In this document: positions 1 to 64,000 of the stretch, piece after piece
Layout of the letters: each line of letters opens with the position of its first letter
How positions within the stretch are numbered: the stretch's first letter is position 1
Source of the DNA: Muribaculaceae bacterium
GTDB taxonomy: Bacteria; Bacteroidota; Bacteroidia; Bacteroidales; Muribaculaceae
NCBI GenBank assembly: GCA_017405965.1
Contig: JAFQZK010000037.1
Span: 216,571-280,570 of the forward strand
Length of the DNA stretch: 64,000 nucleotides
Direction: 5' to 3'
Notes under the pieces: generated by a model
Told to the model about the DNA's origin: nothing
Database searches by the model: none
The model's input: only the letters and a program-made list of their open reading frames with translations
Made by a program: the position numbers and the translations under genes

Positions 1-1427
1 GCGTGGCCGAACTCATGCATGAAGGTCTCGACCTCACGCACCGTGAGCAACGAAGGCTTGGACTCGGTGGGTCGTGTGAAATTCATCGTCAGCGTCACCA
101 GCGGCCTCACGTCATTGCCGTCATCGTCGATATACTGCTCGCGGAAACTCGTCATCCAGGCTCCGCTCTGTTTGGTGGTACGGGGGAAGAAATCAAGGTA
201 GAGCATACCCACCGCCTTGCCGTCCTCGTCGGTCACGTCATAGACTTCCACCTCGGGGTGAAATACCTGGGCATCGTGGTTGGGCACAAACCGCAGGCCA
301 TACATCCGCATAGCAAAGCCGAAGACGCCTTGAGTGACACGTCCCAACTCAAAGTAAGGCCTCAGCAGTTCATCGTTGATCTCGAACATCGAGTCCTTTT
401 CCTTGTTGCTGTAATAACTGTAGTCCCACGGCATGATTTCCATCGGTTTTCCCTCCAGTTTGCCGGCAAACTCGGTCAAGCGTTCCATCTCGCTGCGCTC
501 CACGGGCAGATAGGCTTCCCGCAGGCGGTTGAGCATATCATAGACGTTAGCGGGCGTCTGGGCCATCGTGTGCTGCAGCTTATACTCGGCAAAGGTCTTG
601 CAACCCATCAAGCGAGCGATCTCGAGGCGGGTGTTGGCGATGTCACGCAAGACGTCAAGATTGCAGTATTCGCCACTGGTACACTGGCGGTTATACATCT
701 TGAACAACTTCTCGCGCAGGTCACGGCGGTCGCTGTATTTCATGAACGGGATGTAGCTGGGGGCATCCAGCGTCACCAGCCAGGCATCTTCGCGGCCCTT
801 GTCCTTGGCGGCTTGTTTGGCTGCATCAAGGGCACTCTCGGGCAATCCCTCAAGATCATCCTGGGTAAGCCACAGTTCATAGCGCGGTGTCTCTTTGAGG
901 GCATTCTGGTCAAACTTCAAGGTGAGCTCGGTCAACCGCTTGGACAATTCGCGATAGCGGTCACGGTCAGCCCCTTGCAGATTAGCACCACTGCGCACAA
1001 AGCCGTCGTAGGTCTCGCGCATCAGCATCCTGTCCTCCACGTCATAACGCGCTGCATCGAAGTTGTCGTGCACATGTTTCACGCGCTGCCACAACTGCTC
1101 GTTGAGGGTGATGCTGTTGAAATGCTCACTCAGCACGGGTGCCATGCGTTCGCTCACCGCCATCAATTCGTCATTGGCATTGGCCGACAACATGGGATAG
1201 AACACGCCCAGCACACGATTGAGCGTCTCCCCGGCACGTTCCAGAGCCACAACGGTGTTCTCGAACGTCGCTTCGGCCTCATTGTCGGCTATGGCCTTCA
1301 CCTCGGCATCATGCCTCTTGATGCCCTCGCGAATGGCGGGCTCATAGTCGGCTGTGGTGATGCGGTCAAAGGGGACTGCACCGCCAGTAGTCTTGAAAGG
1401 CTTGAAAAATATGTTGTTCTCTATCAT
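1..1427 (-). CDS. M3-family zinc metallopeptidase (peptidyl-dipeptidase Dcp/oligopeptidase A type), 3' part missing
   Basis: The 475 codons present read as the N-terminal and central part of an M3 peptidase, which cleaves short peptides with an HExGH zinc site. The start is the ATG at 1427, giving MIENNIFFKPFKTTGGAVPF. The helical N-terminal region (about residues 1-240) leads into the M3 catalytic fold. The last visible codons are MHEFGHA, the zinc motif itself, so the rest of the active site lies off the left edge. No signal peptide is visible, which suggests a cytoplasmic enzyme. It lies 48 bp downstream of mutS2 on the same strand and is probably co-transcribed. Family assignment is firm; the choice between Dcp and oligopeptidase A is not. 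Confidence 0.9.
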   Translation of the reverse strand, partial: MIENNIFFKPFKTTGGAVPFDRITTADYEPAIREGIKRHDAEVKAIADNEAEATFENTVVALERAGETLNRVLGVFYPMLSANANDELMAVSERMAPVLSEHFNSITLNEQLWQRVKHVHDNFDAARYDVEDRMLMRETYDGFVRSGANLQGADRDRYRELSKRLTELTLKFDQNALKETPRYELWLTQDDLEGLPESALDAAKQAAKDKGREDAWLVTLDAPSYIPFMKYSDRRDLREKLFKMYNRQCTSGEYCNLDVLRDIANTRLEIARLMGCKTFAEYKLQHTMAQTPANVYDMLNRLREAYLPVERSEMERLTEFAGKLEGKPMEIMPWDYSYYSNKEKDSMFEINDELLRPYFELGRVTQGVFGFAMRMYGLRFVPNHDAQVFHPEVEVYDVTDEDGKAVGMLYLDFFPRTTKQSGAWMTSFREQYIDDDGNDVRPLVTLTMNFTRPTESKPSLLTVREVETFMHEFGH

Positions 1428-1463
1428 AATTGGTCAAATTCGACTAATTGGGCTAATTGGAGG
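1428..1463 (-). repeat. CCAATTAGY-type nonamer repeat in the mutS2-M3 peptidase gap
   Basis: On the minus strand, degenerate tandem units resembling CCAATTAGC / CCAATTAGT / CGAATTTGA / CCAATT run up to the ATG of the M3 peptidase. The same unit occurs between trmH and radA (53992-54028), also directly before a start codon. Confidence 0.6.
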
Positions 1464-1475
1464 GCTGGGAAAGTG

Positions 1476-3929
1476 TTATTCCAGTTCTACGACTGTAATT
1501 CCAGCACCGCCGAACTGCACATGCTCGTCGCGGTAACTCTTCACACCGCTCACGCTGTGCAGATACTCACGGATGGCCACTTTCAGCGCGCCGGTACCAG
1601 TGCCATGCAGGATGCGCACGCGCTGGGCATTGAACTGGATGGCATCATCAATGAAATAGGTGATGGCCTGCAAAGCCTCGTCGGCACGCATGCCGCGCAC
1701 GTCGATATCGGGCTTGAAGTTCAGTTGACGTGCACGTATCTCGTCGGTCGTGCTGCGACTCAGCGATTCGGCCTTGGGCAACTTTTCCTTGCGCATGGTG
1801 CGCTCCACCTTATCGGCCTCGATGCGCGTCTTGATGTTGCCGAACGCCACGAGGGCATATTTCTCGTCGATGCTGATGAGCGTGCCCACGGTGGTCGTTC
1901 CCTTCAGCACCACGTTGTCACCGGCCTGCAGGGGGCGGTCCTTGACGGGAACCGGTTGCGGCTTCTTCTTGGGAAGCTTGCGCCGCGGTTTGTCCTTAGG
2001 CGTGAGTTCCTTCAGGCGTGAGGGTTCTTCAGGTTCCTCAGAATTGAGGCGCTGCTTGAATTCGTCGAGTTGGCGACGCAATTCCTTGGTGCGCTCTTTC
2101 TCGGCCTGCTGCTCGCGTATTTCCTTGATAGTTCTCTCGATTTGAGCATTACTGCCGCGCAGGATTTCTTGGGCTTCGCTGCGGGCATCGTGGATGATCT
2201 GCCTATGCTCGGCACGGATGTTATCCAGGCGCTCGTCATAGTCGGCAATCATCTGGTCCAGGCGGCGCTCCTTGGCACGCACGTCCTGACGCTTATTCTC
2301 CCAGTAGCGACGGTCCCGCACGATGTCGAGCAGGTATTTGTCCATATTGATGTAATCGCTGCCGACAATCTCGCTCGCCTTGTCAATGACTTGCTGCGGG
2401 AGACCTGTTTTGCGGGCAATCTCGATAGCAAACGAGCTGCCGGGGTAGCCCATCGACAACTGGAACAGCGGCTGCATGCGCTGACGGTCGTAGAGCATCG
2501 CGCCGTTGACGACGCCTTCGGCCTCGTCGGCATAATGCTTCAGGTTCTGGTAGTGCGTCGTTACCACACCCATCACCTGGTGCTCGTTGAGCTGTTCCAG
2601 GATGGACTGGGCGATGGCGCCTCCAATCTGCGGCTCGGTGCCGCTTCCCATTTCGTCAATCAGGATGAGCGTCTCCTTGCCGCCCTTGGACAAGAAGAGT
2701 TTCATGTTCTGCAAGTGGCTGCTATAGGTACTCAGGTCGTTCTCGATACTCTGCTGGTCGCCGATGTCGATGAAGATGTCGCGGAACAGTCCCATGTGAG
2801 AGTTGTCGCGCAAGGTGGGCAACAGGCCGCACTGCATCATGTATTGCACCACGCCCACGGTCTTCAGGCACACCGACTTGCCGCCGGCGTTAGGACCCGA
2901 AATGACCAGGATGCGGTCTTGCTTGTTCAGGGCGATGTTGAGCGGGACCACTTCCTTGCCCTGGCTGCGCAACGACAGCAACAAGGCGGGATGAATGGCC
3001 GTGTACCACTCCACCACAGGCTTGCGGTCCACATGGCACATCTGGGCGCCCACATCTCTCGCAAACAGGGCCTTGGCGCGGATGAAATCCAACTGGCCAA
3101 GCGTCTCGAGCACGCCACTCAATTCATCGAGGTGGGGACGTATCTGGTCGGTCACCTCGGTGAGGATGCGGATGATCTCGCGCGCTATCTCGGCCTCGGT
3201 CTCGCGGATGCGGTTGTTGGCCTCGACAATGGCATCGGGCTCGATGAACACAGTCTTGCCTGTAGCACTCTCGTCATGGACGATGCCATGCAGTTTGCGC
3301 TTGTTCATGGCACTCACGGGCAACACCAGACGGCCGTCACGCAGCGAGGGCTGCACGTCGTTATCGAGAATGCCGTCCTGTTTGCCCTGGGCGATGATGC
3401 GCCTCAATGTGCCGTTGATGCTACTGGTCACGCGGGCTATCGACACGCGCAACTCATGCAGGTGGGGCGAAGCGGTATCCTTGATGTTGCCAGCCTTGTC
3501 AAGCACATGACCAATCGCAGCGCTCAACTCGGGGAACGACTGCATGCCGCTGGTGAGTTCACGCAACCGCGGATAAGGCGAATTGCCGTCACCATCGACA
3601 GCAAAGAATCGCGTCACCTGACTCACTGTGACCAACAGGCGTTGCAGGTCGAACAACCGCTCGGCCGACAGGAATGTGCCGGGTGTCGCCACTTCCTTGA
3701 GCACCACGCGCAGGTCGAAGTAGTAACTGAGCGGAAATTCCCTGCCAGTCTGCACAATAGACAAGAACTCGTTGGTCTCCTCAAGCCACCGCAACACCTC
3801 GTCGCGACGCGTCGAGAAACGCAGGCGCGGCACGTTGGCAGCACCTAACGCGCTCACACAGTGACGCTCCAGCTCCCGCCTCACGGCATCAAAACCTATT
3901 TTAGACTCAAAATTGTCGGGATAAATCAT
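1476..3929 (-). CDS. mutS2: Endonuclease MutS2 (MutS-family ATPase with C-terminal Smr nuclease domain)
   Basis: 817 residues. MutS2 proteins bind branched DNA or stalled ribosomes and lack the mismatch-recognition domains of MutS1. Visible are a helical core, a Walker A motif GPNAGGKS at residues 345-352, a Walker B-like LILIDEMGSGTEP, a long charged coiled-coil/linker rich in E, R and K, and a C-terminal Smr domain from DIDVRGMRADEA with the HGTGTGAL motif. I chose the ATG at 3929 (MIYPDNFESKIGFD), which matches the N-terminus usual in Bacteroidales MutS2; an in-frame TTG at 3947 would add six residues. It is the upstream partner of the M3 peptidase gene. Confidence 0.97.
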   Translation of the reverse strand: MIYPDNFESKIGFDAVRRELERHCVSALGAANVPRLRFSTRRDEVLRWLEETNEFLSIVQTGREFPLSYYFDLRVVLKEVATPGTFLSAERLFDLQRLLVTVSQVTRFFAVDGDGNSPYPRLRELTSGMQSFPELSAAIGHVLDKAGNIKDTASPHLHELRVSIARVTSSINGTLRRIIAQGKQDGILDNDVQPSLRDGRLVLPVSAMNKRKLHGIVHDESATGKTVFIEPDAIVEANNRIRETEAEIAREIIRILTEVTDQIRPHLDELSGVLETLGQLDFIRAKALFARDVGAQMCHVDRKPVVEWYTAIHPALLLSLRSQGKEVVPLNIALNKQDRILVISGPNAGGKSVCLKTVGVVQYMMQCGLLPTLRDNSHMGLFRDIFIDIGDQQSIENDLSTYSSHLQNMKLFLSKGGKETLILIDEMGSGTEPQIGGAIAQSILEQLNEHQVMGVVTTHYQNLKHYADEAEGVVNGAMLYDRQRMQPLFQLSMGYPGSSFAIEIARKTGLPQQVIDKASEIVGSDYINMDKYLLDIVRDRRYWENKRQDVRAKERRLDQMIADYDERLDNIRAEHRQIIHDARSEAQEILRGSNAQIERTIKEIREQQAEKERTKELRRQLDEFKQRLNSEEPEEPSRLKELTPKDKPRRKLPKKKPQPVPVKDRPLQAGDNVVLKGTTTVGTLISIDEKYALVAFGNIKTRIEADKVERTMRKEKLPKAESLSRSTTDEIRARQLNFKPDIDVRGMRADEALQAITYFIDDAIQFNAQRVRILHGTGTGALKVAIREYLHSVSGVKSYRDEHVQFGGAGITVVELE

Positions 3930-4005
3930 CGGTACAAAAGTACTCAAAAAAGTTCATGCTGAACATAAATCCGCGATTTATCTTGCTTTTGTCGGTGCCT
4001 TACAC

Positions 4006-4013
4006 TAATTTTG
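4006..4013 (+). promoter_or_regulatory. Promoter -7 element for the candidate small RNA
   Basis: TAATTTTG matches the Bacteroidetes TAnnTTTG -7 consensus. Transcription would start a few bases downstream, right at the first hairpin of the candidate RNA. Confidence 0.65.
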
Positions 4014-4015
4014 CG

Positions 4016-4130
4016 GCATCATCGGGAGAAATCCCATGATATCATCATCAATCAAATCTTATCTATCTGATCCCGGAAAAACAGTGCCTGGGTGTCGGCT
4101 GAACAAGCCTCGCCAAGGCACTTTTTTTCA
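4016..4130 (+). ncRNA. Candidate structured small RNA (or leader of the C1 peptidase gene)
   Basis: The segment starts just after a TAATTTTG promoter element. Its 5' end is a hairpin: ATCAT (4018-4022) and GGGA (4024-4027) pair with TCCC (4032-4035) and ATGAT (4036-4040), closing a GAAA tetraloop with one bulged C. After about 40 unstructured bases, a long hairpin (4083-4122) is followed by seven T. The sequence has no good reading frame. A second TAnnTTTG element at 4171 gives the downstream peptidase its own promoter, so this may be an independent transcript of about 110 nt. I could not match it to SRP RNA, 6S RNA or a known riboswitch. Confidence 0.5.
4083..4128 (+). terminator. Intrinsic terminator of the candidate small RNA
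   Basis: AGTGCCT (4083-4089) pairs with AGGCACT (4116-4122). An inner stem GGCT/AGCC closes the loop GAACA, and T4122-T4128 follow. Confidence 0.75.
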
Positions 4131-4170
4131 TTTTATTTGCCAAAAAACCTCATAATTCAAAAATAATGAT

Positions 4171-4178
4171 TACTTTTG
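4171..4178 (+). promoter_or_regulatory. Promoter -7 element for the C1-type peptidase gene
   Basis: TACTTTTG fits TAnnTTTG and lies 63 bases before the ATG at 4241. Confidence 0.6.
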
Positions 4179-4240
4179 TGAGTTACAAGAAGCAGAATTC
4201 AATTAACCTATATACATTATTCAACTAACTCAACTTATTT

Positions 4241-5446
4241 ATGAAGAAATTATTTTTCGCTTTGCTTGCATCGGCTTTTGCTCTCAACGTCATGGCCGAT
4301 GGCAAGGTTGTCATTCCTGACAGCACCGGATTCAAGTTTACCGACACCAAGGTTATCCGTCACACTCCCGTCAAGGACCAGAACAAGTCCGGAACGTGCT
4401 GGTGCTACTCGACCAACTCTTTCTTCGAGAACGAGATTCTGCGCATCACCGGCAAGGAGGTTCACCTGAGCGAGGGTTTTGTAGTCAACCACTGCTACTA
4501 TGACAAGGCCATCAAATACATCCGCATGGATGGTACGATCAACTTCGCCGAGGGTGGCGCTGCCGAGGACGTTCCCTATGTTTGGCGCAAATACGGTATG
4601 GTGCCTAACGAGGTGTACACCGGCATGACCTACGGTGACAAGAAGTTCGACACCGGCGAGTTGACCACGTTGCTGAAAGGCTTTGTTGGCACCATCAACA
4701 AGAACACCCGCGGCAAGCTCACTCCCGCGTGGATGGACGGCCTGAAGGGTATTCTCGACGGTTACATGGGCAAGATGCCCGAGACCTTCGTCTATGAGGG
4801 CAAGACCTATACCCCGCAGACCTGGGCTGCCAGCCTCGGCCTCAACATGGACGACTATGTGCCCATCGCATCATTTACCCACCACCCCTACTATCAGCCC
4901 TTCGTCCTTGAGGTGGCCGACAACTGGTTGTGGTCCAGCTATCAGAACGTGCCCATCGACGAGCTGCTCGAGATCGCCAACTATGCTATCGACAACGGCT
5001 ACAGCATCGCTTGGGGTTCGGACGTGAGCGAGAAGGGATTCAAGTGGCGCAATGGCTATGCCATCCTGCCCGTGAAGAAGGATGTTCCCGATGCTGCCGG
5101 TACCGATATGGCTCGTTGGGCACAGCTCAGCGACAAGGACCGCGAGGCCGAGCTCTGGGACATCAAGGGCCCGGTTAAGGAGCAGTGGGTAACCCCCGAG
5201 GAGCGTCAGGAGATGTTCGACAACAAGGAGACCACCGACGACCACGGTATGGTAATCATGGGTAAGGCCGTTGACCAGGAAGGCAACAAGTACTTCAAGG
5301 TACAGAACAGCTGGGACACCAACCAACTGTATGAGGGCTACTTCTATTGCAGCGAGGCCTTCTTCCGCGCCAAGACGTTGAACATCCTCGTTCACAAGGA
5401 TGCCATCCCCGCCAAGATTGCCAAGAAGCTGGGTATCAAGAAGTAA
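4241..5446 (+). CDS. Secreted C1-family (bleomycin hydrolase/aminopeptidase C-like) cysteine peptidase
   Basis: 401 residues with a signal peptide (MKKLFFALLASAFALNVMA). The papain-fold catalytic set is present: oxyanion Gln47, nucleophile Cys53 in SGTCWCYS, His335 in DDHGMVIMG and Asn356 in VQNSWD. The C1B/bleomycin-hydrolase group cuts amino-terminal residues or short peptides; here the signal peptide points to the periplasm or surface. It is a single-gene unit with its own promoter and a strong terminator hairpin after it. The exact substrate cannot be deduced. Confidence 0.9.
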   Translation: MKKLFFALLASAFALNVMADGKVVIPDSTGFKFTDTKVIRHTPVKDQNKSGTCWCYSTNSFFENEILRITGKEVHLSEGFVVNHCYYDKAIKYIRMDGTINFAEGGAAEDVPYVWRKYGMVPNEVYTGMTYGDKKFDTGELTTLLKGFVGTINKNTRGKLTPAWMDGLKGILDGYMGKMPETFVYEGKTYTPQTWAASLGLNMDDYVPIASFTHHPYYQPFVLEVADNWLWSSYQNVPIDELLEIANYAIDNGYSIAWGSDVSEKGFKWRNGYAILPVKKDVPDAAGTDMARWAQLSDKDREAELWDIKGPVKEQWVTPEERQEMFDNKETTDDHGMVIMGKAVDQEGNKYFKVQNSWDTNQLYEGYFYCSEAFFRAKTLNILVHKDAIPAKIAKKLGIKK

Positions 5447-5457
5447 TCAATTTATTT

Positions 5458-5548
5458 CAAACAACATGAACAACTTGAAACAACCTGTACAACATAAAAT
5501 GTTTAATGTTGCTGAGTTGTGAGCAGGTTGTTCATGTTGTTTGTTTTT
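5458..5548 (+). terminator. Very long intrinsic terminator after the C1 peptidase
   Basis: A perfect 17-bp stem joins 5458-5474 and 5527-5543 and is followed by five T. The loop holds further self-complementary pieces (AACAT/ATGTT). Confidence 0.8.
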
Positions 5549-5575
5549 ACGAATAGTTTAACAAAAATCTAAAAA

Positions 5576-5953
5576 ATGAAAGCATTAAACACCGACAAGG
5601 CACCCGCTGCCATTGGTCCTTACAGCCAGGCTATCCGCACCGGCAATCTCGTATTCGTTTCAGGCCAGCTGCCTATCATTCCCGAGACCGGAGCCTTCCC
5701 CGAGGGAGGTGTACAGGAGCAGACCCATCAGAGCCTCAAGAACGCACGTGCCATCCTGCAAAGCGAGGGCCTCGACCTCAACAACGTAGTCAAGACCACC
5801 GTTTTCCTCAGTGACATCGCCAACTTCGGTCCCATGAACGAAGTTTACGCCGAGTATTTCACGGCCCCCTACCCTGCCCGTTGCGCATTCGCCGTCAAGG
5901 ACCTCCCCAAGGGCGCCCTCGTTGAAATCGAACTCATCGCCGAAGCACAATAA
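5576..5953 (+). CDS. ridA: RidA family reactive enamine/imine deaminase
   Basis: 125 residues, the usual RidA length. RidA trimers hydrolyse 2-aminoacrylate and related enamines released by PLP enzymes. Family signatures are AIGPYSQAI near the N-terminus, VFVSGQLPI, KTTVFLSD, the substrate-arginine segment YPARCAFAVKDLPKGALVEIE, and the C-terminal EAQ. Cytoplasmic, no signal peptide. The ATG at 5576 is preceded by an A-rich stretch rather than a Shine-Dalgarno site. It is flanked by terminator hairpins on both sides and appears monocistronic. Confidence 0.96.
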   Translation: MKALNTDKAPAAIGPYSQAIRTGNLVFVSGQLPIIPETGAFPEGGVQEQTHQSLKNARAILQSEGLDLNNVVKTTVFLSDIANFGPMNEVYAEYFTAPYPARCAFAVKDLPKGALVEIELIAEAQ

Positions 5954-6002
5954 AACCGACAACTCATGGCGGTTCTACTCCGCCAAGATAAAGGACATAT
6001 TC

Positions 6003-6050
6003 TAAAGCGGGCCCCAGCAGTTGTTTTTCTAACTGTTGGGGCCCGCTTTA
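6003..6050 (+). terminator. Strong GC-rich hairpin after ridA
   Basis: An almost perfect 20-bp inverted repeat (TAAAGCGGGCCCCA.. / ..TGGGGCCCGCTTTA) encloses a T-rich loop. It ends ridA transcription and, being symmetric, could act on both strands. The following bases to 6217 show no gene. Confidence 0.7.
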
Positions 6051-6217
6051 GCTTCATCATTACTTGTTATTGTTTCAGATTTTTACTGGTTACACGGGCA
6101 GATCTCCTGAACACGGTTTCAGTAGGTGATCAGGACCATGTCTTGATTCGGAATGGCTCAACTTCAATAGAGTGGAATTAAGCGACACAAAACACTACCC
6201 ACATCAAACTTTTTTAT

Positions 6218-6225
6218 TACCTTTG
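6218..6225 (+). promoter_or_regulatory. Promoter -7 element for holA
   Basis: TACCTTTG, followed by C, is a good TAnnTTTG match 25 bases before the holA ATG. Confidence 0.7.
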
Positions 6226-6250
6226 CACTAGGAATAACACAATCAACCAC

Positions 6251-7297
6251 ATGGCAGTAAAACGAGAAACGGTCACATTTGCGGCTCTGAACAAGGAAAT
6301 TAAGGCCGGAAAGTTCAGGAACATCTACGTCCTGCAGGGCGAGGAGCCTTATTTCATCGACCGCTTGCAGGAACTCATTATTGACACTGCGCTGACCGAA
6401 GATCAGCGCGACTTTAATCTCACGCTGTTCTACGGCAACACAGCCAATGCCCGTGAAGTCGTCAGCACCTGCCGCCAGTACCCCGCTTTCTCGCAATATA
6501 AGGTTGTGGTCGTGAGAGAAGCGCAACTCATCCCCAAGCAACCCGGCCACAAGGACGACCTGGACCTATTTGCCTCCTATGCCGAGAAACCCCTACCCTC
6601 GACGATTCTTGTGATCTGCCATAAGGGAGGTGTGCTCAAGAGCAAACCGTTCACCGATGCGCTCAAGGCCAACAACAGCGGTGTCATCTTTGACTCCAAC
6701 AAGGTGCGCGAGGGCCGTGACCTGGAGACCATGATCGTGAACTACGCCAACTCGCTGGGTTGCAACATCGACACCAAGGCGACCAGCATGCTTGCCGACC
6801 ACATCGGCACCGACATCGCTCGGTTGTTCAGCGAGCTCGATAAACTCTCGATACTCACCGACGACAAGAACATCACGCCCCTGCTCATTGAGCAAAACAT
6901 CGGCATCAGCAAGGACTTCAACAATTTTGAGTTGGAAGACGCGCTGGCAAGACGTGATGCCGCCAAGGCGTTCCGCATCGTGGACTACTTTGAGCACAAT
7001 CCCAAGAACAATCCGTCGGTAGTGAGCGTGGGATGGCTTTTCTCGTTCTTCTCCAATGTGCTCCTCACCTCAACGGCAAGCGACAAGTCGCCCGATGGCA
7101 TCATGGCTCTGGTAGGGAGCCGCAGCCAGTGGAGAGCCCGCAAATTCCTGGAAGCCGCACGCATGTACAACACACGCTCGCTGGTGAACATCATCGGCTT
7201 CTTGCGCGAGTGCGACACCCGCAGCAAGGGCATCGGCTCACGCCAGGATCAATATGCCCTGCTCAAGGAGTTGGTCTATAAAATCCTGCATGCTTGA
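6251..7297 (+). CDS. holA: DNA polymerase III subunit delta
   Basis: 348 residues. The delta subunit opens the beta sliding clamp within the clamp loader. The N-terminal segment FRNIYVLQGEEPYFIDRLQELI is the typical HolA start, followed by the AAA+-like fold (VVVREAQLIPKQ, LVICHKGGVLKSK) and the helical C-terminal collar domain (SVGWLFSFFSNVLL, YALLKELVYKIL). As in other delta subunits there is no functional Walker A. It has its own promoter; the GH53 gene starts 33 bases downstream with no terminator between, so some read-through is possible. Confidence 0.95.
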   Translation: MAVKRETVTFAALNKEIKAGKFRNIYVLQGEEPYFIDRLQELIIDTALTEDQRDFNLTLFYGNTANAREVVSTCRQYPAFSQYKVVVVREAQLIPKQPGHKDDLDLFASYAEKPLPSTILVICHKGGVLKSKPFTDALKANNSGVIFDSNKVREGRDLETMIVNYANSLGCNIDTKATSMLADHIGTDIARLFSELDKLSILTDDKNITPLLIEQNIGISKDFNNFELEDALARRDAAKAFRIVDYFEHNPKNNPSVVSVGWLFSFFSNVLLTSTASDKSPDGIMALVGSRSQWRARKFLEAARMYNTRSLVNIIGFLRECDTRSKGIGSRQDQYALLKELVYKILHA

Positions 7298-7330
7298 CCT
7301 ATTATCAACCAACATCATACTACCTCTATC

Positions 7331-8992
7331 ATGAAAAAGTTCATAGTTATGCTGACATGCCTGATGGCATTGTCATTTGCAGTAAATGCAGCCCCGAAGT
7401 ATTTGGGTGGCGACATTTCGTTACTCACCAAATATGAACAATACGGATCGGTGTACTACAATGAGAACGGTGCAAGAATCAGCAACCTGCTCACCTATCT
7501 CAAGGACCAAGGCATGAATTCCATGCGCGTGCGCTTGTTCGTTGACCCGTCAAAGGCGGATGCCGAGGATCAAGGCGAGGGTGTTTGCCAAGACCTGCCC
7601 TATGTGACAGCACTGGGAAAACGCATCAAGGACACAGGATTCAAACTGCTGCTGGACATCCATTACAGCGATACCTGGACCGACCCCGGACAGCATTCCA
7701 CACCAGCTTCATGGACTGTGGCCAGCGCCCTGAGCGACAGTGTGTATGCTTACACCAAGCGTGTGCTCAATACCATGATAGCCGCCGGAGCAACCCCTGA
7801 TTTCATCCAGGTGGGCAACGAGGTGACTTATGGCATGTTATGGCCTACAGGACACTGCTATCCCAGCGGAGCGAACTACGGTAATGGCACCTTCCAGAAC
7901 TTTGCCAATTACCTCATGCAGGGCATCAGGGCCTGCCGCGAGGTGTGTCCCGGTTCAAAGATTGTGGTGCACACCGAGATGGGCCGTGTGAGCAACGTGA
8001 CATCATTTTATCAGACCCTCAAGAACTACACGACCGACTTCGACATCATCGGCCTGAGCTATTATCCTTACTGGCATGGTAACCTGAACGTGCTCAGCAA
8101 CTTGTTGACCGATCTGGAAGCCGCATATCCCACAAAAAGCATCCAGATTGTGGAAACCGGGTATCCGCATGCCTATTACCCCAGTGACGCGACCTACGAC
8201 CTGCAGTCCACCTGGCCGGCCACCGAAGCCGGCCAGAAAGCCTTCACCGCCGCCTTGGTCGAAACCCTCAACGCTCACAGCAAGGTCAACGGCTTGTACT
8301 GGTGGTTCCCCGAGGCTAACGAGTATGGCGGCAGCACCACCCAGGTCACGACCAATTGGTACAACTGTGGCTGGTGGGATAACCAGAACGGCCAAGTGAT
8401 GGATGCCTTATTCGAGACCTTGGCATTCCTTGATCAACCCACCGACAGCGCGAGCATCTACATCGTGGGCGGCACCGGCACCTGGAGCCTGACCGAACCC
8501 ATGGGCAAGATGACCAACCTGGGCAACGGCACCTATGTGGACACATTGACCATCAGCGCCCCGATATACTTCGTCTTCGCCGATGGAGGTCCTGAAATCT
8601 GGAACGACGATTGGACCGCCTTCAACAGTACCTATCGCTACGGTCCCGCATCAACGACCACCATCACGACAGGCACTACTTACACCACGGCCAAACGCAA
8701 TAACAACGCATCCTACTACTTCACAGGGGATGGCAGCGACTACCTGTTCACATTTGATGCCGATGCCCTTACCTTCAAACTTGAGGTCATCGAGAATCAA
8801 CCTGCCATCATACCTGGTGACGTGAACGATGACGGTCTTGTCAACGTTACCGACGTGAGTATTCTCATCAATTATGTGATGGGGTCAACCAGTTTGACCA
8901 TCAATGTCGTGAACGCCGATGTAAACCCTGACAACAACATCAACGTGAGCGACATCACAATGATTATCAATATGATCATGAGTGCCGAATAG
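7331..8992 (+). CDS. Secreted GH53 endo-beta-1,4-galactanase with C-terminal dockerin-like module
   Basis: 553 residues. The signal peptide ends at VNAAPKYLGG. Residues about 22-375 form a GH53 barrel: GGDISLLTKYEQYG opens the fold, E164 in QVGNEVTYG is the expected acid/base and E275 in IVETGYP the expected nucleophile. GH53 enzymes cut the galactan side chains of type I arabinogalactan and pectin. Residues about 385-490 form a beta-rich accessory region that may bind glycans. Residues 495-553 hold two calcium-loop repeats (GDVNDDGLVNVTDVSILIN, ADVNPDNNINVSDITMIIN) like type I dockerin. The same module ends the four proteases downstream. Confidence 0.92.
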   Translation: MKKFIVMLTCLMALSFAVNAAPKYLGGDISLLTKYEQYGSVYYNENGARISNLLTYLKDQGMNSMRVRLFVDPSKADAEDQGEGVCQDLPYVTALGKRIKDTGFKLLLDIHYSDTWTDPGQHSTPASWTVASALSDSVYAYTKRVLNTMIAAGATPDFIQVGNEVTYGMLWPTGHCYPSGANYGNGTFQNFANYLMQGIRACREVCPGSKIVVHTEMGRVSNVTSFYQTLKNYTTDFDIIGLSYYPYWHGNLNVLSNLLTDLEAAYPTKSIQIVETGYPHAYYPSDATYDLQSTWPATEAGQKAFTAALVETLNAHSKVNGLYWWFPEANEYGGSTTQVTTNWYNCGWWDNQNGQVMDALFETLAFLDQPTDSASIYIVGGTGTWSLTEPMGKMTNLGNGTYVDTLTISAPIYFVFADGGPEIWNDDWTAFNSTYRYGPASTTTITTGTTYTTAKRNNNASYYFTGDGSDYLFTFDADALTFKLEVIENQPAIIPGDVNDDGLVNVTDVSILINYVMGSTSLTINVVNADVNPDNNINVSDITMIINMIMSAE

Positions 8993-9058
8993 CCTCAACT
9001 ATCACAATAGACGGGATTGCATTTAGGGTTCCGGCTTTGTTGAATATTACTATAGTCT

Positions 9059-11377
9059 ATGAAAAGAATATCGCTGGCCCTCATCGCCATTCTGACACTT
9101 GCTGCCGGGTTCGCGCAACTGCGTGATGATTTACCCGCCACGGTACTACGTTTCCTTGACGAGCGTGCCGATCAACAACGCTTAATCAGGGCGAACCATG
9201 CCGATGCCATCCCGATGATGGCGCCAACCCAATTCGCCCCACCCCGCATCATCGACGGCATTGAAATGGTGGACGCTTTCATCAGCTTCGACAACAGAGA
9301 TGTTCTCAAGGCCCTGCAAGCCCAAGGGGTAATCATCAACTGCGAACTTGACGACTTTGTCACGGCCCAGGTTCCCGTGAGCAAGTTGTCTGAGATTGCC
9401 AGGATGCCCGGCGTGACCGATGTGGAAATCAGCAAGCTCCTGGAATTATGCACCGACTCAACATTGGTTGTGACACATGCAGGGCAAGTCCTCAACGGCA
9501 CCGATTATGGTTTGCCGCAAGGTTATGACGGCACCGGAGTTATCATCGGCATCATCGACGCGGGTTTTGACTATCAGCATATGGCATTTCGTGATGCAAA
9601 TGACCCAAGCCGAAGCCGCATCGTCAGGGTTTATGATCCCGAGAACAATACAGGTCACCCGGCCAGGAGCAGCTCCAGCCAGATGCCTGGTTCTATCTTC
9701 ATGGGTGAACAGATTGACACCTTGACCACCGACATGATTGGCGAGTCACATGGCACTGTCACAGCAAGCATTGCCGCAGGAATGCATGTCAACGGCTATG
9801 GAGGCATGGCACCCGGGGCCGAAATTGTACTGTGCTGTTCGCGCGGACTGAACATCAACATCTCAGAGACCCAGGTCGTCAACTGCATGCGCTACATCTA
9901 CTCCTATGCCGACAGTGTGGGCAAGCCTTGTGTGGTGAGTGTCAGCGTGAGCACCAATTTGGGCCCTCACGACGGCAGCGGCTATATCTCAAGGGCTGCC
10001 GAGTTGTTCACTAAATCCGGGCACATCTTCGTCATCGCTGCCGGCAACAGTGCTCGGCCCACTTTTTACGCCTCGGGCTCAGCGACGGCAGCCAGGCCGT
10101 TCAGTACGGCTTTCGGCCTGCGGTCAGACATCAATGCTGACAACACCTACTACTATAAATTCGCCCAATTCGAGGCATGGGTAAGAGCCAAGAATGTTAA
10201 ACCTGTCATGCAATTTCACATCCTTGACAAGAGGACCCATCATGTGGTATGGCAATCTGAGCTGATCAGTTCGAACAAAAAAATCGATTTGGCTGAAATC
10301 AATGAGTATTACGGCCCCGACACATCGGTTGACAGCACAGCCTATCTATCGGCCACGATAACGCGCAATGCCAGCAATAATAAGTATCAAATACAATGTG
10401 CCCTGTATAATTTGTTGTGCAAAGATTACAGCGTCAATGAGTATGGCACACACAACAGCCGATACGCCATAGGCCTGACGGTTTATCCTCCGTCGGTTCT
10501 TCAGCCCTCCCAGCCTGACAGCTGTTACCTCGATTCATGGGTCGGTGTGGGTGAACGCCCGAGGTTCAATGGCCCCATCTATATAGACGAAATCAACGAG
10601 AACGGCGATACGACAGTCCAGACTATTGACGGTTTCTACGCTACGCCCAGTGCCGATTGCAGCATCGGGACTCACGCCGTTCACGACTCGATCATTTCGG
10701 CGGGAGGCTACATCAGCCACGACACCTACTTCCTGCCCTCGGCAGGCTTCGTGCATGACAACAACTGCACACTGGGGGCGATATATGACTTGTCGAGTTA
10801 TCAACGACAAGGCATCGGACCAACGGGTGCCGCCCTGCCTACCGTCATGGCTCCGGCAGTCTATGTGATATCTGCCGCCAGTCGATACTGGAACGGGTAT
10901 GCGGTAATGCGAGTCGATGGACACAAGTGGGGTTACATGACTGGCACGTCGATGGCGGCCCCCACGGTTGCTGGCATCATTGCGCAATGGCTGCAGATCA
11001 AGCCAGACCTCACGCCAAGTGAAATCAAAGCCATTATTGCGCAGACAGCCATCAAGGATGATTTCACCCAGAACATTGACAATGGCTACCGATTCGGTCC
11101 CAACGGCAAAATTGACGCAATGGCCGGGGTTCGTTATCTGCTCCATATCAGCGATGACCTGCACCTGGGCGACGTCAACGATGATGGTTTCATCAACATC
11201 ACCGATGTCTCGAGCCTCATCAACTACCTCCTGCTCCTTCCCGATGATGGGAGCGCACCCTTGAATGACATCGTAACCATCAATCAGATGAATGCCGACA
11301 TGAATGAGGACGGCACCATTTCCATCACCGATCTGTCGATGCTCATCAATTATCTGATGACCGTTGAGGACCGTTGA
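9059..11377 (+). CDS. Secreted subtilisin-like (S8) serine protease with dockerin-like C-terminus, paralog 1
   Basis: 772 residues. A signal peptide (MKRISLALIAILTLAAGFAQ) and a pro-region of about 125 residues precede the catalytic domain. The triad is D167 (GIIDAGFDYQH), H231 (ESHGTVTASIAAG) and S631 (GTSMAAPTVAG), with the oxyanion Asn in IAAGNS. The insert between His and Ser is long, as in large cell-envelope subtilases. HGTV replaces the usual HGTH seen in its three paralogs. About the last 70 residues are two dockerin-like repeats. It starts 66 bases after the GH53 gene, and I see no TAnnTTTG element between them, so both may share a transcript. Confidence 0.93.
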   Translation: MKRISLALIAILTLAAGFAQLRDDLPATVLRFLDERADQQRLIRANHADAIPMMAPTQFAPPRIIDGIEMVDAFISFDNRDVLKALQAQGVIINCELDDFVTAQVPVSKLSEIARMPGVTDVEISKLLELCTDSTLVVTHAGQVLNGTDYGLPQGYDGTGVIIGIIDAGFDYQHMAFRDANDPSRSRIVRVYDPENNTGHPARSSSSQMPGSIFMGEQIDTLTTDMIGESHGTVTASIAAGMHVNGYGGMAPGAEIVLCCSRGLNINISETQVVNCMRYIYSYADSVGKPCVVSVSVSTNLGPHDGSGYISRAAELFTKSGHIFVIAAGNSARPTFYASGSATAARPFSTAFGLRSDINADNTYYYKFAQFEAWVRAKNVKPVMQFHILDKRTHHVVWQSELISSNKKIDLAEINEYYGPDTSVDSTAYLSATITRNASNNKYQIQCALYNLLCKDYSVNEYGTHNSRYAIGLTVYPPSVLQPSQPDSCYLDSWVGVGERPRFNGPIYIDEINENGDTTVQTIDGFYATPSADCSIGTHAVHDSIISAGGYISHDTYFLPSAGFVHDNNCTLGAIYDLSSYQRQGIGPTGAALPTVMAPAVYVISAASRYWNGYAVMRVDGHKWGYMTGTSMAAPTVAGIIAQWLQIKPDLTPSEIKAIIAQTAIKDDFTQNIDNGYRFGPNGKIDAMAGVRYLLHISDDLHLGDVNDDGFINITDVSSLINYLLLLPDDGSAPLNDIVTINQMNADMNEDGTISITDLSMLINYLMTVEDR

Positions 11378-11472
11378 CATCTAGATATCAGTGCCGAAAT
11401 GATTGACTTGCACAGCATCCTGCCGCGTCTTAGAAATACACTTGCGGATTTGGCATTTCATTAAACTTGCAC

Positions 11473-11480
11473 TAATTTTG
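11473..11480 (+). promoter_or_regulatory. Promoter of subtilase paralog 2
   Basis: TAATTTTG with TTTG at 11449-11452 and a 20-base spacer matches the Bacteroidetes -33/-7 arrangement. The ATG follows at 11519. Confidence 0.75.
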
Positions 11481-11518
11481 CACAAAATTTAAGTAAACAT
11501 CACAATTAAGCATAATAT

Positions 11519-13867
11519 ATGAAACGATTTCTGTTGGCTACCATTGCCTTTTTAACATTAGCTATCGGCTTCGCACAGCTGAGTGAATTGTTGCCCGTCA
11601 GTGTACAGCGTTTCTTTGACGAACGCACTGACCAACAACGCCTTAAAAGAATGAACCATGCTGATGCCATCCCGTCAATGGCACCGCATCAGTTCGCTCC
11701 AACACACATCATCAATGGCGTAGAAATGGTGGATGCCTTCATAGAAATTGATAACAAGGGTGTTCTCAATGCCCTGCAAGCACAAGGTGTAATCATCAAC
11801 TGCGACCTTGACGAATTTGTCACAGCCCAGATACCCGTGGATATGTTGGCCAAGATTGGAGATATACCCGGAGTAATCAATGTGGAAATGAGCAAACTTG
11901 TTGACCTGTGTACCGACACCACCCTGAGCGTGACACATGCCGGACAGGTCATCAACGGTACCGAATACGGTTTGCCGCAGGGCTATGACGGTACAGGCGT
12001 TGTCGTCGGCATCATCGACGCGGGCTTTGACTACCAGCATCTGGCATTCCGATGCGCCGATGACACCAGTCGCACCCGCATCGTGAGGGTCTATGATCCC
12101 GCAAATGAAACGGGTCATCCTGCCATGAGCGGTACAAACCGTATGCCCGGCTCCATCTTCATGGGCGAGCAGATTGACACGTTGACCACCGACATGTTCG
12201 ATAATTCCCATGGCACCCACACGGCCAGTATCGCAGCCGGCTTGCATGTGGGCAACTATGGCGGTATGGCACCTAGTGCTGAAATTGTGTTGTGCGCCGC
12301 AAGAGATTTGAACGTGAGCATTTCCGAAACTCAAGTCGTTAACTGCATGAGGTATATCTATTCTTATGCCGACAGCGTGGGCAAGCCCTGCGTGGTCAGT
12401 GTCAGCGTGAGCACCAATCCGGGTCCCCGTGACGGCACTGACTATATTTCCAGAGCCGCTGCACGTTTTACCGGCCCTGGACACATCTTTGTCATTGCAG
12501 CCGGAAACACCGCCCGTTCCACCTTCTACACCTGTGGTCCCACAACCTCGAACAAACAATTCAGCACAATTTTCGGCCAATTGCCCGACGGTCTATGGGA
12601 TTACACATACTTTTACAAACATGTATGGTATGACACCTGGGTGAGAGACAAAAACATCAAGCCCCTTCTGCGTTTCCATGTCCTCGATACTAAGACGCAC
12701 CATATCGTATGGCAATCGAAATTGATTTCATCAACCCAGAAAATCGATGTATCCGAAATCAGTAAATATTATGAACCTGATTTTGCTGCAGATAGTGTAA
12801 GTTATATCTCTATATCAGTAGTAAAGAACACCTACTCTCAAAAATTCAATCTGCAGTGTGCCATCCACAATCTCAAAAGCAAGGATTACAGCCTCAATGA
12901 ATACGGCATGCGTGTCAGCCGATATGCTATCGGCATGACCGTTTACCCGCCCTCAATCAGCAATCCCAGCCAAGCAGACAGCTGTTTCATCGACTGCTGG
13001 ATCGGTTCTGGAGAACAACAGCGTTTAAATGACCCCATCTATGTGGACGAGGTCACCGAGGATGGTGATACGATCAGCAACTGTGCCCCCGAGGGTTTCT
13101 ATTCCCGCTCCAATGCATACAGCAGCATCGGCACCTATGCCGTTCACGACTCGGTCATCTCGGCTGGTGCTTATACAGGCCACGATTCCTACTATTCGCT
13201 GCGCTACGACTCCATCTTCTATGACATCAAATGTACCATTGGTGCAATTTACGATTTGTCAAGTTATCAACGAGAAGGTTACGGACCAACTGCAGAGGCA
13301 CTGCCCACAATCACGGCTCCTGGTGTCTATGTAGTGGCCGCCGGCAGCAGGTATTCTTACTTCGGGAACAACTGGCATGCTTCCAGGGTTATGACTGTGA
13401 ACGGACACGTCTGGGGTATCATGACCGGCACTTCGATGGCTGCGCCCACTGTTGCAGGCATCATTGCCCAATGGTTGCAGATCAAGCCTGACCTCACACC
13501 CAGCGAGACCAAATCCATCATTGCGCAGACAGCCATCAAGGATGACTTCACCCAGAACATTGATAACGGCTTCAGATTCGGCCCCAACGGCAAAATCGAC
13601 GCAATGGCCGGAGCACGTTATCTGCTCCACATCACCGACGATGATCACGACGTATTGCTTGGAGACGTCAATAATGATGGTTTAATCAATGTAACTGATG
13701 TCTCGTCACTGGTCAACTACTTGCTGCTTATCCCTGACGATGAAAACGAGCCCGTTAATTTCGAAGTCACCATTAATCTGCAAAACTCCGATTACAGCCA
13801 GGACGGAGTGATTTCTATCACCGACTTGATGATGCTCATCAATTATTTGATGAGTCTTGAGGAATGA
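11519..13867 (+). CDS. Secreted S8 serine protease with dockerin-like C-terminus, paralog 2
   Basis: 782 residues with the same order as its neighbours: signal peptide (MKRFLLATIAFLTLAIGFAQ), pro-region, subtilase domain, dockerin-like pair. The triad is D167 (GIIDAGFDYQH), H231 (SHGTHTASIAAG) and S639 (GTSMAAPTVAG). It is closest to paralog 1: long stretches such as the segment after the active-site serine are almost identical at base level, which suggests fairly recent duplication or gene conversion. The C-terminal repeats read GDVNNDGLINVTDVSSLVN and SDYSQDGVISITDLMMLIN. It has its own promoter. Confidence 0.93.
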   Translation: MKRFLLATIAFLTLAIGFAQLSELLPVSVQRFFDERTDQQRLKRMNHADAIPSMAPHQFAPTHIINGVEMVDAFIEIDNKGVLNALQAQGVIINCDLDEFVTAQIPVDMLAKIGDIPGVINVEMSKLVDLCTDTTLSVTHAGQVINGTEYGLPQGYDGTGVVVGIIDAGFDYQHLAFRCADDTSRTRIVRVYDPANETGHPAMSGTNRMPGSIFMGEQIDTLTTDMFDNSHGTHTASIAAGLHVGNYGGMAPSAEIVLCAARDLNVSISETQVVNCMRYIYSYADSVGKPCVVSVSVSTNPGPRDGTDYISRAAARFTGPGHIFVIAAGNTARSTFYTCGPTTSNKQFSTIFGQLPDGLWDYTYFYKHVWYDTWVRDKNIKPLLRFHVLDTKTHHIVWQSKLISSTQKIDVSEISKYYEPDFAADSVSYISISVVKNTYSQKFNLQCAIHNLKSKDYSLNEYGMRVSRYAIGMTVYPPSISNPSQADSCFIDCWIGSGEQQRLNDPIYVDEVTEDGDTISNCAPEGFYSRSNAYSSIGTYAVHDSVISAGAYTGHDSYYSLRYDSIFYDIKCTIGAIYDLSSYQREGYGPTAEALPTITAPGVYVVAAGSRYSYFGNNWHASRVMTVNGHVWGIMTGTSMAAPTVAGIIAQWLQIKPDLTPSETKSIIAQTAIKDDFTQNIDNGFRFGPNGKIDAMAGARYLLHITDDDHDVLLGDVNNDGLINVTDVSSLVNYLLLIPDDENEPVNFEVTINLQNSDYSQDGVISITDLMMLINYLMSLEE

Positions 13868-13933
13868 CAATAGTTTGTTTCTTCATCAGAGCGACATATC
13901 AACCTGGTATTTTGATAATTGGGCAGAATTGAC

Positions 13934-13941
13934 TATTTTTG
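13934..13941 (+). promoter_or_regulatory. Promoter of subtilase paralog 3
   Basis: TATTTTTG at the -7 position and TTTG at 13911-13914, 19 bases apart. The ATG follows at 13974. Confidence 0.7.
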
Positions 13942-13973
13942 CGCCAATTTAACAACGCATATCATTCAGATAA

Positions 13974-16313
13974 ATGAAAAGAGTTTTGTCGGCGGTAACA
14001 ACCTTACTGACCATTGCGGTCGGTTTTGCTCAGTTGCAGGATGTATTGCCCATAACCGTTCAACGCTTTCTTGATGAACGCTCCGATCGGGAACGCATCA
14101 CGAGAATCGACCATAATGAGGCCCCATCGTCACGGTTTGCTCCGTCACGCGTCATCAACGGCGTAGAGATGATGGACGCCTTCATTGACATCGAGGACAC
14201 TGATGTCATCAGCACCCTGCGGGCCCACGGCATTCTGGTGAATTGCGAGTTCGGAGACTTTGTCACTGCCCAGATTCCTGTCAGCATACTGGCCGAAGTT
14301 CATCACATTCCCGGTGTGAAAGACGTAGAACTCAGCCGCCTGGTTGAATTGTGCACCGACACCACATTGAGCGTGACGCATGCCGGCCAAGTCATCAATG
14401 GAACAGACTACAGGCTGCCTCAAGGTTATGACGGCAGCGGTGTGGTCATCGGCATTATCGACACGGGATTCGACTACCAGCATCTGGCATTTCGTTGTGC
14501 CGATGACACAAGCCGCACCCGCATCGTCAGGGTCTATGACCCCGAGGATTCGACTGGCCTCCCTGCCATAGTTGACGGCAACACGTTGCCCGGATCCATC
14601 TTCATGGGTGATCAGATTTACTCGTTGACCACCGATAACCTCGAGAACTCTCACGGCACCCACACAGCCAGCATCGCTGCCGGGACGCACGTGAACGGCT
14701 ATGGAGGCATGGCCCCGGGAGCCGAAATTGTCTTGTGCTCATCAAGGCTGCTCAACCTGAATATTTCGGAAGCCGAAATCATCAACTGCATCAAATACAT
14801 ATATTCTTATGCTGACAGCGTGGGCAAACCCTGCGTCATCAGTGTAAGCGTGAGCACCAACGAAGGCCCTCACGACGGCAATGACCGTATCTCCAAGGCT
14901 GTCGCCATGTGTACAGGTCCAGGGCACATCTTTGTCATCGCCTCGGGCAATAACGCCAACCCCTACTACTATGCCAGTGGTCCTGCAACGCTTGACCGGC
15001 AATTCAACACCTTGCTCGGCAAACGTCCAGACAACGACCCTGACCTCTCTTCATATTACAAAGACGTGTGGTTCGAAGTTTGGGTAAGGCAAAAAAGTGC
15101 CAAGCCCCTGATCAAAATCCACATCTATGACAAGCAGACCAGTCACATCGTCTGGCAAAGTGAGTTGGTAAACCTGTACAAATACATTAACGTTACAGAA
15201 ATCAGCGACTATTTCAGTCCTGACTTGAGCTACGACAGCAAGGGCTATATCAGTGTCGTCATTTCCAACAGTTCTTCTCAAAAGTATATGTCGGAATGCA
15301 AACTGTACAACTTAAGATGCAATGAGTTCATGATTGACGAGACTGGACGCAGCATCAGCCGTTACGCCATCGGCATGTCCATCTATCCACCTTATCTTGC
15401 TTATCCCAACAAGCCAGACAGCATCTACGTCGATTCATGGGTTGGCACGGGCAGCCGTATGTGGTATCCCAATACGGTTTTCAGGCAGGAGGTCAATGAG
15501 AACGGCGACAGCATTATGCGGGCTTTTGACCGATTTTATGCAAAGCCCGACACAAGGAGTTGCATCGGTTCCTATGCAGTTCATGACTCCATCATATCGG
15601 CCGGAGCCTACGTCGGTCGCAATGCCTACTACTCCCTCTCCCGAGGCATGAACGTTCAGGACAACAGTTACACCGTTGGAGACATCTATAATCTATCCAG
15701 CTACCAGATGCTCGGCACTGGCCCGACAGAGGCTGCATTGCCCACCGTCACTGCTCCCGGCGTGCTCGTGGTGGCTGCAGGCAGCCGTTACTCCTACCTC
15801 GGCAGGCCCGGCAACGCCGGCAGGGTCATGGAGGTGGACGGACATTCATGGGGTGTCATGACAGGCACATCGATGGCCGCGCCCACAGTGGCCGGCATCA
15901 TCGCCCAGTGGCTGCAGATCAACCCCGATCTCTCGCCCAGCGACATCAAGACTGTGATTGCCGAGACCGCCGTGAAGGATTCTTTCACTCAAAATGCTGA
16001 CAACGGCTACCGATTCGGCCCCAACGGCAAGATTGACGCGATGGCCGGGGCTCGTTATCTGCTCCACATCACCGACGATGAGGAGGATGACGTGCTGATG
16101 GGTGACGTCAACGGTGACACCAAGGTCAACATCTCAGACATCACGGCACTCATCAACTACCTGTTGTTGCTCACCCCCGAAGACGGGAGTGAGCCTCAGG
16201 ATAGCACGGTTCACATCAAAACGGCCAACGCCGATTTCAACGATGACGGTGAAATCACAATCACCGATTTGATTCAACTCATCAGTTACCTCGCGGCAAT
16301 GGACGAGCTTTAG
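13974..16313 (+). CDS. Secreted S8 serine protease with dockerin-like C-terminus, paralog 3
   Basis: 779 residues. Signal peptide MKRVLSAVTTLLTIAVGFAQ, then a slightly shorter pro-region than in paralogs 1 and 2. The triad is D163 (GIIDTGFDYQH), H227 (SHGTHTASIAAG) and S633 (GTSMAAPTVAG), with IASGNN at the oxyanion position. The central insert (about residues 330-560) has drifted much more than the catalytic core, as expected if substrate choice differs. The C-terminal dockerin-like pair reads GDVNGDTKVNISDITALIN and ADFNDDGEITITDLIQLIS; its first loop has DT in place of DG. It has its own promoter. Confidence 0.93.
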   Translation: MKRVLSAVTTLLTIAVGFAQLQDVLPITVQRFLDERSDRERITRIDHNEAPSSRFAPSRVINGVEMMDAFIDIEDTDVISTLRAHGILVNCEFGDFVTAQIPVSILAEVHHIPGVKDVELSRLVELCTDTTLSVTHAGQVINGTDYRLPQGYDGSGVVIGIIDTGFDYQHLAFRCADDTSRTRIVRVYDPEDSTGLPAIVDGNTLPGSIFMGDQIYSLTTDNLENSHGTHTASIAAGTHVNGYGGMAPGAEIVLCSSRLLNLNISEAEIINCIKYIYSYADSVGKPCVISVSVSTNEGPHDGNDRISKAVAMCTGPGHIFVIASGNNANPYYYASGPATLDRQFNTLLGKRPDNDPDLSSYYKDVWFEVWVRQKSAKPLIKIHIYDKQTSHIVWQSELVNLYKYINVTEISDYFSPDLSYDSKGYISVVISNSSSQKYMSECKLYNLRCNEFMIDETGRSISRYAIGMSIYPPYLAYPNKPDSIYVDSWVGTGSRMWYPNTVFRQEVNENGDSIMRAFDRFYAKPDTRSCIGSYAVHDSIISAGAYVGRNAYYSLSRGMNVQDNSYTVGDIYNLSSYQMLGTGPTEAALPTVTAPGVLVVAAGSRYSYLGRPGNAGRVMEVDGHSWGVMTGTSMAAPTVAGIIAQWLQINPDLSPSDIKTVIAETAVKDSFTQNADNGYRFGPNGKIDAMAGARYLLHITDDEEDDVLMGDVNGDTKVNISDITALINYLLLLTPEDGSEPQDSTVHIKTANADFNDDGEITITDLIQLISYLAAMDEL

Positions 16314-16322
16314 CAATGGACA

Positions 16323-16372
16323 GGCTCTTGGTATTTGAGCCGACACATTGATTCAATATGACAACAAGAGCC
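16323..16372 (+). terminator. Inverted repeat between subtilase genes 3 and 4
   Basis: GGCTCTTG (16323-16330) pairs with CAAGAGCC (16365-16372) across a 34-base loop. No T-run follows, so it may be a leader structure of gene 4 rather than a true terminator. Confidence 0.3.
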
Positions 16373-16452
16373 CACGAAAGGTTCTCAAACTTCACGGGAA
16401 CTCAACTGGGACTCATAACTGGACACAAACATATCTTGGTTACTTGAGACAG

Positions 16453-18705
16453 ATGAAAAGAATTTCATTGATTTGCATGCTGATCTTGATGACGATGTTC
16501 AGCATAAATGCCCAGATGTTGCTGCCTGTTACTGTACAGCAGTTCCTCGACGAGCAGGCTTACAGTGAGCAATTCAAGAGGCAGCAGCGAGCTAACGGTG
16601 AGAAATCATTGTTCGTCTCGCCGCGCATGGTCGACGGCATTCAGATGATCGATGCTTTCATCGCCATCGATGGTGAATACACCACCTCCATGCTTGAAGG
16701 GGCTGGAGTGGTCATCAACAGTTTGTTCGACGGCTTTGTTACGGCCCAGATACCGGTAGACCGGTTAGCCCAAGTCGCACGCATACCCGGAGTGACCGAT
16801 ATCGAGATCAGTCATCGTCTGGAACAATGCACCGACTCCACCATGAGTGTGTGCCACGTGAATCAAGTGTTCAACGGACCCTCCTACGGGCTACCTGCAG
16901 CATACAACGGCTCGGGTGTCATTGTGGGTGTGATTGATGTCGGGTTCGACTACCAGCATCTTGCTTTCAGATCGAGTGACAATCCCCTGCAGACCCGCAT
17001 CGTGCGCGTTTACAGCACCACCGACAAGACCGGACACACGGCTCGCTACAATAAGAACATCAGGTTACCGGGATCGGTATTTATGGGTAATGAAATCTAC
17101 GGCCTGACGACTGATAATCAGAACGACACTCATGGCACGCACACAGCGGGCATCGCCACAGGTACCCACGTCAACGGCTATGGAGGCATGGCCCCGGGTG
17201 CCGATATTGTCCTGTGTGCCGTCAGCGTGCTCGACGGAAGCATGTCGGCCGTTGAGGTCGCCAACTGCATGCGCTACATCAACTCCTATGCCGACAGCGT
17301 AGGACAGCCCTACGTCGTCAGCCTGAGTGTGAGCACACCCAACGGTCAACACGACGGCCAAGACTATCTGTCACGCGTCGTCAACCAACTCATGGGCCCG
17401 GGACGCATCTTCGTCATTTCGGCCGGTAATGATGCCGGCAGGTATTCCTATGCTCATGGTCAAGCCACGCCGTCGGCTCCTTTCAACCTGCTTTTCAAGT
17501 GCAAGAACAGCATCGGAGGAGATTCCACCTACTACTATGGCGGCGCCTTGGCCGACGTCTGGGTGCGTCAGGAATCCACCAATTTCTATTATAAATTCCA
17601 CGTGCTGGACATGAACACCGGGCATATCCTCTGGGAGACCGACGAGTTGTCCTCTAAGACGGTGATCGACGCATCGCAATTGGGTGGCTACTACATTTGC
17701 CACACGGCCGACACCGCCGGCTACATCAAGGCCAGTGGCAGCTACACATCCAACGGAAGGAAATACCGCTTGGACATATCGGTCCACAACTTGATCAGTA
17801 CCGCTTACACCACTGTCAATGGCGTCAAGAAAAGCCGATATGGTTTGGGCATCAGCATTTATCCTCGCCAGGAGACCACATGCGACTTTGATGCGTGGGC
17901 CTGCAACTCGGGATTCCGTTTCGGCACTTTCCCGCTTGTATTCAGTTCAGGCTCAGTGATCAAGAATTTTTATGCTGCTCCCAGCGATTCGTGCTGCATC
18001 GGAACCTATGCCGTCGGAGATTCAACGATATCGGCTGGAGCCTATGCCGCCCGCAACAACTACTACTCCATGAGAGCCGAGAGAGTGGTCACCGACAACA
18101 CGATCACGGTGGGTGACATCGCATCATTCTCCAGCTATGAGGTGAGAGGAGCCGGGCCCACAGGCAAAGCACTTCCCACCATTTGCGCCCCGGGCATCAA
18201 TGTAACCTCGGCAGTGAGCCGTTACTCCTATTTCGCCCGTAGCAGCCCCTACACGGTCATGTACAGCGGCGGCAGCTACTGGGGCGTCTTGAGCGGAACC
18301 TCGATGGCGGCTCCCACGGTTGCCGGCATCATCGCTTTGTGGCTCGAGGCCGACCCCACCCTGTCGGTTGCCGACATAAAAAACATCATAGCCCAATCAG
18401 CCACTCATGATATCTACACGATGTTCCGCAGCAAGGACAAGTTCGGCCCCTACGGCAAGATTGACGCGATGGCGGGCATGAAACTTGTGCTCAAACGCAT
18501 CACACCCAAGATAGGTGACGTCAACGCCGACGGCAACATCAACATTGCCGATGTCACCTTGTTGATCAACTATCTGATAAATGAACAGGGCGGCTTTGTC
18601 ATCAACGAATTTGCCTCCGACTTAAACTCAGACGGTAACATCAACATCATTGACCTTACCATACTTATCAATACAGTGCTCAACCTGAAAGCGCTCAATG
18701 TGTGA
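16453..18705 (+). CDS. Secreted S8 serine protease with dockerin-like C-terminus, paralog 4 (most divergent)
   Basis: 750 residues from the ATG at 16453, where a clear signal peptide begins (MKRISLICMLILMTMFSINAQ); an upstream in-frame start at 16348 would add 35 hydrophilic residues before it and is unlikely. The triad is D162 (GVIDVGFDYQH), H227 (THGTHTAGIATG) and S617 (GTSMAAPTVAG), with ISAGND at the oxyanion site. Sequence drift from the other three runs along the whole length, so it is probably the oldest split. Two dockerin-like repeats (GDVNADGNINIADVTLLIN, SDLNSDGNINIIDLTILIN) end the protein. No clear promoter was found upstream. Confidence 0.92.
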   Translation: MKRISLICMLILMTMFSINAQMLLPVTVQQFLDEQAYSEQFKRQQRANGEKSLFVSPRMVDGIQMIDAFIAIDGEYTTSMLEGAGVVINSLFDGFVTAQIPVDRLAQVARIPGVTDIEISHRLEQCTDSTMSVCHVNQVFNGPSYGLPAAYNGSGVIVGVIDVGFDYQHLAFRSSDNPLQTRIVRVYSTTDKTGHTARYNKNIRLPGSVFMGNEIYGLTTDNQNDTHGTHTAGIATGTHVNGYGGMAPGADIVLCAVSVLDGSMSAVEVANCMRYINSYADSVGQPYVVSLSVSTPNGQHDGQDYLSRVVNQLMGPGRIFVISAGNDAGRYSYAHGQATPSAPFNLLFKCKNSIGGDSTYYYGGALADVWVRQESTNFYYKFHVLDMNTGHILWETDELSSKTVIDASQLGGYYICHTADTAGYIKASGSYTSNGRKYRLDISVHNLISTAYTTVNGVKKSRYGLGISIYPRQETTCDFDAWACNSGFRFGTFPLVFSSGSVIKNFYAAPSDSCCIGTYAVGDSTISAGAYAARNNYYSMRAERVVTDNTITVGDIASFSSYEVRGAGPTGKALPTICAPGINVTSAVSRYSYFARSSPYTVMYSGGSYWGVLSGTSMAAPTVAGIIALWLEADPTLSVADIKNIIAQSATHDIYTMFRSKDKFGPYGKIDAMAGMKLVLKRITPKIGDVNADGNINIADVTLLINYLINEQGGFVINEFASDLNSDGNINIIDLTILINTVLNLKALNV

Positions 18706-18799
18706 ACAAGAAAGGCCGTATCCAGTCGTGAGTCCTGGCAAGGCTTGAATGATTTCAAAAAAAACTCATAAAAACGGTAGCAGATCGCCGAAAAGGCTG

Positions 18800-18807
18800 T
18801 ATCTTTG
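18800..18807 (+). promoter_or_regulatory. Promoter -7 element for the small lipoprotein gene
   Basis: TATCTTTG followed by C matches TAnnTTTGC, 29 bases before the ATG. Confidence 0.7.
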
Positions 18808-18835
18808 CTCATCATTACAAAATAAAACAATTGAT

Positions 18836-19264
18836 ATGAAGAATCTTTCAAAGTTATTTATCCTCCTGGCGATTGTTCTGCTGGGTGTTTCGTCTTGTGG
18901 AAGCGACGAGCCTGATGGCAAGTGGGAAAAAATGAAATGGCACAACGTTGCTAACCTGATGAACCAGCAAGGCGTTTATCTCATCCCCGAAGAGGGCGGT
19001 ACATTCGTCTTCCAGTGCAGGAACTACAGCAATCCATGGATTACTTCTGTCACTGTGGACGGCGTTTCGATTAGCATCGACAATTCCAGTAACAAGGAAT
19101 ACAACGGCGAATGGTGCACCGTGAAATTTGAAGGGAGCAATTTATCCATCACCGCCCAACCGTTGCCCGCCTCGGTTGAGAGAAGAAACCTCGATATCAG
19201 AGTGACGGCTGGCGATATCTTCGACACCCTCCCGTTCGCCCAACAGAGGGGAATCCATCTATAA
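18836..19264 (+). CDS. Small lipoprotein with BACON-like fold
   Basis: 142 residues from the ATG at 18836. An upstream in-frame start at 18749 is rejected because it would precede the promoter element at 18800. The lipobox LGVSSC gives a lipidated Cys followed by GSDEPDG. The rest resembles a BACON-type beta-sandwich: IPEEGGTFVFQC at the start and LDIRVTAGDIFDTLPFAQQRG at the end, the usual closing strands. BACON domains are thought to bind glycans or mucin, but they usually accompany enzymes; here the domain stands alone. Monocistronic, with a strong hairpin after it. Confidence 0.65.
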   Translation: MKNLSKLFILLAIVLLGVSSCGSDEPDGKWEKMKWHNVANLMNQQGVYLIPEEGGTFVFQCRNYSNPWITSVTVDGVSISIDNSSNKEYNGEWCTVKFEGSNLSITAQPLPASVERRNLDIRVTAGDIFDTLPFAQQRGIHL

Positions 19265-19298
19265 GCCACATTCAAGTCACATCAATAGAATCTAAAAA

Positions 19299-19331
19299 GA
19301 ACCCCAAAAGTCTTTTCAACTTTTGGGGTTC
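19299..19331. terminator. Bidirectional terminator between the lipoprotein gene and gpmI
   Basis: GAACCCCAAAAG (19299-19310) pairs perfectly with CTTTTGGGGTTC (19320-19331). The A- and T-rich stem ends allow termination in both directions between the convergent genes. Confidence 0.75.
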
Positions 19332-19371
19332 ACTGTATAATGCAGGTTCGGATAATTGATTGCCGGACCCT

Positions 19372-20895
19372 TTACTTGGTCACGTCGATCAGGCCGTGGC
19401 CGGTCATCTCCTTGGGCTGCGGCAGACCCATGATCTGGAGAATGCTGGGTGCCACGTCGGCCAGACGGCCGGAGTTGATGATGAGCTCAGGATCCTCGGT
19501 AACATAGATGATGGGCACGGGATTGAGCGAGTGGGCCGTGTTGGGCGTGCCGTCGATGTTGACAGCGTGATCGGCATTGCCGTGGTCGGCGATGATAATG
19601 ACCTCATAACCCGTGGCACGTGCGGCCTCAACAGTGTCGTGAACACAGCGGTCGATGGCTTTCACGGCCTTGCAGATGGCGTCATAAACACCGGTGTGAC
19701 CCACCATGTCGCCGTTGGCGTAATTCACCACGATGAAGTCGTACTTGACCTCGCGGATGGCAGCAACGAGTTTGTCGCGCACCTCGTAGGCGCTCATCTC
19801 GGGCTTCAAGTCGTAGGTAGCCACGTCGGGCGAAGGCACCAAGATGCGGTCCTCGTTCTCGAAGGGCTGCTCACGTCCGCCACCGAAGAAGAAGGTCACG
19901 TGGGCATATTTCTCGGTCTCGGCAATGTGCAACTGGCGCTTGCCCAGGCCAGACAGGTACTCTGACAGCGTGTTGTCCACATTCTCCTTGGGGAAAAGCA
20001 CATGAACATCCTTGAACGTGGGATCATAGGGCGTCATGCAGTAGTACTGCAAGCCGGGGATGACCTTCATGCCGTCCTCGGGCTTGTCCTCCTGGGTCAA
20101 GGCGATGGTGATCTGCTTGGCGCGGTCGTTGCGGAAGTTGAAGAAAACCACCACGTCGCCTTCCTGGATGCGGCCGTCAACGGTCGAGTTGACGATGGGC
20201 TTGATGAACTCGTCGGTCACACCCTCGTCGTAGGACTCCTGGATGGCGCGTACCATGTCGTCGCTCTGCTTGCCCTCGCCAGCGGTGAGCATGTCATAAG
20301 CGATCTTGATGCGGTCCCAGTTGTTGTTGCGGTCCATGGCATAGTAACGGCCGATGACCGTAGCGACATGGCCGGCGCTCTGCTTGCAATGATCAACGAC
20401 CTGACCCACAAAGCCCTTGCCGCTCTCGGGGTCGGTGTCGCGACCGTCCATGAAGCAGTGCACATAGACCTTCTCCAGACCGTACTCCTTGGCGATGTCA
20501 CACAGCGCCATCAGGTGATCCAGCGAACTGTGAACGCCACCGGCACTGGTCAGTCCCATGATGTGCAGCGACTTGCCTTGCTCCTTGGCATAGGTGTAGG
20601 CGCTCACGATCTCGGGATTCTTCATGATTGAGCCGTCCTTGATGCTGTTGTTGATCTTCACCAAGTCCTGATAGACGACGCGGCCGCCACCGATGTTCAA
20701 GTGGCCCACCTCGCTGTTACCCATCTGTCCGTCGGGCAGACCGACGTCCTCGCCGCTGGCACGCAGGGTGCTGTGAGGATAAGCGGCACGCAGGAAGTCC
20801 AGATAGGGAGTCGGAGTGCTGTAAATCGCGTTGCTGTAACCCTTGGGGCCCTCGCCCCAACCGTCCAATATCATCAATAAAGCTTTCTTTGCCAT
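19372..20895 (-). CDS. gpmI: 2,3-bisphosphoglycerate-independent phosphoglycerate mutase
   Basis: 507 residues, the family length. It interconverts 3- and 2-phosphoglycerate in glycolysis using two Mn2+ ions and a phosphoserine intermediate. The metal Asp is D11 in MILDGWG; the nucleophile is S61 in [10 protein letters not shown]. Further family motifs are [36 protein letters not shown] and IIADHGNAD. Cytoplasmic. It has its own promoter and converges with the lipoprotein gene. Confidence 0.98.
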
Positions 20896-20941
20896 GATAG
20901 TATATCTTACCTATTTGAAATAATACTTGTTTTTGGGACTG

Positions 20942-20949
20942 CAAAGATA
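20942..20949 (-). promoter_or_regulatory. Promoter -7 element for gpmI
   Basis: On the minus strand this reads TATCTTTG followed by C, a full TAnnTTTGC match, 46 bases before the gpmI ATG. Confidence 0.7.
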
Positions 20950-21127
20950 GTGAAAAATTTTGAGTTTCCAGTCCTTAGTCCCCAGTTTTTAGTTTCTGGC
21001 AGGCAGACGGGCATTGCGGCGTTGACAACGCCGCCTACCGGACAACACTGACATGACGAGGGGATGGGGGGATGGATTAGGGGTGGTGTTTTTTGGGGGA
21101 GGAAGAGGAATTATTGTATTTTTTTAG

Positions 21128-21135
21128 TAATTTTG
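21128..21135 (+). promoter_or_regulatory. Promoter -7 element for the BspA-like gene
   Basis: TAATTTTG followed by C, 51 bases before the ATG. The region between gpmI and this site (20950-21120) also holds a short GGCGTT/AACGCC hairpin near 21018-21034 and TTAGTCC-like repeats, but no gene. Confidence 0.7.
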
Positions 21136-21186
21136 CGGATATGTAACCAAATGTAAACGAGTATTAAACCTAAAAAACCGAGGATT

Positions 21187-22893
21187 ATGAAAAAGATTCA
21201 CATCCAAACTAAACACCTGTGCACGCTGGCGGTGATGCTGCTGGCAGGCTTGTTTACGGCCACGGCAGCCGACTTTGTGGTCGATGGCATTTCCTACAAT
21301 GTGATCGGCGAGAATGAGGTCGAAGTGACCAAGCACGACGAGGGCAAGTATGAGGGCGAGGTCATCGTTCCCAGCAGCGTCGTCAATGATGGCGTCACCT
21401 ATCAGGTCACGCGCATCGGCAGTTCCGCCTTCTCTTACAGTACTGACCTGCTGCAAGTCGGGATTTCGGAAGGTGTTACCGAGATCAAGAGAAATGCTTT
21501 CAGTTCATGCAACAATCTGGAATCGGTCGAGTTTCCGAACTCTCTCGAGAGGATCGAGGAATATGTATTCACGTATTGTTATGCGATAACGAATTTCTAT
21601 TTCCCGAAGAATGTATCTTATATTGACCAGTATGCTTTTTACGCTTGCCCCAACATCTCGTCGTTCATGTGCAGCGGCTTGAATCCCAATTTCAAGACCG
21701 TGAACGGTGTGCTGTACTCCAAGGACATGACCAGGCTTCTTCTGTACCCGTCCGGAGCACCAGCCACGACGTTTGACATCCCCTCGACGGTGACCCGCAT
21801 CGAAGCGGCGGCGTTCTCCTCTAACGACATCCTGGTTCAAGTCAACTTCCCCGAGAGTGTCACCTGGATGGGCAACGGCGTTTTTCGTGACTGCGACAAC
21901 CTGGAAACTGTGGAACTTTCCGACGGCATCCATCACATGGGTCCGATGATGTTCTACCACTGCGACAAACTGGCTCATGTGAAACTGCCGGCCTCGCTGG
22001 ACACCATCTGCAACGGTTCGTTCATGCACCTGGCCTCGCTGCAAGAAATTGTGATTCCCCGCAACGTGAAATTCATCGATGATTTTGCATTCAGCGAGTC
22101 ACCAATGCTCGAGAAAGTCACCTTTGAGGAGGGCAGCATTCTCGACGGCATCGGACTGAGGGTGTTTGAGTACTGCTATTCGCTGGACAACTTCGACATG
22201 CCTAACTCTGTCACATGGATGGACGGCCAAGCGTTCGGCGACTGCACCTCGCTGAAGAATGTCCACTTGAGCGACAACCTCACCATCTTTGGCAATTCCA
22301 CCTTCTGGGGATGCACGTCGATTGTCGAAGGAGTTATCCCCGGCAAAGTCATCTCCATCAAGAACGCCTATGTGGAATGCACCTCGCTCAAGCGAGTCAA
22401 GATCGGCGACAAGGATTCTGCGCCTGGTGTCACGCTGATCAAGAATTGCGGCGTGTCGCGCAGTCCCGAGGTTGAGTATATTGAATTGGGGGCCAATGTC
22501 GATAGCTTGGAGACCTCGGCCTTCGCAGGTGTCAACAATCTCAAAGTTGTCGTCTGCTGGGCTGCGACGCCTCCCCGATGCCATGACTACTGGTCATCGT
22601 TCAGTCCCTCACCTAATCGCCTGAATGCCACGCTGTATGTGCCACAGGCATCGCTGGAAGCCTACAGCTCGGCCTATGACTGGAGAGACTTCCCTGTCAT
22701 TGCTGCTATCGAGTATGTAGGGGACCTGAACTTCAACGGCAGCCTTGACGTCACCGACGTGACCATGATGATCAACCTCTTGATGGCTGACGATCCAGGC
22801 GAGTTCGCCCCCTATGCCGACGTGAACCTCGACGGACGCATCGACATCACGGACATCACCACGCTTATCAACCGCGTCGTCAACAGCCGTTGA
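21187..22893 (+). CDS. Secreted BspA-like leucine-rich repeat protein with dockerin-like C-terminus
   Basis: 568 residues. The signal peptide is followed by a short N-terminal beta region (DFVVDGISYNVIGENEVEV) and then LRR_5 (BspA/TpLRR) repeats of about 22-24 residues, with recurring patterns such as IGSSAFSYST, LERIEEYVFTYC and WMDGQAFGDCTSLKNV. Residues about 510-568 carry a dockerin-like pair: GDLNFNGSLDVTDVTMMIN and ADVNLDGRIDITDITTLIN. BspA-type proteins are surface proteins that often bind host matrix or other microbes. The shared end module ties it to the GH53 enzyme and subtilases upstream. Confidence 0.9.
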   Translation: MKKIHIQTKHLCTLAVMLLAGLFTATAADFVVDGISYNVIGENEVEVTKHDEGKYEGEVIVPSSVVNDGVTYQVTRIGSSAFSYSTDLLQVGISEGVTEIKRNAFSSCNNLESVEFPNSLERIEEYVFTYCYAITNFYFPKNVSYIDQYAFYACPNISSFMCSGLNPNFKTVNGVLYSKDMTRLLLYPSGAPATTFDIPSTVTRIEAAAFSSNDILVQVNFPESVTWMGNGVFRDCDNLETVELSDGIHHMGPMMFYHCDKLAHVKLPASLDTICNGSFMHLASLQEIVIPRNVKFIDDFAFSESPMLEKVTFEEGSILDGIGLRVFEYCYSLDNFDMPNSVTWMDGQAFGDCTSLKNVHLSDNLTIFGNSTFWGCTSIVEGVIPGKVISIKNAYVECTSLKRVKIGDKDSAPGVTLIKNCGVSRSPEVEYIELGANVDSLETSAFAGVNNLKVVVCWAATPPRCHDYWSSFSPSPNRLNATLYVPQASLEAYSSAYDWRDFPVIAAIEYVGDLNFNGSLDVTDVTMMINLLMADDPGEFAPYADVNLDGRIDITDITTLINRVVNSR

Positions 22894-22919
22894 CGGCAGC
22901 GACAGCAGTACCTAACAGC

Positions 22920-22951
22920 AAGCCCTGTACTGGTGGATCAGTACAGGGCTT
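22920..22951 (+). terminator. Hairpin after the BspA-like gene
   Basis: AAGCCCTGTACTG (22920-22932) pairs with CAGTACAGGGCTT (22939-22951). A second perfect hairpin, TGCAAGCC-AGA-GGCTTGCA, lies at 22971-22989. Both sit between convergent genes. Confidence 0.6.
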
Positions 22952-23042
22952 ACTGTGCTTGAGGGGATGGTGCAAGCCAGAGGCTTGCAATACACCGACA
23001 ATGCCGGCGGAGCGGGACGAAGAGGACGGATATAACGGCCTT

Positions 23043-24458
23043 TTAGTGGCTGGTGTAGAAGTCGGTGATGCGCTGGATGGCGCGGGAGCAGACGGGGCAG
23101 AAGTTGGTTACCTCGTTGATCTTCATGCGACACTCCTGAGCGGGGCGGTAAACGCCCTTGGACTGGTATCCCCCACCCTCGAAGACGCCGACGCGCTGGG
23201 TGGCAGCATCAAGCAGGCGCTGCTCCTTCTCGTTGGTGATTTTGCGGTAGTTGGGCACCTTGGGATCGGGCGGTGTGGGGATGGCAGTGCCCTTGGGGAG
23301 CATGTCGGCCCACTTGCTCTGGAAATCGACCAGCGTGGTGAGGTTGGGTTCCCAGGGCTCGGTGTCGGCGGGATACATAGTCTCGTAGGCGTCGTCATAG
23401 AAATACTCGTCGCCCAGGCCGGCATAGGCATGGCCGAACTCGTGGACAAGCACCTGATGGAAGGTGGGATGATCGCTGGTAGCGACAGTCAACTGGTTGT
23501 AGATGCCACCGCCGCCATAGGTGTCGCTGTTGACCAGCACGATGATGTGCTCGAAGGGGACGCCGGAGAGGACGTCATACAGGCGCCGGATGTCCTGCGT
23601 CATCAGATAGCGGTCGGTGTAGAAGGTGTCATAGTGGGTGCCGGCAGGGGTGTTGCTCCATCGTCCCAAATGGGGCACGCTGGGGCCGCTGGTGAGCGAC
23701 TCGGCAGCCACGGCAACGACGTTGAAGCGATTCTTCATCGAAGTAAAAGGCTCATGGGCAAACAGGGCATCGACCACACGCTGGCAGTCGTTGTAGAACT
23801 TGCCCATCTGCTCACGGGTGTAGCCCTCGGCGACAATAGCCAAGTCAATGCACTCGGTGATGTCGGGCTGGCCGTCAAGAGGCCCTTCGGTAGGCATATA
23901 GTCGCGGCGGCCGGGTTGGTCGGTAGCTTTGTCTTGCTTGGGCAACGTTTTACCTTTCCAGACGTAATGCACCGGAATGCCGTTGTCGCCGATCTGGCGG
24001 ATGAGGATGTCGGCCGGGTCGACGGTATGCGTCATGCTCGTCACTACCTTGCCGTGGAAATCGGTGAGCGTGACGGTTACGTCAACAGGGTGCTTGGGCA
24101 TCGGCACGTTGTAGCACGTGGAGAAAGCCTTGCTGACTTTCGTCGCCTCCTCGGTTGCCAGCCACTCCTGGAAGAGCGTCGAGAACGTATGGACAAACAG
24201 CACCTGGCCCGTGGCATGGTCCTTCACCTGAATCTGGCCGTTACCCTTGAGAGGGACGTCGGCAAGACGGCTCTTGCGGCCTGCCCATTGCGGCGTGACA
24301 TACATCTGTTCCAGATAGATCTGCTGGGCATCGTGATTGCCCGCGAACACATAATCCAGACGCAAGGTGCGGCCATCAAAGAAGTCGTCGAACTGCTGCG
24401 CCATCGCGGAAACAGACGCGAGCGCAAAACAAACCAATAAGAAAAAAGCTTTTTTCAT
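23043..24458 (-). CDS. Secreted M64-family (IgA peptidase-like) zinc metallopeptidase
   Basis: 471 residues. Signal peptide MKKAFFLLVCFALASVSAMA. An N-terminal beta-sandwich of about 150 residues (the M64 N-terminal domain) precedes the peptidase domain, which starts near DLAIVAEGYT. The zinc site is HEFGHAYAGLGDEY, with H339, E340 and H343 visible and a later Asp/His as third ligand. The M64 family is named after a clostridial IgA protease, but Bacteroidales homologs have mostly unknown substrates. It has its own promoter on the minus strand. Confidence 0.92.
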   Translation of the reverse strand: MKKAFFLLVCFALASVSAMAQQFDDFFDGRTLRLDYVFAGNHDAQQIYLEQMYVTPQWAGRKSRLADVPLKGNGQIQVKDHATGQVLFVHTFSTLFQEWLATEEATKVSKAFSTCYNVPMPKHPVDVTVTLTDFHGKVVTSMTHTVDPADILIRQIGDNGIPVHYVWKGKTLPKQDKATDQPGRRDYMPTEGPLDGQPDITECIDLAIVAEGYTREQMGKFYNDCQRVVDALFAHEPFTSMKNRFNVVAVAAESLTSGPSVPHLGRWSNTPAGTHYDTFYTDRYLMTQDIRRLYDVLSGVPFEHIIVLVNSDTYGGGGIYNQLTVATSDHPTFHQVLVHEFGHAYAGLGDEYFYDDAYETMYPADTEPWEPNLTTLVDFQSKWADMLPKGTAIPTPPDPKVPNYRKITNEKEQRLLDAATQRVGVFEGGGYQSKGVYRPAQECRMKINEVTNFCPVCSRAIQRITDFYTSH

Positions 24459-24481
24459 CGTGTTTTAGAATTTAATTGGTG

Positions 24482-24489
24482 CAAAAATA
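24482..24489 (-). promoter_or_regulatory. Promoter -7 element for the M64 peptidase gene
   Basis: Reads TATTTTTG followed by C on the minus strand. It is divergent from the plus-strand TAATTTTG at 24513. Confidence 0.65.
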
Positions 24490-24512
24490 CAAAAAAAGCC
24501 AAAGTTTATCTG

Positions 24513-24520
24513 TAATTTTG
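24513..24520 (+). promoter_or_regulatory. Promoter -7 element for the HsdR_N-like gene
   Basis: TAATTTTG, 21 bases before the ATG at 24542, so the leader is very short. Confidence 0.65.
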
Positions 24521-24541
24521 TGGAAAGAAAACTGAAATGGC

Positions 24542-25006
24542 ATGGTAGAATTGAATTTACCGGAATTTGAGTACAAGGTGAAGAAGCGGGAGGACGGCTC
24601 GTGGGCCATCTGGGACCGGCTGCGGGAGCGCTGGGTGTCGCTGACGCCCGAGGAATGGGTGCGTCAGCACTTCGTGGAATGGCTCATCACCGACAAGAAG
24701 TTCCCCGCCGCACTGATGGGCAACGAGGTATCGCTGACGCAGAACGGCATCGCACGCCGCTGCGACACGGTGGTCGCCGACCGCACGGGCCAGCCGCTGG
24801 TGATCGTGGAGTACAAGGCCCCGAGCATCAACATCACCCAGAAGGTGTTTGACCAGATTGTGCGCTACAACATGGTGCTCAAGGCACGCTACCTGATCGT
24901 GAGCAACGGCCTGGAGCACTACTGCTGCCAGATCGACTACGACAACAACGACTACTGCTTCCTGGAAGACATTCCGTGTTATGGGACTTTAGTCCCTAGT
25001 CCTTAG
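24542..25006 (+). CDS. Stand-alone HsdR_N-type (PD-(D/E)XK fold) protein
   Basis: 154 residues. The fold resembles the N-terminal nuclease domain of type I restriction HsdR subunits: D75 in RRCDTVVAD, and E90-x-K92 in VIVEYKAPS, the D...ExK metal-binding set, plus a Q (Q105) in the helix VFDQIVRYN. Such short proteins are widespread in Bacteroidetes as single genes without HsdM or HsdS; their role is unknown. The last codons (..GTLVPSP) are made by a TTAGTCC-type tandem repeat that continues past the stop codon, so repeat slippage would change the C-terminus. Confidence 0.8.
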   Translation: MVELNLPEFEYKVKKREDGSWAIWDRLRERWVSLTPEEWVRQHFVEWLITDKKFPAALMGNEVSLTQNGIARRCDTVVADRTGQPLVIVEYKAPSINITQKVFDQIVRYNMVLKARYLIVSNGLEHYCCQIDYDNNDYCFLEDIPCYGTLVPSP

Positions 25007-25034
25007 TCCTTAGTCCTTAGTCCTTAGTCGTTAG
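24987..25034 (+). repeat. TTAGTCC heptamer tandem repeat across a stop codon
   Basis: About six units of TTAGTCC with slight variants run through the last codons and stop (25004-25006) of the HsdR_N-like gene. A degenerate relative lies at 20970-20998 upstream of gpmI. Confidence 0.8.
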
Positions 25035-25100
25035 TTTTTAGCTGGAATTCTTTGAATAACATTTTTAGACAGAATTGTTGAATATTCCGTAATTTTTCTA

Positions 25101-25108
25101 TATCTTTG
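25101..25108 (+). promoter_or_regulatory. Promoter of the five-gene secreted-protein operon
   Basis: TATCTTTG followed by C, 25 bases before the ATG at 25133. It overlaps an in-frame upstream start at 25106, which is therefore rejected. Confidence 0.75.
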
Positions 25109-25132
25109 CGAATACTTAAACACTTTAGGCTT

Positions 25133-25669
25133 ATGAAGAATATACTTTTAAAAATCACTATTGCAGCAAGTGTTGCGATGGTGCTGTGTTTCAATGCTCA
25201 AGCAGCGGCTCCCGAAGGTTACAAGACCCTTGATTTTCCTGGATTCACTGTAAGTATTCCTGATGAATTCCAGAAGTCAGAGGGCTGGAGCAGTGAAAGT
25301 CAAATGAGTTTTAACTCCAATGCCGTCAACGTGCGTGACGATGGCGAAGAGTACCTCTCGAGCGCCACCATCAGCTTGTATGAAATGGATACTGACATGG
25401 AGGACCTGAACATGAACGAGGTCGGCCAGAACATGATGTGGTCGGCCAAAGCCATGGACGAGGTCTGTGACGAGCCCATCATCGAGGGCAACACCGTCAT
25501 CATGCGTTCGACCATTGATACCGGTTACGGTCTCTTGGTCAGCTGGCGCTTCATTGTTATCAACGAGGACGGCCGGACGGCCGGCGGCACCATTTCCTAC
25601 CATGAAGGCGATGCCAAGGTCTATGAAGGCATCGTGATGCCGATTATCCAGTCCGTCCAGTTCAAGTGA
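25133..25669 (+). CDS. Secreted protein of unknown function, first gene of a five-gene operon
   Basis: 178 residues from the ATG at 25133. Signal peptide MKNILLKITIAASVAMVLCFNAQA, then a single small domain of about 150 residues (KTLDFPGFTVSIPDEF ... SVQFK) with alternating beta-strand patterns and a met/asp-rich middle (EMDTDMEDLNMNEVGQNMM). I do not recognise the family. The next gene begins one base after its stop codon. Its position first behind a clear promoter suggests the highest expression of the group. Confidence 0.75.
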   Translation: MKNILLKITIAASVAMVLCFNAQAAAPEGYKTLDFPGFTVSIPDEFQKSEGWSSESQMSFNSNAVNVRDDGEEYLSSATISLYEMDTDMEDLNMNEVGQNMMWSAKAMDEVCDEPIIEGNTVIMRSTIDTGYGLLVSWRFIVINEDGRTAGGTISYHEGDAKVYEGIVMPIIQSVQFK

Positions 25670-25670
25670 C

Positions 25671-26510
25671 ATGAGAAAACTCTTAGCCATACTGACGCTG
25701 TGCTGCTGCTTCCTGCAACTGCCCGCCCAGAACATCAACGTGGGCGACAGGTTTCAAGACAGAGAGACCGGTGTGACGTACACCGTGCGCGAAGTGCGTA
25801 TGGAGAAATACGTCTATATGACCGATGAATCAGCAGACAACCTGCTGAGTCTGTCCAAGGTTGATGGCCGAGAGGGCGAATATATCCTGGAGCCCAGCCG
25901 CCAAGCTGATGACCCACCCATTGCCGGTGCCGAGTTCGGATGGCCTGTCAGGTACGCGCCCGATGAGTGCGCACTATCATTCTACACTCCTCAAGGCAAG
26001 TTGCTCTATACCCTGGAGACAGTCAAGGCTGCCAGACGTGAGGACTATCGCTTCAATGTGTCGTTCGGCAAAGACAGCGAGGGCTACATCGGCATCATTT
26101 ATGTCAAGGGTTATACTCCCCTGAGCGACAGCCCTGTTATAGAATATGAGCACGAGTTGGTGGAAAGGCTTGCTGAAATGCCCAGTGCCGACGAAGCCGC
26201 CAACTATGTTGACGACAAGACGGACATCAACTTTGACGGCATCCCCGACCTGCAGATTTATATCGGCCTCAACGCCGTGGGACGCGTTTCGGAGTACTAT
26301 GCCGGCTATGTATGGGACGACGAGGACAAGTGCTTCGCCATGGTTCCCGGCTATGACGAGATCAGCAATCCCATTGTGCATCCCGACACCAAGACTATTA
26401 CCAGTACCGTCCGTACCGATGCGGTGGAAATCACCACATGGACCATGGCTTGGGAAGGCGGACACCTCGAGATAATTGATGAAACTACAACTACCTTTGG
26501 CGATGAATAA
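25671..26510 (+). CDS. Secreted protein of unknown function, second gene of the operon
   Basis: 279 residues. Signal peptide MRKLLAILTLCCCFLQLPAQ. An N-terminal segment of about 80 residues contains GDRFQDRETGVTYTVREV, and the C-terminal half carries KTDINFDGIPDLQIYIG, a calcium-loop-like sequence (D-x-N-x-D-G) also seen in FG-GAP/XAC2610-type proteins. No catalytic motif is visible. Its last codons overlap the next gene's ATG by eight bases, so translation is probably coupled. Confidence 0.75.
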   Translation: MRKLLAILTLCCCFLQLPAQNINVGDRFQDRETGVTYTVREVRMEKYVYMTDESADNLLSLSKVDGREGEYILEPSRQADDPPIAGAEFGWPVRYAPDECALSFYTPQGKLLYTLETVKAARREDYRFNVSFGKDSEGYIGIIYVKGYTPLSDSPVIEYEHELVERLAEMPSADEAANYVDDKTDINFDGIPDLQIYIGLNAVGRVSEYYAGYVWDDEDKCFAMVPGYDEISNPIVHPDTKTITSTVRTDAVEITTWTMAWEGGHLEIIDETTTTFGDE

Positions 26511-27948
26511 AATTCTATTTTTCTCCTTGATTTTTGCCTGCAGTATTCTCCCCATGACAGCAGGCAGCGGCCCCGACAAGAAGGACGGGACCACCCCACC
26601 CATGTTCCTGCTCGGCAGTAACAACGGCATGATGCAGATGGTTTATTGGTGTGACTTTGAAGAGCCCCAGCTGGACGAGGAATATCCCGAATACTTTGAG
26701 GAAGCGCATCGGGCATGGGCCATTCAGGAACAATTTCGCCGCAACGCCTCCAAGTATACCAAACTGATTGTTGACGGCACCCAGACACTAGATGTGAAGT
26801 ATGTGGATGAGATTCTGCTCAACCCCGACGGCGAGAAGTTATTCCCGGGCGAATTGCATGGCATGCCCAAAATTCCCTCACTCGGTGCCAGATTCACCCT
26901 CCAGGGCGAGCCCAAAATGAATATAGACGAAGTGCCCGGCAACATTGTCGTTACCGACAGCTATCTCGCCTCCCACAAACCACTAAAGGTAGAATCGGCC
27001 ACGATCGACGAGGAAGTGCCGCTACCGGCTGCCGTCATCAAGAAGATGGAAGAAAAATACGGCATGAAAGCCGAACAGTCTAAGAAAGTCTATATCATCG
27101 GTGACCGATACACCTATGGCGTGATGCAATTCGAGGGCGAATACAAGAACAGCGCAAGAAAGAAACGCGACCCGAACGTTATGTCGGCATTGGCACTGGA
27201 AATCATCATTGACGGCGATAAAATCTATTCCTATCCCGTCGAAGGGTGGTATGACCCGGAATTCGGCGCCACGTGGAATGCCGACGACGGTGGCGAATAT
27301 TTTCCCAGCAACATTGCGGCAGCATTTGAAGGCCCTCAAGGAGTAGAGTTTTGCTACCTTCATTGGGCTCCCGAGAGTGCCACCACCGGCCTCATGGTCC
27401 TCAATAACGGCAAACTCGACCGCCAGGAATATGCCGTATACCACAGCCTGATTGACGAGCAGATTCCCGTGTGGAAGAAGGACATCGAGGAGATGAAGAG
27501 GCTCTACATTGCCGAAGATCCAGGTGAAAACGATGGCATAGAACTGACCAAGTGGGCCCATGTCTTTATCGACTATATGGGCGAGCAAATCTGGATTAGC
27601 GACGAGGCCGAGGAAAACGGCGCATTCTTCAGCCGCGAGGACGACAAATTCGAGCTCATCGGCACCGTGAGAGGCAATTTCAAACCTTCATTCCCCCGAA
27701 GCAAAGACGGCAACTGTTACCTGGTAATCTCGGGACCTGCCGGGGGACCGTCCTATTATACCGAAATCTTTAAGTTCAAGAACGGCACGGTGATTGAAAG
27801 GTTCAACGGACTGGAGGTTTACGGCGAACTTGACGGCTGCGCCCTCAACGGGAAAGAAATCAGCGTTGAGCAGGGGAAAGCCTATATGCAGGCTGTGCCC
27901 GAAGCCGAAGAACCCTTCATTTACTGGAACGAGATTAGTGACAAATGA
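26503..27948 (+). CDS. Secreted protein of unknown function, third gene of the operon
   Basis: 481 residues from the ATG at 26503, which gives the signal peptide MNKILFFSLIFACSILPMTAG. The ATG lies inside the stop region of the preceding gene (GATGAATAA). The mature protein is rich in acidic residues and aromatic beta-strand patterns, without a family I recognise; segments include GDRYTYGVMQFEGEY and DDGGEYFPSNIAAAFEG. The repeated MPKIPSLGARF/NIDEVPGNIVV region may be a small beta-domain. Confidence 0.7.
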   Translation: MNKILFFSLIFACSILPMTAGSGPDKKDGTTPPMFLLGSNNGMMQMVYWCDFEEPQLDEEYPEYFEEAHRAWAIQEQFRRNASKYTKLIVDGTQTLDVKYVDEILLNPDGEKLFPGELHGMPKIPSLGARFTLQGEPKMNIDEVPGNIVVTDSYLASHKPLKVESATIDEEVPLPAAVIKKMEEKYGMKAEQSKKVYIIGDRYTYGVMQFEGEYKNSARKKRDPNVMSALALEIIIDGDKIYSYPVEGWYDPEFGATWNADDGGEYFPSNIAAAFEGPQGVEFCYLHWAPESATTGLMVLNNGKLDRQEYAVYHSLIDEQIPVWKKDIEEMKRLYIAEDPGENDGIELTKWAHVFIDYMGEQIWISDEAEENGAFFSREDDKFELIGTVRGNFKPSFPRSKDGNCYLVISGPAGGPSYYTEIFKFKNGTVIERFNGLEVYGELDGCALNGKEISVEQGKAYMQAVPEAEEPFIYWNEISDK

Positions 27949-27958
27949 CCATCAAGCG

Positions 27959-29161
27959 ATGAGAAAGGCAATCACATTATTACTCTGCTGCTGGGCATTG
28001 GCATTTGGCGCCCAAGGCATGGAAACGCCGCTCAAGGTCATCGACGATAGTTGGATGGGCAAGCCCATACCCGTGAAGAGCAACGACGGTACTGTCGACG
28101 TGATGACGCTGATGAAGGCTTTTCATGCCGTCTGGCCCACCCCGAGCGTGCAGTCGATCATCGACGCGGCAGGCGACAACAGCTATTATGAGCATGATGA
28201 ATCTAGCATGCCTCCCGGTTGCCACGGCGTTGTGTTTATGGACTGTGAGGACTTCAACTGGGCCTATTTCCGTCATGTCGAGGGTGGGACCCAGGACGTT
28301 GAAGCGCGCGCCTGCCTGCGCGACAACGGACACACGCTTTTCGTCATCACTTTTGCGGCAGCCGATGACAAGGTAAGGCCCTTCTGGTGCTTCTATGACT
28401 ACGACCCCGCGAGCCGGATGATGACGCCCGAGAAGCCCCTGTTCCGTACGTTTTTTCCGCATCAAACATGGGAAAATTCGACATTACGCTTTCATTTGGG
28501 ATTTGAATATGACCTGACCATCATCGTGGAAGAAACGTCCTCCACCGGAGAGAAGTGGTACCACCATTATTCTTTCACCGGCATGACCTATGTGTACTCC
28601 CACACCAGTTCCGAGGCCTTTGATTACACGGACGAAATGGGCGAAACAGAAGAAAAACTGCCCGAAGAGGCCGAATTGAAGGACGAGGACGGTGACAGGG
28701 AACTGTATGTGAACGTCGATGGCGTGGGTTCAGATTACGGCCAGTGGTCGGTGTGGCTGCGTGACAAGAACACGGGCTTTGTGACCTACCTGTTTGCCAC
28801 CGAGAACACCGCTGCACCGCTGTGGGACCAGATGCAAGATGGCAACGGCATCAAAACCTCGATTGACCTGATTGCCGCAGGCAACTGCTTCACCACCCTC
28901 TTCATTCCCTGGGATGCCGACAAAATCTTTGTCGAAGGGTGTCCCGACGACCGCAACGTCTGGTCCTACATCATCGACATCAGTACCAAGGAAGCCATTC
29001 AGTTACCCACCAACGAAGGGCTGATTGCCATCGATCCCGGGAAACAGGAAATCCACATGAGCCATTATCTCTACGACCTCGAGGGTGGCCGCTACTCGGT
29101 GGAGCGCGTCTATACCCTCGACGGCCGATTCACCGGCAAGGAATACCGCATCGCTGATTAA
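27959..29161 (+). CDS. Secreted protein of unknown function, fourth gene of the operon
   Basis: 400 residues from the ATG at 27959, ten bases after the previous stop. Signal peptide MRKAITLLLCCWALAFGAQG. The mature part has DGTVDVMTLMKAFHAVWP, a WCFYDYDPASRMMTPEKP segment and a C-terminal beta-rich region ending VERVYTLDGRFTGKEYRIAD. An acidic stretch (ETEEKLPEEAELKDEDGD) divides two halves. No family recognised. Longer upstream starts in the same frame would run through the third gene and lack the signal peptide. Confidence 0.7.
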   Translation: MRKAITLLLCCWALAFGAQGMETPLKVIDDSWMGKPIPVKSNDGTVDVMTLMKAFHAVWPTPSVQSIIDAAGDNSYYEHDESSMPPGCHGVVFMDCEDFNWAYFRHVEGGTQDVEARACLRDNGHTLFVITFAAADDKVRPFWCFYDYDPASRMMTPEKPLFRTFFPHQTWENSTLRFHLGFEYDLTIIVEETSSTGEKWYHHYSFTGMTYVYSHTSSEAFDYTDEMGETEEKLPEEAELKDEDGDRELYVNVDGVGSDYGQWSVWLRDKNTGFVTYLFATENTAAPLWDQMQDGNGIKTSIDLIAAGNCFTTLFIPWDADKIFVEGCPDDRNVWSYIIDISTKEAIQLPTNEGLIAIDPGKQEIHMSHYLYDLEGGRYSVERVYTLDGRFTGKEYRIAD

Positions 29162-29193
29162 CAGAGAATCAACACAACAGAATCATTATCAAA

Positions 29194-30132
29194 ATGAAAA
29201 GAATAGCAATCATCTTACTGATGCTCAGTGCATTTACCACATGGGCACAAGACATCGAACAGGGCAGCCTGTGGTACAACGGCGCACTCGTCTATAACGC
29301 CACCCTGGCTGAAGGGGGAAGAGTGATTTTAGCCTCAACCGTCGAGGGCGAGGAACTTGAGTTCATGCTGGTACCTGTAAAAGGCGAACCCGGCACCTAC
29401 ACCATCGCCGAGGGTCCCAACGACGCGATGATGGTCGAAGAAGTAGGGCACACCGTTCGCCTCATCCAGCAAGAGGACTTGAATATCCTCTGTTTCTATG
29501 ACACCAAAGACACCCTGTACAAATTGATGACCTGCACCAGAGAAGAGGACAACCAGAAGCTGAATGTGGAGACCTGGATGACGATGCTCAGGGGCGACTA
29601 TACCATGACTGACGGCACCCGCGTGACCATCGACTGGAACAAAGCCCTCGTGGGAGGGACCTATGTGCCTATCGAAGCCATGACCTTTAACGGCCACACG
29701 ACAGGCATCCTCAGGATCGACGGTGAAGGAACCCCGTTAAACGGCTGCATGGAAGTGCAGTTCATCAAGGGCGGCCTGTGCCTGTATCCAGTGGGGTTTG
29801 ATGAGTATGAATTTCCGCACAGGTTACTGACTGAAAGTTTCACCCTCACTGAATCCAATCCCAACTACGGCTGCTATGACTACGTCAGCAACACATTGCT
29901 CCACGGCAGCGAGCTGAACTACTACGACAAGCCGACGTTGCGCCTGATGCGCAATTCCATCCTTGCCCGTCGCGGCTATGTGTTCCAGTCCAAGGACCTG
30001 AAGGAATACTTCGGCAAAGAACCGTGGTACAGACCAGCCGAGAGCAACGACGAAATCAAGCTTTCGCTCCTCGAGCAGCTGAACATCGAATTGATCAAGC
30101 ATCGAGAGGCCACTTATGATAATGAGGTATAG
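29194..30132 (+). CDS. Secreted YARHG-domain protein, last gene of the operon
   Basis: 312 residues. Signal peptide MKRIAIILLMLSAFTTWAQ. The N-terminal two thirds (about residues 20-235) is a beta-rich domain of unknown type. From about residue 248 comes a YARHG domain: LRLMRNSILARRGYVFQ, DLKEYFGKEPWYRP, the standard R-x-x-I-x-A-R-x-G-x-x-F ... L-x-x-Y-F ... W-Y-x-P pattern. YARHG domains occur on extracellular bacterial proteins and are thought to act outside the cell, possibly in peptidoglycan binding. It follows the fourth gene by 32 bases. Confidence 0.8.
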   Translation: MKRIAIILLMLSAFTTWAQDIEQGSLWYNGALVYNATLAEGGRVILASTVEGEELEFMLVPVKGEPGTYTIAEGPNDAMMVEEVGHTVRLIQQEDLNILCFYDTKDTLYKLMTCTREEDNQKLNVETWMTMLRGDYTMTDGTRVTIDWNKALVGGTYVPIEAMTFNGHTTGILRIDGEGTPLNGCMEVQFIKGGLCLYPVGFDEYEFPHRLLTESFTLTESNPNYGCYDYVSNTLLHGSELNYYDKPTLRLMRNSILARRGYVFQSKDLKEYFGKEPWYRPAESNDEIKLSLLEQLNIELIKHREATYDNEV

Positions 30133-30187
30133 AACAGGATTTGCGTGATTCTGCTCCAAGTAACCTAAAAACGCACCGAAAAATTAG

Positions 30188-30195
30188 TATATTTG
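30188..30195 (+). promoter_or_regulatory. Promoter -7 element almost touching the helicase start codon
   Basis: TATATTTG ends five bases before the ATG at 30201. Transcription from it would give a near-leaderless mRNA for the helicase. Confidence 0.6.
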
Positions 30196-30200
30196 CAACC

Positions 30201-32588
30201 ATGAATGAAGATTATCTGGAGAAACTGAATGAGCAGCAGCGGGCGGCCGTCGAGTATTGCGACGGGCCGCAGCTGGTGATTGCGGGGGCCGGCTCGGGCA
30301 AGACGCGCGTGCTGACTTACAAAATCGTGCACCTGCTCAGGCTGGGCTACGAGCCGTGGCGCATCATGGCGCTCACCTTCACCAACAAGGCGGCCCGCGA
30401 GATGCGCGAGCGCATCGAACCGCTTGCGGGCCCCGATGTGGCTGCGCAGCTGTGGATGGGCACGTTCCACTCCATTTTCTCCCGTTTGCTGCGTCGCAAT
30501 GCCGACCGCATCGGCTTCAGGAGTGATTTCACCATCTACGATCAGAGTGACTCACGCTCCCTCATCAAGCTCATCGTCAAAGAAATGGGCCTGGACGACA
30601 AGGTCTATAAGCCCGCCACCATCCAGACGCAGATCAGCAATGCCAAGAACGCGCTGATCACCCCCGAGGACTATGCCAGCAACCAGGACCTGATCGATGC
30701 CGACCGCGACGCTCAACGTCCCGAGACCGCGACTATCTACAAGCAATACTGGCGTCGCTGCCGCATTGCCGGAGCAATGGACTTCGACGACCTGTTGCTC
30801 TACACCAACATCCTGCTGCGCGACCATCCTGACGTGTTGGAGCAATATCAGGAATTCTTCCGCTACATCCTCGTGGATGAGTATCAGGACACCAACTTCT
30901 CGCAGCACCTGATTGTGCACCAACTGAGCAAGAAGTACAACCGCCTGTGCGTCGTGGGCGACGATGCCCAGAGCATCTACAGCTTTCGCGGGGCCAACAT
31001 CGACAACATCCTGCGCCTGCAACGGTTCTACCCTGAGATAAAAACATTCAAGCTCGAGCGCAACTACCGCTCGACCCAGACCATCACCGACGCCGCCAAC
31101 AGCCTCATCGAGAAAAACCGCGGCCAGATCGCCAAACACCTGTTCAGCAAGAACGCCGTGGGCGATCGCATTCCGGTCATCCAGTGCTACAGCGACTACG
31201 AGGAGGCCTATGTCGTCGCCAACCAGATTGCCGCGCTGAAAGCCCGTCAGGGCGACAGCTACGAGGACTACGCCGTGCTCTACCGCACCAATGCCCAGTC
31301 GCGCGTGCTGGAGGAAGCCTTGAGCAACGGCGGCCGCCGCGACAAGCACGGCAACATGCGCAGTGCCATCCCCTACCGCATCTATGGCGGTCTGTCGTTC
31401 TATCAGCGCAAGGAGGTGAAAGACGCCATCTGCTACCTAAGACTCATCATCAATCCCGACGATGACGAGGCCCTGAGGCGCGTCATCAACTACCCCTCAC
31501 GAGGTATCGGTGATACCACAGTGGGTAAAATCACCCACTGTGCCACCGAGAAAGGGGTGAGCCTGTGGCAAGTCATCAACAGCCCTGAGCAATACGGCCT
31601 CGACGTGAACCGCGGCACCATGACCAAACTGGAGGGTTTCACCACCCTCATGAAAGGCCTTATCCAACTGAACAGTGAAGGTGACAACGCGCTCAACGTG
31701 GCCCAGGAGATGGTGAAGCGCACACGCATCAAGAGCGTGCTCATGGGCGACAACACGCCCGAGAACATCAGCCGCATCGAGAACCTGGACGAGTTGATCA
31801 ACGCCGTCAACGACTTCCAGCAAATCAAAGAAGAGAGCGGCGACGAGCATTACCAAATCGGTGACTTCCTGGCCGAGACCTCGCTGCTCACCGACCAAGA
31901 CATGAACGACCCCGACGGCGAGAAAGTCACCCTGATGACCGTACATGCCGCCAAGGGCCTCGAGTTCAAGAACGTCATCATCGTGGGCGTGGAGGAGGAC
32001 CTGTTCCCCAGTGCCATGAGCGCCGGCTCACTCTATCAAATCGAGGAGGAGCGGCGCCTGTTGTATGTCGCCATCACGCGCGCCGAGGTGAACTGTGTCA
32101 TCACCTATGCCACCTCGCGCTACCACAACGGACAGACCAAGAGTTGCGTCATCAGCCGCTTCCTGCGTGATATCGCCCCCCAGTACCTGCTGATGGGCAG
32201 CACCAACTCGGCACCCGTACCGTCGCGCAAACGCTCACGCTGGGACGACTGGGAAGATGACCCCGTTCCCGAGAAACCGAGACGCACGACCGAGGCAAAG
32301 TCCCGGACCACAAGACAGGCTCCGACATCGCCCACGCGATCAACGCCATCGCGACCGGCGACACCTTCAAGACCCGCGTCCCCCACCCCGTCGAGTGCGG
32401 CCACCGGAAACTTCACCATCCACACCGTTGATGAGCTGAAAGTGGGGAGCGAAATCCTGCACCAGCGTTTCGGGCGCGGCACGGTCAGCAACATCGACAC
32501 CAGCAGCGACGCCAAGATCGATGTCGCCTTCAATGACGGGCAAACACGCAAACTGCTACTGAAATTCGCCAAATTCCAAATCCTATAA
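30201..32588 (+). CDS. UvrD/PcrA/Rep-type superfamily 1 DNA helicase
   Basis: 795 residues from the ATG at 30201; the upstream in-frame start at 30141 lies before the promoter element. A 3'-5' helicase of repair and replication restart. Motifs: Q motif LNEQQRAAVEY, Walker A AGAGSGKT (residues 28-35), motif Ia TFTNKAAREM, motif II VDEYQDTN, motif III VGDDAQSIYSFRGA, motif V TVHAAKGLEF, motif VI VAITRA. Residues about 675-750 are a Ser/Pro/Arg/Thr-rich linker, and the C-terminal 60 residues (VGSEILHQRFGRGTVSNID) form the Tudor-like domain typical of PcrA/UvrD. Confidence 0.96.
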   Translation: MNEDYLEKLNEQQRAAVEYCDGPQLVIAGAGSGKTRVLTYKIVHLLRLGYEPWRIMALTFTNKAAREMRERIEPLAGPDVAAQLWMGTFHSIFSRLLRRNADRIGFRSDFTIYDQSDSRSLIKLIVKEMGLDDKVYKPATIQTQISNAKNALITPEDYASNQDLIDADRDAQRPETATIYKQYWRRCRIAGAMDFDDLLLYTNILLRDHPDVLEQYQEFFRYILVDEYQDTNFSQHLIVHQLSKKYNRLCVVGDDAQSIYSFRGANIDNILRLQRFYPEIKTFKLERNYRSTQTITDAANSLIEKNRGQIAKHLFSKNAVGDRIPVIQCYSDYEEAYVVANQIAALKARQGDSYEDYAVLYRTNAQSRVLEEALSNGGRRDKHGNMRSAIPYRIYGGLSFYQRKEVKDAICYLRLIINPDDDEALRRVINYPSRGIGDTTVGKITHCATEKGVSLWQVINSPEQYGLDVNRGTMTKLEGFTTLMKGLIQLNSEGDNALNVAQEMVKRTRIKSVLMGDNTPENISRIENLDELINAVNDFQQIKEESGDEHYQIGDFLAETSLLTDQDMNDPDGEKVTLMTVHAAKGLEFKNVIIVGVEEDLFPSAMSAGSLYQIEEERRLLYVAITRAEVNCVITYATSRYHNGQTKSCVISRFLRDIAPQYLLMGSTNSAPVPSRKRSRWDDWEDDPVPEKPRRTTEAKSRTTRQAPTSPTRSTPSRPATPSRPASPTPSSAATGNFTIHTVDELKVGSEILHQRFGRGTVSNIDTSSDAKIDVAFNDGQTRKLLLKFAKFQIL

Positions 32589-32601
32589 AGACCAGAAGAC
32601 A

Positions 32602-33747
32602 ATGGAAGAGTACAAGACACCCTATTATATCGTGTATGAGGAAAAGCTGCGCCGCAACATCGAGCTGATCACCGGTGTTGCCCAGCGCACTGGAGTGGAC
32701 ATCATCATGGCCTTCAAAGCCAATGCCCTGTGGCGAACGTTTGACGTGTTCAGGGAATATGGCATTGAATCCACTGCCAGTTCGGTGAACGAGATGCTGC
32801 TGGCCAACGATGAGCTCAAGTGCCGCACTCACACCTATTGCCCCGCCTATACCGACGACACCATCGACGCCTATATCGCCGGCAGTTCCCACATCACGTT
32901 CAACTCCATTGAGCAATACCTGCGGTTTGCCGACCGCGTGAATCAACACAACAGCGACTGGCCAGGAGAACAGGTGAGCTGCGGCTTGAGGGTCAACCCC
33001 ATGTGCTCGGTCATCGAGACCGACATCTACAACCCTTGCTGTCCCGGGTCACGCTTCGGCGTGCTGGCAAGCGACCTCAAGGAGTTGCCCGAGGGTATAG
33101 AGGGCTTCCATTTCCATGCCTTGTGCGAGAGCACGAGTTTTGACCTGGAGAAAGTGCTGTTGGCCTTGAAACAACAGTTCGGCGAATACCTGCCGCGCCT
33201 CAAGTGGCTCAACATGGGCGGTGGACACCTGATGACGCGCAAGGGCTACAACATCGGTCATCTCGAGCAGGTGTTGGGTGCCTTCCAGGGTGCTTATCCC
33301 AACCTGCAACTCATCCTGGAGCCTGGCAGCGCCTGGTGCTGGCAGACGGGCGACCTCGAGGCCAGCGTGGTGGATGTGGTGACCAACAGCGGCATCACAA
33401 CGGCGATAACCGACGTGTCGTTTGCCTGTCACATGCCCGACTGCCTGGAGATGCCCTACAAGCCCAAAATCACGCAGGCGCTCGACGAGGTGGACCCGAC
33501 GAAGCCTACTTACCGCATGGGCGGCAATTCGTGCCTGAGCGGCGACTATGTGGGAGACTGGAGTTTTGAGAAACCGTTGAAGCGCGGCGACCGCATCACC
33601 TTTGAGGACATGAATCACTACACAACCGTCAAGACCAACATGTTCAACGGCATCCAGCATCCGTCGATACTGTTCAAACGCATGGACGGCAGTATCGAGG
33701 TGCTGCGGGAATTTGATTACATTGACTACAAGACGCGAATGAGCTGA
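32602..33747 (+). CDS. nspC: Carboxynorspermidine decarboxylase
   Basis: 381 residues. A PLP-dependent fold-III decarboxylase that makes norspermidine or spermidine from the carboxy form, the last step of the alternative polyamine pathway used in Bacteroidales. Features: start TPYYIVYEEKLRRNI, PLP lysine K39 in MAFKANALW, substrate/PLP segments CGLRVNPMCS and FHFHALCE, the glycine loop MGGGHLMT, EPGSAWCW, and the C-terminal CLSGDYVGDW. It starts 13 bases after the helicase stop, so both genes are probably one operon. Confidence 0.95.
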   Translation: MEEYKTPYYIVYEEKLRRNIELITGVAQRTGVDIIMAFKANALWRTFDVFREYGIESTASSVNEMLLANDELKCRTHTYCPAYTDDTIDAYIAGSSHITFNSIEQYLRFADRVNQHNSDWPGEQVSCGLRVNPMCSVIETDIYNPCCPGSRFGVLASDLKELPEGIEGFHFHALCESTSFDLEKVLLALKQQFGEYLPRLKWLNMGGGHLMTRKGYNIGHLEQVLGAFQGAYPNLQLILEPGSAWCWQTGDLEASVVDVVTNSGITTAITDVSFACHMPDCLEMPYKPKITQALDEVDPTKPTYRMGGNSCLSGDYVGDWSFEKPLKRGDRITFEDMNHYTTVKTNMFNGIQHPSILFKRMDGSIEVLREFDYIDYKTRMS

Positions 33748-33756
33748 CCGTAACGG

Positions 33757-33784
33757 AGATTACGGAGGAAACAAAGATTACGGA
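33757..33784 (+). repeat. Two copies of AGATTACGGA in the nspC-DUF5103 gap
   Basis: AGATTACGGA occurs at 33757-33766 and 33775-33784, eight bases apart. It belongs to the pattern of short intergenic repeats seen elsewhere in the window. Confidence 0.6.
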
Positions 33785-33810
33785 AAGAACGGATAGATGA
33801 CAGGACGGGG

Positions 33811-35082
33811 TTACTTGCCGGAATAGGCGACACCGTAGCCCACGAGGCGGTCGTAGCGCTCACCCATGGGGCGGTCATACACCATGACCAGGTACTCGTT
33901 GACTGTCTCGAAGTGGTCACCCTCGATTTTGGAAGTCTGGCCCACCGATGTACCATCGGGAACCCAAAGGTACATATAGTTATAGGCTCCTTGTTTGAGC
34001 ATCAAATCGGCCGCATAGCATCCGCTGGCGGTGTCATACTTCATCACCGCCTGTGAAGCAGGATACCCGTTCAGGAATTCGCCATAGAGCAACACTTGAC
34101 CTCCGTTGAGTTTACCACCCGTATCGAGCGTGAAGTGAGTGATCATGTAATCGGCCTGAAGCGCGTTCTCGCCGAAGGCCTCGGCATTGCGGATGGTGAA
34201 TCGGCCAAATTGCGTCTTGTCATAGAGATACATCTCGGTGCGGGGCTCATCGACCATCAGGATGGCATGATACATGGGCTCGAAATAGCGTATGGACTGC
34301 ACGCCCATATTGATGGTGTGGGCATTGACCGTCTCGAAGCGGCGGAACTCATTGCCGGCAGGGAAAATGAGGTCGCGGTTGTGATCGTAGGTCACATGAT
34401 CGACCGCCACCATCAAGGGGCGAGTCACAATCACAGTGTTGTCGTCACGGGAATTCTGCTTGACCACACAGATCAATTCACTGTAGGGGTCCCTGATCTG
34501 GTTAGGCCTGTAACGCACATCGAACGATACCTGCTGGAAGCGGTTGTTGTAATCCACATCGGTGCGTGAAGTCACCTTAGGATACACCCCCACCCGTCCC
34601 TCGCACACCGAGAAGCGGGTCTGGAACAAGACCTCGTCGGGGTCATCCTGCTCATACACCGAGAGCAGATAGTTGCCGCTCACCAGAAACTCCATATCCC
34701 TGTTGGGGAGCACAAACTGGTAGTTATAGTAATGAACATAGGTGGCCTCGCTGGGTGCAAAGTCATCGATGTCGGCATAGTTGAAACCGGTCACATACTC
34801 GCTCTCGACCAGCTGCGACGGCTGCCAGTCGGCATTGCAATGGGTGACGCTGTAGCGCAGGTAATGCGGATCATAGCCCAGGTAGTCGAACTCGACCAAC
34901 AAACGGTCCTCACTGCCCATCATATACACCGCGGGGATATACATGTTGTTCTGCAGGCACACCTTGAGGGAGCGCACATTGCTGTCGAAGATGTGGGGAC
35001 GCGTGTCCACCACATCCTGTGCCATGGCTGCCGTAACAGCAAGGAGGCAGCAGCACAACGATATGATCAAACGATGCTTCAT
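33811..35082 (-). CDS. DUF5103 (type IX secretion plug-like) secreted protein
   Basis: 423 residues. Signal peptide MKHRLIISLCCCLLAVTAAMA. The remaining sequence matches the DUF5103 family: PHIFDSNVRSLKVCLQNN, LLVEFDYLGYDPHYLRYSVTHCNADW and the later YYNYQFVLPNRDM, with an all-beta pattern to the end (VVYDRPMGERYDRLVGYG). In Flavobacterium a protein of this family (the Plug protein) blocks the SprA translocon of the type IX secretion system. Whether this organism has a working type IX system cannot be seen here. Confidence 0.85.
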   Translation of the reverse strand: MKHRLIISLCCCLLAVTAAMAQDVVDTRPHIFDSNVRSLKVCLQNNMYIPAVYMMGSEDRLLVEFDYLGYDPHYLRYSVTHCNADWQPSQLVESEYVTGFNYADIDDFAPSEATYVHYYNYQFVLPNRDMEFLVSGNYLLSVYEQDDPDEVLFQTRFSVCEGRVGVYPKVTSRTDVDYNNRFQQVSFDVRYRPNQIRDPYSELICVVKQNSRDDNTVIVTRPLMVAVDHVTYDHNRDLIFPAGNEFRRFETVNAHTINMGVQSIRYFEPMYHAILMVDEPRTEMYLYDKTQFGRFTIRNAEAFGENALQADYMITHFTLDTGGKLNGGQVLLYGEFLNGYPASQAVMKYDTASGCYAADLMLKQGAYNYMYLWVPDGTSVGQTSKIEGDHFETVNEYLVMVYDRPMGERYDRLVGYGVAYSGK

Positions 35083-35128
35083 AGCTTACCAGTATTGTGA
35101 TTATTGGACTGAAACCAGCCGCAATGGT

Positions 35129-36103
35129 TTAACGCAGCAGCAGATAGACCGTGTAACCGATATAGGCCGAAAGAAAGATGATGCCCTCGGCACGGTCGAG
35201 TTTGTTCTTCTTGAAGGTGTAAATCACCAGATAGAGCATGACTGCCGACACAAACATCACGGCATAGTCCCAAATGTTGATGTCAACAAATACCAGCGGC
35301 TTGACAGTGGATGCCGTGCCCAAAATGAACATCAGGTTGAACAGGTTGCTGCCGATGACGTTTCCCAGTGCCAATTGGGGATTCTTCTTGGAGGCAGCGA
35401 CAATGGCAGTGACCAATTCGGGCAACGAGGTGCCCACAGCAACGATGGTGATGGCGATGACCGCCTCGCTCATACCCCAGTCACGTGCCAGGTTCTTGGC
35501 GCTGTCGAGGAACAGGTTGCCGCCAAAAATGAGCGCTACCAACGAGACGACTGCGATAACCCACAGCAGCCACGGGGACTTGCCTGCAAGCGAGGATTTA
35601 GCTTCCTCGTCGGCCTCCATCATCGCCTTCTTGGGGTCCTTGCCCTTTTGGACGATGACCCAGCACATGTAGCCGACGAACAAGATGAGCAGGAAGATGC
35701 CGTCAATGCGGTTGAGCGAATTCTGGTTCAGGCCGGGAATCACCGCATCGTTGGCCAGGGCCATGACAAGGATGGTCATGGCAATCAGGAACGGGATATC
35801 GCGAAGCCGTTGCAAACGCTCAATGGGGAACGGCAAAATCGTCGCCGTCACACCCAATATCAGAAAGACATTGGCAATGTTGGAACCCACGACATTACCC
35901 ATGGCGATGTCGCCGCTGTTGCTGAGCGCCGACGATATCGAGACGAACAGCTCGGGCGCACTGGTGCCGATGCCCACAATGGTGAGGCCGATGATGAAAT
36001 TAGATATCTTGGCCCGCTGGGCTATCGCCACCGAGGAATCCACGAGATAATTAGCGGCCAGCAAGAGCAGCCCAAGTCCAACAACAAGCAATAAATAGTC
36101 CAT
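35129..36103 (-). CDS. Calcium/sodium antiporter of the CaCA superfamily (YrbG type)
   Basis: 324 residues, about ten membrane helices. It carries the two inverted alpha repeats of the family, GIGTSAPELFVSISSA...GNVVGSNIANVF and AVGTSLPELVTAI...GNVIGSNLFNLMF, which form the ion-binding site. A charged cytoplasmic loop (EADEEAKSSLAGK) lies between the halves. It exports Ca2+ in exchange for Na+ at the inner membrane. It lies 46 bases upstream of the DUF5103 gene on the same strand and 57 bases downstream of alaS with a hairpin between. Confidence 0.93.
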   Translation of the reverse strand: MDYLLLVVGLGLLLLAANYLVDSSVAIAQRAKISNFIIGLTIVGIGTSAPELFVSISSALSNSGDIAMGNVVGSNIANVFLILGVTATILPFPIERLQRLRDIPFLIAMTILVMALANDAVIPGLNQNSLNRIDGIFLLILFVGYMCWVIVQKGKDPKKAMMEADEEAKSSLAGKSPWLLWVIAVVSLVALIFGGNLFLDSAKNLARDWGMSEAVIAITIVAVGTSLPELVTAIVAASKKNPQLALGNVIGSNLFNLMFILGTASTVKPLVFVDINIWDYAVMFVSAVMLYLVIYTFKKNKLDRAEGIIFLSAYIGYTVYLLLR

Positions 36104-36120
36104 CTTGAGTCATATCAATG

Positions 36121-36152
36121 ACGGCCCGTTCCCCTGTGTGGGGAGCGGGCCC
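36121..36152 (-). terminator. Terminator-like hairpin between alaS and the antiporter gene
   Basis: GGCCCGTTCCCC and GGGGAGCGGGCC form a GC-rich stem around TGTGT. The T-run on the minus strand is weak. Confidence 0.5.
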
Positions 36153-36160
36153 TCGATAAA

Positions 36161-38788
36161 TCAGTTGTTCTGGAATCCCAGCGCCTCGAGCATGGCCTGC
36201 ATGGCGTCGTTCAAGCCTTGAGGATTGCGGCCACCGGCCTGAGCGAAATGAGGCTGACCGCCGCCACCGCCCTGGATGCACTTGGCGGCACCACGCACGA
36301 TGTCCCCAGCCTTCTTGCCAGCCTTGACGAGGTCCTCGCTGAGCATCACGGTGAGCATGGGTTTACCCTCGTGCTCGGTAGCTGCCAGGAATGCGGTTGC
36401 CACGGGGCAATCGGCCTTGATAGCGAGCGCTACACCCTTGACGATGTCGGGCAGGCGCTCTCCTGTCATCAACATGAGGTTGATGCCATTCTCGACCTTG
36501 GCTTCGTTCTCGATCTGCTTGGCCAGGATAGCGATGCGCTGCTTCATGAAGTCATCGACCTGCTTCTTGAGATCGGCGTTCTCGCTGAGCGATTTCTTGA
36601 GCGCGGCGATGGCATCGGGAGCGTTGTTGAGCAGTTCCTTGACCTGAGCGAGCGAATCCTGGAGGTGGTCCAGCATATCCTCGACATTAGCGCCGGTAAC
36701 AGCCTCGATGCGGCGGATGCCGGCAGCGATGCTGCTCTCGCTGACGATGCGCACCATACCGATGTTGCCCGTGTTGCACACATGGGTACCACCACACAGC
36801 TCAACCGAGTCACCATACTTGATGACGCGCACACGGTCACCGTATTTCTCGCCAAAGAGCGCCATGGCGCCCATCTGACGGGCCTCGTCGATAGGCATCT
36901 CGCGATGCTCCTCGCGCGGGATGGCATTGCGAATCATGCTGTTGGCCAGATGCTCGACTTGGCGGATCTCCTCGGGCGTCACCTTGCGGAAGTGCGAGAA
37001 GTCGAAGCGCAGCGAGTGCGGATCCACATAGGAGCCTTTCTGCTCAACGTGACTACCCAACACCTGGCGCAAAGCGGCGTGCAGCAGGTGGGTTGCCGAG
37101 TGGTTGCACTCGGTAGCATGACGGGCCTCGGTATTGATAGCGGCATGCAGTGTCGCATTGACGTCGCTGGGCAGCTTGGCCGTGATGTGCACGGGGAGGT
37201 TGTTCTCGCGCTTGGTGTCGGTCACCTCAATCACCTCGTCACCCAGGGTGAGGGTACCGCTGTCACCCACCTGACCACCCATCTCGGCATAGAACGGGGT
37301 GCGGTCAAGCACAATCTGGTAGAAGGATTTGTTCTTCTGCGTCACCTTGCGATAGCGCAGGATGTTCACGTCACACTCGGTGAGGTCATAGCCCACAAAC
37401 TCTGTCACGCCCTCCTTGAGTTCAACCCAGTCGGTAGCCTCGACGGCAGCGGCGTTGCGGGCACGCTGTTTCTGCTTCTGCATCTCGACATTGAATTCCT
37501 CCTCGTTGACGGTCATGCCGTTCTCGCGCAGGATGAGTTCGGTCAAGTCCAGGGGGAAGCCGAAGGTGTCATACAGCGTGAATGCCTCCTTGCCATCGAC
37601 CACGTTCTTGCCGGCGGCCTTGGTGTCGGCAATGACCTTCTCGATGAGTTTCATACCCGTCTCGAGGGTACGCAGGAATGCATCTTCCTCCTCCTTGGTG
37701 ACATGCTTGATGAGATCGGCCTGAGCCTTGATCTCGGGATAGGCCTCGCCCATGTTCTCGATCAAGGTGTCGATGAGACGATACATGAACGCCTCGCGGA
37801 ATCCCAGGAACGTGTAGCCGTAGCGCACGGCACGACGCAGGATGCGACGAATCACGTAGCCGGCCTTGGCATTGCTGGGCAGCTGTCCGTCGGCCACCGA
37901 GAAGGCGATGGTGCGCACGTGGTCGGCGATGACGCGCATGGCGATGTCCACATCCTCGTTTTCACCGTATTTCTTGCCGCACATCTCGCCCAGCTTGCCG
38001 ATGAGGGGCTGGAAGACGTCGGTGTCGTAGTTGGATTTCTTGCCTTGAAGCACCATGCACAGGCGCTCCAGGCCCATACCCGTATCGATGACCTTGTTGG
38101 GCAGCGGCTCGAGCGAGCCGTCGGCCTTGCGGTTGTACTGCATGAACACGAGGTTCCAAATCTCGATGACCTGAGGGTGGTCCTTGTTGACCAGCTCGGC
38201 ACCGGGGATAGCTGCCTTTTCCTCGTCGCTGCGCAGGTCGATGTGAATCTCGCTGCACGGGCCGCAGGGTCCGGTGTCACCCATCTCCCAGAAGTTGTCG
38301 TGGGCATTACCGTTGATGATGTGGTCCTTGGGCAAATGAGCCTCCCAGAATCCGGCCGCCTCATTGTCACGTGACAAGCCATTGCGCTCGTCGCCCTCAA
38401 ATACTGTTGCATACAACAGCTTCGGGTCAATCTTGAGCACATTCACCAGCAAGTCCCAGCCCCAATCGATGGCCTCGCGCTTGAAATAGTCACCGAAGGA
38501 CCAATTGCCGAGCATCTCGAACATGGTCTGGTGATAAGTGTCGTGGCCCACCGCTTCCAGGTCGTTGTGCTTGCCGCTCACGCGGAGGCACTTCTGTGAG
38601 TCGGCGACACGACGCCACTGGGCTTCCTTGTTGCCCAAGATAATGTCCTTGAACTGGTTCATACCGGCATTGGTGAACATGAGGGTCGGATCGTCCTTGA
38701 TAACCATGGGAGCCGAGGGCACAATGTGGTGTCCATGCTCCTCAAAGTAACGCTTGAACGTCTCTCGGATTTCTTTTGCAGTCAGCAT
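36161..38788 (-). CDS. alaS: Alanyl-tRNA synthetase
   Basis: 875 residues, full length. It charges tRNA-Ala and edits mischarged Ser/Gly. The class II core begins with [24 protein letters not shown] and includes the motif-2 region [12 protein letters not shown]. The editing site shows [25 protein letters not shown] (about residue 560) and the zinc-binding [13 protein letters not shown]. The C-terminal DHHA1/C-Ala region ends with [14 protein letters not shown]. Cytoplasmic. It is divergent from the MerR-type gene at 38913. Confidence 0.98.
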
Positions 38789-38850
38789 AATATTTTATCT
38801 TAATATGTTATAAATGTTCGGTTTTTATTGCAAAGTCTAAACTATTTGTT

Positions 38851-38858
38851 TACCTTTG
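38851..38858 (+). promoter_or_regulatory. Promoter of the MerR-type regulator gene
   Basis: TACCTTTG, with TTG at 38828-38830 and a 20-base spacer. An in-frame upstream start at 38856 falls inside it and is rejected. Confidence 0.75.
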
Positions 38859-38912
38859 CAGGGTTGTAATCAACTTGCAAAGGTAAATAATTCTGTTAAT
38901 TTGTGCAAGACC

Positions 38913-39269
38913 ATGCAGGAACTGGACAAAAAATTCTATAAAATCGGTGATGTTTCGGAGATTCTGGGAATCCCCGAGTCCACCTTGCGCTACTGGGAGA
39001 CGCAGTTCACCATCATCCGCCCCAAGCGCAACAAGAAAAACATCCGCTACTACACGCCTAACGACATCGAGATCATCAGCAAGGTGTACTACCTGGTCAA
39101 GGAGAAGGGCTTGAAGCTGGATGCCGCCCAGGCTCAGATCAGGCACAACCGCAGCGGTGTGGACAAGCGCTTCGAGGCCATTGAGCGCCTCAAGGAGATC
39201 AAGTCCCAGTTGCAAGCCTTCCAGACTGCACTCGACGATATCTTCCCCGACATTCCCGCTGCCAAGTAA
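38913..39269 (+). CDS. MerR-family transcriptional regulator
   Basis: 118 residues from the ATG at 38913. MerR proteins bind DNA as dimers between promoter elements. The N-terminal winged helix-turn-helix is clear: FYKIGDVSEILGIPESTLRYWETQF followed by the wing KNIRYYTPNDIEII. The C-terminal part (YLVKEKGLKLDAAQAQI ... KRFEAIERLKEIKSQLQAF) is the dimerisation coiled coil. No metal-binding cysteines are present, so the signal is not obviously a metal. It shares its upstream region with alaS. Confidence 0.9.
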   Translation: MQELDKKFYKIGDVSEILGIPESTLRYWETQFTIIRPKRNKKNIRYYTPNDIEIISKVYYLVKEKGLKLDAAQAQIRHNRSGVDKRFEAIERLKEIKSQLQAFQTALDDIFPDIPAAK

Positions 39270-39312
39270 CCCTGCCGCGGCACACGGGTTGAAAGACACC
39301 CGCTAATAACAA

Positions 39313-39352
39313 GTCTGGCGACGCGCGTTCACCGCGCATCGCCAGACGTCTT
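39313..39352 (+). terminator. Intrinsic terminator after the MerR-type gene
   Basis: GTCTGGCGA-c-GCGCG and CGCGC-a-TCGCCAGAC form a long stem, followed by a T-rich tail. Confidence 0.8.
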
Positions 39353-39396
39353 TTTAATGAATTTTATAAACGTAATCTCTGGTAATAAACTTAATT

Positions 39397-41094
39397 TCAG
39401 AATCTGATGCCCAACGTGAGGGAGGCACGGTTGTTATTGTCCTTCACCTCAGCGCTGACGTTAGGTATATACTCATACTTGTCGTCGATGGGCGAGAATG
39501 CATTGTAAACACTGTTACGAATCTTGTGCACGTAGGCCAGATCGGCATAGAACGACTTGTAGCGATAGCCCACACCACACGTGATGTTGTGAACGGTGTT
39601 GTCATACTGGTAGGTGGGATTGGAACCCACAGTGGAAACCTCGCATTCATAGTCGTTAACAGCGTTCTCAACCTGTGAGGTCTTGATGCTGTAACCAGCC
39701 CTCAGGCTCCAGTTGGGATTGACACGATACTCACCGCCGACGCGGATGATGTGAGAGGGCTTGAAGTAGTTCTTCACATCATTGGTAATCTCGGGATCGT
39801 CGTTGTTGCGATCATCACCGATGCGCATCGTCTCGTTAGCCACATACTCATAGTCCAAGCTGAGGACACCCTTGGTGCCAATCACACCTGCTACACTGCC
39901 CAGGAAATGCCAGGGAGTCTTGATGGTGTAGGTGGTGCTGTAATCGTATCCGTCATTGCTGCCCTTGTCGGCACTATAGAGGTGATTACCGCTCTGATAG
40001 GCGTCCATGCTGGCACACACATAGTAGGTATCGCGCATGTCGTAGTAGGTGGGCGTGTGGACCGCTGCACCGATGCGCAACTGCTGAACAGGCTTCCAGA
40101 TGAGACCCAACTTGAAGTTGACACCAGTACCCTCGCTGTGCAGATAGTTGTACAGTCCCCAATTGACATAGGTGTTATTGTGGATAATCGGGCTGGTGAA
40201 CAGGTCCTCGTCATCGGCCATGATGTAAGCATTGTCCAAATCTTCCTCATAGCCCTGGAAACTCCTGTAGTCCAAGTCAACGATACCGAAGTCGAGTCCG
40301 AAGTACACCTTGTTGGCGATGTTGCCACCGAAGGCGATATTGTACTCGTCGACATGACCGCGCTCATCCACCTCGTAGTAGGCATCACCCTCGGTACCAT
40401 CCTGGAAAAGACCCGTCACTCGATCGTTTTCGTCGGCATTCATGATACCTACATATCCTCCACCGTTGGTCGGCATATCAAAGATGGTCACTGCAGCCCA
40501 GGGGGCGTAACCACGATATTTACCGGTATACGGATCGAGGTTATAATCAAAATAAGGGTTGAAAGGATGCTCGGGGTCATCGTCCCACCAGAGGTCGGAC
40601 ACCGAGTAAGGTCCATAAGGATTCTCGTTGACAAACCGCTTGGCGATGAAGTTACTCATCGATGTCGGGATTAATCCCACACCGCCGGTGTAGTGGCGAT
40701 TGAAGGAATTCAAGCGGTTATAGGTGAAACCGAAGTTGAGGTTGGGCACCGTTTGGGAGTCGAGACGAATGACACCCACATAACCCACGTTGTTCACGTT
40801 GAACTTGGTCTCATTGGTGGTCGTCTGATTAGGCTTGGTTCCAGCAGTGGTACTGTTGAAGTCCAAGCTCATGGTGATACCCAGGTCGGAGTTGCGATAG
40901 ACACCGATGCCGGCAGGGTTCTGAGTCAGCGTCGAGAGATCGCCACCGAGGGCTCCGAAAGCACCCGCCATCGACTGGAAGCGTGAGGTACCACGGAGTT
41001 CGGTCTGTGACATCTGCAGGACATCAAATGCAGCCTGTGCGTTGATCATCAAAGGAAGTCCGCACAACAGCATGGCAAAAACTTTCTTCTTCAT
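39397..41094 (-). CDS. OmpP1/FadL-like outer-membrane protein
   Basis: 565 residues. Signal peptide MKKKVFAMLLCGLPLMINAQ. The N-terminal hatch region QTELRGTSRFQSMAGAFGALGGDLSTLTQNPAGIGVY is the FadL-family signature (small, Gly-rich segment ending in NPAG). The rest is a beta-barrel pattern with alternating aromatic and polar residues up to the C-terminal ASLTLGIRF, a typical barrel end. FadL proteins import hydrophobic substrates; Bacteroidales relatives mostly lack a defined ligand. The Y/W-rich secreted protein gene lies 66 bases upstream on the same strand. Confidence 0.75.
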   Translation of the reverse strand: MKKKVFAMLLCGLPLMINAQAAFDVLQMSQTELRGTSRFQSMAGAFGALGGDLSTLTQNPAGIGVYRNSDLGITMSLDFNSTTAGTKPNQTTTNETKFNVNNVGYVGVIRLDSQTVPNLNFGFTYNRLNSFNRHYTGGVGLIPTSMSNFIAKRFVNENPYGPYSVSDLWWDDDPEHPFNPYFDYNLDPYTGKYRGYAPWAAVTIFDMPTNGGGYVGIMNADENDRVTGLFQDGTEGDAYYEVDERGHVDEYNIAFGGNIANKVYFGLDFGIVDLDYRSFQGYEEDLDNAYIMADDEDLFTSPIIHNNTYVNWGLYNYLHSEGTGVNFKLGLIWKPVQQLRIGAAVHTPTYYDMRDTYYVCASMDAYQSGNHLYSADKGSNDGYDYSTTYTIKTPWHFLGSVAGVIGTKGVLSLDYEYVANETMRIGDDRNNDDPEITNDVKNYFKPSHIIRVGGEYRVNPNWSLRAGYSIKTSQVENAVNDYECEVSTVGSNPTYQYDNTVHNITCGVGYRYKSFYADLAYVHKIRNSVYNAFSPIDDKYEYIPNVSAEVKDNNNRASLTLGIRF

Positions 41095-41160
41095 AATTCA
41101 ATTCAAAATGTTTAGATCAGAATGTGTGCAATAAACTATAGTAAAGAAAGGATTTGTCTA

Positions 41161-42402
41161 TCAGCGACGACGTCCGCCACCGCCCGATGAGCCGCCCGAC
41201 GAGCCGCCATAGCTGCCGCCGCCACTCGAACCACGGCTGCCACCACTGTAGCTGCTACCGCCGCTGGAACGGCTGCTGCTGCCACCACTGTAGGAACGGC
41301 TGCCACTGTAGGAACGGCTGCTGCCAGAATTGCTGCTGCCACTGTAGGAACGGCTGCTGCCACCGCTTGACATGCCATTGCGCGAAACGCCGCTCTGGCG
41401 AGTTGTCACGCCGCTGGTGCCACGAGTGCCCATGTTGCCGCCGCTGCCACGATCACTGGCATAGCCACGTGTGCGAGTACGGGTAGTAGTTCCCACGCTG
41501 GGACGATTGCCAGCGGTAGTTCCTTGACGCGATACGGCATTGCGGGTCGGACTCTGACCGCCCACGCGTGAGCGACCGTTGCGGTTGCCCGACAAGCCTA
41601 CACCACTGCGGTCGATGCGTGACCTGCCGCCGCCACCGTAGGTGTGACCTCCAGGACGGTCGTGGTGGTGGTTACCTGTCCAATTATACCAACCATAGTG
41701 GTTGCCATAATATGAGTAGTGCCAAGGCCTGATACCCCAATAGTTCCAACCCCACAGGGTGGGACCGCGATAGTGCCAGCTGTACAGGCCATAGTAGCCA
41801 TAGTGCCAGGGCGAGAAGGTGCTGATCCAGGGATCATACCAGCCAAAATAAGGGCTGTAGTAGCTGCTGAACCAGGGCTCATACCAACCTGTGTACCAGG
41901 GATAATAGGAAGAGGCATAAGCGTAGCCTAAACCATAATCACTGCCCACAATCAGGTTGATAGTGGGAGACTCGTCATAGTACAGCTCAATCAGGTCATC
42001 GTCATCGCTCAGGACGACAACGTCGGGATTGTAGAAACGCTCGATGCGACGTGTGTTGGCAAATGCATCAACGTCGAGATAGGTGGAATCAAGCAGAATG
42101 GTGTCACCATTGATATCCACCTCGAACTGAGGCTGAACCAGAGGGTCATAAGCTCCACGGCGGTTGTACTCGTCCTCATCACGCTCAACGCGATAATTCT
42201 CGTTAGCAGCCACCTTGTATTGCTCAGGAATCTCGCCATAAACAGCGACTGTCTTGACGGGCTTGGAGACCTTCACCGACTTGGCGTTTGTGGTCGTTGA
42301 CTTTGAGGCATCGTAATAGATGTCATCGTAGTCTTGAGCCTGCAAGACCGATGCGGCAGTCAATGCCAGCATGCTCATCAATGCAAAAATACGGTACTTC
42401 AT
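41161..42402 (-). CDS. Low-complexity secreted protein (Tyr/Trp-rich centre, Ser/Gly/Arg-rich tail)
   Basis: 413 residues. Signal peptide MKYRIFALMSMLALTAASVLQA. Residues about 25-150 look folded (VYGEIPEQYKVAANENY, DINGDTILLDSTYLDVDAF). Residues 155-245 are extraordinarily rich in Tyr, Trp, Pro and Gly (WYTGWYEPWFSSYYSPYFGW). The last 160 residues are a Ser/Gly/Arg region with repeated SSRSYSGS and GGSS units ending in GRRR. No known domain fits. Similar Bacteroidales proteins are usually just called hypothetical. The tail could be a surface adhesin or a matrix-forming disordered segment; this is a guess. Confidence 0.75.
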   Translation of the reverse strand: MKYRIFALMSMLALTAASVLQAQDYDDIYYDASKSTTTNAKSVKVSKPVKTVAVYGEIPEQYKVAANENYRVERDEDEYNRRGAYDPLVQPQFEVDINGDTILLDSTYLDVDAFANTRRIERFYNPDVVVLSDDDDLIELYYDESPTINLIVGSDYGLGYAYASSYYPWYTGWYEPWFSSYYSPYFGWYDPWISTFSPWHYGYYGLYSWHYRGPTLWGWNYWGIRPWHYSYYGNHYGWYNWTGNHHHDRPGGHTYGGGGRSRIDRSGVGLSGNRNGRSRVGGQSPTRNAVSRQGTTAGNRPSVGTTTRTRTRGYASDRGSGGNMGTRGTSGVTTRQSGVSRNGMSSGGSSRSYSGSSNSGSSRSYSGSRSYSGGSSSRSSGGSSYSGGSRGSSGGGSYGGSSGGSSGGGGRRR

Positions 42403-42525
42403 AATATTTACGTTTTAAAATCCATTAATAAAAGTTCTTCTGTCTTTTAGACCTTAATCTTTTAGAAAAGTTTAAGATGTTGTTAAAAAAGTGTTGCAAG
42501 TTATAAAGTAAATATTTACTCAATG

Positions 42526-42565
42526 CGCATTTCAGCGTGAAAAAATGCTAAATGCGACTTTTTTT
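42526..42565 (+). terminator. Terminator-like hairpin with no obvious upstream gene
   Basis: CGCATTT and AGC pair with GCT and AAATGCG; seven T follow at 42559-42565. The nearest upstream gene runs the other way, so the element may end a short unseen transcript or be a leader structure. Confidence 0.5.
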
Positions 42566-42704
42566 AACTGTTTGTTTACATGACGCACACCTCTTATTGC
42601 AAATACCATGCCATTGAAGCAGAGACCAGTAAATGCTGCCATTCCAGTATTCGCTGTCACAAAAACCAAGGACCAAAACTCGGGGCCAGAAACCAAAAAA
42701 AACG

Positions 42705-42712
42705 TATCTTTG
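42705..42712 (+). promoter_or_regulatory. Promoter -7 element for the TrmN6-type gene
   Basis: TATCTTTG followed by C, ten bases before the ATG at 42722. Confidence 0.65.
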
Positions 42713-42721
42713 CGGGCGAAT

Positions 42722-43432
42722 ATGGGACGTGAGAAGATTTTCAAGTTCAAGCAATTCGCAGTGTTGAACGATCGCACCGCGATGAAGGTGGGTACCGACG
42801 GGGTGCTGCTGGGCGCCTGGTGCCCGGTGGACGGCATGCGGCGCGTGCTCGATGTGGGCACGGGTTGCGGTGTCATCGCCCTGATGATTGCCCAACGCAA
42901 CCGTCAGGCCCTGATTGAAGGCATCGACATCGACAAGGAATCCATCGCCGAGGCTCGCCTCAACTTTGCTAATTCACCCTGGAATAACCGGCTTACAGCA
43001 ATCGAGGGCGACTTCAACGGCCTGCAAACCGCCGAAAAATACGACCTTGTAGTCTCCAACCCACCCTATTTCACCAATGGCGTGCTGCCCACCGGCGACG
43101 CCCGTACCACAGCGCGCCACACGGCCACGCTCACCTACAGGCAACTCATCGACGGAGCCAAGCGGCTGATGAGCGACGACGGGATCCTGGCTCTCATCAC
43201 ACCCACCGATACCGAGGGTGACATCATTGAGGCAGCGACCTTCAGTTCATTGCCCGTTCGCTGCATGACCCGCGTCATCCCGGTCGAGGGAGCGACACCC
43301 AAGCGCACCCTGTGGCTCCTGTCACGCCGCGATCTGCCCTACCGTGAAGATACCCTCACCATCGCCTGCCGCGACGGCTCGTTCACCAGCGAGTACATCA
43401 GTCTCACCGGCGCCTTCTATCTGAAATTTTAA
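42722..43432 (+). CDS. tRNA1(Val) (adenine(37)-N6)-methyltransferase, TrmN6/YfiC type
   Basis: 236 residues from the ATG at 42722; the in-frame start at 42608 would sit upstream of the promoter element. SAM-dependent N6-adenine methyltransferase. The N-terminus FKFKQFAVLNDRTAMKVGTDGVLLGAW is the YfiC family signature, followed by the SAM-binding LDVGTGCGVIALMIAQR and the catalytic NPPY motif (VVSNPPYFTNG). In E. coli this enzyme modifies A37 of tRNA-Val. Cytoplasmic. It appears monocistronic. Confidence 0.92.
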   Translation: MGREKIFKFKQFAVLNDRTAMKVGTDGVLLGAWCPVDGMRRVLDVGTGCGVIALMIAQRNRQALIEGIDIDKESIAEARLNFANSPWNNRLTAIEGDFNGLQTAEKYDLVVSNPPYFTNGVLPTGDARTTARHTATLTYRQLIDGAKRLMSDDGILALITPTDTEGDIIEAATFSSLPVRCMTRVIPVEGATPKRTLWLLSRRDLPYREDTLTIACRDGSFTSEYISLTGAFYLKF

Positions 43433-43690
43433 ACCGTGCTGAAAGGGCAAAACAAAAGTCCCGAGACTGTTGGAGTCGATCGGGACCTATATGTTCTGTG
43501 TCTAGTGATGCTTCGTCAGCAGTTCGGCACAATGTTGAAGTGTTTTATTATTAAGAAAAAGTCAGTTTTATTCGTTTGAAGCAGTTAATCTTCATTGAAG
43601 TCAATATAAAGACTAAGTTAATAGGAAAAAGTTTAATGGGATTGTAATATTTAACATTTGTTAAGATTTAACCCTTGTTTCGTGGAGAAG

Positions 43691-43716
43691 TATCCCCATT
43701 TATGGGGATATTTTTT
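43691..43716 (+). terminator. Intrinsic terminator upstream of feoAB
   Basis: TATCCCC (43691-43697) pairs with GGGGATA (43704-43710); a run of T follows to 43716. Confidence 0.7.
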
Positions 43717-43764
43717 GCGGGAAAAATATAAAAATAAGGGATTGCAGACTATGGCCGATGGCTA

Positions 43765-43772
43765 TAATTTTG
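43765..43772 (+). promoter_or_regulatory. Promoter of the feo operon
   Basis: TAATTTTG followed by C, with TTG at 43742-43744 and a 20-base spacer. The ATG is at 43800. Confidence 0.75.
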
Positions 43773-43799
43773 CACATTGAGAAAAACTATTAACACGAC

Positions 43800-46175
43800 A
43801 TGATTAAAGACAAAGATAAAAAAGACAACATCGCCCGCCTGCTCGACAATGAACCTGTGGGCATGACCGTGCAAGTGGTCAGGGTGATGGGCGACGGCGC
43901 CTTCAGGCAGCGACTGCTGGAGATGGGCTTCGTGCGCGGCGCCCAAGTGACCGTCCTGAAAAACGCCCCTCTTAAAGACCCCGTGGAATACATGATCCTG
44001 GGCTCACACATCTCGCTGCGCCACAGCGAGGCCGCCCAGATCGAGGTCACCGACAAGGACGCTGAATTCTGTGATATGGAAGATGCCTTCAACGGCATTG
44101 TAGAGACCACCGTTGCCGCTGTTGACCCCATGGCCGACAACGTGCTGCGTGTAGCCCTGATAGGTAATCCCAACTGCGGCAAGACATCGCTCTTCAACAA
44201 CGTGACGGGTGCCAAGGAGAAAGTGGGCAACTACGGCGGCGTCACCGTCGACAGCAAGGAAGGCTGGTTTACCATCGGCGGCCGCAAGGTGCAGCTCGTG
44301 GACCTGCCCGGCACCTACTCGCTGACCGAGTACTCGCCCGAGGAGATGTATGTGCGCACCTACATCCGCGACAACCATCCTGATGCCATCCTGAACATCG
44401 TTGACGCCGGCAATCTGGAGCGCAACCTCTACCTCACCACCCAAGTCATGGACATGAACATCCCGTTGGTGGTGGCATTGAACATGTGGGACGAGCTGGA
44501 GAAGAGCGGCGACAAACTGGACATCGAGATGATGAGCCGCCTGCTGGGCGCCAGAATGGTGCCCGTGACCGCCTATAACGGCCATGGCGTAAAGGAAGTG
44601 CTCGAGGCCACGATGGAGGCCATCGACGAGAGCGAGCAGGAGACGCGGCACCACAATGTGAACTATGGTACGCTCATCGAGGACTGCCTCAAGGAACTGG
44701 GAACCATGTGTCCCGAACTGGACCGTTACACGGTGCTCAAGATCATCGAGAACGACCAGCATGCCATCGAGTTGGTGAACAACCAGGACAATGCCGAACA
44801 AGTCAAGGCGACGGCCGCCGAGATGCGCCAGCGCATCGAGCGTGACTATAATGACGACATCGTGAGCATCATCACCGACTTGAAATACGGCTTCGTGCGC
44901 GGCGCCTTGACCGAGGCGCTGACTCCCAACCCGAAGCGCGCCACGGGCGACACCAAACCCGGCTACTCACTGGATCGCCTGTTGACCAACCGTTGGCTGG
45001 CCCTGCCGCTGCTGCTGGTGCTCATGTGGCTCATGTTCGAGGCCACCTTCACCCTCGGGGCTTATCCCCAGGAGTGGATCGAGAACGGCATCGGCTGGAT
45101 TGGCGAATGGATTAGCAAGGCGATGCCCGAGGGCATCCTGCGCGACCTGATTGTCGATGGTATCATCGGCGGTGTGGGCGGCGTGCTCGTCTTCCTGCCG
45201 CAGATTCTGATTCTGTTCTTCTTCATCTCACTGCTCGAGGACAGCGGCTACATGGCCCGAGCGGCCTTTATCGTGGACCGCATCATGCACCGCGTGGGGC
45301 TACACGGCAAGTCGTTCATCCCCTACCTCATCGGCTTTGGCTGCGGTGTGCCCGCTATCATGGCGACCCGCACACTCGAGAACCGGCGCGACCGCCTGGT
45401 GACCATTCTCACCGTGCCGTTCATGTCGTGCTCGGCGCGCCTGCCGGCCTATCTGCTGCTGGTAGCCGCCTTCTTCACCGCCAATCAAGGCCTGATTCTG
45501 ATGAGCATCTACCTCATTGGCATCCTGGTGGCAGCCATCACTGCCATCATCATGAGCAAGACGTTCCTGAAGCACGACAAGACGCAGTTTGTGATGGAGT
45601 TGCCTCCCTATCGCAAGCCCACAGCGCGCAATGCCATCATCCACATGTGGAGCAAGGGTAAACAGTACCTGCAGAAGATGGCCACCGTCATCCTGGCCGC
45701 CTCGATCATAGTTTGGGCGCTGGGTTACTTCCCGCGCCATGAAGGTCAAACGCCGCAAGAGCAAATCGAGAATTCCTACATGGGACAGATGGGCAAGGCC
45801 ATAGAGCCGATGGTGGAACCGCTTGGCTTCAACTGGCAGATGGGCGTGAGCGTGCTGACCGGTGCTGCAGCCAAGGAAATCGTCGTCTCGACGATGGGCG
45901 TGCTCTATACCGGCGAGGCCGATGCCGACGAGGAATCAGCATCACTCAAGGAGAAACTGCAGACGGCCAAAAAGCCGAACGGAGAGAATGTGTTCAACCC
46001 CATCGTTGCCTACTCGTTCATGCTGTTCATCCTGCTCTATTTCCCGTGCATCGCTGCACTGGCCGCCATCAGGCGCGAGGCGGGCTGGAAATGGGTCGCC
46101 TTTGAGGTGGTTTACACGACTGCCGTAGCCTGGCTCGTGTCGTTCTTATTCTATCAAATCGCAATAGCGATTTGA
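43800..46175 (+). CDS. feoB: Fused FeoA-FeoB ferrous iron transporter
   Basis: 791 residues. Residues about 13-85 are a FeoA SH3-like domain (VGMTVQVVRVMGDGAFRQRLLEMGFVRGAQV). The FeoB GTPase follows: G1 GNPNCGKTS (122-130), G3 DLPGTYSL, G4 NMWD. The membrane part starts near residue 400 with two gate repeats, including GYMARAAFIVDRIMHRVGLHGKSFIPYLIGFGCGVPAIMATRTLENRRDR and PFMSCSARLPAYLL. It imports Fe2+ across the inner membrane. The FeoA-FeoB fusion is common in Bacteroidetes. The small Cys-rich gene 41 bases downstream completes the operon. Confidence 0.96.
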   Translation: MIKDKDKKDNIARLLDNEPVGMTVQVVRVMGDGAFRQRLLEMGFVRGAQVTVLKNAPLKDPVEYMILGSHISLRHSEAAQIEVTDKDAEFCDMEDAFNGIVETTVAAVDPMADNVLRVALIGNPNCGKTSLFNNVTGAKEKVGNYGGVTVDSKEGWFTIGGRKVQLVDLPGTYSLTEYSPEEMYVRTYIRDNHPDAILNIVDAGNLERNLYLTTQVMDMNIPLVVALNMWDELEKSGDKLDIEMMSRLLGARMVPVTAYNGHGVKEVLEATMEAIDESEQETRHHNVNYGTLIEDCLKELGTMCPELDRYTVLKIIENDQHAIELVNNQDNAEQVKATAAEMRQRIERDYNDDIVSIITDLKYGFVRGALTEALTPNPKRATGDTKPGYSLDRLLTNRWLALPLLLVLMWLMFEATFTLGAYPQEWIENGIGWIGEWISKAMPEGILRDLIVDGIIGGVGGVLVFLPQILILFFFISLLEDSGYMARAAFIVDRIMHRVGLHGKSFIPYLIGFGCGVPAIMATRTLENRRDRLVTILTVPFMSCSARLPAYLLLVAAFFTANQGLILMSIYLIGILVAAITAIIMSKTFLKHDKTQFVMELPPYRKPTARNAIIHMWSKGKQYLQKMATVILAASIIVWALGYFPRHEGQTPQEQIENSYMGQMGKAIEPMVEPLGFNWQMGVSVLTGAAAKEIVVSTMGVLYTGEADADEESASLKEKLQTAKKPNGENVFNPIVAYSFMLFILLYFPCIAALAAIRREAGWKWVAFEVVYTTAVAWLVSFLFYQIAIAI

Positions 46176-46216
46176 TAGAAGTTTAGAGTTTAGAGGACCT
46201 TATCACCTAGTTGAAA

Positions 46217-46378
46217 ATGGATAAAATAACGCTTATAGAGACAATCGTTGTGCTGGCCATCGTTGCCGTGGCGCTGGTGTACGTGCTGCGTCGTGTCATT
46301 AAGACGACACGCGGCAAGGGCGACTGTGGCTGTGGCCGTGGCAAGGACTGCCACAGTAAGGACAAGAAAAAGTGGTGA
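46217..46378 (+). CDS. FeoB-associated Cys-rich membrane protein
   Basis: A 53-residue protein. One membrane helix (LIETIVVLAIVAVALVYVL) is followed by a basic stretch RRVIKTTRGK and a Cys cluster CGCGRGKDCHSK ending KKKW. Small proteins of this layout are encoded next to feoB in many anaerobes and are thought to take part in ferrous iron transfer, in the way FeoC does in enterobacteria. The position directly after feoAB supports this. Confidence 0.85.
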   Translation: MDKITLIETIVVLAIVAVALVYVLRRVIKTTRGKGDCGCGRGKDCHSKDKKKW

Positions 46379-46484
46379 GAAACTGCGCCAATACTACAGC
46401 CAAGGAGCAAACAAGCCTATCATTGGCTTGAATTAATCTTAGCGGCTTTGAGTGAGGTATAGCCGCTGAATAAAGAAAACAGTT

Positions 46485-46517
46485 TCAACCGGACAAGTAG
46501 CGGAAGGCGTCCTCTAG
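46485..46517 (-). repeat. Copy of the radA 3' end (candidate attachment site, left end of island)
   Basis: On the minus strand this reads LEDAFRYLSG-stop, against VEDAFRHLFG-stop at the true radA end (52603-52635). GCGGAAGGCGTCCTC is identical at 46500-46514 and 52618-52632, and 23 of 27 bases match over 46488-46514. Upstream of that the two sequences no longer match, which fits a short att core rather than a gene duplication. Confidence 0.6.
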
Positions 46518-46650
46518 TATCAACTCAAAGCCAAATCGCTTCTTCTACAAGAGACGATCTCCAAAGGGCATAATTGTTCACTGTACCCATTAAAATTATC
46601 TATCAATTAATAATTTTTTACCCATCATTGCTTATTTACAAAAAAGAAAG

Positions 46651-46658
46651 TATCTTTG
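46651..46658 (+). promoter_or_regulatory. Promoter of the YcaO/radical SAM operon
   Basis: TATCTTTG followed by C, with TTG at 46628-46630 and a 20-base spacer, a full Bacteroidetes promoter. The leader to the ATG at 46765 is about 100 bases. Confidence 0.75.
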
Positions 46659-46764
46659 CAGTTGTTTTTGGACATAAGTTTGTTTTTATTTAAGGGAATG
46701 ATCTACTATTTGTCCTCCATTATTTCTTTAGTTAATTCATACTAATATTTATGGTTTACGACTG

Positions 46765-48636
46765 ATGTCATACAAAGATTCACATCCTGTAGATACAATT
46801 AACCAAATTAAGGACATCCTTAATTCACTTGGTATTAAAACACGTGAGACTTTATACAATCTTCACAATCTCTGCTTTTCATGCAGGGTAGAAATCGACA
46901 ATTACGGATTGGAATCCTTAGGTATCGGTACGAATGGAAAAGGTATGACCATGGATTACTCTCTTGCTAGCGGATATGCCGAATTGATGGAACGGTTGCA
47001 AAACAAGTTTCTTGTTAATGAGGCTTTAAGACATTCTGCAAAAATCCCTAACGGCGAATCTTTACATTTTCGTTTTTTCCCAGACGAAACCCTGATAAGA
47101 AGCGACATTATGGACTTCTTCATTATGATTAAAGAACTATTCCCAAATTTCAATTCTTCAGAGGCAGAAAATTTTTGTAAAAAGTTGATAGGTATAAGTC
47201 ACCAAACGGAGACATATATTCAACTGGTCCAAGATATTAGCCCACAAATAGAATGGTTAGGTGTACCCTTTGCAAGATTTACAAAAGATCGTCATAAAGA
47301 CGGGATAAAATATGTTCCTATCATACTTGCCCGAGCCAACAGTTCTACAGGTCTTTGTGCTGGCAATACACCTCATGAAGCCATACTTCAAGGAATCAAC
47401 GAAATATTTGAACGATACGTTTTACAGCGGATTTATCTGGATAATATTACACCACCATCTTTTCCATCAGATTATTTCAAAGGAACAGAAATTGTCGAAC
47501 GACTGAATTGTTTGAAAGAACATGATTATATTTATGATGTGAAAGACATGTCGCTCGGAAAAGGGTTTCCAGTTGTGGGTCTCATATTGACAAACACCAA
47601 GAATGGAACTACAATGTTCCGACTAGGTGCGGACCTCAATCCAGTAATTGCTTTAGAAAGATGTCTTACAGAAATATATCAAGGACGCACAAAGCAAGAC
47701 ACTAGATTTTTGGAGTATCCTGTTCATAATATAATTAATATTGAGAACGATACCTTTATCAGAAATAAAGAGTACCAAAAGAGTTTAAAAGATGGAACTG
47801 GTTTTTTCCCTAAGAGTATTTTCATGGGTACGCCATCCTACGATTTCCAAAAACCCATTTTACATCGTAGCGATAATTCAAGAATAGACTTCATAAATGT
47901 ACTACATTTTCTTCAAGAGAGAAACTATACATTATTGGTTCGTGACAATTCATTTCTTGGCTTCTGTTCCTATCAAGTAATAATCCCTGGCCTATCTGAC
48001 CAAGACTACCGCCTGCGGGACATCTTTACAGAATACTTTTCGCCATTTGATCTCGATGCAAAAAATAACAATAATATTTGCTTTGAACGCGACGCCATTC
48101 AGTGGCCTCTTTATAACATAAAGGCACAACAAGATGCAAGGGAATTTGTAGAAAAGCATTATCCAAATGATGATAATCTGCGTCTTGCCCCTTACAACAC
48201 AGCACCTCAGAACATCATTAACAAGCATTTGTTATTATTTCTAATGGCCATCAAGAATAATGATTATAAGAATGCCAATATAAACCTCATGAATTTCATG
48301 GGCCAAAGGGCAGCTCAAGGATACCCATATGATTCCTATTTAGCTTGTGTCGGTAGTTATGTCTATTGTAAATCCATAGGCATGTCAAAAGAAGATTCCA
48401 TGTCATGGCTATGCCATTTCTATAAGACAGAAATAATTAACGAGGTGATTTCTGACTTCAGCGTACCAAATGAAATCATGAAAAACTATAATTTCCCGAC
48501 ATGTTTTAATTGTGATAACTGCCCGTTGGAATCTTCTTGTCATTATCAAAGGGCCATAGACTTTGAGCGTATGATACAGCAGATTCAAAAAGCCAACCCA
48601 ATAAATCAGAATAAACTTTTTAAAACACTAAATTAA
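46765..48636 (+). CDS. YcaO-domain protein, probable peptide cyclodehydratase/thioamidation enzyme
   Basis: 623 residues. YcaO enzymes use ATP to activate peptide backbone amides, giving azolines, thioamides or macroamidines. The ATP-site motifs are GKGMTMDYSLASGYAELMER (near residue 70) and CAGNTPHEAILQGINEIFERY (near residue 200), the usual GKG...SA..E..ER and GNT..EA...A..E..ER patterns. The C-terminus lacks the PxPxP end of azoline-forming SagD types and instead has a Cys cluster, C580-x2-C583-x2-C586-x5-C592, that could hold a metal or iron-sulfur centre. The radical SAM gene starts three bases after its stop. AT-rich composition suggests transfer. Confidence 0.88.
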   Translation: MSYKDSHPVDTINQIKDILNSLGIKTRETLYNLHNLCFSCRVEIDNYGLESLGIGTNGKGMTMDYSLASGYAELMERLQNKFLVNEALRHSAKIPNGESLHFRFFPDETLIRSDIMDFFIMIKELFPNFNSSEAENFCKKLIGISHQTETYIQLVQDISPQIEWLGVPFARFTKDRHKDGIKYVPIILARANSSTGLCAGNTPHEAILQGINEIFERYVLQRIYLDNITPPSFPSDYFKGTEIVERLNCLKEHDYIYDVKDMSLGKGFPVVGLILTNTKNGTTMFRLGADLNPVIALERCLTEIYQGRTKQDTRFLEYPVHNIINIENDTFIRNKEYQKSLKDGTGFFPKSIFMGTPSYDFQKPILHRSDNSRIDFINVLHFLQERNYTLLVRDNSFLGFCSYQVIIPGLSDQDYRLRDIFTEYFSPFDLDAKNNNNICFERDAIQWPLYNIKAQQDAREFVEKHYPNDDNLRLAPYNTAPQNIINKHLLLFLMAIKNNDYKNANINLMNFMGQRAAQGYPYDSYLACVGSYVYCKSIGMSKEDSMSWLCHFYKTEIINEVISDFSVPNEIMKNYNFPTCFNCDNCPLESSCHYQRAIDFERMIQQIQKANPINQNKLFKTLN

Positions 48637-48639
48637 TAT

Positions 48640-49788
48640 ATGATTACAACGTCCCAAGAATATCGTACAACGCGTATCTGTTCACTTATGGTGACACATG
48701 TATGCAATCTCAATTGCGTGTATTGTTTTGAGAAGCATAAAGACATCGGAAAACGAATGATGTCATTTAAAACAGCAAAGGCAATACTAGAGAAAGAGTT
48801 CGACTTGTTTACCAACATGGAAAGGTCACATGAAGAACGTTTCGCCATTGAATTCTTCGGTGGCGAACCATTAGTGAATTTTAAACTCATTAAAGAGATA
48901 TATTCTTGGGTTAAAGGACTTGACCTCACATTTCCCATGATGTTTCAGACAACAACAAACGGAACTCTGTTTACACCTGAAATTCTTGAATGGTTCACTA
49001 ATGCCAAAGATGACTTCCGCGTTGTGATTTCTGTTGATGGTGATGAACTGATGAACAAAGCTAACAGGGGCGTGAGCACAAATAGAATCCCAACAGACTA
49101 TATAGTCAGCCACTGGCCGAACAGTTATTTTAAAATGACAGTTTCAAAAGATACCCTATCCTCATACGCACAAGGCATAATTGAACTTACAAAGAAGGGT
49201 TATCGGGTTCCAAGTTCTTTAGCAGAAGGCGTGAACTGGGATAAACAAGATGCAAAGATATACAAAAGAGAACTCTTGAAAATCGGAACATTCTATCTGG
49301 AAAACCCTCAATATAAGGTAGAACAGCCATTTGACCTTCCATTTGATAAACTGTTGTATGACTCTGCCATTCCACCTAAAAATTGTGGAGTAGGCACTAA
49401 CACTCGCATTTATGACACAGACGGACAAGCATATCCTTGTCACTTATTCCTTCCTATAGTTCACGGGCGGGATAATATTGAGATGATCATTAACAGTATC
49501 GATTTCACAGACGACTCTTGCTTAATAGATGACACATGCCTAAAATGTCCGATAGCTAAGCTTTGCCGTACATGCTATGGCTATAATCAATTGGACCGTG
49601 GTAACGTAAAAGCTCGCAATAAGAAAAAATGCAAAATGCTTCTCGCAGAGCTTCAGGTGATTTCTAGTTTTCAGATTCAATATTTTATGCAAAGGAAAGA
49701 CAGATTGACGCCTGAAGACATGGAAAAACTCGCTATGGCAATAAGAGGATACGAACTTGTCCACCACACAAAATTCCATTTTGAATGA
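48640..49788 (+). CDS. Radical SAM/SPASM peptide-modifying enzyme
   Basis: 382 residues. The radical SAM cluster is C22-x3-C26-x2-C29 (HVCNLNCVYCFEK), followed by FFGGEPLVNF. The C-terminal SPASM region has C249-G-x-G, C267 in YPCHLF, then C294, C300, C303, C309 and C312 (CLKCPIAKLCRTC), enough for auxiliary 4Fe-4S clusters. Enzymes of this type install sactionine, cyclophane, ether or epimer modifications on ribosomal peptides. Its spacing to the YcaO gene (three bases) and to the peptide gene (67 bases) makes joint action on that peptide very likely, though the bond formed is unknown. Confidence 0.9.
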   Translation: MITTSQEYRTTRICSLMVTHVCNLNCVYCFEKHKDIGKRMMSFKTAKAILEKEFDLFTNMERSHEERFAIEFFGGEPLVNFKLIKEIYSWVKGLDLTFPMMFQTTTNGTLFTPEILEWFTNAKDDFRVVISVDGDELMNKANRGVSTNRIPTDYIVSHWPNSYFKMTVSKDTLSSYAQGIIELTKKGYRVPSSLAEGVNWDKQDAKIYKRELLKIGTFYLENPQYKVEQPFDLPFDKLLYDSAIPPKNCGVGTNTRIYDTDGQAYPCHLFLPIVHGRDNIEMIINSIDFTDDSCLIDDTCLKCPIAKLCRTCYGYNQLDRGNVKARNKKKCKMLLAELQVISSFQIQYFMQRKDRLTPEDMEKLAMAIRGYELVHHTKFHFE

Positions 49789-49855
49789 TGTTTTATAAAT
49801 AGAATATCATCCTGTATTAGTTAACTTTATTGTTTCATTTTTAAATGTTTCGACT

Positions 49856-49993
49856 ATGAAAGAAATGATTGGAGTTGCAACTCTTCAAGAAGCAAAGAAG
49901 ATTGTTGCAGACCAGCCGTGCGAGAGCAAGCCTCGAGTGGTGAACGTTCACTGCTCATGGTGTACAAACTGCTCTGGAATCGTTGGCGACTAA
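49856..49993 (+). CDS. Cys-rich short peptide, probable RiPP precursor
   Basis: A 45-residue frame. The N-terminal half (MKEMIGVATLQEAKKIVADQ) is a charged, helix-prone leader-like segment; a second ATG at codon 4 is possible. The C-terminal half holds C22 and a core HCSWCTNCSGIVGD with C33-x2-C36-x2-C39. There is no Gly-Gly leader site and no membrane segment. It lies between the radical SAM gene and the glycosyltransferase gene and is followed by a GC-rich hairpin, as often seen after RiPP precursors. Not similar to a precursor family I know. Coding status rests on context and composition, not on homology. Confidence 0.75.
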   Translation: MKEMIGVATLQEAKKIVADQPCESKPRVVNVHCSWCTNCSGIVGD

Positions 49994-50004
49994 TGCTTAT
50001 TCGG

Positions 50005-50038
50005 GGGAGGGAAAACAAATTAGTTCTACCTCCCTCTT
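50005..50038 (+). terminator. Hairpin after the precursor peptide gene (probable leaky terminator)
   Basis: GGGAGGGA (50005-50012) pairs with TCCCTCTT (50031-50038) around an 18-base loop. It would hold back transcription into the glycosyltransferase gene and raise the precursor's share of the transcript. Confidence 0.55.
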
Positions 50039-50052
50039 TAACTGGCGAGAAT

Positions 50053-51000
50053 ATGAAAGTCCAAATTGAAGATAAGTATTTTCATTATGGATATCACAAG
50101 CCGATACGTTACTATTGGCTTAAAAAAATGCTATATCCAATTATGAATCTTTTCTTTCACTTGCTAACTACGTTCATTCCTCGAGATCAACGGAAAACGA
50201 AACATTTTTTTTCTCTTGTACTCATATTCAAAGACGAAGCTCCATATCTGAGAGAGTGGATAGAGTACCATCTATTGTTAGGTGCGGACCATTTTTACCT
50301 ATATCAAAATAACTCTACAGACAACTATCTCTCAGTCATCCAACCATACATAGAAAAAGAGCTCATAACACTTGTCGAATGGCCAGAATATCCTGGTCAA
50401 TATTCTGCCTACCTGAACTGGTATAAGACGTTTCGGAATGAAACGCGTTGGGTTTCATTCATCGATATCGACGAGTTTATATGCCCAATTTCTGACACGA
50501 CTTTACAAGAAGTGATGAGTCGATATGAAAAGTACCCAGTAGTTCTTACCTATTGGAAGCTTTTTGGAACAAATGGTAATCTAATGCACAACACAGGAAT
50601 ACCAGTCATAGAGCAATACACAAATTGCCGACCGAAGCTTTTCACAGAAGGCAAAATCATCTACAACACCTACTTTGATGCGGCAAGTGAGTTTATCTCA
50701 ATGCATTACCTCGAGATCAAATGGCACTGCATAAAAATTCCACCTGTAAATACATTCAAAAAGTTTATTATCTGGGAATTACATCGTGTTAATAAGAAAA
50801 ATCAGCCATACATTCAACTCAATCATTACTGGTCAAAAGCTTTTGAGTGTTGGAAAAAGAAATATGAGAAGGGGAGTATTGAAAAAGGAATCAAATATAA
50901 GGATTTTGATTTTTTCAAAAGACTTGAATTTGCATGCACCTCAACAGACCATACCATTTGGCGTTTTTTAACATTATTAAAACTAAGATTGAAAGAATAA
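50053..51000 (+). CDS. GT92-like glycosyltransferase
   Basis: 315 residues from the ATG at 50053. In-frame starts at 49918 (inside the peptide gene) and 49993 (overlapping its stop) would add residues encoded by the hairpin, so I prefer 50053. The GT-A fold core reads SLVLIFKDEAPYLREWIEYHLLLGADHFYLYQNNSTDNY, then DIDEF as the DxD metal site, then LHRVNKK and QLNHYWSKAFECW, the His-rich GT92 end. A hydrophobic stretch near residue 30 may touch the membrane. It may glycosylate the Cys-rich peptide, as S-glycosyltransferases do in glycocins, but it could equally act on a cell-surface glycan. Confidence 0.85.
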   Translation: MKVQIEDKYFHYGYHKPIRYYWLKKMLYPIMNLFFHLLTTFIPRDQRKTKHFFSLVLIFKDEAPYLREWIEYHLLLGADHFYLYQNNSTDNYLSVIQPYIEKELITLVEWPEYPGQYSAYLNWYKTFRNETRWVSFIDIDEFICPISDTTLQEVMSRYEKYPVVLTYWKLFGTNGNLMHNTGIPVIEQYTNCRPKLFTEGKIIYNTYFDAASEFISMHYLEIKWHCIKIPPVNTFKKFIIWELHRVNKKNQPYIQLNHYWSKAFECWKKKYEKGSIEKGIKYKDFDFFKRLEFACTSTDHTIWRFLTLLKLRLKE

Positions 51001-51024
51001 TCGAAATTGAAATTATAAAACTAT

Positions 51025-51831
51025 ATGGACAAATATCAAGCTGCATCGAAGGTTCGTGAGTTAATAAAAAATCGCATGTTGTCATATTCACATGTAGATG
51101 GATTTAATGAAATGCTATGCGAACACGTTAATTATTTACTAAACGATAGCTCTATTATGGAGCAGTTGCATTATCAAGAGTTTGATGATGGTTCCTTTTA
51201 TCTGGGGTTTATGCAAAACAGTCAGCGCGAAGGTTATGGCATTAACTATCATAACAGCAATCACTTCTATTTTGGGGAATGGCACAATAACTCATACAAT
51301 GGCAAAGGATTCCTTTTTCAAGCTAACTATTGCCATTACGGTGACTTCTTAAATGGGAAAAGACATGGAGAAGGTATTATCGTTGGCAAAAATATGTATG
51401 TAGATGCTGATTTCGATAATAATAACATTTCAAGAGTAAAAAACACCTTGGGTGGGTTTACTTACAATGGAAAGATCTATGATGAAAACGGTAAGAGTTC
51501 AAATAAAAGTTTCGGTTTTGGGGGATGTATTAGTATCGTTTTCACAATAGTACTCTTTTGGGGCATATTTAGTTATTGTAGCTCCTGGCTAAAAACTCAA
51601 AATTCAGATGATCACAACAAGACTGAACTCTATTGTGCCACAACAACTTATATCTGCACAGCAAAAAAGAGCCTTAAAGTAAGGACTAAACCAGCAGTTT
51701 CATCTAGCCAGATTGGCAGCATTATGGCAGGCGAAGAGGTAGAAGTCTATGAAATTATTGATGGATTTGCAAGAATTCGCTATAATGACAATGATGGCTA
51801 TGTAAGTATAAGATATTTGAAGAAAAAATAA
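51025..51831 (+). CDS. MORN-repeat membrane protein with C-terminal SH3 domain
   Basis: 268 residues. Residues about 55-125 hold MORN repeats (YLGFMQNSQREGYGINY, YFGEWHNNSYNGKGFLF, YGDFLNGKRHGEGII). One membrane helix follows (about 170-188, ISIVFTIVLFWGIFSY), then a bacterial SH3-type domain at the end (LKVRTKPAVSSSQIGSIMAGEEVEVYEIIDGFARIRY). The layout suggests a membrane-anchored binding or sensing protein with the SH3 domain outside. It shares the island and low G+C with the RiPP genes; whether it belongs to that pathway, for example in immunity, is open. Confidence 0.8.
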   Translation: MDKYQAASKVRELIKNRMLSYSHVDGFNEMLCEHVNYLLNDSSIMEQLHYQEFDDGSFYLGFMQNSQREGYGINYHNSNHFYFGEWHNNSYNGKGFLFQANYCHYGDFLNGKRHGEGIIVGKNMYVDADFDNNNISRVKNTLGGFTYNGKIYDENGKSSNKSFGFGGCISIVFTIVLFWGIFSYCSSWLKTQNSDDHNKTELYCATTTYICTAKKSLKVRTKPAVSSSQIGSIMAGEEVEVYEIIDGFARIRYNDNDGYVSIRYLKKK

Positions 51832-51952
51832 AAAAGAGTATTATGAATTGGGATTGACTTCTATAACTTCAAATACAGTGATAAACGAACCCCAATTTAA
51901 CAATATATCTATTTTTTATTCACTATAACTTGCGTTAATTTTTAGTAATAAA

Positions 51953-52546
51953 ATGTTTAATCTATTTAATCTATTCAAAACCAAGAAATTAGAAATAAAA
52001 GAAAAGCAGTACTTTGATGTGTCTGCATTTAATCATATTTCAAGCTATGTTTCTATGATAGATTGGTATGATCCTATTTTCCCTGATTCAAATGAACTTG
52101 ATCCGTATGGTTTAAGAGAACCTCTTTCATGGGAAGAAAGGGAAAGAATTGAAAGACGCAAAGGGCCAGAAGCATACAATGGAGGTCTATTGGAGTTTAC
52201 GGTAGAAGAAGGGATCACAAAAATAGGAAGAATAGCCTTCGGATACAATTTGAATTTAAAGGTAATTATTCTACCGTCAACTCTTGAACGCATTGAGGAA
52301 AGGGCTTTTTGGAGATGTCCAAAGTTGCAAAGAATTGAGTTGCCTGAGAGAATAAAGTATATTGGGAATCATGCTTTTGATTACAAATTAAAAGAACTAC
52401 GAATTCGAGCAAAAATACCGCCTTGTATTACTATTTTAGGGATAAGTAAAGAGTGTAAAATTCTAGTTCCAATCGAAGGACGTGAATTGTATCTCTCATC
52501 AAATAAATGGAAGAAATATAAAGACCAACTCTTTTTTATTGAATAA
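51953..52546 (+). CDS. Short BspA-type leucine-rich repeat protein without signal peptide
   Basis: 197 residues. An N-terminal acidic region (VSMIDWYDPIFPDSNELDPYG) leads to three or four LRR_5 repeats (EEGITKIGRIAFGYNLNLKVIILP, LERIEERAFWRCPKLQRIELP, IKYIGNHAFDYKLKELRI). No signal peptide or membrane helix, unlike the BspA protein at 21187, so it is probably cytoplasmic. The 121-base gap before it contains an AATTGGG/CCCCAATT inverted repeat. It converges with radA and is the last island gene. Confidence 0.75.
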   Translation: MFNLFNLFKTKKLEIKEKQYFDVSAFNHISSYVSMIDWYDPIFPDSNELDPYGLREPLSWEERERIERRKGPEAYNGGLLEFTVEEGITKIGRIAFGYNLNLKVIILPSTLERIEERAFWRCPKLQRIELPERIKYIGNHAFDYKLKELRIRAKIPPCITILGISKECKILVPIEGRELYLSSNKWKKYKDQLFFIE

Positions 52547-52602
52547 AAAAATCTCCATTTGACAGAAATACATATAATTAATTCTGATACATATACAAAT
52601 TA

Positions 52603-53991
52603 TTAACCGAAGAGGTGGCGGAAGGCGTCCTCGACACGGGCGACTTCAACGACCTGGATGGTCCAGGAGTCACGCTTGACACCCTTGAGGTTGTTCTTGG
52701 GGATGATAATGGTGTCAAAGCCCAGTTTCTGGGCCTCGGTGACGCGCTGCTCGCATCGTGTGACTTGACGTATCTCGCCCGAGAGCCCCACCTCGCCAGC
52801 GAAGCACACATTATTATTTATCGCCATATCCACATTTGACGACAGGATGGCGCTGATGACCGCCAAGTCAAGCGCCGGGTCGTTGACCTTGATGCCTCCC
52901 ACGATGTTGAGGAAGACATCCTTTTGCGCCAACTTGAAGCCGAGGCGCTTCTCCAACACAGCAAGCAACATATTCATTCGACGCTGGTCAAATCCCGTGA
53001 CCGAGCGTTGCGCCGTGCCATAGGCCGCCGTGCTCGCCAGGGCCTGCACCTCGATGAGGAAAGGCCGCATGCCGTCGATGGTGACACCGATGGCTGTGCC
53101 CGAGAGTTCATCGTCGCGGTCAGTCAACAGCAGTTCGCTGGGATTGGTCACCTCGCGCAGCCCGTCCTCTTTCATCTCATAGATACCGATCTCATTGGTG
53201 TTCCCGAAACGGTTCTTGATGGGCCGCAAGATGCGGTACAGGTAATTGCGGTCACCCTCGAACTGGATGACGGCATCCACGATGTGCTCCAGCACCTTGG
53301 GACCGGCAATGCTGCCCTCCTTATTGATGTGGCCGATGAGGATGACGGGCGTATAGGTCTCCTTGGCATAACGCTGGAAGGCGGCGGCACACTCGCGCAC
53401 CTGTGTCACGCTGCCCGGAGCACTCTCCAACTGCTCACTGGCGATGGTCTGAATGGAGTCTACAATGATAAGACCCGGCTGGAAGGCACGGATGCTGGCG
53501 AAGATGTTGTCCAGCGAAGTCTCGCACAGCAGGTAGCACTCACAGTCCATGCGCCCACCGGCAATGCGGTCGGCACGCATGCGCAACTGCTGGGGACTCT
53601 CCTCGCCCGAGACATACAGCACACGGCGCGAACGGATGCGCAACACATTCTGCAGCACCAGCGTTGACTTGCCGATGCCCGGTTCACCACCCAGCAAGAC
53701 GATGCTGCCCGGCACGAGTCCACCGCCCAACACGCGGTTGAGTTCGCCGCTGGGCAGATTGATGCGGGGCTGATCCTCGGCACGAATTTCCGAAATCTTG
53801 ACCGGTTCCAGCGTCTTGTGAGCATTGTCGCCCACCGCGCCATAGCGCATCGATGATGACGACTTGGGCACCTTGGGCTCCTCAATGTAGGTGTTCCACT
53901 CGCCGCAAGCGGGGCACTTGCCGAGCCACTTGGGCGACTCGTTGCCGCAATTCTTGCAGAAGAAGGTGGTCTTGTTTTGTTGCTTGGCCAT
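52603..53991 (-). CDS. radA: DNA repair protein RadA/Sms
   Basis: 462 residues, complete. RadA is a hexameric helicase that extends recombination intermediates. The N-terminal zinc finger has C12, C15, C26 and C29; the RecA-like core has Walker A GGEPGIGKS (101-109), and the family motif KNRFGNTNEIG follows. The Lon-like C-terminal domain ends VEDAFRHLFG. The 3' end bears the sequence duplicated at 46485-46517. It lies downstream of trmH on the same strand across a gap filled with nonamer repeats. Confidence 0.97.
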   Translation of the reverse strand: MAKQQNKTTFFCKNCGNESPKWLGKCPACGEWNTYIEEPKVPKSSSSMRYGAVGDNAHKTLEPVKISEIRAEDQPRINLPSGELNRVLGGGLVPGSIVLLGGEPGIGKSTLVLQNVLRIRSRRVLYVSGEESPQQLRMRADRIAGGRMDCECYLLCETSLDNIFASIRAFQPGLIIVDSIQTIASEQLESAPGSVTQVRECAAAFQRYAKETYTPVILIGHINKEGSIAGPKVLEHIVDAVIQFEGDRNYLYRILRPIKNRFGNTNEIGIYEMKEDGLREVTNPSELLLTDRDDELSGTAIGVTIDGMRPFLIEVQALASTAAYGTAQRSVTGFDQRRMNMLLAVLEKRLGFKLAQKDVFLNIVGGIKVNDPALDLAVISAILSSNVDMAINNNVCFAGEVGLSGEIRQVTRCEQRVTEAQKLGFDTIIIPKNNLKGVKRDSWTIQVVEVARVEDAFRHLFG

Positions 53992-54028
53992 GACTAATTA
54001 GACTAATTGGGCGAATTGGACTAATTGG
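53992..54028 (-). repeat. CCAATTAGT nonamer repeat between trmH and radA
   Basis: About four tandem nonamers (CCAATTAGT, CCAATTCGC, CCAATTAGT, CTAATTAGT on the minus strand) run up to the radA ATG. Confidence 0.7.
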
Positions 54029-54034
54029 TGAGAA

Positions 54035-54784
54035 TTATCTCCTGAAGAATTCGCTGATGGTGATGGCGGCAGCGACACCCACGTTGAGCGACTCGCTACC
54101 GGCACTCTTGGCCTTGGGGATGAGCAGGCGGTGGTTGGCATGCTTGCCCACCTTGGCACTGATGCCCTGGCCCTCGTTGCCGAACACGACAAAGCCCGTC
54201 TTGCTCAACTCGCTGCGGTAGATGTCCGTGCCGTCGAGGAAGGTGCCGTACACCGGCAGGTCGGGATACTCCTCGAACAGGGCCTCCAGATCCACATAGT
54301 GGACCTTGACACGGGCGATGGCACCCATCGTGGCCTGCACCACCTTGTGATTATAGACATCGACAGATGTGCGGCTGGCGAAGATGTCGCGGATGCCGAA
54401 CCAGTCGGCCAACCTGATGATGGTGCCCAGGTTACCCGGATCCTGGATGTTGTCGAGCACGATGTTCAGGCTCTTGCCCACGCGCTCACTGTCGATGACA
54501 TCCTCGGGCTTCTCATAGACGGCAATGACATCGCTGGGCGTGTCGAATTGTGAGATGCGCGCCATCTGCTGGCTGTTGGCGAACACGATTTTATCATAGT
54601 GCTCGGCAGTGCCGCACTGGTCGTACCAGGAGCGCTTGGCGATGAGCCAACGGCAGTTGAAGTGCTGCCACGTGTCGCGCACGCACTTGGTGCCCTCGGC
54701 GACAAACAGTCCCTCATCGTCACGGTATTTCTTGGCAGCAAGGCTCTTGACCACCTTGAGAATGCCATTGTTCATGTCCATCAT
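54035..54784 (-). CDS. TrmH/SpoU-type RNA 2'-O-methyltransferase
   Basis: 249 residues. SPOUT-fold enzymes methylate ribose in tRNA or rRNA. After an N-terminal substrate-binding domain (LAAKKYRDDEGLFVAEGTKCV) come the knot motifs: LDNIQDPGNLGTIIRLADWFGI, VFGNEGQGIS and SAGSESLNVGVAAAI. The target RNA cannot be told from sequence. The ATG at 54784 overlaps the stop of the upstream gene in ATGA, so translation is coupled to the ADP-ribosylglycohydrolase. Confidence 0.92.
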   Translation of the reverse strand: MMDMNNGILKVVKSLAAKKYRDDEGLFVAEGTKCVRDTWQHFNCRWLIAKRSWYDQCGTAEHYDKIVFANSQQMARISQFDTPSDVIAVYEKPEDVIDSERVGKSLNIVLDNIQDPGNLGTIIRLADWFGIRDIFASRTSVDVYNHKVVQATMGAIARVKVHYVDLEALFEEYPDLPVYGTFLDGTDIYRSELSKTGFVVFGNEGQGISAKVGKHANHRLLIPKAKSAGSESLNVGVAAAITISEFFRR

Positions 54785-55590
54785 AAGGCCGCCTTATCTC
54801 GTTTTGCCACCAGCTCGTTGAAGCGCAGCAGCGTTGTACAAAACTCCTCACTCAGCAATGCGATGACTGCCTGGGCAATCTCATTGGGCACCTCATCGAC
54901 TGCCGACGAAATGCTGCCCGCGATAGCCGCTATCGTGTCGGCATCGCCGGCCAGTGCCACCGACAGGCGCACCACATCCTCGTAGTCTTTGCCCTCAAGG
55001 AAACAGGTGATGGCCTCGGGGACGGTGCGCTGGCACGTCTCGTCGAAGGTGAACGTGGGACGGATCTCCTCGAGCGTGCGCGACAGGTCGTAGTTGAAAG
55101 TCTGCGTCACATAGTCGCGGATTTCCAGCTTGGTCTTGCCCTGGCGAGCCAGGAAGATGGCAGCAGCCGTGGCCTGGGCACCCTTGATGCCCTCGGGGTG
55201 ATTGTGCGTCACCTCGGCACTGATTTTGGCCAGTTCCAAGGCCTCGTCGAGCGTCTGGGCATAGTAGCCCACAGGGCTCACGCGCATTGCCGACCCGTTG
55301 CCGAAGGAGTTGTAGGGTTGCGGATCCCCGTCGTGAATCCAACGGGCAAAACGGCCTCCATAGCCCCTGTCGGGGTACCTGTGGCACAAGTCAAGCATGA
55401 TTTTCACCAAGGCATCGTGCGAGTGCTGTTCGTCCTCCAGCAACCAGATGGCGTTGGCTATGGTGAGCACCGTATCGTCGGTGAATGTGCTTCTTGGCGT
55501 GATCAATTCAAAGTCATAATCGCGCGTAGGGTTAAACTCGTATGCCGACCCGATGACGTCGCCGGCAATCGCTCCTATAATTCCTTTCAT
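54781..55590 (-). CDS. ADP-ribosylglycohydrolase family protein
   Basis: 269 residues from the ATG at 55590; an in-frame TTG two codons upstream is less likely. This Mg2+-dependent fold removes ADP-ribose from proteins or small molecules. Typical features are GAIAGDVIGSAYE, STFTDDTVLT (metal-binding T-D-D), FGNGSAMRVSPVGY and GDADTIAAIAGSI, the second metal motif. Cytoplasmic. The coupled gene downstream is an RNA methyltransferase, an unusual pairing that hints at a joint role in nucleic-acid or nucleotide repair. Confidence 0.92.
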   Translation of the reverse strand: MKGIIGAIAGDVIGSAYEFNPTRDYDFELITPRSTFTDDTVLTIANAIWLLEDEQHSHDALVKIMLDLCHRYPDRGYGGRFARWIHDGDPQPYNSFGNGSAMRVSPVGYYAQTLDEALELAKISAEVTHNHPEGIKGAQATAAAIFLARQGKTKLEIRDYVTQTFNYDLSRTLEEIRPTFTFDETCQRTVPEAITCFLEGKDYEDVVRLSVALAGDADTIAAIAGSISSAVDEVPNEIAQAVIALLSEEFCTTLLRFNELVAKRDKAAL

Positions 55591-55663
55591 GTTCAATAAT
55601 GATATTTTGAGATGACAAATTTACAACTAATTCGCCAATCGTGGCGCACATCAACAATTATTT

Positions 55664-55972
55664 TTAGGAGGCCCAGGGAATCAGATACTGACTACCCATG
55701 CGGGGAGCGGCTGCCACTGCGGGCTGGGCCGAAGCAGCAGGACGGCGCATTGTAGCCAGAGCGGTCACGTCGCGCCAGCCCTGGGTGCAATTGCGCACGG
55801 TCAACACGGCAATGCCGGCATAGCGACCGGCAAGGCCGACAAGCGCTTGCCTGACGGCATCGAGGCTGGCGAAATGGGTGCCACTGATGCTGGCAAGACG
55901 GCGTCCGTTGCACTCGAGCGTGGCGCAGATGCGGTCGCCGATGTTAACGATGTTCATGATGTTCTTGTTCAT
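55664..55972 (-). CDS. Small protein of unknown function
   Basis: 102 residues from the ATG at 55972, which has a GGAGG-type site eight bases upstream; an ATG two codons earlier is possible, and a longer frame to 56068 would cross the promoter. The segment NIGDRICATLECNGRRLASISGTHFASLDAVRQALVGLAGRYAGIAVLTVRNCTQGWR looks like one small alpha/beta domain, followed by an Ala/Pro-rich tail. No known family. Confidence 0.65.
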   Translation of the reverse strand: MNKNIMNIVNIGDRICATLECNGRRLASISGTHFASLDAVRQALVGLAGRYAGIAVLTVRNCTQGWRDVTALATMRRPAASAQPAVAAAPRMGSQYLIPWAS

Positions 55973-56006
55973 AGTCATTTCCTCCGTTTCTTTGATTTTT
56001 ACACTG

Positions 56007-56014
56007 CAAAAGTA
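56007..56014 (-). promoter_or_regulatory. Promoter -7 element for the small unknown gene
   Basis: Reads TACTTTTG followed by C on the minus strand, 35 bases before the ATG. Confidence 0.65.
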
Positions 56015-56156
56015 GAGCAGCCGAGTGCCAAAACTTGGCACTATAATCCAAAAGAAACACAAATTCACACCAAGAGGATACTTTTCGCCCCCATTTGCTC
56101 CGTTTCAACAAAACAAATAATCACGGCTTTTGTGCTTAACTTGGACAAATAATACT

Positions 56157-56164
56157 TAATTTTG
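56157..56164 (+). promoter_or_regulatory. Promoter -7 element for dut
   Basis: TAATTTTG, 18 bases before the ATG at 56182. Confidence 0.65.
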
Positions 56165-56181
56165 TGGCTACAAATCATTGA

Positions 56182-56628
56182 ATGATGGACAAAATCGAAG
56201 TTAAAATCGTGAACCGCGGGCCCCACGAGGTGCCGCAGTACAGCACGGCCCTGAGCGCAGGCATGGACTTGCGGGCATGGCTCGACGAGCCGTTGACCCT
56301 GCAACCGCTGCAACGCTCACTGGTGCACACGGGTATCTATATCGCCCTGCCCGAGGGTTATGAGTGCCAAATCAGGCCCCGTAGCGGACTCGCCCTGAAG
56401 CGCGGCCTCACCGTGCTCAACACGCCCGGCACCATCGATGCCGACTACCGCGGCGAGGTGGGCGTCATCCTGGTCAACCTGAGCAATGAGCCGCAGACCA
56501 TCGAGAACGGCGAACGCATCTGCCAGATGGTGGTCGCCCGTCACAGCACCGTGCAGTGGACTGTGGTCGATGACCTTGATGAGACCGAGCGAGGCGCCGG
56601 CGGCTTCGGCCACACGGGGACGAGGTGA
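56182..56628 (+). CDS. dut: Deoxyuridine 5'-triphosphate nucleotidohydrolase (dUTPase)
   Basis: 148 residues. It hydrolyses dUTP to dUMP, keeping uracil out of DNA. The five trimeric dUTPase motifs are present: [31 protein letters not shown], the ERICQMVV region and the C-terminal [10 protein letters not shown] that closes the active site. Cytoplasmic. It is followed by a 14-base tandem repeat and the TPR gene in the same direction. Confidence 0.97.
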
Positions 56629-56659
56629 ATCAAGTTTTCAAATGATTGAAAACTTGATG

Positions 56660-56697
56660 ATTAGTGATTAGAGAGTAGTGATTAGAGAGTAGAGAGG
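56660..56697 (+). repeat. GTGATTAGAGAGTA tandem repeat between dut and the TPR gene
   Basis: Two full 14-base copies plus partial units, followed by AGAGGACATATCATCC. A relative, GTTTAGAGTTTAGAGGACCTTATCACC, lies in the gap after feoB (46183-46209), also just before a start codon. Confidence 0.65.
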
Positions 56698-56716
56698 ACA
56701 TATCATCCATTTAATA

Positions 56717-58450
56717 ATGATGAGACGATATTTAGTGATATTGACCATAGTGCTGCTGGCACTGACGGCTGCGGCGGGCAAGAAAGAGCCGGTCAAGAAA
56801 GCCGTCAGCCTGGCCGACAAGCGCAAGGCCGAATACATCTTTGCGCAGGCACAGAACGAGAAGTTGAAAAACAACTTCGACGGCTTCTACGAACTGCTGG
56901 CCTATGCCCACGAGATAGACCCCGATAACACGGCCATCTCGTTCTACATGGGCATGAGCCTGCTGAAGATGAGCAACACGACCAAGGAGCGCTGCGAACA
57001 AGGGCTGGCGCTGATGAAAGAGCATTTCGAGGCACAACCCGGAGACCTGTACGAGACCACCTTCTACAGTGACGCCAACATGCAGCTGGGGCACCCCGAC
57101 GAGGCCCTGCGTGCCCTCAAGGTGCTCAATGAGCTCAATCCCAACCGTCTGGAGTTGCAGGTGCGCCTTGCCGAAGCCTATTCCCACTCGGGCGACTATC
57201 AGCAGAGTAACGCGACCTACGACAGCATCGCGGCCATCTTCGGCGACGCGATCCAGATCACGTCGAGCAAAATCGAGAACTACATGGCGATGAACGACAG
57301 CGTGGGAGCCATCAGGGAGATGCGCAATCTGCTCGCCACCGCCCCGCAGAACGACTCCTACAACCTGGCGATGAGCGGCCTGTTCCAGCATTACAACATG
57401 ACCGACAGCGCGCTCTACTACCTGGATCGCGCCCAGGAACTGGCCCCGGACAACGGCATCATCTACCTGACCCGCGCCGAGTACTGCAATCAGGCTGGCG
57501 ACAGTGCCGGCTATGAGCAACAGATTTACAACGCGCTCACCGCCGAGCAGCTTGACGTAGACACCAAGTTGGGCGTGCTGCTGACCTACATCCGCGACAG
57601 GATGGCCGAGCAGGACTCCACCCAACGCATCGACAACCTGTTCACGATTCTCATCCAGCAACATCCCCACGAGGCCAAGATACACCAGCTCTACAGCGAG
57701 TATTTCTTCTCCAAGAAAGATTACAAGGGTGCCATCGAGCAGCTGGGTTACAGCCTTGACGTCAACCCCACCGATGCCGACGGCTGGCGCAACATGGTCA
57801 TCCTGAACATGCTCGACGACAACTATCCCGCTGCCATCAAGGCCTCGGAGAAAGCGCTGGAGTACAACCCCGACAACCTGGACCTGTATGGCTACGTCGC
57901 CGGCTGCTATCACCAGATGAAGGAGTACGCCAAAGCCATCCTCATCTACGATAAAATCCTGGAATTGACCGACTCGGCCGATCTTGAACGGCAATCAATC
58001 ATCGTCACGGGCAAAGGCGACATCTACAGCGAGATGGGCGACGACGACAAGAGCATCGAGTGCTATGAGCAGGCGCTGGAAATCGACCCGGTCAACTCAA
58101 GCGCCCTCAACAACTACGCTTACTTGCTGGCCCAGCGCGGCCAGGACCTGGACCGCGCCGAGAGCATGGCGGCTCTGGCCCTCAAGGATTTGCCCGACAA
58201 TGCCAACTACATCGACACCTACGCTTGGGTGTATTTCGCCAAGAAAGATTATGCCAAAGCGCTAACCTACATCAAGAAGGCTGTCGAGAATGACGAAGAC
58301 AACCACCTGCTGGAGCACTACGGCGACATCCTGTGGTTCAACGACCAGAAAGAGGCCGCTGTGGAACAATGGACCAAGGCGCTGGAGGAAGACCCCGACA
58401 ACGAACTGCTGCAACGCAAAGTAAAAGACAAGACCTATTATGAAGAATAA
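56717..58450 (+). CDS. Secreted or periplasmic tetratricopeptide repeat protein
   Basis: 577 residues. Signal peptide MMRRYLVILTIVLLALTAAAG, then TPR units along almost the whole length, for example YELLAYAHEIDPDNTAISFYMG, EALRALKVLNELNPNRLELQ, AIEQLGYSLDVNPTDADGW, and near the end AKALTYIKKAVENDEDNHLLEHYGDILW. Such proteins act as scaffolds for envelope complexes. Its stop overlaps the next gene's start by eleven bases, so it is coupled to the DUF4292 lipoprotein. Confidence 0.9.
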   Translation: MMRRYLVILTIVLLALTAAAGKKEPVKKAVSLADKRKAEYIFAQAQNEKLKNNFDGFYELLAYAHEIDPDNTAISFYMGMSLLKMSNTTKERCEQGLALMKEHFEAQPGDLYETTFYSDANMQLGHPDEALRALKVLNELNPNRLELQVRLAEAYSHSGDYQQSNATYDSIAAIFGDAIQITSSKIENYMAMNDSVGAIREMRNLLATAPQNDSYNLAMSGLFQHYNMTDSALYYLDRAQELAPDNGIIYLTRAEYCNQAGDSAGYEQQIYNALTAEQLDVDTKLGVLLTYIRDRMAEQDSTQRIDNLFTILIQQHPHEAKIHQLYSEYFFSKKDYKGAIEQLGYSLDVNPTDADGWRNMVILNMLDDNYPAAIKASEKALEYNPDNLDLYGYVAGCYHQMKEYAKAILIYDKILELTDSADLERQSIIVTGKGDIYSEMGDDDKSIECYEQALEIDPVNSSALNNYAYLLAQRGQDLDRAESMAALALKDLPDNANYIDTYAWVYFAKKDYAKALTYIKKAVENDEDNHLLEHYGDILWFNDQKEAAVEQWTKALEEDPDNELLQRKVKDKTYYEE

Positions 58451-59273
58451 GCTCATCATCCTCTCCCTCATCACAATCGCCGCATTACTGACCGCCTGCG
58501 GCACGAGCAGGCAAGCAGCCGTCACCCTGCCTGACGGACAAACGACAACCACGACGACCACGGGCGACCCCGTTGATGCTGTCATCGCCACCCTGGGCGA
58601 CTGGCAGACCCTGCAGACCGGCGGCAACATCACGCTGAACGCCGGCAGCAACTTCTCATCGTCGATCCAGGTGCGCATGGTGCGCGACCAGGCCATCTAC
58701 ATCTCGTTGCGCCCCATGCTGGGCATTGAGGTGGGCAAACTGCTCATCACTGCCGACAGCCTGTATGCCGTGGACAAGGTGCACAAGCGCTACGTTGCCG
58801 AGAAGGTCTCGCTGCTCACCGCCGGCATCCCCGTCACCGTGAGCGACGTTCAGGACATCTTCCTGGGCCGACCTTTCATCATCGGCCAGGGCTCCCTGAG
58901 CGTGGGTTTGAAACAACAGGTCACTGCCACCAGCGAGGGCAGCCGAATCGTCCTCACTGCCAACGAGCAGTACAAGGGCTACGGCTACGCCTTCACCCTC
59001 GACAAGGCGGGACGCATCGTTTCGCTCGACATCACCCCGGCTGGCGGCAGCACTGCCGACTATCAGGTCAAGTATGGCGACGTGCGCCGCACCAATGCCG
59101 GCAACATCGCCCACAGCATCAAGGTCAATGCCACCGTCGAGAAGAAAAAACTCGATTTCTCGCTGACCTTCAAGAACATCGACTGGAACGGCAATGTGAA
59201 GATTGACCGCAACATCCCCGGCGGTTACACCCGCATGAACGCCAAGGACCTGTTCAACCTCTTCTCCAACTGA
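58440..59273 (+). CDS. DUF4292 lipoprotein
   Basis: 277 residues. The lipobox LLTAC yields a lipidated Cys after the signal MKNKLIILSLITIAAL. The mature protein starts with a Thr-rich linker (TTTTTTTGD) and then a beta-rich domain with the DUF4292 pattern SIQVRMVRDQAIYISLRPMLGIEVGKLLITADSLYAVDKVHKRYV. In related Bacteroidetes, DUF4292 lipoproteins follow a TPR gene as here, in an order resembling LolA/LolB-like envelope functions, but the role has not been defined. It probably sits on the periplasmic side of a membrane. Confidence 0.88.
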   Translation: MKNKLIILSLITIAALLTACGTSRQAAVTLPDGQTTTTTTTGDPVDAVIATLGDWQTLQTGGNITLNAGSNFSSSIQVRMVRDQAIYISLRPMLGIEVGKLLITADSLYAVDKVHKRYVAEKVSLLTAGIPVTVSDVQDIFLGRPFIIGQGSLSVGLKQQVTATSEGSRIVLTANEQYKGYGYAFTLDKAGRIVSLDITPAGGSTADYQVKYGDVRRTNAGNIAHSIKVNATVEKKKLDFSLTFKNIDWNGNVKIDRNIPGGYTRMNAKDLFNLFSN

Positions 59274-59379
59274 TCAGGAAGCGGGTTCTGTAACCAAGCC
59301 CCTCTCTCCTGGCAGCCCGCTCTTGCCCACTGCAATAAAAAGTGGTTTTCCTCGTTATGTTATTATAACATACACTACA

Positions 59380-61761
59380 ATGAGATTTCAACACCGCATA
59401 TTGTCGTTGATGGCGTGCCTGTTGTGCGCCACCATCGCATTTTCTCAAGTCAAAATCACCGGCAAGGTCGTTGACGCTGCCGGTGACCCGATAGAATTTG
59501 CCACGGTGCGCCTGCTGGGCACCGCCGTGGGCACCAATACCGACACCAAGGGCGAATACGAACTGACCGTCCCCAAGGCCGACACCGTGAGGGTAGAGTT
59601 CTCCTGCCTGGGCTATTCCACCGTTACCCGCCAGCTCATCAAGCCCGAGGGCACCGTGACCATCAACCCCAAGCTCTATGAGAAAACGCTCGAACTGGGC
59701 GAGGTGGAGATCACCGAGTACAAGAAGCAGACCACCGGCATGCAGGGCATCGACGTGGACATGCTGCGCCGCACGCCCGACGCTTCGGGCGGCAGCGTGG
59801 AGGCGGTGCTGACCACCATGGCTGGCGTGAGCTCCAAGAACGAGATGAGTTCGCAGTACATGGTGCGCGGCGGCTCCTACGACGAGAACAGCGTCTATAT
59901 CAACGGCATCGAGGTCTATCGCCCGCAGCTCATCAGTTCGGGCCAGCAAGAGGGTATGAGTATCATCAACCCCGACATGGTGCGCAAGGTGGATTTCTCG
60001 ACCGGCGGTTTCAGCGCAGCCTACGGCGACCGCATGTCGTCGGTGCTCGACATCACCTACCGTGAGCCCGAGGCCTTTGAGGGCGCTCTTGCCGCCAGCA
60101 TCCAGGGCGGCAGCCTGATGTTGGGCCACAGCACGAGCCACTACTCGCAGATGCACGGCCTGCGCTACAAGCGCAACTCGTCGCTCATGGGTTCGCTCGA
60201 GAGCAAGGGCGAATATGACCCGCAGTATCTTGACTATCAAACCAGTTTCGTCTTCAAGCCCACCGACAAGCTGCGCATCGCCCTGCTGGGCAACGTGAGC
60301 ATCAACGATTACCGCTTCACGCCCGTGAACCGCGAGACCAACTTCGGTACCAGCGAAGACGTCAAGTCGTTCATGGTCTATTTCGACGGCTACGAGAAAG
60401 ATAAGTTCCAGACCTACTTCGGCGCCGGCGCCGTCACCTACTCGTTCAACAACAAGGGCTCCGACCTGACGCTGCAAGCCTCGGGCTACCGTACCGACGA
60501 GCTGGTGGCCTACGACATCCACGGCGAGTACTGGCTGCAAGAGGCTGGTGAAGAGCAGGGTGTCGGCAAGTACCACGAGCACGAGCGCACGCGCCTCAAG
60601 ATGAACGTGATGGACATCTCGCTCAAGGGCAACATCGGCCTGAACAACAACAGCATCTCCTATGGCGTCTCGATGCGCAAAGAGGACATCTACGACCGTT
60701 CCCGCCAGTGGCAATGGCGTGACAGCGCGGGCTACTCCCTGCCCCATATCCCCAATCAGGTCAACGTCATCTTCACCGAGACGTCGAGCAACGACCTGAA
60801 CACCACGCGCATCGCCGGCTGGCTGATGGACACCTGGCGCTTCAACTCGGCGGCCGGCTACTGGTCGTTGAACGCCGGCGTGAGGCTCTCGCACTGGAAC
60901 TTCAACGGCGAGACACTCATCTCGCCTCGTGCCAGCGTGGGCTTCGTGCCCGAGCGCAACGGCAACCTGTCGTTCCGACTCTCGGGCGGCGTCTATTACC
61001 AGGCCCCCTTCTACAAGGAGTACCGCCAGCAGATCATGGACACGCTGGGCAATCGCAACATCCTGCTCAACAAGGACATCAAGTCGCAACGCAGCATCCA
61101 GGTCATCCTGGGCAGCGACTACACCTTCCGTGCGCTGGACCGCCCCTTCAAGTTCACTGCCGAGGCCTACTACAAGAACCTGTCAAACCTCATCCCCTAC
61201 GAGATTGACAACCTCAAACTCGTGTATAGCGGCATCAACTCCAGCAAGGGCTATATCGCCGGTGTGGACATGAAGCTGTTCGGACAGTTTGTCGAGGGCA
61301 CCGACTCGTGGATCAGCCTCTCGCTGATGAAGACACAGGAAGACCTGAACGGCAAGAAGGTGCCCCGCCCCACCGACCAGCGCTACAGCATCGCGCTGTT
61401 CTTCACCGACTACTTCCCCAAGATTCCACGCCTCAAGTTCAGCCTCAAGGGCGTGTTGAGCGACGGTCTGCCCACCACGGCGCCCCACCTGACGCGTGCC
61501 GACTCCTACGTGCGCCAGCCCGCCTACAAGCGTGTTGACGTGGGCCTGAGCTACGAACTCGTGGGCAAGAACAACCGTCCTTACAGCGGCTTCCTGAGCC
61601 ACTTCAAGGAAATCTGGCTTGGCCTGGACTGCTTCAACCTGATGGACATCTCCAACGTGAGCAGCTACTACTGGGTCACCCACGTCAGCGGCACCCAGTA
61701 CGCCGTCCCCAACTACCTCACCCGCCGCCAAATCAACGTCCGCCTCTCCGCCTCGTTCTAA
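59380..61761 (+). CDS. TonB-dependent outer-membrane receptor with carboxypeptidase-like N-terminal domain
   Basis: 793 residues from the ATG at 59380, which opens the signal peptide MRFQHRILSLMACLLCATIAFSQ; a start at 59323 would add 19 unneeded residues. Residues about 24-100 are a CarboxypepD_reg-like domain (ITGKVVDAAGDPIEFATVRLLGT ... YELTVPKAD). The plug domain follows (VLTTMAGVSSKNEMSSQYMVRGGSYDENSVYINGIEV) and then a beta-barrel ending RRQINVRLSASF. There is no SusD partner gene next to it, so it is not a standard glycan-uptake pair; the ligand is unknown. Confidence 0.93.
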   Translation: MRFQHRILSLMACLLCATIAFSQVKITGKVVDAAGDPIEFATVRLLGTAVGTNTDTKGEYELTVPKADTVRVEFSCLGYSTVTRQLIKPEGTVTINPKLYEKTLELGEVEITEYKKQTTGMQGIDVDMLRRTPDASGGSVEAVLTTMAGVSSKNEMSSQYMVRGGSYDENSVYINGIEVYRPQLISSGQQEGMSIINPDMVRKVDFSTGGFSAAYGDRMSSVLDITYREPEAFEGALAASIQGGSLMLGHSTSHYSQMHGLRYKRNSSLMGSLESKGEYDPQYLDYQTSFVFKPTDKLRIALLGNVSINDYRFTPVNRETNFGTSEDVKSFMVYFDGYEKDKFQTYFGAGAVTYSFNNKGSDLTLQASGYRTDELVAYDIHGEYWLQEAGEEQGVGKYHEHERTRLKMNVMDISLKGNIGLNNNSISYGVSMRKEDIYDRSRQWQWRDSAGYSLPHIPNQVNVIFTETSSNDLNTTRIAGWLMDTWRFNSAAGYWSLNAGVRLSHWNFNGETLISPRASVGFVPERNGNLSFRLSGGVYYQAPFYKEYRQQIMDTLGNRNILLNKDIKSQRSIQVILGSDYTFRALDRPFKFTAEAYYKNLSNLIPYEIDNLKLVYSGINSSKGYIAGVDMKLFGQFVEGTDSWISLSLMKTQEDLNGKKVPRPTDQRYSIALFFTDYFPKIPRLKFSLKGVLSDGLPTTAPHLTRADSYVRQPAYKRVDVGLSYELVGKNNRPYSGFLSHFKEIWLGLDCFNLMDISNVSSYYWVTHVSGTQYAVPNYLTRRQINVRLSASF

Positions 61762-61925
61762 CTCCAGACTACGAATTCCGCGAATTAGACGAATGGCATC
61801 CGCCCTACTCTACTGTCGGCGGATTATGCGGATTTAACTGATTGGGCGGCCGTCTGAGGGCCCCACGCGAAGACGCCAAGGCGCTAAGAAACGTTAATCG
61901 CTTTTTCCAATCTTGTACAATGATA

Positions 61926-61954
61926 AGCCCTTGACACAAACCACGTCAAGGGCT
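61926..61954. terminator. Bidirectional terminator between the TonB receptor and hsdR
   Basis: AGCCCTTGAC (61926-61935) pairs with GTCAAGGGCT (61945-61954). The rest of the gap (61762-61925) shows only short degenerate intergenic repeat pieces. Confidence 0.65.
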
Positions 61955-61975
61955 ATAACTATTTTACGTTACAGT

Positions 61976-64000
61976 TCAGGCTACGCCGCCGTAGCGTTGC
62001 TGGACATACTCGAACACGGCATCCTTGTAGCTATCGATGCTCTCGTCGCTGTAGCTCTCGGGCAGCATCTCCCACAGGGTGTCGCGGATGGTGATGATGA
62101 TGGCGGCCTTGGTCTCGCGCTTCTCGAACGGGTGGTCCATCGTTGCCAATTGGTTCTTGATTTTCTCGAGCAGCTCGACGGCGACTTCCTTGATTTTCTT
62201 GATTTCGGCCTTAGTGAGGTCGTCCTTCATCAACAGGTCATACATCGACAGCTGCTCGTCGTTCTCGAAGCCCTCGCGCACGTAGCGCCTTTCCTCCTCG
62301 CTCAACTTCTTGGACAGGTCCATCAGTTCCTCAAAGATTTTCTCGATGGAGGCGCGGTCCTGCTCCTGGTTGTAGGACTCGATGATTTCCTGGTAGCGCT
62401 CGTAGAAGTTGATGCGTGACGGGTTTTGTGCCAGCATCTCGGCCAACCGTTCCTGCAGCAGTTCCTGGATATCCTTTAGCAGCAGGTTCTTCTGCTTGGC
62501 CTTGGCAAACTCACGCTGCAGCAGGTCAAAGTCGATGCGACTGATGTCAAATCGGCGTCCGCTCTCGGCGACAACCGAGGAGTCAATCTCCAGGTGCTCA
62601 TCGATAATCTCATTGATGGCGACACTCAAGTCGGTGATGTCGGCATGTTTGCGCTTCTTCTGCAATTCCTTGTAGATGGCCTCGATGGCATCCTTGGCCT
62701 GCTTGCGCTCAGGCGTGATATCATCGCGGTCAAGGTATTTCCAGCGGTTGAGCAGCGTGGTGGCTAGCGTGCAATAGGACTTCCTGATTTCCACCGTGGC
62801 GCACATGGCATCGGCAGCCGTCTTGAGCATGGACAGTTTCATGAAGCTCTCGGCCTCGATCAGTTCTTGCAGGTCGATGCTATGCTCTTTCAGGAACTCA
62901 CGGGTGGCAGCGATGGTCTCGTCCACGCTCTTGATGAGTTTCTCCTTGTCGATGGTCGGGTCGTTGCCCTCCAGTCCCTTAGCATTGGCAGTGTAGTCGG
63001 CCAATGCTTGTTTCAAGGCTTTCACGATGCCGATGTAATCCACCACCAGGCCGTTGGTCTTGCCCTCAGCAACGCGGTTGGCGCGGGCGATGGTCTGCAT
63101 CAGGGTGTGAGCCTTCATGGGTTTGTCGATATACAGGCACGACAGCGTCTTCACGTCAAAGCCCGTGAGCCACATGGCGCAAACGAACACGATTCTCAGC
63201 CTTGACTCGGGATCCTTGAATTCCTTGTCCAGCTCGCGCTTCATCATCTTCTCGCGGTGCGGCACGATGTCGAGGCCCCACTTGTTGAAGGTCTGCATCT
63301 CGTTCTGCTCCTGCGAGACGACCACGGCCATCTCGGTCTCCTGCATCCACTCCAGTTTGCGCTTCAGCTCCTGGTACTCCTGCTGTGACGTGCATTTGTC
63401 CAGCTGTTTCTCCACCGCCTTGATTTCCTGTTGCCAGTACTCCTGCACATAGTCGTACATGCGCACACAGGTCACCTTGTTGTAGCACACCATCATCGCC
63501 TTGCCGCTGGTCCACAGGTCGCTGTAGTGCTTCACGAAGTCCTGAGCGACGACGCGCAGGCGTTTCTTGGCGGTGAGCAGGTGTACCTCCTTGGCAAACT
63601 CCTGCTCTAGCTTGGCCAGTTGCGACGAGTCCATATCGCCCGCTTCCTCGAGCGCGGCAGCGATTTCCTCGTTGATTTCGGGGTTCTTGAGTTCCTGCAG
63701 ACGTTCGCCTCGGTTCTCGTAGTACAGGGGCACGGTGGCCTTGTCCTCGACGGCACGCTTGAAGTCATAGATGCTCACATAGCCGCCGAAGGTTCTCGCT
63801 GTGATGTTGTCGTTCTTCAACAGCGGCGTGCCCGTGAAACCGATGCGGCTGGCCGTGGGCAGCAGGTGCATCAGGTTCTCAGCAAAGATGCCGTTCTGGG
63901 TCCTGTGGGCCTCGTCGCTCATCACGATGATGTCGTGGTCGGGGTAGATGGGCTCGGCCTTGGCGGCGGTGTCGTTGAACTTCTGGATGAGCGAGAAGAC
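61976..64000 (-). CDS. Type I restriction enzyme R subunit (HsdR), 5' part off the window
   Basis: About 675 codons are visible and the frame stays open to the right edge. HsdR is the translocase and nuclease subunit of a type I restriction system. The helicase core shows the DEAH box (HDIIVMSDEAHR), motif III IGFTGTPLL, and the motif V/VI regions VFVCAMWLTGFDVKTLSCLYIDKPMKAHTLMQTIARANRVAEGK. The N-terminal nuclease domain and Walker A lie outside. The C-terminal part is a long helical region. No hsdM or hsdS gene is in view; they may lie beyond the right edge, upstream of this minus-strand gene. Confidence 0.93.
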   Translation of the reverse strand, partial: VFSLIQKFNDTAAKAEPIYPDHDIIVMSDEAHRTQNGIFAENLMHLLPTASRIGFTGTPLLKNDNITARTFGGYVSIYDFKRAVEDKATVPLYYENRGERLQELKNPEINEEIAAALEEAGDMDSSQLAKLEQEFAKEVHLLTAKKRLRVVAQDFVKHYSDLWTSGKAMMVCYNKVTCVRMYDYVQEYWQQEIKAVEKQLDKCTSQQEYQELKRKLEWMQETEMAVVVSQEQNEMQTFNKWGLDIVPHREKMMKRELDKEFKDPESRLRIVFVCAMWLTGFDVKTLSCLYIDKPMKAHTLMQTIARANRVAEGKTNGLVVDYIGIVKALKQALADYTANAKGLEGNDPTIDKEKLIKSVDETIAATREFLKEHSIDLQELIEAESFMKLSMLKTAADAMCATVEIRKSYCTLATTLLNRWKYLDRDDITPERKQAKDAIEAIYKELQKKRKHADITDLSVAINEIIDEHLEIDSSVVAESGRRFDISRIDFDLLQREFAKAKQKNLLLKDIQELLQERLAEMLAQNPSRINFYERYQEIIESYNQEQDRASIEKIFEELMDLSKKLSEEERRYVREGFENDEQLSMYDLLMKDDLTKAEIKKIKEVAVELLEKIKNQLATMDHPFEKRETKAAIIITIRDTLWEMLPESYSDESIDSYKDAVFEYVQQRYGGVA

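Follow-up and report, generated by a model that had tools for sequence, protein, structure and literature searches.

What would be the product of a Bacteroidales locus in which a YcaO enzyme, a radical SAM/SPASM enzyme, a short cysteine-rich peptide and a glycosyltransferase follow one another, and which of these genes really belong together? The stretch of DNA analysed here (hereafter, the window) comprises 64,000 nucleotides of a Muribaculaceae contig, and a preliminary description proposed that these four genes form a cluster for a RiPP, i.e., a ribosomally made and post-translationally modified peptide. Our main reading, to which we assign a probability of about 0.78, is that they represent a new RiPP family whose maturase is nearest to PapB and probably forms Cys thioethers, the YcaO and the GT92-like enzyme being lineage-specific tailoring additions. 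The features on which this reading is built are collected in Table 1.

Table 1. Features of the island and its borders, in window coordinates.
Feature	Positions	Strand	Evidence
Direct repeat, left copy, 28 bp, imperfect; matches radA 3′ end; left island edge	46487..46514		
Promoter-like site, Bacteroidetes type, TTGC-19-TATCTTTG, 5′ of YcaO	46628..46658	+	Pattern match only
YcaO enzyme, 623 aa	46765..48636	+	PF02624 2.7e-39
Radical SAM/SPASM peptide maturase, 382 aa	48640..49788	+	PF04055 Radical_SAM 5.1e-9
Precursor peptide, 45 aa, C-terminal end VHCSWCTNCSGIVGD	49856..49993	+	Family common to 10 loci
Hairpin past peptide stop	50003..50036	+	ViennaRNA -18.5 kcal/mol
GT92-like glycosyltransferase, 315 aa	50053..51000	+	PF01697 1.2e-20 (frame from 49996)
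MORN-repeat / transmembrane / SH3 protein, 268 aa	51025..51831	+	SH3_3 4.1e-10; MORN 3.8e-4, under cut-off
LRR_5 (BspA-type) protein	51953..52546	+	LRR_5 7.1e-15
Direct repeat, right copy = radA 3′ end; right island edge	52605..52632		

The layout agrees with what had been described, including the common direction of the four genes and the three bases between the YcaO end (48636) and the radical SAM start (48640). Ahead of them there is likewise a promoter-like site, as a pattern match only to a motif (TAnnTTTG) that is frequent in the window, with 20 occurrences on one strand and 21 on the other. The four genes are real; the MORN/transmembrane/SH3 gene and the LRR_5 gene of the same island had been overlooked. 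For the glycosyltransferase, the likely start is the ATG at 50053, which matches by eye the related gene of a second genome, G138; the alternatives, a GTG at 49918 whose longer frame overlaps the peptide and an ATG at 49993, are less likely.

The whole block is an island of 36% GC flanked by feoB and radA (0.356 against 0.546 in the left flank) and bordered by two repeat copies identical at 24 of 28 positions, with a local score of 36, where 200 shuffles reached 29 at most. Twenty radA regions of close relatives, picked by RadA identity and contig size from 92 genomes with a match, were fetched, and none of them gave a tblastn match (E 0.01) to the island genes; in relatives, the site is occupied by other inserts, next to three of which a duplicated radA end was looked for and not found. 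The gene cluster is horizontally acquired, and as a whole it would constitute a mobile biosynthetic island. A link with iron through the proximity of feoB was considered and rejected, because the radA 3′ end is the insertion point of this block and, in relatives, of other inserts.

The strongest evidence comes from the peptide. The neighbourhood search that had been suggested as a check, carried out with the radical SAM protein, reveals that peptides of the CxxC type recur beside homologous enzymes: a family of 44-46 residues ending in C-x2-C-x2/3-C-x-G-[IT]-V-G is found in all ten loci with a close radical SAM relative, at 12-67 bp from that gene, after it in eight loci and before it in two. 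Eight of these loci scored at least 489 bits with radical SAM profiles, and the other two (L014 and L015) came from tblastn, with 360 and 305 bits. A separate scan of genome contigs covered the best 80 of 102 relatives. Moreover, a motif scan of 2.4 Mb, with 29,371 short frames, recovered 10 distinct peptides, all of them at close radical SAM genes. The scanned DNA was not a random sample, consisting mostly of YcaO, radical SAM, radA and glycosyltransferase neighbourhoods, some present twice; and as the motif was derived from the three earliest members and then slightly broadened, the later finds were guided by it.

The comparison with G138, whose radical SAM protein is 65% identical to that of the window, adds a second line of evidence. 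The last 15 residues of the two peptides are identical and their 15 core codons differ by six synonymous and no non-synonymous changes, which indicates purifying selection on the core, as judged from this one pair only. Since the frame recurs by the radical SAM gene in ten loci and its core changes only synonymously, it is more than chance, and the reading as a chance frame was rejected. The 45-residue peptide with a CxxCxxC core is thus present as described and, contrary to the two findings that would have spoken against it, its family accompanies homologous radical SAM genes, and none of the nine other peptide-bearing loci has a disrupted frame. A short precursor co-conserved with a modifying enzyme, as expected of a RiPP, is found in 10 of 10 loci, G152 being the exception among the enzyme's relatives.

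Indeed, the supported group of the radical SAM tree contains 11 rows, the ten peptide-bearing ones and G152 (locus L165), which sits on a long branch (38% identity, 341 bits) and lacks such a peptide at its locus; the ten alone form one group in only 26% of bootstrap trees. Further out, the main peptide motif has no match in 15 loci of more distant enzymes (L103-L106, L137, L138, L163-L171), nor in the 10 IMG/VR loci found with the radical SAM profile. L138 has one match to a looser motif, far from its radical SAM gene. Among plasmids, 18 records match the protein, the best at 31.9% identity; this Phocaeicola record, the only one read, has no such peptide in a 9-kb stretch. Other Cys-rich peptides accompany sister enzymes in L135, in L136 and, on inspection by eye, in seven loci of a set of 15.

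The enzyme itself carries the motif CNLNCVYC (CX3CX2C) starting at residue 22, so it has no long N-terminal extension, and seven more cysteines in SPASM-like spacing (C249, C267, C300, C303, C309, C312 and C331); its cysteines are invariant in six aligned sequences, window included. The family profile matches CteB (5wgg) at 5.4e-35. Nevertheless, none of the best 25 of 65 curated profile matches exceeds its family cut-off: the nearest family is PapB, at 127.5 bits, far under its cut-off of 340, and the CXXX-repeat maturase scores 96.1 against 350. The peptide-radical SAM pair matched no searched reference family above cut-off. The pairing of a RiPP precursor with a radical SAM maturase is nonetheless well supported by sequence comparison, on which the RiPP assignment of the cluster also depends, and the product is probably a chemically modified peptide.

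How far the other genes take part is less uniform. The cluster as first proposed stands in its radical SAM and peptide pair, present in ten loci, and does not hold as a fixed combination, as a YcaO is present in only four of them and a GT92 in only two, the window and G138, i.e., in one other genus. The recurring core is accordingly the peptide and the radical SAM enzyme, with YcaO and glycosyltransferase genes as optional add-ons.

This distribution leaves real room, short of even odds, for another interpretation, in which the radical SAM enzyme and its peptide make up a pair for a RiPP or a peptide cofactor, the GT92 and MORN genes are neighbours with a separate role in surface polysaccharide, and the product is unglycosylated. 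Both genes lie past the hairpin located behind the peptide, a possible partial terminator; in G138 a hairpin of unrelated sequence likewise lies 3′ of the peptide (-27.3 kcal/mol, a raw ViennaRNA energy, as is that of the window hairpin). The glycosyltransferase has no match in eight of the ten peptide loci (the L014 contig being only 4.2 kb long), and its next nearest relatives (35-40%) belong to exopolysaccharide-like loci that also encode flippases and further glycosyltransferases in 4 of 4 places read by eye, in two genomes, two of the places being near-copies within one genome. Against this, glycosyltransferase and MORN genes come after the peptide in both genera, with radical SAM enzymes that share just 65% identity, and each glycosyltransferase has the other as its nearest relative: among 297 genomes the closest to that of the window is the one in the G138 cluster (53%, 389 bits), the next being at 40%. 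G138 shows the same five-gene order, with GT92 and then MORN after the peptide, once its contigs C74 and C50 are joined by an exact 99-bp end overlap. Its MORN counterpart occupies the same place (34% identity over the matched part), and in G745 a MORN gene lies directly 5′ of the peptide (27%); genome-wide, MORN matches fall in the gene adjoining the peptide in 5 of 5 cases in G745 and in 2 of 4 in G138. The LRR_5 gene has no match within the G138 stretch, and it is no more than a candidate member of the cluster.

That the product is instead an intracellular redox or metal cofactor derived from a peptide, as PQQ or mycofactocin, and not a secreted RiPP, seems unlikely to us. The core is short and conserved, each locus holds a single peptide, and inspection of the 10 sequences by eye shows no GG-type leader. 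Furthermore, as had been remarked, no transporter is visible: the five-gene cluster contains no PCAT exporter, the first 25 of 98 Pfam families assigned to the 43 window frames that reach 120 residues include neither an exporter family nor an ABC transporter, and no protease or exporter was seen near the cluster. Nevertheless, no oxidoreductase or other user enzyme recurs by the peptide in the loci read, and a patchy, island-borne distribution is unlike that of a cofactor with a housekeeping user.

The YcaO protein belongs to its superfamily (PF02624, 135.8 bits against a cut-off of 25.7) and is of the stand-alone type, with E. coli YcaO (4q84) as the nearest solved structure (1.9e-28, residues 50-420) and YcaO_for_S12 as the best curated match. 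It could therefore be taken, with very low probability, as an accessory for ribosomal protein S12 methylthiolation that lies here by chance. However, the S12 profile is matched at 138.7 bits, far under its cut-off of 700 and along residues 4-412 only; the gene is rare in the host family (five genomes out of 397, that of the window among them) and adjoins the same radical SAM and peptide family in four separate genomes; and in a neighbouring YcaO clade all six loci place the gene next to a different short Cys peptide. The low score, the rarity and this peptide-linked clade led us to reject it as the main reading. The residues that we take to be the ATP site are conserved in nearly all of 79 sequences. 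In addition, a C-terminal CxxCxxCx5C motif (C580, C583, C586 and C592), complete in 60 of the 79, window included, is left unaligned with 4q84, where the alignment ends at residue 420.

The YcaO partner is not obligatory, because three genomes (99% complete) hold the radical SAM gene and the peptide without a YcaO match anywhere; genome-wide absence refers to G745, G536 and G500, and also to G600, G760 and G686 only, and absence in G1208, G1211 and G1243 to tblastn of the fetched 11-12 kb loci. Since L015, with a YcaO, and G745, without one, share the same core, the design of the core does not require this enzyme. A Ser after the first Cys is found in all four cores with a YcaO, thus forming a Cys-Ser pair, against one of the six without (few lineages). 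Finally, that the small frame is a metal-binding or thioredoxin-like fragment (DsbE-like WCxxC) is scarcely credible and was rejected, as the match of the window peptide to TIGR00385 dsbE (E 4.7e-4) reaches 19.8 against a cut-off of 123, none of the nine other members matches, and the enzyme recurring next to the frame is a peptide maturase.

Returning to the modified peptide, its biosynthesis may be envisaged as follows. The 45-residue peptide would consist of a leader of about 30-33 residues and the C-terminal core CSWCTNCSGIVGD, a division supported by conservation. The radical SAM/SPASM enzyme, of the PapB/CteB/CXXX-repeat kind, would form thioether bonds between cysteines of the core and carbons nearby. 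A PapB-kind link from Cys to Asp or Glu might be suitable, because each of the ten cores has exactly one acidic residue, whose position shifts between lineages; strict PapB chemistry is not predicted, because CX3[DE] occurs in 0 of 10 cores. In some lineages, the core would next be a substrate of the stand-alone ATP-dependent YcaO, which would activate one of its backbone amides, the Cys-Ser pair being a conceivable site. In the window and in G138, the GT92 enzyme, probably recruited from the surface-polysaccharide pool, could add a sugar, and the MORN membrane protein, whose transmembrane stretch was recognised by eye, may serve location, immunity or release. A more specific proposal, which we find doubtful, is that of a new RiPP class with a CxxCx2-3CxG[IT]VG core cross-linked to the single wandering acidic residue, the window product combining thioether, YcaO backbone change and GT92 sugar, with no GG leader or PCAT release.

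Known systems share parts of this design. PapA/PapB ranthipeptides (NF047865) resemble it in the short Cys-rich substrate, the SPASM maturase and the best curated profile match; PapB is reported to tolerate zero to six residues between Cys and Asp (PMC9413430), a range that includes the C39-x5-D45 of the window core. Unlike PapA, besides the low maturase score and the missing CX3D/E, the cores here end in GIVG or GTVG. The CXXX-repeat systems (TIGR04115/TIGR04119) resemble more distant relatives of the enzyme (28-38% identity), which in seven of the 15 loci inspected by eye lie next to CSGTC-type repeat peptides, a likeness drawn from the neighbouring peptides and the position in the same tree; the window enzyme falls short of the cut-off of the TIGR04115 maturase profile and its peptide has three core cysteines and no repeat. 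In a Bacteroidales survey, BGC6-8 are radical SAM and YcaO clusters with an ItfB-type amidine YcaO (PMC10352776), alike in lineage and in the stand-alone YcaO plus radical SAM enzyme, ItfB being likened by description and not by sequence. The survey also reports glycosyltransferases in BGC3 and BGC9, PCAT exporters in BGC6-8, and GG-type leaders for most precursors, explicitly for BGC8 (PMC10352776); the window cluster differs in having no visible PCAT or GG leader and in its peptide family. Compared with glycocin-type glycosylated RiPPs, the glycosyltransferase follows the peptide here in two of ten loci, and its role in glycosylating the precursor is putative. A literature search, with subscription literature mostly outside it, returned no paper that we recognised as describing this peptide family.

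Altogether, the locus adds to Bacteroidales a compact maturase-precursor pair unclaimed by the reference profiles searched. Its natural versions that have or lack a YcaO (L015 and G745, whose cores are identical), or that have or lack a GT92, offer a ready comparison of the roles of a stand-alone YcaO and of a GT92 enzyme on a radical SAM-modified peptide.

The radical SAM/SPASM maturase (rSAM) of the window and the 45-residue Cys-rich precursor peptide beside it recur as a pair: where a close relative of the rSAM is encoded, a peptide of the same family lies 12-67 bp away (10/10 loci), 3' of the rSAM gene in eight loci and 5' in two. The preliminary description had set YcaO, rSAM/SPASM, peptide and GT92-like glycosyltransferase genes in one direction, which the frames found bear out, and the series continues with two more genes (see table). 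The window genome holds a single YcaO match and, away from the cluster, one weak match to the rSAM (E 9.8e-5). Pfam gives no match to the window peptide, and none of the ten peptides of the family reaches an NCBIfam cut-off. Elsewhere in the window, large, mutually similar genes stand in tandem at 9059-18705, and among the Pfam families listed for its 43 longer frames, four frames match subtilase and six dockerin, dockerins being seemingly unusual here.

Features of the window cluster and of small frames at other loci (L, fetched locus; G, genome)
Feature	Position	Strand	Remark
YcaO	46765-48636	+	
rSAM/SPASM	48640-49788	+	
Precursor peptide	49856-49993	+	
GT92-like glycosyltransferase	50053-51000	+	
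MORN/TM/SH3 gene	51025-51831	+	same direction, 3' of GT92-like gene
LRR_5 gene	51953-52546	+	same direction, 3' of MORN gene
52-58 aa Trp/Phe-rich small protein, G1208	L160:10583-10759		upstream of rSAM
52-58 aa Trp/Phe-rich small protein, G745	L100:1156-1314		upstream of MORN-peptide-rSAM
WCDxC-x-[EQ]-G peptides	L016:485-616, L017:5941-6048, L020:82-195, L021:6022-6150, L022:7223-7390, L024:5893-6006		
Low-complexity frames after YcaO	L028:11861-12154, L033:11900-12406, L036:11949-12272, L056:11757-12200	opposite to YcaO	

Five aligned YcaO proteins, used as the query in a scan of genomes, gave 79 loci from the best 80 of 102 relatives; over these and the window, the peptide motif occurred in just three places: the window, L014 and L015. 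Besides the window, the same two loci gave the strong rSAM matches (360 and 305 bits, respectively), weaker ones of 48-77 bits occurring at L063, L067, L083 and L084. Profile searches with the rSAM matched 7 of 393 genomes of the order, window included (adding G745, G536 and G500), and, in further sets, 4 of 56 (G1208, G1211), 2 of 8 (G1243) and 11 of 247, the last recovering the missing contig of G138, a genome of a second genus; in the phylum, 6 of 395 matched, with other Cys-rich peptides in two of the four new loci. A motif search over 29,371 short frames in 2.4 Mb of DNA (overlaps counted) returned ten distinct peptides, all from the ten loci. In the rSAM tree the ten peptide-bearing rows fall within a supported group (96/99) together with G152, which sits on a long branch and lacks a peptide of the family at its locus; the ten form a group by themselves in 26% of bootstrap trees. 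By eye, G1208 and G745 also share a similar amphipathic small protein.

YcaO is a less constant companion. No YcaO match exists in G745, G536 or G500, all of which carry the pair; of seven genomes tested only G138 has one, and YcaO presence mapped on the rSAM tree takes at least three changes among the ten rows. In a YcaO tree built by a quick method, the window and L013, the YcaO contig of G138, form one pair (100) and L014 and L015 another (94), both pairs lying in an unresolved fork with the four-rSAM group and L025. A C-terminal CxxCxxCx5C, with all four Cys in 60 of 79 sequences from Bacteroidota and Bacillota, is possibly a metal or Fe-S site of the enzyme.

The fullest counterpart is that of G138 (genome completeness 79%), where contig C50 carries rSAM (64%), peptide, GT92 (52-53%) and MORN (34%), arranged as in the window; its end shares an exact 99-bp overlap with the YcaO-bearing contig C74, and L013 breaks off after some 20 codons of the rSAM gene. 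The window and G138 peptides are identical over their C-terminal 15 residues, the codons differing by six synonymous and no non-synonymous changes. A hairpin, taken without a shuffle control, follows the peptide in both, the two sequences being unrelated.

The two GT92-like proteins are each other's nearest (53%), the next standing at 40% (297 genomes, 32 matched). The glycosyltransferase seems to have been recruited, since the four next places examined resemble surface-polysaccharide loci; it would glycosylate the peptide. As to MORN, all five matches in the G745 genome lie within the gene adjoining the peptide and two of four in G138 within the cluster gene; in the window genome no match passes the threshold, the cluster copy itself being too weak, and of the five other genomes four have none and G500 two, away from the peptide.

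In the genus of the window, the gap between feoB and radA (window 46400-52602) is an insertion spot where other species carry other inserts. A RadA match exists in 92 of 101 genomes, and 20 of the 92 supplied a radA region: in 17 the stretch spans feoB with its small partner gene and radA, and in three (L115, L117, L122) feoB lies outside it. Of these 17, 14 have a gap of no more than about 400 bp and three a gap with another gene in it, by eye acyltransferase-like in L113 and L123 and a different, unrelated one in L121. Window YcaO, rSAM, peptide, GT, MORN and LRR genes have no tblastn match (E 0.01) in any of the 20 stretches, and the site is empty in G232, the closest relative by RadA (99%). 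This island has a GC content of 0.356, compared with 0.546 in the flank to its left, and is bordered on either side by a 28-bp repeat matching the radA 3' end (24/28 identical). No integrase was seen within the island, which would have been gained through integration at the radA 3' end.

Clusters with rSAM and YcaO are known from Bacteroidales (PMC10352776); they have PCAT exporters and, for the most part, GG-type leaders. The pair described here differs from them, as far as the accessible part of that source goes, in its precursor, in the type of leader and in what its maturase matches. In a YcaO clade next to these (Muribaculaceae, Bacteroides, Cryptobacteroides), the clusters contain three SPASM-type rSAMs and, in five of six cases, a B12-type rSAM; at the head of all six stands a short peptide that carries WCDxC-x-[EQ]-G close to its end and has no NCBIfam match at E 0.01, apparently a further RiPP family without a name. 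Low-complexity frames follow Clostridium and Sporomusa-type YcaO genes, a Cys-rich repeat in L033 (e.g., SCQSCYSMK) and Met/Ser-rich repeats with Cys in L028 and L036.

By eye, the peptides have in common a helical-looking leader with many Glu and Ala residues and a core CxxC(GLG/TN/AN)CxG[IT]VG, which starts with Cys-Ser in 4/4 YcaO-associated cores vs 1/6 without YcaO. Among the matches listed, the best curated ones of the rSAM are PapB (127.5 bits vs a cut-off of 340) and a CXXX-repeat maturase (96.1 vs 350), CteB being the nearest solved structure by sequence. CX3[DE] occurs in none of the ten cores. Each has exactly one acidic residue from first Cys to peptide end: C-terminal in five, after the third Cys in three and after the first in two. 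According to the accessible part of PMC9413430, PapB tolerates Cys-Asp gaps of zero to six residues. This tolerance and the single acidic residue per core hint, in a post hoc reading of about five lineages, that Cys may be joined to Asp/Glu by a thioether.
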